This document shows positions 1 through 64,000 of a stretch of 64,000 bases of DNA, piece after piece. Source of the stretch: Astropecten irregularis. Its lineage: Eukaryota; Echinodermata; Asteroidea; Paxillosida; Astropectinidae. The notes beneath the pieces were generated by a model, which saw only the letters and a list, made by a program, of their open reading frames with translations, ran no database searches and was not told where the DNA came from. The translations under genes were made by a program, and so were the position numbers. Position 1 is the stretch's first letter; the number at the start of each line of letters is the position of its first letter. The stretch spans positions 3,286,001-3,350,000 of the forward strand of contig OZ020251.1 in the NCBI GenBank assembly GCA_963971285.1. The letters are read 5' to 3'.

Positions 1-618
1 ATGAGGTGGTGGCACATCCTGTTCATCTCTATTATGATAAGGTTCTTCTTCGGATCTTCCCAAAGAGACCGGCAAAGTAGGGTGGAGCACAGGCTGTGTT
101 GATTTTTCAGGATCTGCAGATACAAAAAAAAAGTATTGAAAGAGCTGTGTTTCATTATCCTTTTTGTTATTTTTCCCTTTTTAGGCATTTTATCAAAAGC
201 TTGCCTTTTCTTACTAAATAAGGCTTTAACTAACAGTATAATACTATCAAGAGCACAGTATACAGCCATTGGCGTCAATCAGATAATGACAGAAAGAAAG
301 CTATCATCCGATCTGAACAGTCTGTATATAATGCTTGCTGTACCTTGATGTTGTGGCGATGAATCCTTGGAGTCGTCATAATCGCAACTGACTGCATTCT
401 CAACACCAGTAGAGTTATCACTGAATGATGGCTGATGTGGGTGTATCTTGGTAGGTGAGGGCGCTTGATTGTCTTCGCTGGATGTGCTGATTTGTCTCCC
501 TCTTTCCCGTTTCTGATCATACTTCTTCTGTCTAGCTTCAGATTGTCTGTTACGCTTTGCTTTTTGTTTCTCTGCAGCCTTCTTCCTGGGTTTCCGTACT
601 GACTCACTGTCTTCGAGG

Positions 619-3600
619 TCACGCTCTTGTGTACGTTGGATTGTGGGTGCCTGCATAACATCACGATATGGTACCCCGGAAGCTATTGATAAAATGAATG
701 AAGTTTATCATCACCTCGTACTATTTGGTGCACACATCGGTTGATATTATGTGGGGTGCTAGCTGTTGCCTAGTTGTCTGGCGTGTTGAACTCAAAGTCT
801 TGTGGTCCATCTAGAGATTGTGGGTTCGAATCCAGCCATGGGTTACTGGCGCTTGCGTCCGTGGGCAAGACGCTTTGTCACATATTGCTCCTCTTCACCC
901 AGGTAGAGATGGCTTTGTGGTCTGATTAGCCTCTATGCACTGAATACGATAGCCCGGGGCTGCATACTCCCCAGGGAGTTGAGATGGTTTCAGGAATGTA
1001 AATTATGGCCCGATGACCAGGGATAATAATGAATTTGTAATGCGCAGTAGAGTGTACTCATATACCTGTGTAATATAAATGTCCTATATTATCAATATTA
1101 TTGCCAGCAAGTTAACGGCAGACTTAACGAATGGATAAGCAAATAACAATCTTCTTGAGCGGAGACATTATAAGGATACGTTTCTTAGAAAAAATAACCA
1201 ACAAAAGTAACAATTCAAGTCAGGTACCTTAAGCTATTATTTACACTTGTTCATAATTCCAATTGGCTATTAATGAAAAAAGGGCTAGGTTTGCCTTTTA
1301 TTTTGTGTTCGTTTTCTTTTTGCTTTTGTTTTATTTTTGTTTCAATTTAGATATCATTGATCATATCATGATCAGGCATCAAACAAAGGCTTGCTTAGAT
1401 GAGAACTATTATCGATGTTTTCATCTTGTTTAATTATCACATCCGCCTAAGTTCGGGCATGGATCTTACAAAGGACCAAGAGACTACCTTATTCGAAGAT
1501 ATTACATCTACGCATTGTTTGTAAAGGTATAGTTCTGCATAAAGGTATATGTTTGCCTGTATGAGTATATAACATCTGCGTAGCTAGCGTGTTGTTCAAT
1601 ATTACCTTCCACAATTTGCTGTGGTTTTACTTCATTACTGGTGTTTTCCTCTTTTGTGTCTGTCTTTGTCTTGTCATCTGCTTGCTTGGTTAGACACACT
1701 TTCACCCATATTACTATGGTGTGGCCCTCTAGCAGACAGTAAATGGTAATACAATGGCAACACCATACCATAGTGTGGCTCTCCAGCAGAATACATGGTA
1801 TTACCATGGCTACACCATACCATTGTGTGGCATTCTAGCAGAGAGTAGATGGTAATACCATGGTAACACCAATTCATAGTGTGGCTCTCCAGCAGAATAC
1901 ATGGTATTACCATGGCTACACCATACCATTGTGTGGCATTCTAGTAGAGAGTAGATGGTAATACCATGGCAACACCAAACTATAGTGTGGCTCTCCAGCA
2001 GAATACATGGTATTACCATGGCTAGACCATACCATATATAGTGTCGCATTCTAGTAGAGAGTAGATGGTAATACCATGGCAACACCATACTAGGGTGTGG
2101 CTCTCCAGCAGAGTACATGGTATTACCGTGGCAACACCCATACTATGGTGTGGCCCTCTAGCAGACAGTAGATGATGCTAGTACCATGGCAACACCATAC
2201 CATAGTGTGGCTCTCCAGCAGAATACATGGAATTTCCATGGCTACACCATAACATAGTGTGGCATTCTAGCAGAGAGTAGATGGTAATACCATGGCACCA
2301 CCATACCAGGGTGTGGCTCTCCAGCAGAATACATGGAATTTCCATGGCTACACCATAACATAGTGTGGCATTCTAGCAGAGAGTAGATGGTAATACCATG
2401 GCACCACAATACCACAGTGTGGCACTCCAGCTTGGTTATGCATGTTCCTCACCCTTATCGTCTCCTGCAAACACAGTTTCATCTTGCACCGAAACGTCTC
2501 CTTCTGGTGTAGATGTTTCTAAATCCACTCCAGCGATTTCATCTGCTGGTTGATGGGTGACAGTGTCTGTACCACCTGAAGAAACCAGCACCGTTGATTG
2601 GCTGGATGATTGAGTAGGCAGTAGTGGTTCACCAAGCTTCTTTGCTTCTGCGATACAAATAGTTTAAGGGAGGACGGTGAGCGAGGTAAAGCAAGAGAAG
2701 TTGTTTGATCATGAATATATCGAGATTTTTAAAGCTTAAAGAAAGATACCATGAAGATGAAAGCTAAGGCCTTCCATATATACAGTGTAAAGCACTGCTA
2801 CCCATGGAGGCAATCATTACCAGTCAGTGTAATTACAAGATAATGCAATGAAAGACAATAAAAACAATCAGAGTACCACAACATGGTAAATGAAATGAGA
2901 ATGTTAAATGCAACGACTATGAACAAATCATCCAAACTAAAGTGTGTTCGGTTAAAAGATTGAAGCTTGCTGCAATGATAATAAATGAAGTCAAAGCTAA
3001 CTGATCACAACTAGATTGTTGACAGCTATAGTCCTTTACTAAAGATGCCATAGGGTGACATTTTATTATTCTTATTCCATAAATGTCATCACTTATAAAT
3101 ACAAGAGTCTGTTAACAGAGGAAGGCACTACTAAGAGGAGACTACCCACCTGTAGCGTCTCTGGCATCTTGGCGTTTGGCCCTTTTGGTTTGATCTTTTG
3201 GCGTGAAACGTGGCTTCTGAAAACGGGTTTTGAAATAAGCGTACGGGCTTCTTGATTTTGCAGGATATCTGTTAATAACCATCACAGGCCCATCTATCTT
3301 GATGTACACCGCTGCCTGATTCCCCCTGGGTGAAGATTCAGGAGTAACACATTCTGTTTGAAGGAAAAAAATCGTGGTAGAAGTTAAATGTGTGATCCCA
3401 TTTTGGGTAACTTTATGTACCCAACAAATTTACGAGCAGGGAACAGAATAAAATCCGGATTTTAGGTCAGGATTCGAACCCTCTGACATCGTATTTAAGT
3501 CGGCACTTACTGACCCTACCTAGAACTGTAGCAATGGGGTCCAGCTTTACTTGATTGCTTGCCGTATAAAAAAAGAAATGTTTACTCAGTAATATTGTGT

Positions 3601-6600
3601 TAATGCTTTGGAACAATTAACCAATTAACAAAACTGCATTATGTGTGATTTGTACACAACACTATACACAGCTGTGACTTGGTCCATCTTTCTTGCTTCT
3701 AAAGTCGTTTCTTTCTAAAGCATCATCAACTGAGGGATGAAGTTGCCATTTTGTTTCCATTGAGAATAAGCCAAAGTGAAAATGGCCTTTCTAGAGGTCT
3801 TTCTAATGTGGGGAAATGCTTGAATTTGGAATGTTTTGTATTGTTTTCCATAAAATGTACATTGTTTATTCCTGTTAATGGTAAAATGGACCATGTGCAT
3901 GCCCCATTAGACGCGCAAAACAACGCGCGCACGCTCACAATTGCGTGCGCATGCGCTGTTGACTTGAAGACCTGTTCTCCAAAGTCTCCCATTGCGGTAT
4001 ACTTTTTAAAATGTCGCTGTGAGTTGTTAATTAAATACTCACCTATGTCTTCCGTTGGGGGCGACTGGTACTCCGGCAAGGCTTGATCTGCAACCACAGA
4101 AATAATGACCTCCATTTTAAAAACAGTCATCAAATAACCGCAGGGGGAAATGACTGGTTGAAATCCCGCCTACGGACGTCTTATAAAAAACATCTGGGGC
4201 CAATTTCATAGAGCTGCTTAGCACAATAAATTGCTTAGCACAAAAATAGCTTGCCAAATAAAACAAACCACCATTGAAAATTCGATTTGATATTCATGGT
4301 TAGCGAACAACAGCCAAATAACAATTGCAAGTGATACACAACACACGGAAATGTTGTTGTTAATCCTGTTTTCACTAAGACAGAAATGTGCTTAGCGAAT
4401 TTTGGTGCTAAGCAGCTCTACGAAATTGGCCCCAGCGCTTGATATAGTCCCTATCAGCCCACAAAGATCACTGAAACCACAAGTATCCATCTCAGAGGGC
4501 CAAATACATAGGTTGTTACGGTACTTAAATCTGTCTGGCAACAATAGTTACCGCATTGTATCTGGCACAGTAAGATGGCCACTGGTGGCTTCAGTTGATA
4601 CAAAAGCTTTGCAAGTCCAGGGGCCAATTTCATAAAACTGTTAAGCACACAAATTGGCGAAGCATGACATTTCTGTCTTAATAAAAACGGGGTTAACAAC
4701 CAAGTTTCCATGTGTTGTGTATCACTTGTGATACATGTTCTTTGGCTGTTGTTCGCTGACCATGAATATCAAATGGAATTTTCAATGGTGGTTTGTTTTT
4801 ATTGGGCGAGACATTTTTGTGCTAAGTACATGTTTGTGCTTAAATTGGCCCCTGATTTGTTTCTGACGTCCGTGATCCCGCCCAGGTCGATTTGTATCTT
4901 TGTTCACACTTTCATTGACATTTTACCGGTTCCTCAAGTTTATTCAACTAATACTGACCAGCAATCAAGTAATCATTGATTTCAAAAAGAAAACATTTCC
5001 TTGAATTACTATTGCTTTTAGTTAAAACTGCATCTTGATGCTAAACCTTTCTTTAGTATTACATTCTATCATAAAGGGGAAACCAGGCGATTGAAAACAA
5101 AAATGACCTGCTTCTTTTTATTAAAGGTTTTCTCCCAAAGATTTGAGGAAACGTAATGTACACTTACCATCAAGCTCTGTCTTTGTTTCCACCACGTCGC
5201 AGCCTAAACATAAAGGTAATTACAATAGATTCAGTTTGTGTATTGTTAAGACACCGTGTGATGTTTAGTCACGGTTCAATGAAGGCATGTTTAAGGACTG
5301 CGTCTGAGATTATTCAACTAACCATAGCTAGGTTGTTGACAATATTATGATCCTTAAAGGTAATATCTGCAGTTCGAAGAATTTCAGATTCATTGCCAAA
5401 AAAATCAAGGAAGATACAGTAATAGTTATCTGCGAAATTACCATTTTCATACGGTGCCCACTTTTTGAGAAAACAAAAAGGACTGACCGTAGTGAATAAA
5501 TAATTTGGAAAAGGTTGTGGTTGCTTCTCACCTGTTTTAAGTGCATGAACAACATTGGTGACTAATGAAAACAGAAATGTTCACAGAATTACGTTTAACT
5601 TTCAGGGTATGAATATGGTGGTGGTAGAAACATATCGTTTAAATATTTCCTCCTGAAACAGCGAATTATATCCAGAAAGAGTAAAACCAAACACCAAAAA
5701 CATTGTTTTCATCTTTGCAAGATCAAAATCCGTCTTTTGTGTTTTATGAGAAAAATTGAGTTGGTTTTTTCGATATTTTCTCTGGACTCAGATATCCGAT
5801 TTAGCTCAAATTTTCACTGGCTCATTTTCTCATGTACATGCTGGATTAGACAAAAGCGTGTAGTTTTTTCTACGTCACCTTTACCAATGTTGTACACGGC
5901 CTTTAAAGGTAACCTGAAATAGGGATGAAAGTGCTTTCATTATTATTATTGAGTTTTTATTTCAGGTACCCTTTAAACAAGTGAATCCAATACTGGCGTT
6001 TTATTCGTGCATTCATTTACATGTAATGTGTCCCATCAAACCAAGCGTTTTTAAATAAGAAAAAACACAATAGTTCTGAAGTTACCGGCTCCAGTTTGAA
6101 AAATTTTATCATTATCAGTGGTTAATCTTTAATGTCATGCAGTCGAGGGTCATGTGTTTTTTATTAGTCTTTAATGGGTGCATTCGTTTAGCTCCCCCGG
6201 GTCAGCCCTTTCTGGGAATGGTCGTGTTTCACTGCACAAAACAAGTGAGAGAATGGGGACGAGGTTGACTGGTGTCGACCCGGGGGAGCTAAACGAATGC
6301 ACCATATGTTACCGTACCTGAATCATGGGATCCAGATTCCATATCGTCCTTTGAGTTCTTTGAAACTACACGCCGTCTGAATAATTTCTGTAAACGGTAG
6401 CGTCTGATACCGCAATACAGTACCACAGCACAACAACAGACGGAAAGTATAGCCATGACGTGTATAGTTATCCACACGCTACCCACGGGTGCTCCCGTCG
6501 GAGTTACATCAGATGCTATTCAATACAAAATAATGGATAAAACAAAACATGGTAAACAAATGGGAGACTTTGGAGAACCGGTCTTCTAGTCAACATCGCA

Positions 6601-9600
6601 TGCTTAAAACACCGCGCGCATGCTCACAATTGCGTGCGCGTGCGCTGTTGACTTGAAAACCGGTTCTCCAAAGTCTCCCATTTGTTATTACAAGTGTCAT
6701 CACCTTGATGTAAATCTGTGTTCCGAATGTGCACAATCTGGAGTCTTTGCAAAACAAACACATTGTTTTGTGCATAACAATGTTACATTATGCACTTATG
6801 AACACATCGCTGATATGTCTCTGGTGTATATAAGTTCTTACTCGATGAGTAGCTTTACACACCAACACACAATTTTCAAATTCAAATTACATATAAGTGC
6901 AACATTCGTATACATTTTGTTTACAATCTCTCTACTATTAAACTGTCTCTAATAATGGGGGAACCGAACCGATTAAGATTAATATCGCATGTTAAGCTTG
7001 CTCTTATCGATAACACCGAGTGGGATTTCGAAAGAAAGCGATTCTCTCTCAGTACATAGACAGCAAAGAATTCTGCCATAAAGGTCGGATTTAATTGCCC
7101 CGTAATGCGTAGAAATTTTCTTCTTCTTTTTTTATCTCACCTAAATGTTATGCTAGTTTTTGTTTATTTTGTTTTGTATTTTTGTCATTATTTTGTATGA
7201 ATAGGCCTACTGTTAAATACGGCCGATTAACAATTATTGCGCCACCATGAGTTTGTAACGTGTTGGCCAATCACAATTCAGGAAATACATTTTTCGACAA
7301 ACATGAGGCCTTTACGAAACCTGGCTTGAGGCTAGGCTCGGTACTTCTTTTGCTACCGCCATTTGAAGCCCACAAAACGAAATGAAGGGATTCGGCCAAA
7401 TGATGAAGCAGAAGAAAGGCTCCAGCTCCGTCGTGCATCTCAAGCCCTTCATTTCATTGAGGACACAAAATGGGAGTAGCAAAATAAATCAAAAGGCCTA
7501 GCCTCAAGCCTTATTTCGTAAAGGCCCTTTGCATCTTTCCACATGTGCAGTTTGTCGACAACATGGTCACTCATGGTGGCGCGTATTGTAGTTACATATC
7601 AACCATTTCAATTTTGTAATGCATATGTAAGGCAAAATGTTGATCTTTATGAAGCCCTAGTCCAACGGCTTTAATAATAATAATAACAATTGGTTAATAC
7701 CTTTTTAATGTTTACTTCTTATTTTATATCTACAACTAAAATGTACGCCGTTTGTAACTTCTCGCAATGTGACCAAATAAATTAAAAGTCATACTAGTTG
7801 AAGTATTAAATCACGTTTGGGTGGATAAAAAAAAAAAAAATATTTCTGACCAAATCATAGATACCAGGATTCCTGTGGCTGAACTCAAATCCTGTGGAAA
7901 TCCCCACCAAAATCTTGAGTAAGAGACTGTACTAAGTAACCCACAGCCTACGTGGTTGAAGGACAATAAATTGTTTGCATTATTATATCTTCTCCACGAA
8001 TAAATCAATTATAAAGCACAGTCAATGCTTATCAAACTCACCTTCCACCGTAGTGGTACTACCACATGACTCACAGTTTGGAACGTCGGAAACTGGAACA
8101 GGAATAAGAGAAGACATCAAATTATTCCCATTTCAGATTATATCAAGTATAAGAGGGAACCAAAATCACGTTGTTCTGTTAAGGTATGGGGACACAGATC
8201 ATGAACGACACGTTGTTCTGCTAAGGTATGGGGGCACAGAGCATGAACGACACGTTGTTCTATTAAGGTATGGGGACACAGAGCATAAACGACACGTTGT
8301 TCTGCTAAGGTATGGGGACACAGATCATGAACGACACGTTGTTCTGCTAAGGTATGGGGACACAGAGCATGAACGACACGTTGTTCTGTTAAGGTATGGG
8401 GACACAGAGCATGAACGACACGTTGTTCTATTTAGGTATGGGGACACAGAGCATGAACGACACGTTGTTCTATTTAGGTATGTGGACACAGAGCATGAAC
8501 GACACGTTGGTCTATTTAGGTATGGAAACACAGAGCATGAACGACACGTTGTTCTGTTAAGGAATGGGGACACAGAGCATGAACGACACGTTGTTCTATT
8601 TAGGTATGGGGACACAGAGCATGAACGACACATTGTTCTGTTAAGGTGTGGGGACACAGAGCATGAACGACACGTTGTTCTGTTAAGGTGTGGGGACACA
8701 GAGCATGAACGACAGAGTAAGCAAATAATAGTAAGCAAACAAGACAGAAGCATTCAGATTCAGTGACACATTTCACGATTACTGAATTGAAAATGGACTA
8801 ACGAAAGAAAAATGGTGTTCCTTAAAAACAACTAATTCATCTGCACTTTAAGGTTCACGTACCTTGTCCAGATATTTCTACATATCCACTTGTTCCATAG
8901 CCATCCACAGAAAGATGACACCAATATCGCTTCGTTGTGGGTTCAACAGACTTGATCAACAAGGAACCATTTGTGGCTATGTTGTAATTGCCACGATAAT
9001 CATCAATGACAACCATGTCCCCATCGGTGAACTTGATGCCGATAATGTCTGTGCTCTCGGTCAGTCCAAGCCCAGCAGACCAGTAGATTGTAGTTTTCTG
9101 CAGGCTGGATGTGACCGGACACTTGATTCCAAACTCTTCCCCGACCGTGACATTGAAGCTATCTTTGGGAACCGAAGCATCCGTTTCAGGGGGGAACTTT
9201 CGATCTAAGGAAAATGCAAAAATTATTCAGTAAAGAACTTTATCTTGAAGCAGTAGAGGATTTTTTTGTTTGATGAAGGCATTAGGGAAGGGAGAGTTTT
9301 GTGATAGAAACAAAATATCTTGGAAGCACATTGTCAACTACCAAGAAAAACCAGAAAATCATCGTGGTTGTCAGAGTATCCGTTGTTGTTGCATTGGAGA
9401 GAACGTGAAGTTTGTCTATGATGTCTAGAGCTTTAAAGGTAATCACACTTTGGTTCTTATCAAAGAAATACAGATTCATGGGCAGATCCATATCAAGACA
9501 GATACAATAACAGTCATCTGTGCACATTGCAGTCCTATACGGTGCCCACTTTTTGAGAAAACAGTGAAAAACAGCCACAGTATTTCTTATTATTTCATGT

Positions 9601-11136
9601 ACATGCTGGATTAGACAAAGTGTGAATGCTGTTCTGTTACCTTTACAAATTAATGCTGTACACGCCCTAGGTAGCAAGGTCTCATCAGGAATTTCATATG
9701 TGGTGCTTACCTAGGACAATGACTTCCAACGTAACTTGTCTTTGCCTCATGGTCACACGAGGTAACACTCTGCATGTATACTGCCCCTCATCCTCCTTTC
9801 TGACTTGCGAAATAATCAGACCGTAAGTGTCGGACAGCCTGTAACGTTCGCTTAACGTGAAGTTCCTGTCACCAATGGCAGTAGTGTACTTAGCAAGTTT
9901 CGAGCCATCTTCCGCAAACCAAGTAGCGAGACTGAGTGCTTCTCCGTGGTATGTGGGGCACGGTATGTGTTGGGTTTTATTCATCTGGACATAGACGTCG
10001 GGAGCGTAGAACAGCGATTCCTTGATGTCTTCTGAAACTGCAATGTGACAGATGGCCACATGATCATAATCATGAAAAGTATAATAGCAGGGTGTTTAAG
10101 ACTACGAAAAAGTATGTGAGTGATCCCCCATGTGCCCTTTCTCAGGCTGGCGCATTGCTAATGATATGCGTATATACAGGGTGTCCCAGTAAAAAAACGC
10201 AACACTGTGTCGGGAACCGTAATGTTACAATTAAACTGTTTATCACTTCAAGATTCGGATACGTGATACAACCATGTCTTGGCTATCACCATGTAGAATT
10301 TAAGGAAAATCAGGCTGGAATTGGCGAAACTATGACCAATTGAAAGAGTACTCTTTAAAAACAAATTTGCAGTATTTCATAATAAGTGGTCAATACACAC
10401 ATAATGTGTATTGAAAGAAAGATGAAAATCGGATTTTGAGGTTGGGTATATCAGTCTTAGTTTTTCCCTCAATTTCAGTCAAATTTTGCTAAATTTCTAC
10501 ATGGTGATAGCCAAAACATGGCTGCATCACATATCTGAATCTTGAAGTGGTAAACAGTTTTTAATATTCATATAGGCCTAATAGTTCTCGACACAAAGTG
10601 TTGCGTTTTTTAAGACACCCTGTACAGGGGTATGCGAGTGGTTTCATGGCTTCTGATTGAAAAGCGAACAGGGATAATTGACTATTAATGGATAAATGGA
10701 CGCCACCAACATGGGCTGGATAGCTCTGTCACAGCTCTGGAAGAGCGACGGTACGGTATTGCAGTGGCCGCTGGTCCGAATCCCACTCCAGTCAAATTTG
10801 CTCTGTTCACTTTCAATGGCTAAAAATCAAAGTGATAAAAGTATAATCAAAAGGTCCTCACTCATACTCATTTCATGCATGAATGGCTGAATAGAGGGAC
10901 GTACAAGTAGAGGAGTGGACCAGTCCTATACAAGTTTACAGATCAATGACCAAATTAATGACACAAAATCTGTTACCTTCTCTTTTTGATCGAGTCCTTT
11001 CCTTGGTAAGTTGTCTCGTGCTCCATAAAGGACGCGGATGATGTATGTTGGCCCGAGTGTAACTAAAGGGCAGAGCTTCACAGAAACACAAGATCACTAA
11101 CAGCAGCACTATCACAACGGCTCTCATTGCAGCCAT
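619..11136 (-). CDS. Gene A: two-Ig-domain single-pass receptor with long tyrosine-motif tail
   Basis: Eleven coding exons, all joined at phase 1: 11136-10977, 10037-9711, 9204-8863, 8092-8042, 6515-6318, 5203-5168, 4087-4043, 3353-3150, 2647-2453, 1677-1606, 650-619 (1,662 nt, about 553 aa). Exon 1 holds a signal peptide (MRAVVIVLLLVILCFC) and a furin-like RTRSKR site. Exon 2 is an Ig domain (C at HIPCP, W at ATWFAE, EDEGQYTC); exon 3 a second V-type Ig domain (IKCPV, IYWSA, RYWCHL). A short CESC stalk precedes a TM helix at about 306-329. The tail (330-553) has candidate phosphotyrosine sites PEYQSPP, AVYIKI and NPTY near the C terminus. If the donor at 1605 is skipped, exon 10 runs to a stop at 1508, giving about 575 aa ending after YADVIYSY. 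An acceptor just upstream of the ATG (near 11175) suggests a 5'-UTR intron. Role inferred: cell-surface recognition receptor signalling through tail tyrosines; ligand unknown. No orthologue name is justified. Confidence 0.82.
765..1090 (+). mobile_element. tRNA-headed SINE
   Basis: The head has a B-box (GGTTCGAATCC at about 828-838) and a weak A-box (TGCCTAGTTG). The body contains a CACCCAGGTAGAG-type core and a GGTTTCAGGAATGTAAAT segment typical of conserved metazoan SINE bodies. There is no intact cloverleaf, so it is not a tRNA gene. It lies in the last intron of gene A. Confidence 0.6.
1705..2440. repeat. Minisatellite, 106-110-bp unit, ~6.5 copies
   Basis: Higher-order unit made of two related ~53-bp halves (ATGGTATTACCATGGC and ATGGTAATACCATGGC starts). 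The unit recurs at 1795, 1901, 2007, 2117, 2227 and 2333. Each half carries a short palindrome around CCATGG. Open frames through it are artefacts. It sits in the gene A intron between 1677 and 2453, beginning only ~30 bp from the exon 10 acceptor. Confidence 0.85.
3911..3990. mobile_element. CpG-rich foldback MITE (half copy)
   Basis: Right half of the family seen complete at 6562-6680: alternating GCGC/GTGC core, then CTGTTGACTTGAAGACC and ending TCTCCAAAGTCTCCCATT. Intronic in gene A. Confidence 0.7.
4196..4433. mobile_element. GGGGCCAATTTCATAGAGC MITE, copy 1
   Basis: A 238-bp element with inverted ends GGGGCCAATTTCATAGAGC and CTCTACGAAATTGGCCCC. The interior contains ATTGAAAATTCGATTTGATA and GTGATACACAACACA. 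Intronic in gene A. Confidence 0.8.
4620..4852. mobile_element. GGGGCCAATTTCATAGAGC MITE, copy 2 (reverse)
   Basis: About 233 bp, opposite orientation to the copy 190 bp upstream, with the same interior and terminal blocks. Together the two form a large imperfect inverted repeat in the same intron. Confidence 0.75.
5352..5910. mobile_element. TTAA MITE fragments
   Basis: Two broken pieces of the ~360-bp TTAA family. The first starts at CTTAAAGGTAATATC (5352-5475). The second runs in reverse from ACAGAAATGTTCACAG (5570) to CCTTTAAAGGTAACC (5910). They share a GCTGGATTAGACAAA segment with the fragment at 9426-9665. Confidence 0.6.
6177..6303. mobile_element. Foldback element with perfect 27-bp arms
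   Basis: Arms 6177-6203 and 6277-6303 are exact reverse complements, starting GGTGCATTCGTTTAGC, separated by 73 bp. It lies in the gene A intron, ending 15 bases from the TM-exon boundary at 6318, so it could mask that splice donor in pre-mRNA. Confidence 0.8.
6562..6680. mobile_element. CpG-rich foldback MITE, complete copy
   Basis: Ends GGGAGACTTTGGAGAACCGG and its complement; core of alternating GCGCGCATGC and GTGCGCGTGCGC. Located in the intron upstream of the gene A TM exon. Confidence 0.8.
7238..7590. mobile_element. Nested inverted-repeat MITE
   Basis: Outer arms GCGCCACCATGAGT and ACTCATGGTGGCGC; inner arms GGCCTTTACGAAACCTGG and its near complement ending 7533. A relative with GTGCGCCACCTTGAGTTTG occurs at 44965. 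Confidence 0.7.
8167..8713. repeat. 42-bp minisatellite, 13 copies, open in frame
   Basis: Thirteen consecutive 42-bp units without indels. The plus-strand frame reads HVVLLRYGDTEHER per unit and the minus frame is also open. Because 42 is a multiple of 3, long ORFs are trivial here. It lies about 75 bp upstream (in minus transcription) of the gene A stalk exon at 8092-8042, so it is treated as intronic. Confidence 0.85.
9426..9665. mobile_element. TTAA MITE fragment
   Basis: Begins CTTTAAAGGTAATCACACTT and includes AAATACAGATTCATGGGCAG and the GTGCCCACTTTTTGAGAAAA block. The right part is replaced by a GCTGGATTAGACAAA segment shared with 5352-5910. In the intron between the two Ig exons of gene A. 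Confidence 0.65.
10118..10875 (+). mobile_element. tRNA-headed SINE split by a mariner-like MITE
   Basis: The left part (CCCCATGTGCCCTTTCTCAG) and right part (GGTTTCATGGCTTCTGA, then GGATAGCTCTGTCACAGCTC and GTCCGAATCCCACTCCAGTC) match the continuous copies at 50690 and 51300. The MITE at 10175-10624 interrupts it at a TA. Confidence 0.65.
10175..10624. mobile_element. Mariner-like MITE with TA ends, complete (450 bp)
   Basis: Ends TACAGGGTGTC and GACACCCTGTA, followed inward by ACGCAACAC and GTGTTGCGT. It contains mirrored CATGTAGAATTTAAG-type segments about the centre and no coding capacity. Other copies: 62454-62900 and 63677-63891. Confidence 0.8.
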
Positions 11137-11289
11137 TCTATGTTAAAATACGCTGAGTAGAATCAAACTCCCCACCTGAAATACAATCACGGTAATAATT
11201 AAACAATTCAACACTACCCACAAGTATAAGTTTTTTAGTTTGTCTTATACAGTAGCTAAAAATACACGTCCATCATGGTGCCATAAATG

Positions 11290-11420
11290 TTTTAGGTCTT
11301 TTCACACGACGGTTAAAAAACCTTTCAACCATTGAGAAAATAATTCTCTCGTGGGTCTGGACCTCGGTGAAAATCTCTCAAGGATTCAGCAGGGACGTCG
11401 GTCACTCTCAAATATTTGTG
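11290..11420. repeat. Interspersed repeat shared with 42705-42870
   Basis: Contains TTTTCACACGACG and CTCTCGTGGGTCTGGACCTC. The latter recurs as a reverse complement near 42790-42825. It lies just upstream of gene A, with no coding potential. Confidence 0.5.
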
Positions 11421-11516
11421 TCCTTTCACACGCTGAAACTTATGTAAGGTTTTGCTACCATGAGCGAATTTCTCAATATTTTAGAGTTTGTTCATGCTGT
11501 GCGAAAAGGCCTTAAT

Positions 11517-11866
11517 TTAAAGGTAAGTATCATATTTTGGTAAGAAACCGAAAACAGAAATGTTCACAGATTTACGTATAACTTACAGGGTATGAAGATA
11601 TGGTGGTGGTAGAAACATACCGTTAAAATGTTTCCGCCTGAAATGGTGTATTTATCCAGAAATTAGTACAACAACGACCGAAAATCTTGTTGATCTTATA
11701 AAAGATCAAAAATAAAAGAGAAACTACTCAAAATGTGGGTGATTTTCACTGTTTTCTCAAAAACTGGGCACCGTATGGGACTGAAATTTTCACAGATGAC
11801 TGTCACTTTATCTTTCAATGAATTTGCATTTCTTTGACAAAAACCAAAGTATGATGTTATCTTTAA
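11517..11866. mobile_element. TTAA MITE, complete copy (350 bp)
   Basis: Bounded by TTAAAGGTAAGTATCATA and the complement ending AAGTATGATGTTATCTTTAA. Reverse orientation, upstream of gene A. Confidence 0.8.
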
Positions 11867-12260
11867 CAAGCCTACTGGTTTCCAGAATTACTGGTTATAA
11901 AGGAAGGGTGTAGGCAGTAGGCCTAAATATAGAACATGATTTTATGAACACATACACATTCGATCATCACACTGTAAACCAGGACATTGAGCAATATGTT
12001 TTCAAAGGCAACTTCCTTATATTCTGGTAGCACATGATTAGAGGAAATACATCACGGTATCATGGATCAATGTTAATATCAACATTTTGAATAGGCTCAG
12101 CTTTAATTGCTGAAGACCAAAACTGCTGACACTAAGATATTCAGATATAATAATAATCATTATTCAATTTCAAACAATAGTGTCATATCATACTTTGGTT
12201 TTTGTCAAAGAAATACAGATCCATGAGCAGAACTATCAAGGAAGATACTATAACAGTCAT

Positions 12261-13485
12261 GGGTGTCGATCCCGGGCAGCGGCGTAGCTACGGGGGGGCC
12301 TGGGGGGGCACGTGCCCCCCCACAAATTCGGCGTGCCCCCCCAGGGGCCCCCCCACAAAAAATCGTGGGTATAGACAAAAAAATAAGCGTTATCTGTAGG
12401 GTATGATAGCTATAAAGGAAATAAAAACAACTTAACAGCTTTAACTGTTCCAAAATGAAATTTTTTACTTTCAGCAAAGAAATTTGTGCAACATTTCAGT
12501 GTAAAAATGCAATTTTCTTACGCGCTTATAAACGGTTGCGAACTTCAAAACAGCCCATCTGCCATTTTATCTGGTTTAGCTAGTTAGTCTGGTCCCCAGA
12601 TTGAATTTCTCCCGCTCAAGAGTGTTGGATTAAAAAGAAATAATGAAGTAATAATATAAATAAATGAATAAATTTATCGGAACAATTGCTTCCAAAATAA
12701 GGCTCAGATTGCACCAAAGAATATCTAGAACCCCTGAGCTTCCAGGGCCCTTAAGCGGGCCCTGGACCCCGGCCGCAAGGCCTTCGCGCTTATCCATGAT
12801 TGTCCAGGGAGCGTGGAAATAAAATACGCCAATTCAATAGCGACGGATGCGTTTCGGGGCGATCAAAGCTAGCTTATTTTGTCTTCCCCTCTTTTTCAGC
12901 TGTTTTGGAGTCTTTCTGTTTCCCTTTTATTTTTTTTATTTTTTTATTTTTTATTTTTTTTTTTGCTTGAAGAAAAGGTTGCCCCACGCCCGCTGAATCC
13001 GCCCCCCCCCGCATTTCTCATATTTTGCAAATCTCCAGTTTTGAAAAAATTCCGGGTGCCCCCCCACAAAATTCCAAGGCCCCCCCAGTGCCCCCCTGCT
13101 GAAAAAATCCTAGCTACGCCGCTGATCCCGGGGGGGATGGGGGGATATATCCCCCCCCCCCCCAATATTTGAGGTGGGGGTGGCGTGTATTATCATCCCC
13201 CCCAATATTTTGAGGTTGAATGTCATTCAAGTTTATTGTATAACAATATTACATGTTCCTTTTGGTTTTTTTAGTCTTTTATACTATGTTTAATTCTTCT
13301 GAATAGTTTTAAATGCTCTAAAATGCGACTTTTCGACTCTGTTTCTATTAAAAAGTCCTTGGTTTGGGAGGGGGGTATCCCACCTCCCATAGCGTCCCCG
13401 GCTCGGTCGCTTCGCTCCCTAACAGAGGACACAAAATCACTTATCACCCCCCCCCCCCAATCATGAAAAGAAATGGACACCAGTG
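12261..13485. mobile_element. G/C-homopolymer-rich element with 11-bp target duplication
   Basis: Starts GGGTGTCGATC and ends GAAATGGACACC, with short GGTGTC/GACACC termini. It contains GGGGTGGCGTGTATTATC and long C runs. A relative occurs at 51550-52020. The 11-bp duplication is within the Mutator-like range but the superfamily is not established. It contains a nested hAT element. Confidence 0.65.
12277..13124. mobile_element. hAT-type element, 8-bp target duplication ATCCCGGG
   Basis: Termini CAGCGGCGTAGCTA and TAGCTACGCCGCTG; flanks ATCCCGGG at 12269-12276 and 13125-13132. Subterminal poly-C/G runs (GTGCCCCCCC blocks) occur at both ends. At 848 bp it has no transposase, so it is non-autonomous. 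The family look-alike at 60699-60893 has the same C-rich subtermini. Confidence 0.85.
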
Positions 13486-13524
13486 ATAACAGTCATCTGT
13501 GAACATTTCATTCCCATACGTTAA

Positions 13525-13630
13525 TTGGCTTTTCCGCATAGTTGCGGAAAAGCTATACTGTTTGTTCTGATTTTTTGGCTTTTCCGCATAGTTGCGGAAA
13601 AGCTATACTGTTTGTTCTGATTTTTTTTTT
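13525..13630. repeat. 50-bp tandem duplication with hairpin
   Basis: Two exact 50-bp units beginning TTGGCTTTTCCGCATAGTTG, each containing the hairpin CTTTTCCGCATAGTTGCGGAAAAG, followed by a T-rich tract with (CTT)n. Confidence 0.75.
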
Positions 13631-13887
13631 TCTTCTTCTTCTTCTTCTTTTTTTCCAACGGCCTATAGACTTTGCACACGTTTTGTTCTACGGGACTTTT
13701 TTGCCATTGAACTTTATTTCACATAGTTCAAAGTTAGTATAGGCATAGTACATACAGCATAGATGTGCCCGCGTGAATTACGTCATGATGACGTCATCGG
13801 GTGTCAAATTACAAGCTATTTGAATTTAATAATCAAAATCTTTAAAAATCAACAATAAATCAACCGATTGAGATATTAAGTTCATTC

Positions 13888-14240
13888 TTTCATCAAATAT
13901 CAATGTTAGGCTAGGTCTTTCTTTATGACACATTGCTTGACCTCTGTGACCTCTACTTCCGGTCAAACAGGAAGTAGCTCCTCATTTAAAAGTGGTAAGA
14001 GCTAGGATCATGATTCTTTTATCAAATGTCAATGTTAGGGAGGGCCTTTCTTTGTGACACATTGTTTGACCTCTGTGACCTCTGCTTCCGGTCAAACAGG
14101 AAGTAGCTCCTTATTTAAAAGTGGTACGAGCTAGGATCATGATTCTTTCACCAAATTATCGATTTTAGAGAAGGTCTTTCTTTGTGACACATTGCTTGAC
14201 CTCTGCGACCTTCTTTTAGTATCTCCTCTTTTAAAATTGG
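13888..14240. repeat. 129-bp tandem repeat, ~2.6 copies
   Basis: Units start near 13901, 14030 and 14159 and share CACATTGCTTGACCTCTGTG and CTTCCGGTCAAACAGGAAG. Divergent, non-coding. Confidence 0.7.
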
Positions 14241-15052
14241 AGGTTCCAATAAATGATGATTGTTTGAAAAACTGCATTTGCACTCTTCAAGTATTATGAT
14301 CACAATAACATCATTACATCACAATGAATATAAAAACAGTACGTAATTGGTGCAACCTAAAAAGAGAAACACACAGAGAAAGAATACTTGGGAAGCATAG
14401 ACTTTTTATTTTATTTTACCTTAACTATATACAGGATATTAAATACAGGTTGTCAATGATGTGCACGTCATCTAATATTCGGTTTCATTCTATTCTTGTA
14501 CTGATCTTTTGCAAAAATGGGATATCAACAATACAGTACATTCATTACATAATTGTCAGCATTGCTGAATCAATGTGCACTCTTCAGGCAAATATAAACC
14601 GTGCTGATATAAAGGTCATATAATAATTAAATGTCAATAAAATAATACGATACATCTGTATGTAAACACCAGTAGTCACATTTTTGTCTTTATGCTCTAT
14701 GTGAGTCCTGTACTGTACGTATAATTTTCAACATTTTCTATGAAATAAATCACAATCAACTCTTATTCATATGAAGCCAAATTAAGCATAATGTCTGTTA
14801 CATCAGAAATTGTATTAGGAAGAGTCCTACTCCCATTCACCGTGCACAAACATTGTAACCTGGTTTTGTTTATAACCAGAGTTTGTATTTAGCGTTTGTT
14901 ATAACAAGAGTCGATGGGAATTTTCACTGATTTGAACTATATGTATATGTATGTAATATTGTGAACACTGAACATTGCAACACTTATTTATTAAGGTACT
15001 ACAGTGCACTTGCATGTTAAGGTTTCTTTTCAACTGTCTACATTGTACATGA
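14241..15052. other. Intergenic, no feature recognised
   Basis: AT-rich, without convincing ORF, splice pattern or repeat structure. The 99-aa plus frame at 14324-14623 has no recognisable domain. Confidence 0.4.
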
Positions 15053-15872
15053 CAGGATTGTTTGATTTAAATCATGATTTAAATCATGATTTACATCAAT
15101 GGAAAAAATATAAAAAATCGCTCATTATTTCTTGATTTCTTTATGAAAAACAGAATATCTTACTAAAAGAAGACTTGCAATAACGTTTGGCTTCATTTTT
15201 CCACTTTAACAAGGTGTCTTAGAGCAGTTTATGTTGTGCTTTTACAATTAGTTTTTACTGTACAAAATACTCATGAATGTATATACACATGTATGAAAAA
15301 TAAGGCAGTATTCTGAAGCAACGTATGTGTACAGCATTACTTGTAATTTATACAATGAATAGAATACACAGTATAATAATTCATGTACATGTACTACGTA
15401 TGTAACTGCACAGAATTAACTTTTGTTTGTGTACATCACTACATCTTGAATTTGCACAGTAATACTCCCATTATTAGCTCTAATACACATGTACTGCAAA
15501 TGGACCACTGGTACGTACAAGCCATGAAACATCTTTGAATGTGGTCATAAACATCCCATCAGCAAGGAAGCAGTACAGTATGCCTGTAGTGAAAGTCAGT
15601 GACATTTTCTGTGTTTTTGTTGCTTTGGTTTTTTTCCCTACATTTTAATGACCACAATGCTTAAGCGAAAAGAAGATGCAATTGGCAGCATTTATGGGTT
15701 TTTAAAGCAAAATGTGATGATAGTAAGATGTTATTACATAAAACAATTAAGAATATAATTTAAATAAACAAAATCGATTTAAATAAAAAGAAATCGATTT
15801 AAATCAAAACAATCTGATTTAAATCAAATAAATCCGATTTTTTTGTATTTAATTTTTTTTTTATCAACCCTG
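15053..15872. mobile_element. hAT-type element, target duplication GTACATGA
   Basis: GTACATGA flanks both sides (15045-15052 and 15873-15880). Ends are CAGGATTG and CAACCCTG. Subterminal arrays of GATTTAAATC occur at both ends, facing each other, and may be transposase-binding sites. 820 bp, no coding capacity. Confidence 0.75.
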
Positions 15873-15880
15873 GTACATGA

Positions 15881-17784
15881 CAAATACTTAGCTAAAAGAA
15901 CTTGTACATGTACATACCACAAATACCAGCCTAGAATTGACATGTGTCAGCGTGGCGTGCCCTTTCATCAGTCCATGATTTAAACATGCATGAGTGTTTT
16001 TTTGTACAATTTACAGCATCACACTTCACATACTGAGGTACAAGCATGACAGAAGCAGTCCAGCATGACATCATGCATTCAGGAAGAATTGCTACTTCAA
16101 AGTAAACATTTTCAGCAAACTACTCTGGGTTTGTTTTAATGTTGTTTCTTAGTTTCTATGGTGCAGGATCCTCCTAAATGTCAGGATTTAGCAAAGTCCA
16201 TGATGATATACACTGCCTGGCAATATGCTATTTGCAATAGCAGAAGACAGTCTCAACTGCTGTCTGAAGTCATATCATGTAGCCTGATGATGTAGAGTGG
16301 ATGTAGATTGCTTAGCACTGCTTCATTTCATCCAGCATAGGTCTACAGTCAGCATGTCTCCCTGCATGAAATAAAACAGGAAATGATTACTAGCATTTTT
16401 AATATAAGTTTAGTACTGTACACATACACTTTGAGTCCCCTGATTGCCCCTTGAATGTCCGTCTTGATGTAGAAGTGTATACTTGTATTTTAATGACAAA
16501 AGTTTTGAAATATGTATGCAAAACATTCACATTAACAGTTTCATCACAAGAATAATTTGAAACCTGACATCCTTGGTACAATTTAATTCGCAAAACTTAT
16601 CTTGGGGCACCCCCTCCCCAAAAAACCAGTCTAATGAGTCCATAACCTGTAGATTGCAAACAAGATCTTGAGTAAGACACAGACCACTAGGCCACAGCAT
16701 CCCACTTAAACCTGTATAAACCTGCAAAGCCCTATTAGTCTACAATGTCACGTACCTGAACAATGTTTGGTCTTGCAGAGTGTAGCAGCGTGCAGTTCCA
16801 GTGGGAATGGTGCAAGATGGACTACAGTTGTGCATCTCCAGGTTATTCTATCACTTGCTGCTTGGTCAAGTTTAGGGGATTACAGCTTTCAAGACTCATC
16901 ATACAATCTGGATGTCCTGGATGACACATGTCCACTTTGGAGATGTTATGGATGCAGCACTCACTGAAATCATTGAGGTGCTGGTGCTAGAGTCCATCCC
17001 TCCATTGAAAGTTGATGATAGTGAGGTTGTAGCACACACTAAATCCTTTGTTTGCCATTGCTGTTGGCTTTAACACTGCTGGAAAGACCTTCCTGTTCAC
17101 CCTTCTCTTGAAGTTCATATTGCCAAGTCTTTAAAGACCTCAGAACAGTTCTTGAACAGGAAGTACTGCTGGAAGGACTTTGAAGTTGCTGATCAAGTCC
17201 TCCGAACCCTTGGCATTTGAAGATAGTGAGGAGAGAGACTCACTAAAATGCTTGAAGTGGCAGAGCTGTTGCCATCAATGCCACAGGCCACCACTGCTGA
17301 AGGGACATGGGTGTTTGCTCACCAAATCCCTTGCATCCCTTGAAGAACTGGAGCATATCCTCTAGAAGTCACCATTGTCTGATGAGTTTGTGATCATGGT
17401 CTGCCAGTTCCGTACAAAATTTCATTATCTACGTGAAAAACATGTGGCATATTTCATTATCACAATATGATTAACTTGGATTACCTATCCTTTTCAATAA
17501 TCTAGCAATGTGGTTCAATCATAATTATTTCAGTAATACACATGTACATTGTATGTTATTTCAATTAATGCATCCAAAATGTCATTAAGCTTTCCAATTT
17601 TATGATACTTTTCAAATCAAACATGACTTAAGCTGAAGGATTCTGGCTGTTTGCAGGTTGTTTGTATGTGGTCCATGTTATAAGATTTTACAACAATAAA
17701 TCATCTGACATCAAAACAAAATGTGATTACGTGTGCTGTACACAATAGATTTTGATATGAATAAAGGGAATCAAATGCTGCTGT
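15881..17784. other. Intergenic, no gene supported
   Basis: Several frames of 60-66 codons but none with a domain or good exon borders. The segment around 16950-17350 repeats CTGCTGAAGGGACATGG-like and CTGCTGGAAAGACCTTCC-like phrases and may be an old decayed repeat. Confidence 0.35.
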
Positions 17785-18115
17785 AATTAATACTGAGTTT
17801 ATCACAACTGCTCTTATACACATTAATTAATACTGAGTTTATCACAACTGCTCTTATACACATTAATTAATTAATACTGAGTTTATCACAACTGCTCTTA
17901 TACACAGTAATTAATACTGAGTTTATCACAACTGCTCTTATACCATGGAGGTATAAAAAGGACCTTTTTATACCTCCATGCTTATACACAGTAATTAATA
18001 CTGAGTTTATCACAACTGCTCTTATACACAGTCATTATTCCTGAGTTTATCACAACTGCTCTTATACACAGTAATTAATACTGAGTTTATCACAACTGCT
18101 CTTATGCACATTGTT
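17785..18115. repeat. Tandem repeats 3' of the Helentron frame
   Basis: Seven copies of a ~40-bp unit (TTAATACTGAGTTTATCACA, then ACTGCTCTTATACACA). They begin about 130 bp beyond the Helentron stop codon on its downstream side. Known Helentrons carry short tandem repeats and a palindrome near a terminus, so this probably lies at or near the element's 3' end. The exact end is not defined. Confidence 0.8.
17943..17980. repeat. 38-bp near-perfect palindrome inside repeat copy 4
   Basis: Arms CATGGAGGTATAAAAAGG (17944-17961) and its exact complement (17963-17980) around a single A. It is inserted into a repeat unit and flanked by CTTATA on both sides (17937-17942, 17981-17986). It could form a strong hairpin. 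Confidence 0.85.
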
Positions 18116-18247
18116 TAAGTTGCATATATGCATTATCATCATCCTCCAATGCAGAATTGTAAAAAATACAGCGCCAAACAATCACTTCAGGGCCAGAATT
18201 GTTCACATAAAGTTTCTTACAACAACCCGCAAAATAATGAACTGAAC

Positions 18248-21200
18248 TCATATTGTTAGTGAGACTGCTTCATGGTAACTGTAGTAAGTTGGAATCACTG
18301 TAGCTGTGTCCACCGTGTCCATATTTCTGACATATACATGATCAATCAGTGTACCTCTTTCTGTAGTTCCATCTGTAACACACTGTCTGTAACCACGATC
18401 TAACATTAACTTTTCCATCCGTGAACAGTGTTTCAGAATATCTTCATTAAAATCACCCATTACAATGCATCTATTAGTCACTCTGTGAAGTTCATTGAGC
18501 AGAATATCAATATTGGCAAGAAACTGATCCATTGAATATGAAGCTGGACGATAGATTACTACCACACAATATGACAAATGAGTGATTACTTGAAATGCTA
18601 TGTATTCTAGATTCTGAACTGGAAAAACTAGTCTGCTGAAAGATTGATTCTTCCTTCCAAATACAGCAACACCTCCATGACATTGTTCCTTCAACATTTG
18701 TGTCACATTACTTGTATCATCATATGAAGCACTTCTGTTCTGATAATAGCATTTGAAATCACATAATTCTACATGTATGTCAAGGTATTCTTCATTATCA
18801 ATCCACGTCTCAGTAAGACAAATAAAATCAGATTTCATCATGTCATTATTACACTTGAGATCCATTTGATGTTCCTTTAATCCTTGAATATTATGCATTG
18901 TAATTACAGTCCTGTTAGATTTATCTTCCTGTACATGTTCTTCAGCATCAATAAATTCTGGCATACTCTTCAAAGATTCTGAAACTGCTTTGTTACAGTA
19001 TATATATTTCTCATCAAATCCCTTAATCTGAAGTCCATTCTTTGATGTAACTCTACTCAGTGCAACATATGCCTGTCCAGCTGAAAATGTATGTTCAAGT
19101 GAAACAACTGCTCTTTCTGTTGACATTCCTTGTACTTTGTGAACTGTGCAAGCCCAGGCTAATTTCAGGGGAAACTGATGTCGGACACAATTCTTAGTCA
19201 CATTTTCTTCTTCCTTCTGAATTGGAACAGTGCTTTCCTTATTTGATGATTTGTATTTTCTTTTTAACTTACATCCAACATCTCTGTTATCAAACAATAC
19301 TTCAACTATCTTAGGCCAAGAATTATCAGGCAACATAACAATTCCACGTACAGTTCCAAATACTCCATTAACAAGACCATCTGATACATCAATGTTCTTA
19401 GTTAACATAACTCTTGCACCAACTCCTAACCACAGCAATTCAGGCAAATTTGTGTAGCTTGATTTCTTTGTAACTCTTATCTTGCCTTTGCGACTTCCAT
19501 TCTTTTGAAGATCTTTAGCACAAATAGATACACAATCAGTACACTTAGCAAAGAGTGTTTCCCTATTATATTCATCCACTTGCTTGTTACATGGGTATAT
19601 GTGTAATGCATCACTCCAATCATCAGGATATTCACAAGATTTCAATAATGTAACATCATCTTCAGGTAACTTTTCCTTCTTATGTTTGACTCTCAACCTA
19701 TTCAGTAGTTTTGCAAACTGTACATCATCCTTTTGTCGCATGATTTCATTAAGTTCCACTTTCTTGAAGTGATCATTCCATAGGTCTACTGGGAGTGCTC
19801 TCTGGTACAATGCTTTGCCTTTGACTGGAGGTAACTGATAAAAATCTCCAACAGCTAAAATACTTATATTGCCAAAAGGATTGTGATTACGTGCTTGTTT
19901 TATCTGCCGCAAACGTCCATGTATATAGCACAAAATCTTGTGATCAACCATCGATATCTCATCTATAATCAGAATTTGAAGGTCAGCTAATGTATTTCTC
20001 AGCGTATTCAATTTGTCTTCTCCAAGTGGTTGATAAGGTATTCTAGCATCAGTGGGAATAGAAAGAGCACTGTGAATTGTACTTCCATTGACATTAAATG
20101 CAGCAACTCCTGTAGGTGCAACTATCAACACAGACACATTATCAGGATTTTGTACCGTTCTAGTAAAGAGTCTTGTTGCCTCATAATGAACTGACTTAAT
20201 TAAGTGTGATTTTCCAGTTCCAGCTCCACCTGTCACAAACACATGAAATGGTTCAGGATTTTTGCCATTAATCTTTTGTAAGCACCAACTACGAATCTTA
20301 GTAAAAACCTGTCTCTGCTCTATATTCAATGATCTTAACAATCTATATGCTTCTTGCCTGGATACTTTTGCTGCATGTGGTTCAATATTGCATACATTGT
20401 GTACTGTTTTATCAGCTTGCAAATCAGGAATACCCAAAGCATTATCTTCTTCTTCTTCAATTAGGGGTTCACGTTCTGCTTCACATTCAAGTCTCTCTTG
20501 TTCAGTAGTAGGACAAATCAAAGACCATGCATCATCTTGAAGACCAAATTTCTGAACATACTGTGATGCTGCTTCTAGAGCGTCAGCATTTTCTTCATAT
20601 ACAGAGCGATTACTCTCAACAATGCACCTGACAGACTTCAATTCATCATTTATACTTACAGTACCATTCTTATAGAATTCTGCAAATGTTTCAAACTGAG
20701 GTGGTTTCAAATGTTTATCAATACGATATGGAAGAAACAGCTGCAATATACTGTGGTAGTATTTCTCAGGATATTTATTCTCTTGAAATCGAGGATATCT
20801 TATGACTGCAGGTTCAGTTTTACAACGCTTCTGTATGTGACCTAAACCATCTTTAAGTTCATATACTGGTGATTTAGTTTTTCTAGCATTATACTTGTAT
20901 ATAATCCTGTACTCTGAGCAAAAGGTAGCAAGGCACATATTGTTAAATGTATCTAGATCTGGTCTTGCTTTGTAGCGATCCACTCTATTAACCATAAATA
21001 TATCACTATCATCATCTTCATCTCTGTTCTGAATTACACTTAATGGCAAACTCATTCTGACAGGATTCTCACCTACAGGTATAAACTCCACTTTTCTTGA
21101 ACCTTCTTTCAACCTGAGACCACATACACGAAACACTGCTTCCTGAGCTGATACTTCACGATTATGCAGATACACACAACCAATTTCTTTCATGCTGTCC

Positions 21201-24200
21201 CTTGCACTTAAATTACCCTTCTCTGCCTCTCTTTGTGTATTTGCCAGCAACTGACCCATTTCACGTTCAGATTTAGACATATATGACACAACATATGCTC
21301 CACAGGCATAAGCATCACAGATATATTGAATATCCATATTAGCATTCCAACATCTTATCAAGTCAGGATTATATAGATTCACCCAGACATCTTGAGGTTC
21401 TCTTTTCATGACAATAGTTTGTTTGTGAGTCAATACATTGTGAGCTTTCTCAAAGTTCTTCTGTGTAATATTAAGCATTTTAAATAACTCAACTGTTGTC
21501 AAATGTTCATTATCCTCATTTTGTATGGCATCCCATACGGACTTGAGTAATTCTTTGGCTTCATTTTCCTTCTTCATATCACTATGGTTACTTGAACTAT
21601 CATCATCACCTTCATCAACATCATCTATATCCTCTGCATGACTATCAACATGGCTAACATTATCATCACTAACATCATCAGAATCAGAATCATTATCATG
21701 GTCAACATAACTGGTCTTTTCTTTTGGCTTAGTAATGAATGTTCTACTGGATGGTGGTCTTGGAAAATTGAATCTACAGTCAGTTCCCCTCTTTTTACAT
21801 GACTTTGAGTGTTTCCTGCTGTGTAGCTGCACATGAGTTAATATATCATTCAGCTCTAAATCCTCCTCTTCAGATGGCAATTTGCAACTGATATATGAAT
21901 CAATGAATTTAACAACATCTTCATCACTATCTATTCCCAATTTTGGAGCATTATCAATCCAGAACAAACAATGTGTATGTGGACTTCCTCTCTGCTGAAA
22001 TTCAACTCTATAGAAATAATCCTTCACTTTACCAATAGGCTGAGCTTTGGACATAATCACATCTTTCAAAAAAGAATGAAATCTCTTGTCAAACATTCTT
22101 GCTACAGTAACTGGATTACTCCGCAACAATTTACACTTATCATTCCAATCCAAATCATTTATGTCTCTAGAATCACCTTGCTGTCTCAATAATGTGTTTA
22201 TGACTTCAGGCCATCTCATATCAGCTGCAGAAAATGAGCAAAACCATGTTGGTATTCCAAGTTGTCTAATCATAGCCATAACATCTTTCTGTGCTGCTTG
22301 CCAGTATGGGGGTGTACCTCTAATTGGCTTCAAGAACCTGTAACCACTATCTGACTGTAGAATATCTTTCAATTGATCTCTATCCTTGATTACACTAGCA
22401 TTTATACGCTCAGCACAATGTACACTGCCTGAACTCTGACGCATTGCAATTGATACTTTGGACATGACTTGTTGGATTTCAGATACATACTGAGAATAAA
22501 AGATATACTGTGTGCTATTTGCAAATCTATTATCTGCATTCATTAATCTGTTATGGAAGTATCTAGTCATGCTTAATTTTACATCACGATTATCACTAAA
22601 TATTGGTGTGCCTGAAGGAAATAATGCTGGAAAACATTTAGCTTCATTGGCTTCATCCATCAATACTCTTACTGGGCTATTTGTTTCACAAGGAGCAACA
22701 CACATGATATCATCAAAATCCTGATCCAAGGCATCTTGAGCAATATTGACTGGTTGCAAACATGTATCATGAGCAATACCTCTCAACCGTTCTTCATCAG
22801 TGTCTACATCTGTATCTTCATCACTATCACTTGAATGATCAGATTCATGCTCAGCTTGGTTTTCATCTTCTAAGGGATCCTCCCAATCACAATTGATATC
22901 AATTCCATTATAACATACATTATGCTCCTTCAGATAACGTATTGCATTTTCAACATGTTCCCTGTTCACATACTGATACTCATAATAGCCTTTGAATGAC
23001 AATTTTCTCTTCAACTTTACCTTGATTAGCTGATTATCATTTCTATTTCGAGGCAACGCTGTAACAGTTTCAGAAATATTTGATGGTACGCATACAACTG
23101 GACCATGTACTGAGTTCTGACCACCCCTTGGCAAGGAAATGAGTTTCATAAATGCTACATTTATTGCTATCAGATGCTGCTCCAATGTATTCAAGCAACT
23201 TAATTCATCTGGAATGGTTTCCAATTTGAGATTGTTTACACATGCTTCAGCTGGCATCTTACTTTCACGCAATTTCCTATGACATGTATAGCAAATCCAC
23301 AAACATGATCGACTTGATGCACACATTTTACACTTCTTACTACAATGCCTGTTGTCTCCACATGAATGCAAATATTTGTCACATATCCAATCAATATTTG
23401 TGTACTTCTTTAGATTACACTTCACAACCTGCTTCCGAAACAGAAGTTTGTGACAAACTGCACATATATATTCAGGTCCTGATGCTACAACCTGCCTCCA
23501 GTTTCTTATTACATTACTCATTATTTGTGCATTTGCTCTCTTTCTTTTGGCTCGTTCAGCATTCCTTTGTTTCATGTTATGGCGATACACTTGACTCCTC
23601 CTGTACTTTGCTTTCTGAAAACGTATCAATTTGAACCTGTAACTTGTATTCAATGAATACTTCTTCTTAATTGATTTAATAAGAGCCATTTTGTATGATA
23701 AATTACTGTGGTATCTTTTCTTAGCACTCCTGATCTTTCTTTCCCTGTACACTTTATTTTCATGATACTTAGATTTTGCACTGTGTACTTTGCCTTGCCT
23801 ATATTCCTCATTTTCATGATACTTAGATTTTGCATTTTGTACTTTTTCTTGCCTATATTCTTCATTTTCATGATACTTAGCTTTTGCATTCTGTACTTTT
23901 TCTTGTCTATATTCTTCATTTTCATGATACTTCGATTTTTCATTGTGTACTTTCCTTTGCCTATATGCTGCATCCTCGTATTTTTTCTTAGCATGATTAA
24001 TCTTTTTATTTCTATACTCAACATCATCAAGGTATTTCTTCCTCATTGCACCAGTAATCTGAATCACATTTTGCTTGTATCTGCATTTAGCATGGTCAAT
24101 AGTATTATGTCTGTATTCCACACTACTATGATACTTCTCTTTCTTTGTCCAATGTTTCTTCTCCTTTTTATTCTGTTCATCTTTCTTCCTCTGATATCTT

Positions 24201-27187
24201 TCTCTTTGCCGTTCCCTTTCAGCCTTTTGTCTCATTTTTACATTTCCATGCTTATGTTTCTTTGAACATTTACCTTTGTGTGTTTTGGATGATGTATTTT
24301 TATCACGGTCATCATTGCGATGTACAGTCTGCTTTCTGACATCATGTACACTTGTCACTAAATCATAATGTATTTGGTTCTTGTGGTACAAATAAATTCC
24401 GGATTTCAAATGAGTATAAACATCTGCACAAGCAAACCTACTTGAAAATACATACCACTTATTAATATCACTATACGTGTAAATACCAACATCTAACAAG
24501 TGCGCTGTCACAATGATCTCTACCTCAGTAGCCCAGGTTCCACTATACCACAATCTTGCATTTGTGATGTACTCTTGCACAGAACAGTAACCTTCACGTA
24601 TAAAGCGTCTAAACATATCAGCATTCTCCAACAGATGATTAACAATTGCCTGTCTGAATTTCATGTGATTACCTTCAGTCCCTGACACTGCATAACTAAT
24701 GGCTCTGAAAAAGCAGTTACCATCACCTCTGATTGTCTTGACACAATTTGGCCTTCCCAATGTTTCACAATTAATCACAGTTTCCTGAGCATTTACATGA
24801 ATATTACTCGCACCACATTTTTCACACAGCCTAATCTTATCGTCATAACTTAACTGCACAAATTTCAAATTGATTGGTTGATCAGCTTGTATGATTTCTA
24901 CATCAGCTTCATTGTCTTCATTTCTCTGTGTATTTGTAGAGCAGGGTTCATTGCTAGCACTTACACTCTCAACCTGATCACAGATACTGACATCATCATC
25001 TATCCAAATAGTAATACCTGTTATTTCAAACTGTTCATTATTACTAACTTTCATTGACTTTGCAAGTTCCAGACAATACCTATACACACCTTGCCATGAT
25101 GATACACACTTGAGCAAACTCTTTCCATTGCTGTCCATATGTCCATGCTGATTTCTAGAATGTGAATCAAAAATATAATACATTCCATCTTCAACAATTA
25201 CTGAAAATGTGTTTCCATGAAAACAGATAAAACATGCATGATATTTCTGAACTGTCTGCTCAATTGCTTGATTAATTGGAATCATATTGAACTCATTCAA
25301 ATCTGCTTCTTCCTCTGCAAAAGTTCCAGACACAGATTCATCAATCTTCATATGCAAATGTTTACCGAATGCATCAATTTCATCTGGCAACTCACTGATT
25401 AACAAATAGTCATTCATCATTGTAGAACTACATGACAAGCAACTGTACAATTCATTCCCAGAATTCAACACAAAATCCATTTCTTTACAAGTCCAACTAT
25501 TCAATGGCTTAATTTTGCTGTAGAGGATTGCACAGAGACTCATACAAACACACTGTCTGCCAGCTTGTTCAGCAAATCTTAAATCACCTTGATGAAAAGT
25601 ACCTTGAATACACTTCATATCACCTGTATGTTCTACCTTCTGAAATTTGGTTGAAGTTCCTTTAGATTCTGTGTATCTTGCATTCTGCTCATTGGATTTA
25701 CGTGTCTCCTTAGAAACAGTCCTTCGTGAGACTCTTGGTTTTTTACTATTCAAACATTCACCAGAATTGTCAACATTGTCTTCAGCTTTTCGCTTTGGCT
25801 TCAATATCTCATTGCTCTTATTCTCATGATCAACCAAACCTTCTTCCTTCCTGCTTCTAAGCCCATATCTAGCTTTAGGTTTTGCTTTTGAGGCTGCATC
25901 ATTCTTACTTACACCACTATGCTGTCCACATTTTTTTGCATCATTTTTTTCATGATTTTCCTTTCTACTGTCACAGCTGCTTTCAGCGTTGCAAGATTTC
26001 TTACTTCTCAAAGAATAACCTCCACTCTGCTGAACTTGATGTATGCAGCCATTTCCATTTGCATTTACATATCTGTGATCAGGGTTAGCTATTTGTACGT
26101 GCTTTATCTCACCTCCATTCACATTCACTGTTGCAAATGCACCGTTGACTTCAGTGTGAGCTGTACTCTCAAAGCATGACTTGCTACATGAAGCTACTTG
26201 AACATCATCCAAGGTGACTGCAGATTCCAGTGTTTCATAACTGTTTTCAGCTGTAGGAATACCAAGATCATATAACACACAGTCTGCATAACTACATCTT
26301 CCACACTTCGGACATAACCATACTGCTTTACTCGTTACAATAGACAGCTTCTTTGACAAGCCCATACAATCTACGTGATACAAGACACTGCAATTATCAC
26401 ATTCTAAAACACGTTCTACTGCACTGGTTACTTTATCACATAGCCAACACTGTCTTTCCTCAACAATCTGACATGTATTAGACATCTTCATTCCATGATT
26501 TTGAGATACTTTTTTTTGAAATTTCTGTTTCTTGCCCACATGTCTGTCGCTACAATTTAATCTTCTCTGCTTCTCATTGCATTTGTCCCTTTTGACCATT
26601 CTATTGATGACATGACTCAACGTTCTTCGAGTGTGACATTGAATGTTTCTCTGTAATCTTTCATGTGCTCTTAATTCATCTTGACTCATGCGAACTTCTA
26701 TCACCTTACCATTCCTTGATCTATGATATGCCTTCTTGCGTTCACTTCTTCTGATTTTCTTGTGGTTTGGTTTGGATGCTTTCCTTTCCTTCTGAACATA
26801 TTCAACAACAGAATCCAGTACCTGATTTCTACTACAACATGTCTGTCCATTCCTTCTCATTGCTTTCATTACCTCTTGGTTATGTGCTCTCTTCTGAGTC
26901 ATCTTCTGTATTCTGTACTTCTTCAGCAAGGCAACTGTCTTTCCAACTTCATGATCTCTACTCTTTCCTGCTACAGGATGATCAACATGTCTGAGCTGCA
27001 GTTCAGAAAAATGCACATCTCTTCTACACATGGATTTACATACCTCAGTCCTCAGCTTTGAGTTTCCAAACTTGAACATACTTTCCACTCTCTGCTTACC
27101 ACTGTCTGTATATTGCAACATGTACTTCATTCTGTGTATTTTAGATTTCGTGAGCTTAAGTTTCGTGAATATAGCTTTCGTGTACAT
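18248..27187 (-). CDS. Helentron (Helitron) Rep/helicase/endonuclease polyprotein, intact
   Basis: One uninterrupted frame; I start at the Met at 27187 (2,979 aa). The frame is open to 27595, but the added ~136 residues look non-coding. Domains in order: basic N terminus; PHD finger ~243-295 (CWLCDK, CDNC, YHVDC, CPKC); a cysteine-peptidase-like block ~540-720 (RQCVCMSLCA, then YYIFDSHSRNQHG), recalling C76/USP-like folds; OTU protease ~815-942 (RGDGNCFFRA, IHYDLV); eight or nine basic 18-residue repeats; a Cys-rich finger ~1239-1380; Helitron N region ~1540; HUH motif RGSPHTHCLFWI ~1730; Y2 motif YVVSYMSK ~1959; Pif1-like helicase with GGAGTGKSH ~2319, LIIDEIS ~2412, GDFYQLPP and AYVALSRV ~2706; endonuclease ~2763-2979 (MHNIQG, TETWID, GDFNED, LIDHVYV). 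The last usual Asp-His pair reads SYHEAV, so the Asp is replaced. Rolling-circle transposition is the known family role. Lack of stops implies a recent or active copy. Confidence 0.93.
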   Translation of the reverse strand: MYTKAIFTKLKLTKSKIHRMKYMLQYTDSGKQRVESMFKFGNSKLRTEVCKSMCRRDVHFSELQLRHVDHPVAGKSRDHEVGKTVALLKKYRIQKMTQKRAHNQEVMKAMRRNGQTCCSRNQVLDSVVEYVQKERKASKPNHKKIRRSERKKAYHRSRNGKVIEVRMSQDELRAHERLQRNIQCHTRRTLSHVINRMVKRDKCNEKQRRLNCSDRHVGKKQKFQKKVSQNHGMKMSNTCQIVEERQCWLCDKVTSAVERVLECDNCSVLYHVDCMGLSKKLSIVTSKAVWLCPKCGRCSYADCVLYDLGIPTAENSYETLESAVTLDDVQVASCSKSCFESTAHTEVNGAFATVNVNGGEIKHVQIANPDHRYVNANGNGCIHQVQQSGGYSLRSKKSCNAESSCDSRKENHEKNDAKKCGQHSGVSKNDAASKAKPKARYGLRSRKEEGLVDHENKSNEILKPKRKAEDNVDNSGECLNSKKPRVSRRTVSKETRKSNEQNARYTESKGTSTKFQKVEHTGDMKCIQGTFHQGDLRFAEQAGRQCVCMSLCAILYSKIKPLNSWTCKEMDFVLNSGNELYSCLSCSSTMMNDYLLISELPDEIDAFGKHLHMKIDESVSGTFAEEEADLNEFNMIPINQAIEQTVQKYHACFICFHGNTFSVIVEDGMYYIFDSHSRNQHGHMDSNGKSLLKCVSSWQGVYRYCLELAKSMKVSNNEQFEITGITIWIDDDVSICDQVESVSASNEPCSTNTQRNEDNEADVEIIQADQPINLKFVQLSYDDKIRLCEKCGASNIHVNAQETVINCETLGRPNCVKTIRGDGNCFFRAISYAVSGTEGNHMKFRQAIVNHLLENADMFRRFIREGYCSVQEYITNARLWYSGTWATEVEIIVTAHLLDVGIYTYSDINKWYVFSSRFACADVYTHLKSGIYLYHKNQIHYDLVTSVHDVRKQTVHRNDDRDKNTSSKTHKGKCSKKHKHGNVKMRQKAERERQRERYQRKKDEQNKKEKKHWTKKEKYHSSVEYRHNTIDHAKCRYKQNVIQITGAMRKKYLDDVEYRNKKINHAKKKYEDAAYRQRKVHNEKSKYHENEEYRQEKVQNAKAKYHENEEYRQEKVQNAKSKYHENEEYRQGKVHSAKSKYHENKVYRERKIRSAKKRYHSNLSYKMALIKSIKKKYSLNTSYRFKLIRFQKAKYRRSQVYRHNMKQRNAERAKRKRANAQIMSNVIRNWRQVVASGPEYICAVCHKLLFRKQVVKCNLKKYTNIDWICDKYLHSCGDNRHCSKKCKMCASSRSCLWICYTCHRKLRESKMPAEACVNNLKLETIPDELSCLNTLEQHLIAINVAFMKLISLPRGGQNSVHGPVVCVPSNISETVTALPRNRNDNQLIKVKLKRKLSFKGYYEYQYVNREHVENAIRYLKEHNVCYNGIDINCDWEDPLEDENQAEHESDHSSDSDEDTDVDTDEERLRGIAHDTCLQPVNIAQDALDQDFDDIMCVAPCETNSPVRVLMDEANEAKCFPALFPSGTPIFSDNRDVKLSMTRYFHNRLMNADNRFANSTQYIFYSQYVSEIQQVMSKVSIAMRQSSGSVHCAERINASVIKDRDQLKDILQSDSGYRFLKPIRGTPPYWQAAQKDVMAMIRQLGIPTWFCSFSAADMRWPEVINTLLRQQGDSRDINDLDWNDKCKLLRSNPVTVARMFDKRFHSFLKDVIMSKAQPIGKVKDYFYRVEFQQRGSPHTHCLFWIDNAPKLGIDSDEDVVKFIDSYISCKLPSEEEDLELNDILTHVQLHSRKHSKSCKKRGTDCRFNFPRPPSSRTFITKPKEKTSYVDHDNDSDSDDVSDDNVSHVDSHAEDIDDVDEGDDDSSSNHSDMKKENEAKELLKSVWDAIQNEDNEHLTTVELFKMLNITQKNFEKAHNVLTHKQTIVMKREPQDVWVNLYNPDLIRCWNANMDIQYICDAYACGAYVVSYMSKSEREMGQLLANTQREAEKGNLSARDSMKEIGCVYLHNREVSAQEAVFRVCGLRLKEGSRKVEFIPVGENPVRMSLPLSVIQNRDEDDDSDIFMVNRVDRYKARPDLDTFNNMCLATFCSEYRIIYKYNARKTKSPVYELKDGLGHIQKRCKTEPAVIRYPRFQENKYPEKYYHSILQLFLPYRIDKHLKPPQFETFAEFYKNGTVSINDELKSVRCIVESNRSVYEENADALEAASQYVQKFGLQDDAWSLICPTTEQERLECEAEREPLIEEEEDNALGIPDLQADKTVHNVCNIEPHAAKVSRQEAYRLLRSLNIEQRQVFTKIRSWCLQKINGKNPEPFHVFVTGGAGTGKSHLIKSVHYEATRLFTRTVQNPDNVSVLIVAPTGVAAFNVNGSTIHSALSIPTDARIPYQPLGEDKLNTLRNTLADLQILIIDEISMVDHKILCYIHGRLRQIKQARNHNPFGNISILAVGDFYQLPPVKGKALYQRALPVDLWNDHFKKVELNEIMRQKDDVQFAKLLNRLRVKHKKEKLPEDDVTLLKSCEYPDDWSDALHIYPCNKQVDEYNRETLFAKCTDCVSICAKDLQKNGSRKGKIRVTKKSSYTNLPELLWLGVGARVMLTKNIDVSDGLVNGVFGTVRGIVMLPDNSWPKIVEVLFDNRDVGCKLKRKYKSSNKESTVPIQKEEENVTKNCVRHQFPLKLAWACTVHKVQGMSTERAVVSLEHTFSAGQAYVALSRVTSKNGLQIKGFDEKYIYCNKAVSESLKSMPEFIDAEEHVQEDKSNRTVITMHNIQGLKEHQMDLKCNNDMMKSDFICLTETWIDNEEYLDIHVELCDFKCYYQNRSASYDDTSNVTQMLKEQCHGGVAVFGRKNQSFSRLVFPVQNLEYIAFQVITHLSYCVVVIYRPASYSMDQFLANIDILLNELHRVTNRCIVMGDFNEDILKHCSRMEKLMLDRGYRQCVTDGTTERGTLIDHVYVRNMDTVDTATVIPTYYSYHEAVSLTI

Positions 27188-27595
27188 AGTGCATCTTTTT
27201 TCTTCAGAACTTATCCAGTTGCAAGGCAAGAGGGCCCCAGCACCAGAACAAAGTGAATTTGGTCTCACTCGTCCCAGTGCATACACACATTTGTCGTGTG
27301 CCAACTGGTTTGCGCACTGCTCGGCAGTCACAAGCAGACGACTTCCCTGAGGAGGTGCCAACCTCAGGGCATTTGGATGAAGGGAAGATGTGAACTTGCT
27401 GGAATATGAAATAGACCAAACACAGGACATAGTAGAAGAATGAAATGGTATAATGATGGGAGGGAAATGAAATGATGACTGCAAGACAGACAAACACAAA
27501 GAAGTGCACTCAAGGATACGGTAGGGCATCGAAGTTACAATGGAGCAATCTAAAAACAAACAAGAAGGGAAAAAAACACTCTTCAAAAACAACAT

Positions 27596-29790
27596 CTATC
27601 TAAATCACTTGTACAATTCTTAAAATAGGCACTGTTTAGGGGAACTTAAAAAAAATGCAAGTAACCTACTTTGCATGACACTGTTTTTCTTCACATTGTT
27701 TTATTAATTTCTGTGGCTCGGGACAGCAGGGGCCAGAAGGTGAAATTTTAAACCTAATAACCTTGACGCCTCCAATGGACCTTTCCCATGAAGTATGCAA
27801 ATCACATGGACACATGTGCATTTCTAAATTGATTAGAAGTTCACATGCCACCCAATCATATTCCTGTGGCAATCCAGTGATTGCCTTGTCAATGCATACT
27901 GTGCGCATATTTTGAAAACAGCACACCACATGATGACATTTGCCAACCAGTTTACATACGAATGCTCCCAGTCTAATTTGCATATTTTACGGTACAGGTC
28001 ACTTTTCATAAATCATATATGTTACCGTTGGCGTTAAATTGCCACTCTCTCAATCATGTGACATTCATTGAATTGAAACACATGTAAATTTTTTCTATAC
28101 ATGTAATATATTTACTTGTACATTGGTCTGTACATGTACATAACAATATCAATATCATACATTAACACAGTTATTTATTGGTTTCATCATTTTAATTATC
28201 CAATACACAATTTACATCATTCACATTTATTTTATACATTACCAAAATATTTCAACAAGATCAATCCAATCCTCAAGCTTAATCATCCTCAAATGTTTCC
28301 TTTATAGGGCCTAAGAAATACTGGAATTGTATTAAGTTACTTGGACTACTTTTACACATGTTTTTTTCAATATAGTTTTTAAATTTACTTGAATGAAAAT
28401 GGTTACTTGTAATTAAGCTGGGTGGTTGGGATTGTACGCAGCCAAACAAGGATCCCATATAGCACATGGTCATGATCCGTGTAATGGAGAATTTACCCAT
28501 AATCAGAATACACCCCAAGAATTGTTGAATACATTGCACAACCTCCATGCCTAAGGCCTAACGTTAGACCCAGCAACCGGGGCGCTGAACTCCCTTTTTT
28601 ATTTTTGGGGTTGACAGTCGGTCTAGCGCCCCAGTGAATCCCATAAGGTTAAATGTGTTGTACACGGAAACTATTTCAATGTTTGCACTTCACGGTACTT
28701 GCACCGAAAATGTCCCCAAATGACAACAAAGACAGCTTGAAAATCGCATAGGCCTAGGCCCTACTCACTACTGTAGTACAGATTTAGTTTTACTGACAAC
28801 CAAAAAAATACACCATCAGAACACCTTCATAAGTATCAAGTATAAGCTCATACTCTAATAAATTGAAATCCACAAGAAATCTACACATCCCTTGCCAATT
28901 TCCATTGCACCAAAAAACACGAAATAGACAAAAACTAACTTTCAAGAAGCAAACAGTCATACAACCGGAGACCTACCTTCATGCAACATGCGTTATGTAC
29001 GCGTTGTGTACGTACGTACGTACCCAGACGTCACGATGTGGCCGAACAATACCGAACACAATAGAAGTAGAACCAGTCCATTCTAAAAATAGCCAACTAA
29101 ACAGCGCCCCCATTGACAATCGAGAACAAGGCGGCAATGTTTTTCGAGGCTTTTTAGAGCGCACAAAATACTTTCAGCTCGCTAGCTGCGCGATGTCGTA
29201 CTAAGTTCGAACTGAAAATGAAATTAGTAAAATCGATTGTTCACCATTTAAGAATCCATGCCATTAATGGTTTTCCATCATTTCTTTAGTATTAACGTTT
29301 CTGCACAATTTCTAGAGTTCCTGCGTCTCAACTATATAATACAATATTTAATTGATTTATAAGGCCTATTTCTTTTCCTCGGGGTGGAAGTCGCGTTGGA
29401 CATAATAAATCAATTAATTGGTCAATTAATGACACTTCAAAACATAGATATGCGGAAAAGCCCTATGTTCTCTTGCAAAGAGACATAGAATCTCTAGTTG
29501 CTACTGTAACTGAAAAAGTGAAAAAAGGCCATAATATCTCTTAAGTCTTTTCTCTTTTATTTTTGATCTTAAAAGATACAGCATTTCAGGCAGACAAATT
29601 GTAACGGTATGTTCCTACCAGCACCATATTTATACTCTGTAAGTTTAGGTAAATATGTGAACATTTCTGTTTCGTTATATGCTACCAATATACGATACTA
29701 CCTTTAACCTGAGGTCCGCATAGAGTATAAAGCACATGAATTGGCTATATACATGAACACTATCCCTCAGTAAGGAAGCATGCTTTCCAA
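27596..29790. other. 5' flank of the Helentron; no gene called
   Basis: Probably includes the Helentron promoter and 5' terminus, but I cannot place the end. A 105-codon minus frame at 27666-27983 (Cys- and His-rich, e.g. CKLVGKCHHVVCC) is not recognised. It might be a leader exon or chance. Short (ACGT)n occurs near 29005-29022. The rest is AT-rich with no structure, apart from the TTAA MITE fragment at 29500-29707. Confidence 0.35.
29500..29707. mobile_element. TTAA MITE, 3' part
   Basis: Right half of the family (GAACATTTCTGTTTCG) ending in GATACTACCTTTAA at 29707; left half missing. Confidence 0.7.
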
Positions 29791-30170
29791 ATTATGAATA
29801 ATATCTAACAAAACTAACATAATTCTGAATGACCCGAGTTTAGCATAATAAGCACACAACCCACGGATCTGTATAGTCCCTTTGCAAATGACGTCATTAA
29901 TTTCCCATGATCCTCTCTGCTATCTGTGCAATGCAGCGATATCATAACCTTTCTTTTGTTTACAACATTGATTGGTGGTTGGTAATACTTGCCATGGGCA
30001 GCCAAATGTTGCAAATCATTTCGTCTTTTCGAAAGACGGCGTGACCAAATTCAACATTCTTACAAACTTTCCCTATATAGCTGTACAAAAAACACATCAT
30101 CATTGCTTGTGTTGTTTCCATGACATTCAGCAATATATTTCAATGTTTATGAAACGTTATAGCTACGGAT

Positions 30171-30421
30171 CAAGGGAGAATTGGAGATTGCAATAATGAC
30201 AAGGTTTACTCGAATTTTTTGAAGAAAAGATCATTTTCCCCCCCTAAAAATGGGCACAAAGACCTCCTATTCATGAGCACAGTGTCAGTTGGGTCCGCCA
30301 TCTTGGTTTTCAAATTGTACACTGGTACCCGGAAAAAGATTAGGAAAAAAAAAGATATTTTCTTTAAAAAATGTGAGTAGGGCCTAAACCTTGTCATTAT
30401 TGGAATCTCCAATTCTCCCTT
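30171..30421. mobile_element. Inverted-repeat MITE (~250 bp)
   Basis: Arms of about 38 bp with one mismatch block: CAAGGGAGAATTGGAGATT continuing to AATAATGACAAGG, and its complement ending 30421. No ORF. Confidence 0.75.
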
Positions 30422-30424
30422 GGT

Positions 30425-32160
30425 CCAAAGCTGGCCGCATGAGACATTTTAGGATCGTTTTGGAGGTGAAATCACGGGATTTTGACTCAGGGTAGAGGCA
30501 AAAAGGAGCTCTTACCACTCATTTACAAACAAGGTACTTGGACCCTACTATCGCCAGATCATGTTCAAATGTTAAAAAGGCGATTTTTAGGGTCCAAGTT
30601 ACTCGGACTAGGTAAATTGTAGTTATTTTTTATGCCTGGCTTTGACGGCTCGCCATAGTTTCCGCCATCTTTGTTGGCAAAAATTCAGGCTGTGACGTTG
30701 TAAAAGAAATAAAGCGCGTAAATAAACGGCTGGGGAATTCCCCGATGAGTAACACTCTTTCGTGCGCCATATTGTGGCAAAAAGAGGAAATAAGCAATAG
30801 CTTAATAAAAAAAAATACGCCTAAGACCTATTACAAAATTTCACGGGTGGTCTCACTTAGTTTTTGTTTTTTGACAATAATTCATAAATTTAAATACATA
30901 TGGTCTAATTTATGAAATCACAAAAACAAAACTCTGGTAGGACTAGGCCTATAAGCCTACCCCTTATTAAAATTGATGGAGGGAAATCAACATATAAAAT
31001 TGGTGTGTCCATGCACGGAATACCAAATATCGCAATTTAGATACTTAACAACTGATATCCACTGGGTATTATTTGCTATGGTTATCTCTGTACACTGTTT
31101 TGTTGGGCGACAAGTAGACCCGTTCCTAATATTAAGTACGCGACTCCAGCCGGCATTGTTCTAAAAAAAAAACCCGGGTAGATTTGTGTAGGGCTACCAC
31201 AAAGACCTGTGTCCCTTATCCCACCGTTCCGAGAGTCTAGCTCCCCCCCCCCCCCCCCCCCCCCCATACGGGCACCGACACCAATACCCCACGTATGCGG
31301 AGAGAGGTAAACTGGCGGACCCCGATCCGATATCCCCTTTTCACAGTAAAGGGCACGTGAACGATTGGGTCATTCAGTGTACACACGTACCTACCGTTCC
31401 CGCATACGTGTACATGTACATCGGTTACCCATTGTCCCAGGTACATGCACATGTACATGTACATATAAAATCTACTACAAACTATGGATTTTGATTCAAC
31501 GAATGACTCACCTTCGGGTTTTTATCAACGAGAGCGTGAAACAAACATGTAGCGAGATAGCTGGTATATACTACATCGATGCAAAATATCCAACAAGCTC
31601 AGTGTTCTGCTTCTGGTTGAGGAACGACATGAAATCATCTGTGAAGGGAATTTCCAGTTTAGCCGACTGTTGATGCAATACAATGACATCAGCGCCAATC
31701 GTTACCCCTGACCTAGGTTAAAGGACAACGACCGTTGACAGTATGGCGCGCAAATAAGCTCAGCTCATTTAAATCTTAGTCTGATACTAAAACCACAGCG
31801 AGTGGGTATATATTAATTTATTCATCGCTGTTGTAATAATAAATATTAAAATTTAATTCTTCAAGTGCTCGTTAATGTGACTTTTGTTGTATGAATTAAA
31901 CTACTCCTTTATCGAATCTGTAGTTCGTTTATATGTTTTTATACAGTGAAAAATAAGCAAAGAAGACTGACTAAATATATTCATTAATGTTTAGTACTTT
32001 TCTTCTTCTTGAGCGGCTGAAGTAAAAAGTACTAAGCGTCAATGGATGAACTACATTAATTCTATTAGAATCCCAGTCTATCGTCGAGAATCGCGAAGAG
32101 TTAAACGGTGAAATCGGCCCCGGGAGTAGTTTGGAAAAAAATGCTGATCCTCTTTGACAG
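30425..32160. other. Intergenic; homopolymer C tract and ATGTAC-rich stretch
   Basis: A run of about 25 C at 31241-31265 and repeated ATGTACATGT motifs at 31405-31470. No gene or splice pattern was found, and nothing else is recognisable. Confidence 0.4.
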
Positions 32161-32164
32161 TGTC

Positions 32165-32400
32165 ATGTCAGCCGTAATTACTCTCTAAATGCAGAAGAGT
32201 GAAAAATACCACTCGGTTAAAATTGAGTTGTCCCCCAGTGGCTCTTAAAAAAGAGTGGTAGTTGTTAGTTAATTCTATTGGAGTGGTTTTCACTCTGGAC
32301 CAGAGTGACAAATCACTCAAATTAAACGATATGTGCAAACATCACTCTCAAAGAGTGGAAGACAACTCGAAAAAATATCGAGTCAGTTGTCACTCATAAT
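32165..32400. repeat. Degenerate inverted repeats rich in CACTCTT/AAGAGTG
   Basis: Multiple facing copies of AGAGTG and CACTCT (GAGTGGTTTTCACTCTGGAC, AAAGAGTGGAAG) suggest a folded repeat next to the GPCR pseudogene. No clear borders. Confidence 0.4.
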
Positions 32401-32690
32401 GGATCTTTAAAGAGTGCTTGGTCACACTCGCAGACTTTTACGAAACCATATGATTGTATGAATTCAGTTCCAAAGCGTATATTACTGCATTTATGCAGGA
32501 ATTTGTTGTCAAACAGGAGAACAACGGAGAGCATGAAATGCCACACGTTGAAATCTAGAGTAAGACCAAGACTGAATATGACGAATATGACTTGATTTGG
32601 AGTCCAGCAGATCATGAAGGTGGTGAATACAATGCGGAGGGGTGTTGCGTCTTGCCCGGAGTAGAAACTCTGCTATACATTCTGCCTCGC
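32394..32690 (-). pseudogene. Inverted, truncated GPCR pseudogene (TM6-TM7 part)
   Basis: On the minus strand this matches the intact receptor at 33835-34803 from just before TM6 (LLRARRN) through TM6 (MICWTPNQVIF identical) and TM7. About 8 bases are missing upstream of TM6, breaking the frame. The TM7 NPxxY motif is lost and no 5' part is found. It is probably the remnant of an inverted tandem duplication. No poly-A is seen, so retroposition is not favoured. Confidence 0.8.
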
Positions 32691-32878
32691 CTGTGCTCGG
32701 TTCGTGACCCGGGTAGCAGTTGATGCTCCATGCTGGTGCGGATATTATGCGAAGAGCATCACATGCTACGAAGAACCAGGGAGCGTAGATATTTTTATTT
32801 TTTTTTTGGGGGGGGGGCGTACACCCGAGGATTTAATTTTATGTATAATTATGTGGACAAAATGTATAATTATGAACT

Positions 32879-32940
32879 GGTTCGAATCTCGCCCCAGTCG
32901 ATTGATCATTGTTTTATTTGTTCACTTTTCAATGAAGTAA
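32879..32940 (+). mobile_element. tRNA-headed SINE fragment
   Basis: B-box GGTTCGAATCTCGCCCCAGT followed by TTTGTTCACTTTTCAATG, matching the copies at 50690 and 51300. Only this end remains. Confidence 0.55.
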
Positions 32941-33035
32941 ATACGATGTTGGAAAATAATGTTTTTTATCTTGTTAACTTATACCATCAACGTACAATAT
33001 CACATTGTACTATGCATGATGGGATTTCCAGCAAT

Positions 33036-33174
33036 GGGAGACTTTTGGAGAATCGGTCTTGAGTCAACAGCGCACGCGCAAACCGTGCTTGCGCAATTGT
33101 GAGCATGCGCGCGTTGTATTGCGCGTGCATGCGCGTGCGCTGTTGACTCAAGACCGACTCTCCAAAAGTCTCCC
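33036..33174. mobile_element. CpG-rich foldback MITE
   Basis: Arms GGGAGACTTTTGGAGAATCG and its complement ending TCTCCAAAAGTCTCCC; alternating GCGCGTGCATGCGCGTGCGC core. About 650 bp upstream of the GPCR start. Confidence 0.8.
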
Positions 33175-33834
33175 GTTTGTTTCAGGGGCCATCCTCCCCT
33201 CCCTCTCCGTACATACGTACTTTATGGACGGCCTGTAATCAACTTTGACGTGTGTTCACTGACGATACAAAGTTTCTTGTTTTAAATTTCCTCTGGGGTC
33301 AAAGTCCGAGGTTTAAGATGGATGTAGCAAGTTACATGCTCCTCCATTAATTGTCCTATACGAGAGAGGCCTTTTGTGTCTTACTGAAGTGATGCCACTT
33401 AAGCTACGTTGGTTTTCCAAGCTCAGACAGCGAGCAAAGAGAAAAGGAACTTCCTGCTTTAATGGATTACCGGTGAATAATTCCATCATAGACAAAGCGT
33501 GGCTAGCATCAAACGTCTTGTTAAAGCACGAGAATTAGAAGCAGAAGAGATTAATTCTCAGCACTGGCTTTGATGCAGAATACGTAGATCTTTCCTGGTT
33601 AATTGTATATCTTTGTTACTTTGAGGACTGGCATCACAGAATAGAAGAAAATGGCATGAAAAGCAGACATTGATAAAGATACGCCGCTTTCTTTGGATTT
33701 TCTTTGGATACCATGTATAATAAATATACATTCATATGGTTGCTACTATTATTTGGTTATTCTAAAGAAAACCAGCAACTGCTAAAGTGCATGGCGATGA
33801 TATTTTATATAAATATGGAGTGGACTGTTGACTA

Positions 33835-34803
33835 ATGAAACGTTTAAGTCACAGGTTCAGCATGGAGCAGATTCTTTCACTGCGCGTGTACAAGATCGTT
33901 GTGGGGATTTTAGGCATTTTAGGCAACGGTCTGGTGTGCCTTGTCATCGGTAAAGTGTCTGCTCTACACACTCGTACCAATGCCTTCATCTTCCATCAAG
34001 CTTTGGTTGACTTTCTAGGATCCATGTTTATCTTATTAGACACCGAGATCCCACTGCCTGACATCATACCTGACAATGCTGGAGGAGCAATACTCTGTCT
34101 CCTCTGGGTCCATCCAAATGTCATGTTTATGGTGTTCTCCGTATCTACGTATAACCTTCTTGCGATGACTGCAGAGCGGTATTTCGCCATCGTTCATCCA
34201 TTTGCGTACCAGGTAGCCTTCGCGCATCGTCCTGTGCTGAAAACCGGTATGGTTATCGCGTCATGCTGGACTTTGGGTGTCATTGCACTTCTTCCGGTCT
34301 TTGGTATGTTTGAATTTCGAAACGGGGACTGTCTTTCTATTCCAGGATCAAACGCCCTTGGGATCCTGGTAATAGTCATCTTGTACCTGGCACCCGTTGC
34401 TTTCATGCTGTTCGCGTACATTCGCACCAGCTTGGAGCTGAAGAGAGGAGCCGTCAGGGTGGGTCCCACCTCCGGTCAAGCAGCAGGTATGGCAGAGTCA
34501 CTGCTCCGGGCAAGACGCAACACCTTCAAGACCCTCCTGATTGTATTCACCACCTTCATGATCTGCTGGACTCCAAATCAAGTCATATTCTTCATGTTCA
34601 ACCTCGGTTATCAACTCGATTTCAGCGCGTGGTACTACCCACTCTCTGTGGGTATGGTAGCCACAAATTCCTGCATCAACCCAATCATCTACGCTTTCAA
34701 GTACAATCAGTTTCGCAAAGGTCTACGAGGCATTTTCTGTCCGAAAAGCCGCCATGATGTCAGCTTGGAAATCGAATCAGTTACACAATCGGTTCAACCC
34801 TAA
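33835..34803 (+). CDS. Intronless class A (rhodopsin-type) orphan GPCR
   Basis: A 322-aa single-exon receptor. TM1 carries GNGLVCLVIG; TM2 LVDF; TM3 ends in AERYFAIVHPF (ERY instead of DRY); TM6 has FMICWTPNQV (CWTP for CWxP); TM7 has NSCINPIIYAFKYNQFRKG (NPxxY followed by helix 8). Cysteines before TM3 (AILCLL) and in loop 2 (NGDCLS) could form the usual disulfide. The third intracellular loop is short, with LLRARRNTFKTLL before TM6, and the tail is about 25 aa. A second Met 27 nt downstream (MEQIL) is an alternative start. Intronless rhodopsin-type receptors form large lineage-specific expansions in echinoderms; ligand cannot be read from sequence. It is transcribed opposite to the receptor genes on either side, with no sign of co-regulation. 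An inverted degenerate copy lies 1.2 kb upstream. Confidence 0.93.
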   Translation: MKRLSHRFSMEQILSLRVYKIVVGILGILGNGLVCLVIGKVSALHTRTNAFIFHQALVDFLGSMFILLDTEIPLPDIIPDNAGGAILCLLWVHPNVMFMVFSVSTYNLLAMTAERYFAIVHPFAYQVAFAHRPVLKTGMVIASCWTLGVIALLPVFGMFEFRNGDCLSIPGSNALGILVIVILYLAPVAFMLFAYIRTSLELKRGAVRVGPTSGQAAGMAESLLRARRNTFKTLLIVFTTFMICWTPNQVIFFMFNLGYQLDFSAWYYPLSVGMVATNSCINPIIYAFKYNQFRKGLRGIFCPKSRHDVSLEIESVTQSVQP

Positions 34804-35224
34804 ATAGAATGTCTGCCAATTTAATGACACCAATTTCAATCTTCAATCTGCTATTCGACTCTTTGCCCAGCATTTTGCTCAATGACTGAGTACATCGGTG
34901 TGGTTCATTTAAATCGATGTTTTTTCATCTCCATTGCGAAGGGGACTGCTTGTATATTTCCAGAGTATCAACTTAATATCAAAGAACAGATCCGGCCGGA
35001 AAATCAAAAGCTCGGCAGGGCATAGACCCAAAGGTACTTAAAGAATTAAAATTCACGTATTCGGAAATCTCTTTGTAAACTTTACCTTACATAGTCAAGG
35101 GAATCAAGTCAGTTACAACATGCATGATAAGTTAATTTTCGGAACTGCATTGGCTAGTTGTAGGACGTGAGGGCCTATAGGAGTAACGATGATAGTGGAA
35201 AATGCATCATGCATAATGCAAGCA
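34804..35224. other. GPCR 3' flank
   Basis: AT-rich and non-coding. No clean AATAAA was located immediately after the stop. No other feature seen. Confidence 0.4.
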
Positions 35225-35620
35225 TCGTCTCCTATTTATTTGAAGGTATAATTTATTATTGGTAAAGAACATCACTCACACTTTGCCTGATCCAGCAAAT
35301 ATATAATAATGATAAACCTGTGAAAATATGAGCTCAATGGGACATCTGAGTTACGAGAAAATAGCGGAAACACGACTCAATTTTTCTTACAAAACATGAA
35401 GAATGGTTTTGATCTTACCCAGAAATCAAAACTGTTTTAGGTATTTATTTTTTACTAACAATACTCACACTTTGCCTGATCCAGCAAGTTTATAATATGA
35501 TAACCTGTGAAAATATGAGTTTAATCGGACATTAGAGTCACGATAAAATAGCGAAAACCCGAACCAATTTGTCTTATAAAACATAAATAATGGTTTTGAT
35601 CTTACCCAGAGATCAAAACT
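35225..35620. repeat. ~175-bp tandem duplication
   Basis: Two diverged copies sharing ACTTTGCCTGATCCAGCAA, CCTGTGAAAATATGAG and GGTTTTGATCTTACCCAGA. A third, shorter relative is at about 47435-47550 in gene B. Confidence 0.65.
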
Positions 35621-35755
35621 GTTTTCGGTCTTTATTTTTAATAATTTCTGGAAAAATATACCATCAGGAGGATATATTATAACGGTATGTTTCTACCTGC
35701 ACCATCTTCATATCCTGAAAGTTATACGTACATCTTTGAACATTTGTTTCTTTCC
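35610..35755. mobile_element. TTAA MITE fragment
   Basis: Right part of the family: AACGGTATGTTTCTACCTGC, TTCATATCCTGAAAGTTATA, truncated before the terminal TTAA. Confidence 0.65.
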
Positions 35756-35759
35756 TCCC

Positions 35760-36350
35760 ATACTCAACACACCCACACCACCCATACCCCTACCTCTACC
35801 TCTTCCCCATCCCTGTCCTCTCCCGCTTCCTTCCACCCCCTTTTTCCTCCTCCACATACACCACACCCCACCTTTACCTAAAACCTTCTTCCCCCTTATG
35901 TCTTTCCCCTCATCCGTTCTTCCTCCTAAAGCCCACCGCACACTATACGATCCGACATTCCGACTAGGACCCGACTGGTTTTTGGAAGGATCGCAAAGCA
36001 TTCTGGGAGTCTTAACCGTGATTGTTCCCAGTCGCAGACCCACTCTGATGGCCAGTCGGCAAGATTCGACTGTCGAATCACGGTTAATACTCCCAGAATG
36101 CTTTGCGATCCTTCCAAAAACCAGTCGGGTCATAGTCGGATCGTATAGTGTGCGGTGGGCTTTACACACCCCACCCTACCCCTACCCCTACCTCCATTTT
36201 CCTTCCCCCATCCCTGAATTCTCCTCTCTTTTTCTCAATTTTCTTTTGGTATTTTTGTTCCCACTTCCTACATTCCCCTCCCCTGTCCTTTTCGATATTA
36301 ATCCCCCGCCCCATCCTTACTCCCACCACCTTCATGTATAACAATTTTCA
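35760..36350. repeat. Pyrimidine-rich tract split by a foldback element
   Basis: CCCATACCCCTACCTCTACC-type sequence covers 35760-35925 and resumes at 36165-36330. The foldback element at 35929-36162 has inserted into it. ORFs here are compositional. Confidence 0.6.
35929..36162. mobile_element. Foldback MITE with ~100-bp arms
   Basis: Ends AAGCCCACCGCACACTATAC and its complement, flanked by TA on both sides. Arms are nearly identical (AGCATTCTGGGAGT/ACTCCCAGAATGCT), indicating a young element. Confidence 0.8.
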
Positions 36351-36359
36351 GATAGAGCT

Positions 36360-37780
36360 ATAGACATATGATGCCTCTTAAAGTTTTTTTTCTCGAGATC
36401 GGTATACAATACACTGATAAAAGCTTGTGAAAACCCTTAGAACGCATTCTGGTTCTTCCTATTTTCTGTGTTACAAATAAGGAAAGGTAAGATATCTCTC
36501 TATATTTATCTATCAAATTGTTTGTTCTGTGGTCAGACGATTGGGACCTGTCTCTTTTTCTGCTTTCCACATGCCACATGTATGATTTTGCTCCCCCTTT
36601 CACACACGCTTTACCCTTTAATAGAAACGACTTCAATTTTAATTTTAATCATGGCCCTGGAGCTGGGCATGCAGGGGACAGTCAGCAAAACAGCCTTGTA
36701 TTTGAATCCTAACTGCCCCTTACTGAGATCCAGCAGTTTTCACTACAACTAGGCCACGAGAATCACCATAATCAGTATAATTTGTATGACAGGAGTGTAA
36801 GGATTGGGCGGTGCAAAGCATAATGATAAATTTACATCTCCTATACTGAAGACGCGTTGTGCAGAGTTAGTAACGCGGTTTACCAATGCCATAATTTCAT
36901 AGCCAAAAGTTGTGCTCCCATATTGCCTATCGGTTTGAACTGATTAAAATGCGCCATTTAATAATAAAGCTGCGACGAATTTCATCTGATTGACCTTCGT
37001 GGCAAACAATTTTAAACCATTATCACGAAAGGAAAATGCAAATCGGAAATCAATCGTCGAAAAATGTGCTTAGGCCTAATGCCTTGCAACGTTATGAGAG
37101 CATAGACCAATCCAATGGCACAATATATATACACAATCTGCCATTACTGCGGTGTCCCCGCCCTGTTGTGTGTTATTTTAACAAACATGCATTTGATAGG
37201 GACATCTTTATGTAAGCATGTTAGTTTATTATCTTTAAATGTGTCATACTTTTCCGTAATTCGTTCTAGGAGGAAATAACATGTTTTAATTGTAATTAAT
37301 ACAAGTAATTAACTGCTTATCACCTAAAATAATGACTTGAAATAATTTAAAAGAATGCTTGGAGTTAAGGAGGGCCTAACGTTTCGATCTAAGCAGGATC
37401 TTTATAAACGCCCATCCTAGCTCCAAACGTTTAAATTAAAATATCATTGTTTGCGAAATGTTTCTGTATATTAAATCTAAATCTCACTTGGTAAACTGGC
37501 CCTCCCTCATGGGCTTTGAAAATACAATTGATCTGACAATGTTAGGCCTATGCTATCTTGCTATTTCATAAACCACGCAAAAATGTTTCTGCAAAAATAA
37601 AAATGAATTTGATGGTCGCATGCGTTACTGGTTTACTTCATGATATGCCATCATGTATCATACACAATTCACATATAATTATGTGAACGTTCTTCATCCG
37701 ATATACCGTTCCCTATTCTAGCCAAAACATCTAAAAAAAAACCTGCAAATTTTAAAATCCTTTATACGCTTATTGTAATT
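36360..37780. other. Intergenic, no gene supported
   Basis: AT-rich. A segment at 37360-37440 has the ACGTTTCGATCTAAGCAGGA motif shared with 42600-42660, 46120-46240 and 57605-57625, so it is a dispersed repeat. Nothing else recognised. Confidence 0.4.
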
Positions 37781-37886
37781 GGAGAACCTGTCTTCTAGTC
37801 AACAGCGCACGCGCACGCACGCGCAAAACAACGCGTGCATGCTCATTGCGCTGTTGACTTGGAGACCGGTTCTCCAAAGTCTCCCA
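37781..37886. mobile_element. CpG-rich foldback MITE
   Basis: Short copy: GGAGAACCTGTCTTCTAGTC and the complement ending TCTCCAAAGTCTCCC around a GCACGCGCACGCACGCGC core. Confidence 0.75.
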
Positions 37887-38357
37887 TTACCATGGCATAT
37901 ACACAAGTAAATGGTGTTAATATCTTTTATCAATAATCTTCATTCAACCGGTAAGCACCATGTTTATACTTGTTGCCGTAGTTTTAAATATTTACATGCA
38001 AGCTCATAACAATATGAGCTTAACCTAGACAATGTAGAAGCAGTTGAGATACATTTTAGTATTAAAATCCATAGTTTATATATTTACAAAGAAAAGTATC
38101 ATTATGGTATCAAATATAATTCTAGCTGTAGCATAGATTAAATGGAAATTTATTTCAAATAATCAAAAATAATAATATCAATTATAATATAGACATTTAT
38201 AATGCGCAACATATCCAACCAGAGGGTGCAAAAGGGCATATATAAAAAAGCATCCGTTGTTTTGTAAAAATTTATGTGAACACAATTTGCATTGCAAATA
38301 TAGGAGTGAATTATAAATGTTCTCTTTCAAAAAAAAAAGGTGACAATATAAAATAGA

Positions 38358-38527
38358 AAGATACAAATAGCACTTTATTGACAAATTAGAGATACAATTA
38401 ATATGAGCTTTCGTAGCAACAACTACTTCATCATATGCATTTGGTAGAGTAGTTGTTGCTACGAAAGCTCATGCACATTTTAAACTCTAGTTAGTCAATA
38501 AAGTGCTACTTGTATTTCTTTATTTTA
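38358..38527. mobile_element. Palindromic element, ~170 bp
   Basis: ATGAGCTTTCGTAGCAACAA (from 38401) and its complement ending at 38472 lie inside outer arms carrying CACTTTATTGAC and GTCAATAAAGTG. Confidence 0.7.
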
Positions 38528-38757
38528 TATTGTTATCTGACTGACACGGCTACCCATCATTATATTAAAATAAGATGAATAATTTTAAGGTATGAAATGG
38601 ACCTTCTATTTCATATGCAATGTAAATTATCCTTATTTTTAAACAAAAGAAAATCCACGAAGCAACTGTTGGTTATAAACAGCCTGTTAATGTTAATGAT
38701 TATGCACTTTATGCACGGTTCTTTTATCTTTTGTAAATTTTTTTTTGAAATTGCTCA

Positions 38758-40340
38758 TCTAATCGTCCTTCCAGTCTTTGGAGAGGGCAGGTATCTATGA
38801 TGTGATCCATTGTCTGTTCCTCTTCACAAGCACATAGTGGGCTAGGGCTACTGCCTCATCAGTGAAGGCTGGTCAAGCAGTTGCCACCTGGTTTACTGCA
38901 TGGAGGGCATCTAATCCTCCTACCAGTCTTTGGAGAGGGCAGGCATCTATGATGTGATCCATTGTCTGTTCCTCTTCACAAGCACATAGTGGGCTAGGGC
39001 TACTGCCTCATCAGTGAAGGCTGGTCAAGCAGTTGCCACCTGGTTTACTGCATGGAGGGCATCTAATCCTCCTACCAGTCTTTGGAGAGGGCAGGCATCT
39101 ATGATGTGATCCATTGTCTGTTCCTCTTCACAAGCACATAGTGGGCTAGGGCTACTGCCTCATCAGTGAAGGCTGGTCAAGCAGTTGCCACCTGGTTTAC
39201 TGCATGGAGGGCATCTAATCCTCCTACCAGTCTTTGGAGAGGGCAGGCATCTATGATGTGTTCTGTTCCTGTTTCACAAGCACATAGTGGGCTAGGGCTC
39301 CTGCCCCATCAGTGAAGGCTGGTCAAGCAATTGCCACCTGGTTTACTGCATGGAGGGCATCTAATCCTCCTACCAGTCTTTGGAGAGGGCAGGCATCTAT
39401 GATGTGTTCTGTTCCTGTTTCACAAGCACATAGTGGGCTAGGGCTCCTGCCCCATCAGTGAAGGCTGGTCAAGCAGTTGCCACCTGGTTTACTGCATGGA
39501 GGGCATATAATCCTCCTACCAGTCTTTGGAGAGAGCAGGCATCTATGATGTGTTCTGTTCCTGTTTCACAAGCACATAGTGGGCTAGGGCTCCTGCCCCA
39601 TCAGTGAAGGCTGGTCAAGCAATTGCCACCTGGTTTACTGCATGGAGGGCATCTAATCCTCCTACCAGTCTTTGGAGAGGGCAGGCATCTATGATGTGTT
39701 CTGTTCCTGTTTCACAAGCACATAGTGGGCTAGGGCTCCTGCCCCATCAGTGAAGGCTGGTCAAGCAGTTGCCACCTGGTTTACTGCATGGAGGGCATCT
39801 AATCCTCCTACCAGTCTTTGGAGAGGGCAGGCATCTATGATGTGTTCTGTTCCTGTTTCACAAGCACATAGTGGGCTAGGGCTCCTGCCCCATCAGTGAA
39901 GGCTGGTCAAGCAGTTGCCACCTGGTTTACTGCATGGGGGGCATCTAATCCTCCTACCAGTCTTTGGAGAGGGCAGGCATCTATGATGTGTTCTGTTCCT
40001 GTTTCACAAGCACATAGTGGGCTAGGGCTCCTGCCCCATCAGTGAAGGCTGGTCAAGCAGTTGCCACCTGGTTTACTGCATGGAGGGCATCTAATCCTCC
40101 TACCAGTCTTTGGAGAGGGCAGGCATCTATGATGTGATCCATTGTCTGCTCCTCTCCACAAGCACATAATGGGCTAGGGCTCCTGAACCTTTTGTAAAGG
40201 CTGGCCAAGCAGTTGCCTCCTGGTTTGCTGCATGGAGGGCATCTAATCCTCCTTCCAGTCTTTGGAGAGGGCAGGCATCTATGATGTGTTCTGCTCCTCT
40301 CCACAAGCACATAGTGGTCTAGGGCTCCTGCCCCATTTGT
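38758..40340 (-). repeat. Satellite-like array of LINE 3' coding fragment, 146/152-bp units
   Basis: About ten units, with CTAATCCTCC recurring at 38911, 39063, 39215 (152 bp), 39361, 39507, 39653, 39799, 39945, 40091 (146 bp) and 40243 (152 bp). On the minus strand a unit encodes CACGEEQTMDHIIDACPLQR. This is the Cx2CxnHxxxC-type tail typical of the end of LINE reverse transcriptase/RNase H proteins. Neither 146 nor 152 is divisible by 3, so the array is not coding. Outer units are more diverged than central ones. Downstream of gene B. Confidence 0.85.
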
Positions 40341-40413
40341 GAAGGCTGGCCGAGTATGGACCATGTCCAGTCCTGAATCTATTGAGAGTTGACCACTGTC
40401 TCCTTGGGAGAAT

Positions 40414-53282
<12,869 letters not shown>

Positions 53283-53789
53283 AGCACTGGGACTTCCGAC
53301 ACGTAGTGAATGAAAGTGAACAATGGCATGTAGGTTCTCAGTTTGTGCGAGGGGAAAATACCTCGACGTACTAACCTAAACAAGTACGTGTTTGTGATCA
53401 TACAAACCATATATTTCTTGTTTCATTTTCTGATCTGAAGGAAGTCAGAAATTAAATAGTGCATTTCCAAATGGATAATCTCAATATATACTCAATATAT
53501 AGCTATGTCGTGTTTGCATGTATATACAAATGTTAACAGTATTTGAAATGTAAATAATTATGATAATTGCATAGGCCTACATGTACAGTTGTATATATTA
53601 TCCTAAATGGGACCTTAGGGAGACATTCCAATAGGTTTGGTTGTGCACTGAACTTTACTTACCTATTTCTAAACATCCTACAAACCAATAAACTTGAAAT
53701 TGACATATACAGTATGTTTTTGTTGAGAGCATTCTCTAGTTTCTATAAAAATTTGGACAATAAAAATGTGTCTATAAAAGGTACCTAAA

Positions 53790-53880
53790 AAATTAAGGAG
53801 ACATCAAAATGTCTCCTTAATGTTCGGTGTCTCCCTAAGGTCGAATTTATAGCAAACCTTGTCTCCCTAAGGTCCGATCC
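53790..53880. repeat. Hairpin with GGAGACA arms
   Basis: AAGGAGACATCAAAATGTCTCCTT is a tight hairpin at about 53795-53818. GTCTCCCTAAGGTC recurs just after it and, in reverse (GACCTTAGGGAGACA), at 53610. Probably a small MITE spanning 53605-53878. Confidence 0.5.
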
Positions 53881-53938
53881 AGGTGAATATAGTTATTGCC
53901 CAGTACAAGTCTTTTCCTTTCATTTTTATGAGACTGAA

Positions 53939-54190
53939 ACAGAATGCACACTGTCAACATTTTCGGTAACAATCCCGGTAACATGTTGCCCGTAAACCTT
54001 GTTGCTGAAAATGGTGTCAGTGTACACAGAGCAAAACGAGTTTGGTAACATGTCGCAGCAACATCTCGGTAACATGTTGGCCAAATGTTGCTAGTGTGCA
54101 CAGGGCACAGTCATGTTGCCCAGGTATGTTGCCCTAACTGGGCAACATGTTAAAAATTTCACCGAAAATGTTGACAGTGTACACTCTGAT
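53939..54190. mobile_element. Inverted-repeat MITE with GGTAACATGTTG motifs
   Basis: Arms CACTGTCAACATTTTCGGT and ACCGAAAATGTTGACAGTGT. The interior repeats GGTAACATGTTGCC several times. Between genes B and C. A split relative is at 59053-59470. Confidence 0.75.
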
Positions 54191-55115
54191 TTAGTTATTC
54201 ACTTTGAAATACATATAATATGAATTTTCTTATCATAATTTTCCTTATCGCATAAATATTTGATGTGTTCTCCAAAGATGGCGTCGAAAGGGCGCCCTCA
54301 TGAGGGAAACAGAGACGAAAGGAAAACAAAATAACAAGAAATAGACGATGATTATTTATGTATCAGCACATAATTATATTCTTGATTTTATTGCGTTGGA
54401 CTGATATTTCCGATAATAAGCACATTTTATTTTAAATCAAAATTTGGCAAAGGCATTCAGATAATATCATTATTGCAAAATATAATTTTATAAGGGAAAT
54501 CGCAAAGGTGAATATTTCGTTAAAATAGTGATGACTATAAAGCGTATACAAAAGCGGTTGAAAATATTGCAAATTTAAAGGACAGGCATGTGAACATTTA
54601 GATAATTATTACTTTCAAGGCACAGCGCTTTCTATTAAATGTGAAAACATTTTGTCTATTTATTCGGAATTTGTTTTCAATTAACTTTAACATTTCAGAT
54701 AATAATTATTATTAGAAATGAGATCGTATCCAAAACGGGATCTCTAAGGCTTGGTCTAGGTAATCCCTCCATTACAAATGTATTGGAAGACGCAGCCCAT
54801 AGGCTCTGGGTGTCCGTTTCTGACACAGCTATAGCTTAATATGGATGTCAGTACTGACGTCAGAGTTTCTTATATTATATACAGAGATGTTGACTGGTCC
54901 GCGTCGACGCTGGTTCCGATAGCACATTTTGCTGTTAGGGGTGCAGACCAGTGAATAATTTCACATAAGGTCCTATGTTTAATGGCCAATTAAAACAAAG
55001 AGGTTTTGCTTGAAATGCTCACAACTTTTTGAGGCGATCAAGTTAAGTTTTTTTTGCTGCCATACTGGTTTTATTCACCAAGATTTTTGGTGCTTCAGCA
55101 CATTTTGATGCTTAA
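54191..55115. other. Intergenic, no feature recognised
   Basis: AT-rich, no ORF above background and no internal symmetry seen. Confidence 0.4.
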
Positions 55116-55119
55116 ATTG

Positions 55120-55466
55120 TAATATAATTTTTTTGGTTTTTGTCAGCCAAATGCAGATTCATTTTCAAAAATATCACGGAAAAAAAGGTAACAGTCATGT
55201 GTGAAATATTCAGTCCCATACGGTGCCCCTTTTCGAGAACTTCAACTTTGAAAACACCGATAGCATCTTCTCATGGTTATTATCTTTAAAAGGTAAAATG
55301 GTTCTTGGTCATTGATTTTCCTAATTTCTGGGTAAATACAGCATTTCAGGCAAACAACCAACCTTACAGTAGCTTTCCATAGCCATATTTATACTATATA
55401 TAGGTAAACATGAGGATATTTCAGTTTCGGTATGCTAACGAAGTGTGATACATGTAGTTCCTTAAA
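55120..55466. mobile_element. TTAA MITE, decayed
   Basis: GGTTTTTGTCAGCCAAATGC, CATACGGTGCCCCTTTTCG and AAGTGTGATACATGTAGTTC retain the family order; termini degenerate. Confidence 0.65.
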
Positions 55467-55904
55467 GCAGCTCTATGAAATTGACACCAAGATAATGAGT
55501 ATAGGACAGGTTAGTCGAAACGTTGAGACCAAAATGTGCAAGGGGTATCATGAACAGGAAATATTACATGGTGTTACTGCAAGCCGATTTTTACATTAAT
55601 TCTTACAATTTTCAAATAATGCATCACAGCTTACTCCAAATTCCAAACTGTGCACACAAATAATTATACCTGTTTACCAGACAAAAAATAAAGCATGCTG
55701 AGTGGCGTAAAAATACAACAGAAAATTGTTCAAGTGACGTAAAGGCTTCTGGCACTCGGGCGGTCAAGATTCTGGTCGTGACAGTGAGTTGCATGAATTG
55801 ACCGGAAGTATGCTTTGCATTGTGGGACAGTTGTCGACCATATAGTAACCCGGAACCCAGTATATAATAATTGTGAGCTCACGAAATAACTTAGGTCTGC
55901 TCTT

Positions 55905-56045
55905 TCGCAAAACGAGCAAAGATAATTGACTAAAAATTGGGACACCACCGACGTAGGGCTGGATGGCTCAGTTGGAAGAGCGCCTGTACTGGTTTTCAGG
56001 AGGTCGCCGGTTCGAATCCCGCTCTAGTCAATTTTTCTTTGCTCA
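55905..56045 (+). mobile_element. tRNA-headed SINE with best-preserved tRNA-like fold
   Basis: From about 55964: GGCTGGATGGCTCAGTTGG to GTTCGAATCCCGCTCTAGTC. The acceptor and D stems can pair (with wobbles), but the anticodon stem is only 4 bp with a 10-nt loop, and the T stem has a mismatch. Called SINE rather than tRNA. Downstream of gene C. Confidence 0.7.
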
Positions 56046-56353
56046 CTCAGTTCAGCTCTTTCGCACGGATAGCTACACATGCATATCGTGTACAATAGTG
56101 CTAGCTGTCCCACAATGCAATTCTTATATACATTCACTGCACACTTCCGGCTTATACGCGAAAGGGTTTGTGGATGCGTACAACCGCGGAGCTATCAATT
56201 ATAGCTCAATGGTAAAACCCTTATTACTTTATACTCCAAGAATGAAACAGCCGTCGGAACATTATAAATGTCTCTCTATTGCATGTTTAACCATTGACAC
56301 TTTGCTGTTAACTCAGACTTGTGACTGTTTCCGTAGATCAGACGTCTGACACC

Positions 56354-59300
56354 TCACACCTTCACATAGCTGTTTTCGACTTCACATGGAAACATTTCGT
56401 AAATCATCACCGCATTTGTTTGGTACACGGCAAGTTTGTGTTCCCCGAAGAAGCACAAGCCTTGCACATCAACCAGGTCAGAGGGGAACGTCTGTACTAT
56501 CCGCGATTTCTCCACGTCATACTGATATATCTGACAGCCGGCTGCGTAGCTATACACGACGTACAACAGTCCTCCGTGCACCAATATCTGCTTGATCGTA
56601 CCTTTCTCGGTAGGTTTGACCTCAATCTTCTTAGACGTTTTGGCCTCCTCGATGCCGCCCTTCTTCAAGGTGTACTTCTTTACGGTGTCTATACCGTTGC
56701 TGATGAAGACGTGTTTTGAGCCGAAAGCAGCCAGATTGGCGACAGCTATTTCGGTCTTGTAGGTCTTGATGGTTGTTCTGGTAGCAGGGATGACAGACAA
56801 GGTCTTTTTATTGCGTTCACCGAGAAAAATAACTCCTACATCATCAGCGGTGAGCTCGGTGAAGCTGAGTTGCTCAGCGGGCTCGGAGGTGGTCGGGAGG
56901 ATTGATTCTGTTCGGCCCGTCTGCAAATCCAGAAATACCAGACCGCTGTTCTTGAGGCGGACGAGGATCCGGTTGCTGTTTGGGTAGCTGGCAACGCAGA
57001 CCACGTCCCAGCCTTCTATTTCCGACGAGCAAGCGAAGGTTGACGAGAAGCAGTGGATCCCTTTACTTGTGGCCACCGCGAGGCCGCCACTTGCCGTGGG
57101 TAACACGGAAATCACCCCTTCCAGATCCGTGGACAGCTCCCCTCTGTAACGCCACAAGCTCGTTTCACCTGGAAGTGTAGGATGAACCGACGAAATATAA
57201 CTCAATGTGCTTCCCCAAAGGTTCATGAATTGAGGGAGAAAGGGTAAGTCCATATTTTTTGTGAAAAATTGTGTAAAGTTTGCAAGAGGTTTATTACCTT
57301 CCACGTCTGAACCTGTTGTATGTTGTTTCGTAGGCTTCAAAAGACATATCTTCTCATCGTGTTGTTCTGCGAATTAATAATAAAAGAATTATAATGAGTC
57401 TACTCTCCATTACTCTCTCCCTTGCATTGCCTTGCCTCGCCTCGCCTTGCGCTTGCCTTGTCTTGCCTTGCCTTGCCTTGCCTTGCCTTGCCTTGCCTTG
57501 CCTTGCCTTGCCTCGCCTCGCCTCGCCTCGCCTTGCCCTGCCCTACCTGCCCTGCCCTGCCCTGCCCTGCCCTGCCCTCGCCTCGCCTCGCCTCGCCTGT
57601 CGTATTTCGATCCAAGCAGGATCGTTATCGCAGACTAAATTAATGACAAGAGGACAAGAACTCCAATCACGAATAAAACAAGAACGTTTCTGTCAATTCC
57701 TCAGCTAAATTTCCAGCTAACTTACTTCTGCTCATCTCAACCTCCTCCACAGAGGGTCTGCCTCGACCTCTGGAGAACCTGATTCTTGATATCAGGAACA
57801 CGATGCCAATAAGGCACACTAGTGATATGATGGCGAGCACGATGGTGAAACCAAGATTCAATTGGTTAACTCGTACATTGCCGTTATCCGAGGTAGGCCC
57901 GTCTGTAGCAGCGTCAATGTTACCACCTTGTATAAAATAAAACGAGGTACAAGTTAGTTAAAGGTAGTATCATACTTTGTTTTTTGTCAAAGAAATACAG
58001 ATTCATGGGCAAAAGTATCAAGGAAAATACAGTAAAAGTCATCTGTGACAATTTCAGCCCAATACGGTGCCCACTTTTTGAGAAAACGGTGAAAACAGCC
58101 ACAGTATTTCTTAAGTCTTTTCTCTTTTATTTTTGATCTTTTAAAAGATCAAAAAGATTTTCGGTCGTTGGTTTATTAATTTCTGGATAAATACACCATT
58201 TCAGGCGGAAATATTTTAAAACGGTAGGTTTCTACCAGCATCATCTTCATACCCTGAAAGTTATATGTAAATCTGTGAACATTTCTGTTTTGGTCTCTTA
58301 CCAAAGTATGATACAACCTTTAAGCATCCATAGAATCATAGTATCTCACATGAAAATGTTACAATTGCCCTCGTGGATAATGCTCTTGCGGATAAGATCG
58401 TCACTTACCTTCAACGGTGATGATTTTGCTAGATGACTGGTTGACGATAGCTTCGCCTAATCCAAGACATTCAAAGGAGCAGCTGGTATCCGCAGCTAGG
58501 TCCAACTCGCCCAGATACATCTCACTGCTAACGTTGTACCATCCCGATACCTCGTCAAAAGACGATCGCTGATTGGACACATACCACTGCTGTGACTGGC
58601 TGCTATTGTCCGAGCAGCCAATGATCGACCACGTCAGATCGGGTTTCGGGACGACATTGGTGACCGAACACTCCACAAACAGGCGTCTAGAAGCTTGGGC
58701 ATTACAGTCTCCGGCCTCGGAGGCAGTACACGGAGATAGTACCAGATCGGTTGGACTCACTGGAATTAAAACAAAACCCATGTAAACGTCCCTATTCTGA
58801 TAACCAGGGGCCAATTTCATAGAGCTGCTTAACACAAAGAATTTACTTAGCACAACAATGGCTTGCCCAATAAAACAAACCACCGTTGAAAATTCGATTT
58901 GATATTCATGGTCAGCTAACAACATCTAAAGAACAATTGCAAGGGATACACAACACGTGGACATTATTTTGGTTGTTAATCCTGTTTTTATTGAGACAGT
59001 CATGCTTAGCAATGTTTTGTGCTAAGCAGTTCTATGAAATTGGCCTCTGTACGTTAAGCAGAGAGTACATCGCCAACATTTTCGGTAACAATCTCGGTAA
59101 CATGATGTCTGGGCTTTTTTCCAAACCTCGGCTCCGGCTCAGGCTCCGGCTCAGGCTCCGGCTCAGGCTCCGGCTTCGTCTTTGCAGTCCATATGCTGAA
59201 AATATACGTTGTGATTTTTCATTGAAGCTAGAGTTCTGTTTTCTTTTTCAAACCAGAGAATCTACTTCCGAACCGCAGCCAAAAGCCCCTATTTTGATAC

Positions 59301-60070
59301 CCGTTATTTTAGAATGGATTCATGAAATGGAGCAGGAGTCGGAGCTGGAGCCGGAGCCGAAGCCTGAGACGGAGCCGAGCTTTGAGAAATGACCCACCAT
59401 GTACCTTGTGGCTGAAAGTGTTGTCAGTGTACACAGAGCAACGTCTCGGTAACATGTTAGCCAAAGCTAAGTAACAAAAAATCAATGTTTAGCCTATATA
59501 TAACATTGAAAAGAAAATGAAAACTTGAGAGTATTTATAACATTTTTTAGGGTTTTTTTAGTTGACCATTTAGCTTGGGAGCCTATGGGAAATGATTTAC
59601 TCTTATACTTTCCCCCAACCATCTCCCTCCCTCCATTTTGTACGTGTTTGCTTAACGTTTCCAAAACAAAGATGAGAGACTGTCTTACCTACGACTACCT
59701 TCACATTGGAATCGTCCTGCTCTCCAGTGTTCTGCCGAACAAAACGGCACCAGTATATTCCACTGTCGGCTGGCGTAGCTGCCTTAATAGCTAGGTGGAA
59801 GCTAGCGGTCAACATGTACCTATCACTGATGGTAGAGTTAGTGTCTGAAGGCTGGCTGCTGTACTTCAGTAAGAGAGATTCCAGAGCTTCTTGCAGCGTA
59901 TCTCCTTTATACCAGTACATGAGAGCGATTCTGTCGTCTGGTTTCAGACCAGCACATGGAATGTCGGTCACTGGGCTACCAGACTGCGTGTAGACAGGCT
60001 GTACCTCTGCGATGATTCGCGTAGCATAGCTTGCCATCGCATACACTAGGTAGATGAGTGTGATCCGCAT
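56354..60070 (-). CDS. Gene C: Ig receptor with predicted cytosolic beta-propeller
   Basis: Five exons: 60070-59689, 58759-58409, 57926-57726, 57366-57298, 57168-56354 (1,818 nt, 605 aa). Intron 4 (57297-57169) is 129 nt, in frame and stop-free, so retention would give about 648 aa. Exon 1 carries the signal peptide (MRITLIYLVYAMASYA) and a V-type Ig domain (TDIPCAG, MYWYKG, DSGIYWCRF). Exon 2 is a second Ig-like domain with extra cysteines. Exon 3 holds a Thr/Ser stalk and a TM helix at about 269-292 followed by a basic stop-transfer (RGRGRPS). The last exon (about 335-605) has six ~40-residue hydrophobic-strand repeats, e.g. GVISVLPTASGGLAVATSKG, GWDVVCVASYPNSNRILVRL and VDVQGLCFFGEHKLAVYQ, reading as a six-bladed NHL/YVTN-like propeller. 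C-terminal YVKV could bind a PDZ domain. The propeller call is from repeat pattern only; no catalytic module is visible. Probable scaffold-type signalling tail. Confidence 0.85.
57405..57600. repeat. Pentanucleotide microsatellite (CCTTG/CCTCG/CCCTG)n
   Basis: About 36 units in blocks of CCTTG, then CCTCG, then CCCTG, then CCTCG. It fills most of the short intron between the gene C TM exon and exon 4 (57367-57725). All frames are open, giving spurious Leu/Pro/Cys or Arg/Gly ORFs. In transcript orientation it is purine-rich. Confidence 0.9.
57958..58323. mobile_element. TTAA MITE, best complete copy (366 bp)
   Basis: TTAAAGGTAGTATCATAC to GTATGATACAACCTTTAA. Central hairpin GATCTTTTAAAAGATC. 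Flanking TTAA on each side. In the gene C intron upstream of the TM exon. Confidence 0.88.
58807..59046. mobile_element. GGGGCCAATTTCATAGAGC MITE
   Basis: Complete copy of about 240 bp in gene C intron 1, ending TTCTATGAAATTGGCCTC, 48 bases upstream (in transcript order) of the Ig2 exon. Confidence 0.8.
59053..59470. mobile_element. GGTAACATGTTG MITE split by a foldback element
   Basis: CGCCAACATTTTCGGTAAC at the left and GAAAGTGTTGTCAGTGTACA at the right match 53939-54190. The middle is replaced by 59111-59395. Confidence 0.65.
59111..59395. mobile_element. Foldback element with CTCCGG/GGAGCC hexamer arms
   Basis: GGGCTTTTTTCCAAACCTCG then (GGCTCAGGCTCC)n; the right end has GGAGCCGAGCTTTGAGAAAT then GACCC. 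The arms are repeats of complementary hexamers, so length can vary by slippage. Gene C intron 1. Confidence 0.6.
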
Positions 60071-60079
60071 GTTGAAGAT

Positions 60080-60690
60080 AAAGCTATCTGGATGAACAAA
60101 ATGAGGATATGCAAGAATGCTACAATGTAGGATTCGTTCAACTTGTACGGCTACAATGCATCATAAGTCCTAAGATTGATCGTAATTTACGATGGGTTTA
60201 GTGATGGGGTTCCAATCCTACTTGGGCCAGCGTTTCCATGCGCACTAGACTAAACACCGCTGACTATAGTCCTATATAGGCAGTGCTGATAATAAGTTGG
60301 GGAAGGGCATGCCCAAAGGCGCCTCTCCATTTGCGCATTTTTTTTCATCCGCTGCGTTTAATTATACGCTGTGTGTACGTTGCGTGTGCGATAAAATTGC
60401 CCATTAAAAAGATGCACGCCAGCCTTTCCAACGCACACGCCCATATGGAAAGGGTCGCTTGTTTTATAATGATCGATTTTTTGGCGACGCAACGCACACG
60501 CAACGTATACGCAACAGATGAAAAAACGCGCATATGGAAAGGCGCCTTATTTACGGAAAGGCGCCTTATATAATTTGCACATCGCAGGATGTTGACCTAA
60601 ATGTAATAAACTTTCGTCCGTAGTAGTTTTGGGTATTTGGCAAATAACACTTAATACTTGGTGTATCCCAAAGATGACGTCAATAGAGTC
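60080..60690. other. Upstream region of gene C
   Basis: An acceptor-like TTTGTTCATCCAG just before the start codon suggests a 5'-UTR intron. GTCCTAAGATTGATCGTAAT at about 60165 is a relic of the palindromic repeat at 40585. At 60300-60560 AAAGGCGCC and CGCATATGGAAAGG recur in both directions, indicating a degraded inverted repeat. Confidence 0.45.
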
Positions 60691-60698
60691 CAGGTGGG

Positions 60699-60893
60699 CA
60701 GTGGCGTCACCAAGGGGGGGCCAGGGGGGGCACGTGCCCCCCCCTGGAAAACCTCGTGCCCCCCCGCGTGCCCCCCCATTTGAGATTTGGGTTGGTGAAA
60801 AAAAATATAATATATATTGTAGCGGTGCCCCCCAACAATTGCTAGTGCCCCCCTTGTGCCCCCCCCAGACTCAAAAGTCTGGTGACGCCACTG
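60699..60893. mobile_element. hAT-type MITE, target duplication CAGGTGGG
   Basis: Termini CAGTGGCGTCACCA and TGGTGACGCCACTG; CAGGTGGG at 60691-60698 and 60894-60901. 195 bp with GTGCCCCCCC subterminal blocks. Confidence 0.9.
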
Positions 60894-61215
60894 CAGGTGG
60901 GTCATACACATAGCATGCAGTGTCACTCATAATTATTATTGTTTGCACGCGTCACGTCGTGGACACCGTACACACATACATGTACTTCCACTGCATACAT
61001 AATTAATTTCCAAAACCACTTGTTGCACGCCTACACATTATAGGCCTACGTGCATGTACGTGTATATACAAATGTACAACCATAACACATGTATGTAATG
61101 TATTATTGTAGTTCCTTCCTTGATCATTTATTTTCAGCCATTTCGGGGCATTGTCTTGTAATACGCCAACTCATGATGTGGTTGGAATGAGTCGGCCCCT
61201 ACTGACTATCCCTGA

Positions 61216-61571
61216 TTAAAGGTATTATCATACTTTGGTAAGAAACCAAAACAGAAATGTTCACCGTAAATTTACGTATAATAGCCTAGGCCCTTCAGCC
61301 TGTGGTGGTAGACTACCGTTACAATTTCCGCCTGAAATGGTGTATTTATCCAGAAATTAGTAAAACAACGGACCGAAAATCATTTTGATTTTTTAAAGAT
61401 CAAAAATAGAAGAGTAAAGATTTTAGAAATACTGTGGCTGTTTTTTACTGTTTTCTCAAAAAATGGAACGGGAAATTTCACAGGTGACTATTACGATATC
61501 TTCCCGGTTGATATTTTTGCCCATGAATCTGCATTTCTTTGACAAAAACCAAAGTATGATACTACCTTTAA
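61216..61571. mobile_element. TTAA MITE, complete copy (356 bp, reverse)
   Basis: TTAAAGGTATTATCATAC to GTATGATACTACCTTTAA. It shares its right TTAA with the next element. Confidence 0.87.
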
Positions 61572-61951
61572 AGGCATTGCATACGTTTGGTAATGACTCT
61601 GAAAATTTATGGCAATAAAACCTTACTTGGTGAGAACTACAGCTGCTTTGGATAGTATAATGCATATTGAGAAACTTTCAATTCGAAGTACCGCGGTTAT
61701 GGAAAAATATGTCACTTTTTATCTCCAAAAATTACGAATCTGAGAAGCGTTATGGCCGTAACGCTTCTCAGCTATTGACTTACTGTTATCTGGCGTGAAA
61801 TAACCGCTCTAGTTTGTCGCCAAAATCTCAAAAACGCTACCACCTTTTGAAGTGAAACTTTCACAGGTTAGTTTTATGGTATATATACACAATTATATTG
61901 GTTTGAAACAAAGAGTAGGCTCAAATTACCAAACGTATGCAATCCCTTTAA
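61568..61951. mobile_element. Second TTAA MITE family (384 bp)
   Basis: TTAAAGGCATTGCATACGTT and its near complement ending GCAATCCCTTTAA. The interior has a CGTAACGCTTCTCAG hairpin. Only one copy seen here. It abuts the first family at the shared TTAA at 61568-61571. Confidence 0.8.
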
Positions 61952-62334
61952 CTGCATTTATCTTTAACTTATTTGGGAGAGCTAATAACTGACTGAAAGA
62001 ATGGCATTACATCATAGTTATATGCATGCATCTGTCGAAAAAACAACAACTTTAGTTGGGCTATGCGTGTTCTGTACAATTTGCTGTGAACCGTGTACTA
62101 AAAATTCAGAATGACAAAGTGCATGATGTTTGTAATAAGCCTATCCATTTGTTGGACATTAGAGGTTGACAAATGAAGAGTTGCCTGGTTATTTATCTTA
62201 TTATATGATCAGTAGTTTAGACACGTCCTCAGACCTGGGGCGTTGATCGTGTAGTGTCGTACTTCCATATGCGTTTGTGCACAAAATAATTTTTTTAATA
62301 TATAAAAAATGAAAACCTGGGGGGGATGCAACCC

Positions 62335-62362
62335 CCCTAGCCCCCCCCCCCCCCCCCCCCCG
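62335..62362. repeat. Poly-C tract
   Basis: About 22 consecutive C after CCCCCCTAGC, preceded by GGGGGGGATGC. Likely the end of a decayed C-rich MITE like that at 60699. Confidence 0.6.
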
Positions 62363-62453
62363 GGGATCTACGCCCATGTATATGATGTGGAGTGATTCAT
62401 TTATACATGATCATGTCAAGTCTGGTGTGTAGGCCTATAGGCCTATAGGAGTA

Positions 62454-62900
62454 TACAGGGTGTCCCAGAAAAAACGCACCACTATGTTAATTGAGACTCA
62501 TTATGTTAACATTAAACTGTTTATCACTTCAAGATTTAGATATGTGATACAACCATGTATTGGCTATCACCATGTAGAATTTAAGCATATTTGGAGTGAA
62601 ATTAGCGAAAATATGACCAATTGAAAGAGTACTCCTTAAAAAGAAATTTGCAAGGATAACGCGCATAATATGGTGGTCAAAACACATAATGTGTATGAAA
62701 GAAAAATGAAAATCGGGTTTTGAGGTTGGGTAAATCAGTCTTAGTTGTTTCACTCAATTTTTATCCAAAGCAGTGCTCAAATTCTACATGGTGATAGCCA
62801 AGACATAGTTGTATCACATATCTCAATCTTGAAGTGATGAACAGTAATTAATGTTCATATAATAGTTCTCGACACAAGTGTTGCGTTTTGTTGCACATGG
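62454..62900. mobile_element. Mariner-like MITE, copy 2
   Basis: TACAGGGTGTCCCAGAAAAA at the left; the right end decays after CACAAGTGTTGCGTTTTG. Same interior as 10175-10624. Confidence 0.75.
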
Positions 62901-63177
62901 GACTAGTCTATAGGAATTGTGTCACTCCTTGTTCTGCAAACTTCGTCTTCCTCCATAGTGGTATATTGGTGAAATCATGATTTCATTTGCCACTGGGCCT
63001 CCCTATTATAAACATGTTCTGTGAATGCAGAAAATTCAACCTAAAATCAACGGAGAAAATAAATATTTAACATAATACTCACAGTGCCCTGAAAGATATA
63101 CACACACGTACGACCAATAGTACGCAAATAGTTACGGTGCACAATGGGGAATATTATCATTTCCGGGTCGTGTGGGC

Positions 63178-63186
63178 TATAAATAG
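63178..63186 (+). promoter_or_regulatory. Candidate TATA box
   Basis: TATAAATAG, the best TATA match noticed, placed 31 nt before the small ORF at 63217. It is either a core promoter of an unseen transcript or part of a degraded retroelement terminal repeat. Confidence 0.3.
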
Positions 63187-63216
63187 AATCCTAGTCTATT
63201 GTTGTTGAGGTTAAGT

Positions 63217-63321
63217 ATGGAGCACCTGACCTTACAAAATTTCATTGATGATTTTTCCGAGTTGACGAGAGAAAAATTTGGTGATGTGCCGATTACACTC
63301 AAGTTGGAACCGATTGATTAG
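63217..63321 (+). CDS. Small ORF (34 aa) behind a TATA-like box, uncertain
   Basis: A 35-codon frame beginning MEHLTLQNFIDDFSELTREK and ending LEPID, acidic with no Cys. It starts about 31 nt after a TATAAATAG box. It is not recognised. It could be the 5' end of a retroelement gag or LTR transcript, a real micro-ORF, or chance. The following 100 bp contain no continuation in frame. Confidence 0.25.
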   Translation: MEHLTLQNFIDDFSELTREKFGDVPITLKLEPID

Positions 63322-63446
63322 TGTGAACAAAGTACTACCGAGGACAACGGTAGATTGAAACCGTCCCGGTCCTCGGACGGACTTCTTTTGTTTAAAGTTG
63401 TCCTCGGACGTACAATGTTGGCCAAAACATAGCGTTTACGAAACGG

Positions 63447-63536
<90 letters not shown>

Positions 63537-63544
63537 AGGCTCCA
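63447..63544. repeat. (GGCTCA)16 hexanucleotide array
   Basis: Sixteen nearly perfect hexamers, abutting the MITE that begins GGGGCCAATTTCATAG. The same hexamer is in the foldback arms at 59111. Confidence 0.85.
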
Positions 63545-63675
63545 GGGGCCAATTTCATAGAGCTGCTTAGCACAAAAATTCAATAAGCATGACATTTCTG
63601 TCTTAGTAAAAACAGGATGAACAAACAAATTTCCGTGTGTTACGTGTATCACTTGCCGACTGTTCTTTGGCTGTT
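63545..63675. mobile_element. GGGGCCAATTTCATAGAGC MITE, truncated
   Basis: Left half only; it breaks at GGCTGTTGTT and joins directly to a mariner-like MITE fragment at 63677. Confidence 0.7.
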
Positions 63676-63676
63676 G

Positions 63677-63891
63677 TTGAAAGAAAGATGCAAATCGGTT
63701 TTGGGGTTGGGTAATTTAGTCTTATTTGTTTTCCTCAAGTTCAGTCCAATTTTGCTCAAATTCTACATGGTGATAGCCAAGACATAATTATTATAGCTGT
63801 ATCACATATATGAATCTTGAAGTGATGAACAGTTTTTATAAAATAGTTCTCGACACAAGTGTTAGCGGGCGTTTGGGGGGGACACCCTATA
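63677..63891. mobile_element. Mariner-like MITE, 3' half
   Basis: GAAAGATGCAAATCGG to GACACCCTATA at 63891, matching the right half of 10175-10624. The last ~110 bases of the window after it show nothing recognisable. Confidence 0.7.
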
Positions 63892-64000
63892 AACTCAAAA
63901 GAGACATGCAATTACGTTTGAGGGATATTTTTTGTTGTTAAAGTGATCTATGAACGGTGAAACTGGTATGATTGGAAAGCTTCATTATTCCTCTTTACAA

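Follow-up and report, generated by a model that had tools for sequence, protein, structure and literature searches.

To our knowledge, animal immunoglobulin (Ig) receptors signal through a small number of inner modules, namely kinases, phosphatases, TIR or death domains, and tyrosine motifs. The closest described systems each share part of the layout of the gene reported here. VCBPs are secreted proteins defined by V domains and a chitin-binding domain; amphioxus VCBP3 has this domain and neither a transmembrane (TM) segment nor a propeller. TRIM-NHL proteins are cytosolic RING E3 proteins. Sec12/PREB and SCAP are membrane proteins that carry a WD40-type propeller on the cytosolic side; they serve in ER traffic or sterol sensing and have no Ig ectodomain. 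Bacterial hybrid two-component sensors (HTCS) signal through an enzymatic part. Among echinoderms, a sea cucumber NLRC4 has been reported to contain Ig and NACHT domains in one protein (PMC8699970).

Gene C lies in the 64-kb window analysed here, the whole stretch of Astropecten irregularis DNA from position 3286001 to 3350000 of contig OZ020251.1 (C15; coordinates without this prefix refer to the window). Reading and splicing the sequence yields five exons on the minus strand within 60070-56354, with a coding length of 1818 nt including the stop (605 aa); every intron has GT-AG borders and phase 1, giving one continuous frame. Exon 1 (59689..60070) contains the ATG, a signal-like N-terminus (residues 1 to ~21) and a V-set Ig domain identified by Pfam. 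Exon 2 (58409..58759, phase 1-1) encodes a second Ig-like domain (residues 128-245), suggested by a weak Pfam match and a Cys/Trp pattern. By hydropathy, exon 3 (57726..57926) supplies a stalk, a TM helix (around residues 268-290; 57858-57790) and a basic juxtamembrane stretch. Exon 4 (57298..57366) continues the juxtamembrane region and carries a DEKxCLL sequence that is invariant in a three-species alignment. Profile and fold matches predict that exon 5 (56354..57168), which ends with the stop, encodes a cytosolic tail of 271 aa (residues 335-605) folded as a divergent beta-propeller. The assembly proposed in the sequence-only reading, a signal-like N-terminus, two Ig-like domains, a TM segment and a last exon of ~271 aa, is thus reproduced, and its joins from 57726 to 57366 and from 57298 to 57168 are exactly the exon borders derived here. 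A run of short GGCAA/GGCGA-type units (~57420-57610) lies in the intron that separates exons 3 and 4. Just behind the gene, on the plus strand (55957-56030), is a tRNA-like element, possibly SINE-derived, whose anticodon is incomplete.

Proteins of the same architecture are present in two other starfish genera, as the search for echinoderm orthologues suggested in the sequence-only reading has shown. A search of ~5.8 billion proteins, in which residues 335-605 were scored and candidate lengths were set by the whole protein, returned 2 of 2878 candidates at E up to 10. Since five-residue shared words were required, more distant relatives may have been missed. The two proteins, from Patiria miniata (LOC119740996; E 2.7e-68, 635 aa) and Acanthaster planci (LOC110974978; E 1.1e-65, 637 aa), show full-length alignments with gene C, with 48% and 45% of residues identical, respectively, and are presumed orthologues; their tails are 14 aa longer than that of gene C. 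They are labelled in the databases as uncharacterized or Ig-like domain-containing proteins, and their precomputed Pfam annotation consists of the V-set domain only. The Patiria tail, used as a query against 1475 candidates, returned only itself and the Acanthaster protein. A profile of the three tails alone gave no match at E up to 10 among 6846 candidates of ~150-500 aa (0.55-1.75 of the query length), a range that excludes full-length receptors. In a scan of prokaryote contigs, 49 stretches matched a pattern and none was confirmed.

These proteins also bear on whether the propeller exon might belong to a different gene from the Ig and TM exons, the two being joined by a chance splice, a concern raised by a gene C model drawn by eye from a single genome. 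The colinear proteins of 635 and 637 aa argue against it, with the caveat that their database entries could also be products of computed gene prediction, as does the same phase-1 join in a paralogue, gene D (described below). Furthermore, the first Met of exon 5 is found only at residue 589 of 605, so that translation of this exon alone from an ATG is hardly possible. Given the end-to-end alignments and the ATG-poor exon, a split into two genes is extremely improbable, and we rejected it in favor of a single gene.

To place gene C in its genome, we searched the assembly (475.7 Mb in 168 contigs) with the tail. Only two places reached E up to 0.001 among 15 scored candidates, gene C itself and, with E 3.8e-9, a plus-strand tail at C15:3244216-3245013, where the listed stop is the gene's own at the end of the tail exon. 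The reverse search with the latter tail again recovered only these two (two candidates scored). The paralogue, gene D (C15:3239904-3245004, plus strand, 97 kb from gene C), comprises a V-set exon (31.2 bits; cut-off 26), two more Ig-like exons, a TM exon and a single exon for a propeller-like tail that has diverged; for the two additional Ig-like exons Pfam reports nothing at E up to 10. All four of its exons with measured borders (V, second Ig, TM and tail) are in phase 1. The third Ig-like exon resembles the second Ig domain of gene C (28.9% over 76 residues, E 1.8e-5). The two tails are 24% identical, with a BLASTP score of 63.5 bits compared to 26.2 for the best of 1000 shuffles. The intron preceding the gene D tail (C15:3243393-3243776) has nine BLASTN pieces of 77-85% identity in C15:3246000-3286000 and is probably a dispersed repeat.

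The surrounding region contains other Ig receptor genes. A genome search with the V domain found four places at E up to 0.001 (nine candidates scored): genes C and D, an exon of gene A, and one ~10 Mb away on the same contig. Gene A (8861-9996, minus strand) has a V-set exon (29.7 bits; cut-off 26) and a second Ig-like exon that resembles that of gene D (27.6%); no propeller tail for it was found in the 234.5 kb examined. Gene B (43148-49739, minus strand) has two Ig-like exons, one of which is just above a Pfam cut-off (21.8 compared to 21). It also has exons of tyrosine-kinase type, with a kinase domain above the Pfam cut-off (39 bits; cut-off 23.1), and a TM exon identified by reading the sequence. 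Two more copies of the kinase exons, the only exons considered there, are located at C15:3250179-3254 kb and C15:3269611-3274 kb. Between these two copies lies a short decayed duplicate from the end of gene D (~C15:3263845), consisting of the last 60 bases of the tail (95%) and ~200 downstream bases (85.5%); beyond this remnant, no third propeller tail was found in the 234.5 kb. The locus groups receptors that differ in their inner modules, with at least one indication that sequences have been duplicated and have decayed.

This arrangement raises the question of whether gene C serves as a non-kinase partner of the cluster kinases (B and perhaps the two others), with the propeller as their substrate or scaffold. 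The proximity of three kinase genes, with Ig and TM exons seen for B, and two propeller-tailed Ig genes, all within ~106 kb that also include gene A, is consistent with such a pairing. However, this is a matter of linkage, and B and C share no significant similarity in their Ig and TM exons. We regard a kinase partnership as quite unlikely. The lack of detectable relationship between these exons also means that a simple tail swap between B and C is not supported.

Two other elements occupy the window. A Helitron-like transposon frame (18251-27595, minus strand) runs for 3115 codons without stops and contains Helitron_like_N, PIF1 helicase, OTU, PHD and endonuclease domains. A rhodopsin-type GPCR frame (33832-34800, plus strand; 7tm_1, E 1.3e-33) is apparently intronless; several of its peptides recur in frames at 32397-32832 on the minus strand, apparently a broken copy in inverted orientation.

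The V-set domain of gene C (residues 37-127; 59962-59690) scores 39.6 bits (E 6.4e-10) and those of the orthologues 33.5 and 34.1 bits, all above the Pfam cut-off of 26, which places the proteins in the Ig superfamily. Receptor_2B4 is barely above its cut-off in gene C (21.7 compared to 21). The second Ig-like domain has no match above any Pfam cut-off in the three species; below the cut-offs are C2-set_2 (0.14) in gene C and Ig_3 in Patiria. Its assignment rests on its position and on a Cys/Trp pattern, which is invariant in the three species together with one sequon. Hydropathy reaches a window mean of 3.16 at residues 272-290, followed by the basic stretch SRIRFSRGRGR. The ectodomains have sequons common to the three species at alignment columns 83, 211 and 249, while the tails contain none in gene C, three in Patiria and one in Acanthaster. 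The hydrophobic N-terminus, single TM segment, basic inner flank and outer sequons thus predict a type I single-pass receptor; the signal and TM calls come from hydropathy and sequons.

None of the usual signalling modules was detected on the predicted inner side. Pfam reports no kinase family in gene C at E up to 10, so that it does not qualify as a receptor tyrosine kinase, and neither a TIR nor a death domain was found in the inner part. The ITIM pattern [SIVLT]xYxx[IVL] has no match in the tails of the three species. No chitin-binding family is reported at E up to 10 either, and with a TM segment present gene C does not fit the definition of a VCBP.

The tail was identified as a propeller mainly through profile comparisons. 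The tail profile has 52 PDB matches, every one a propeller and 42 of these WDR5/wds, with a best E of 0.006; neither of the two matches of the reversed-profile control is a propeller. Despite their low identity, the tails of C and D are each best matched in Pfam by a propeller family, below the cut-off: PF25171, used as the test for the WD40 type, gives 21.9 bits in gene C (cut-off 80), and the three sub-threshold matches of the gene D tail are all propeller families, the VPS8 propeller being the best. No Pfam family exceeds its own cut-off in the tails of gene C, the orthologues or the paralogue; over the three starfish tails, Pfam reports four families, two of them DUFs, and NCBIfam none.

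Structure prediction gave a low-confidence model of the tail (mean pLDDT 48.7, pTM 0.51). Fold searches with this model retrieved propellers, among them Hsv2/WIPI3 in one comparison and Atg18 and WDR91 in another; in the 50 Foldseek matches listed for the latter, query TM-scores are only 0.23-0.42, with rmsd 11.8 to 21.4. The full-length Patiria model is less confident still (mean pLDDT 34.4, pTM 0.27). The orthologues, the paralogue, the profile matches with their reversed control and the fold matches support the proposal that this Ig receptor carries a propeller-like tail in the cytosol; a confident propeller model was not obtained, and neither did a confident non-propeller fold appear.

An all-beta domain of another fold would account for the low model confidence, the lack of a Pfam family above its cut-off, and an internal repeat that does not reach significance. 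A single-sequence PDB search returned three chains, all non-propeller, and polyubiquitin makes up 9 of the 60 matches listed in another profile search, including the two best. The polyubiquitin matches probably reflect a chance match of a short LxTGKT stretch, repeated along the polyubiquitin chain. Another fold would not, however, explain why the forward profile matches only propellers while the reversed profile matches none, nor why propeller families lead the Pfam matches of two tails only 24% identical, and we consider it decidedly improbable. The gene C tail is very probably a beta-propeller, a reading that is well supported, though not proven.

More specific statements about the propeller could not be demonstrated. 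The sequence-only reading had six repeats of about 40 residues, but in a profile self-comparison no repeat emerges, the best alternative alignment having an E of 0.32. Autocorrelation peaks at lags of about 42-45, as well as at 9-12 and 52-56, but is not significant for either hydropathy (p 0.32) or strand propensity (p 0.09). The proposed NHL/YVTN class likewise received no specific support, the weak matches being spread across WD40, Kelch, NHL, SMP-30 and PQQ propellers. NHL was not retained as the specific class: Pfam NHL is absent at E up to 10 and the Thin NHL structure (PDB 6d69) is a weak profile match (0.003). The WD40-type structures WDR5 and Prp19 are also weak profile matches, as are KLHL2 and SAKe, with no Kelch family reported by Pfam for the tails. 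No NHL- or Kelch-titled entry occurs among the 50 matches listed in the fold comparison that includes Hsv2/WIPI3, which excludes nothing.

Rates of change differ between the species pairs. Between Patiria and Acanthaster, identities are 232/271 in the tail, 69/123 in the signal plus V part and 76/117 in the second Ig domain, as would be expected if the inner face is conserved and the outer one evolves fast. Between gene C and Patiria, the corresponding values are 130/271, 59/123 and 59/117, with no inner/outer difference, indicating that the tail is fast-moving too between this species and the other two. Compared to both orthologues, the gene C tail is 46-48% identical and the Ig parts 39-50%, so the tail is not better conserved; the TM segment is identical in 21 of 26 residues with each. 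One could imagine a small, lineage-specific starfish class of two-faced immune receptors, clustered with receptor-kinase genes, in which a fast Ig face is paired with a cytosolic propeller that recognizes host or microbe peptides and in which signalling depends on propeller docking instead of an enzyme or a tyrosine motif. We consider this unlikely.

Two short motifs stand out on the inner side. DEKxCLL is invariant in the three starfish, although the juxtamembrane part of gene C is only 37% identical to that of either orthologue. It includes the sole ExxxL[LI] common to the three species (E316-L321; 57338..57355, minus strand), which we take to be a candidate AP-2 dileucine signal and which suggests endocytosis. 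The C-terminal YVKV (56357..56368, minus strand), YVLV in the orthologues, is conserved whereas the linker before it is not; it is a candidate PDZ or SH2 ligand and suggests docking. This motif is absent from gene D, whose last residues are RSSSS, and therefore does not characterize the family.

We favor, as the somewhat more probable explanation overall, a role for gene C as a non-enzymatic docking receptor. The V-set and second Ig-like domains outside would, judging by domain type, bind a ligand or a partner cell, while the propeller inside, on a linker of ~40 residues, would act as a docking platform. Ligand-driven clustering of receptors would then cluster the propellers and recruit a cytosolic effector; such non-enzymatic recruitment by the tail, proposed at the outset, is plausible. 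The ExxxLL motif could load the receptor into AP-2 endocytosis for regulated uptake, and YVxV could anchor it on a PDZ scaffold, or bind SH2 if phosphorylated. That docking and endocytosis operate jointly is possible, falling slightly short of an even chance. The shortness of both motifs, the lack of YVxV in gene D and the sequons in the Patiria and Acanthaster tails count against this explanation.

The same features could instead describe an endocytic or sorting receptor, in which the Ig domains capture cargo and the dileucine motif and a propeller used as in VPS8, WDR91 or PROPPINs steer it through endosomes without signalling. The invariant ExxxLL, the VPS8 propeller as best Pfam match of the gene D tail, and the presence of Hsv2/WIPI3, Atg18 and WDR91 among the structural matches are in line with such a role. 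However, these matches either fall below threshold or derive from a model of low confidence, unrelated propellers occur among them, and ExxxLL is also common in signalling receptors. A mainly sorting function is rather unlikely in our judgment, and docking remains the preferred reading of gene C.

A propeller as the inner module, if confirmed, would be a new way of coupling Ig recognition to the cytosol. The occurrence of this architecture in three starfish and in a diverged paralogue implies that it is old and has been kept, and is not an accident. Since the tail lacks a curated family above its cut-off, annotation sees only an Ig-like protein, and similar receptors may hide in other invertebrates. 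Among titles and beginnings of abstracts in open-licence PMC, no Ig receptor with a cytosolic propeller was found described, which does not show absence from print. Each part belongs to a known kind; bringing them together in an Ig receptor appears to be a new architecture.

VCBP3 (PDB 2fbo) is the second-best PDB match of the whole-protein profile, covering the V domain and beyond (E 2.8e-7). TRIM-NHL proteins such as Thin have a C-terminal propeller, as in gene C, but lack Ig domains and a TM segment, and the Pfam NHL family is not reported for the gene C tail. HTCS (PDB 4a2l), a weak match to the tail, are likewise membrane sensors with propellers; these are on the outer side (periplasmic or extracellular domains, according to the PDB titles), in contrast to the predicted cytosolic propeller of gene C. 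The reported sea cucumber NLRC4 resembles gene C in joining Ig to an unusual partner domain, in that case NACHT rather than a propeller (PMC8699970).
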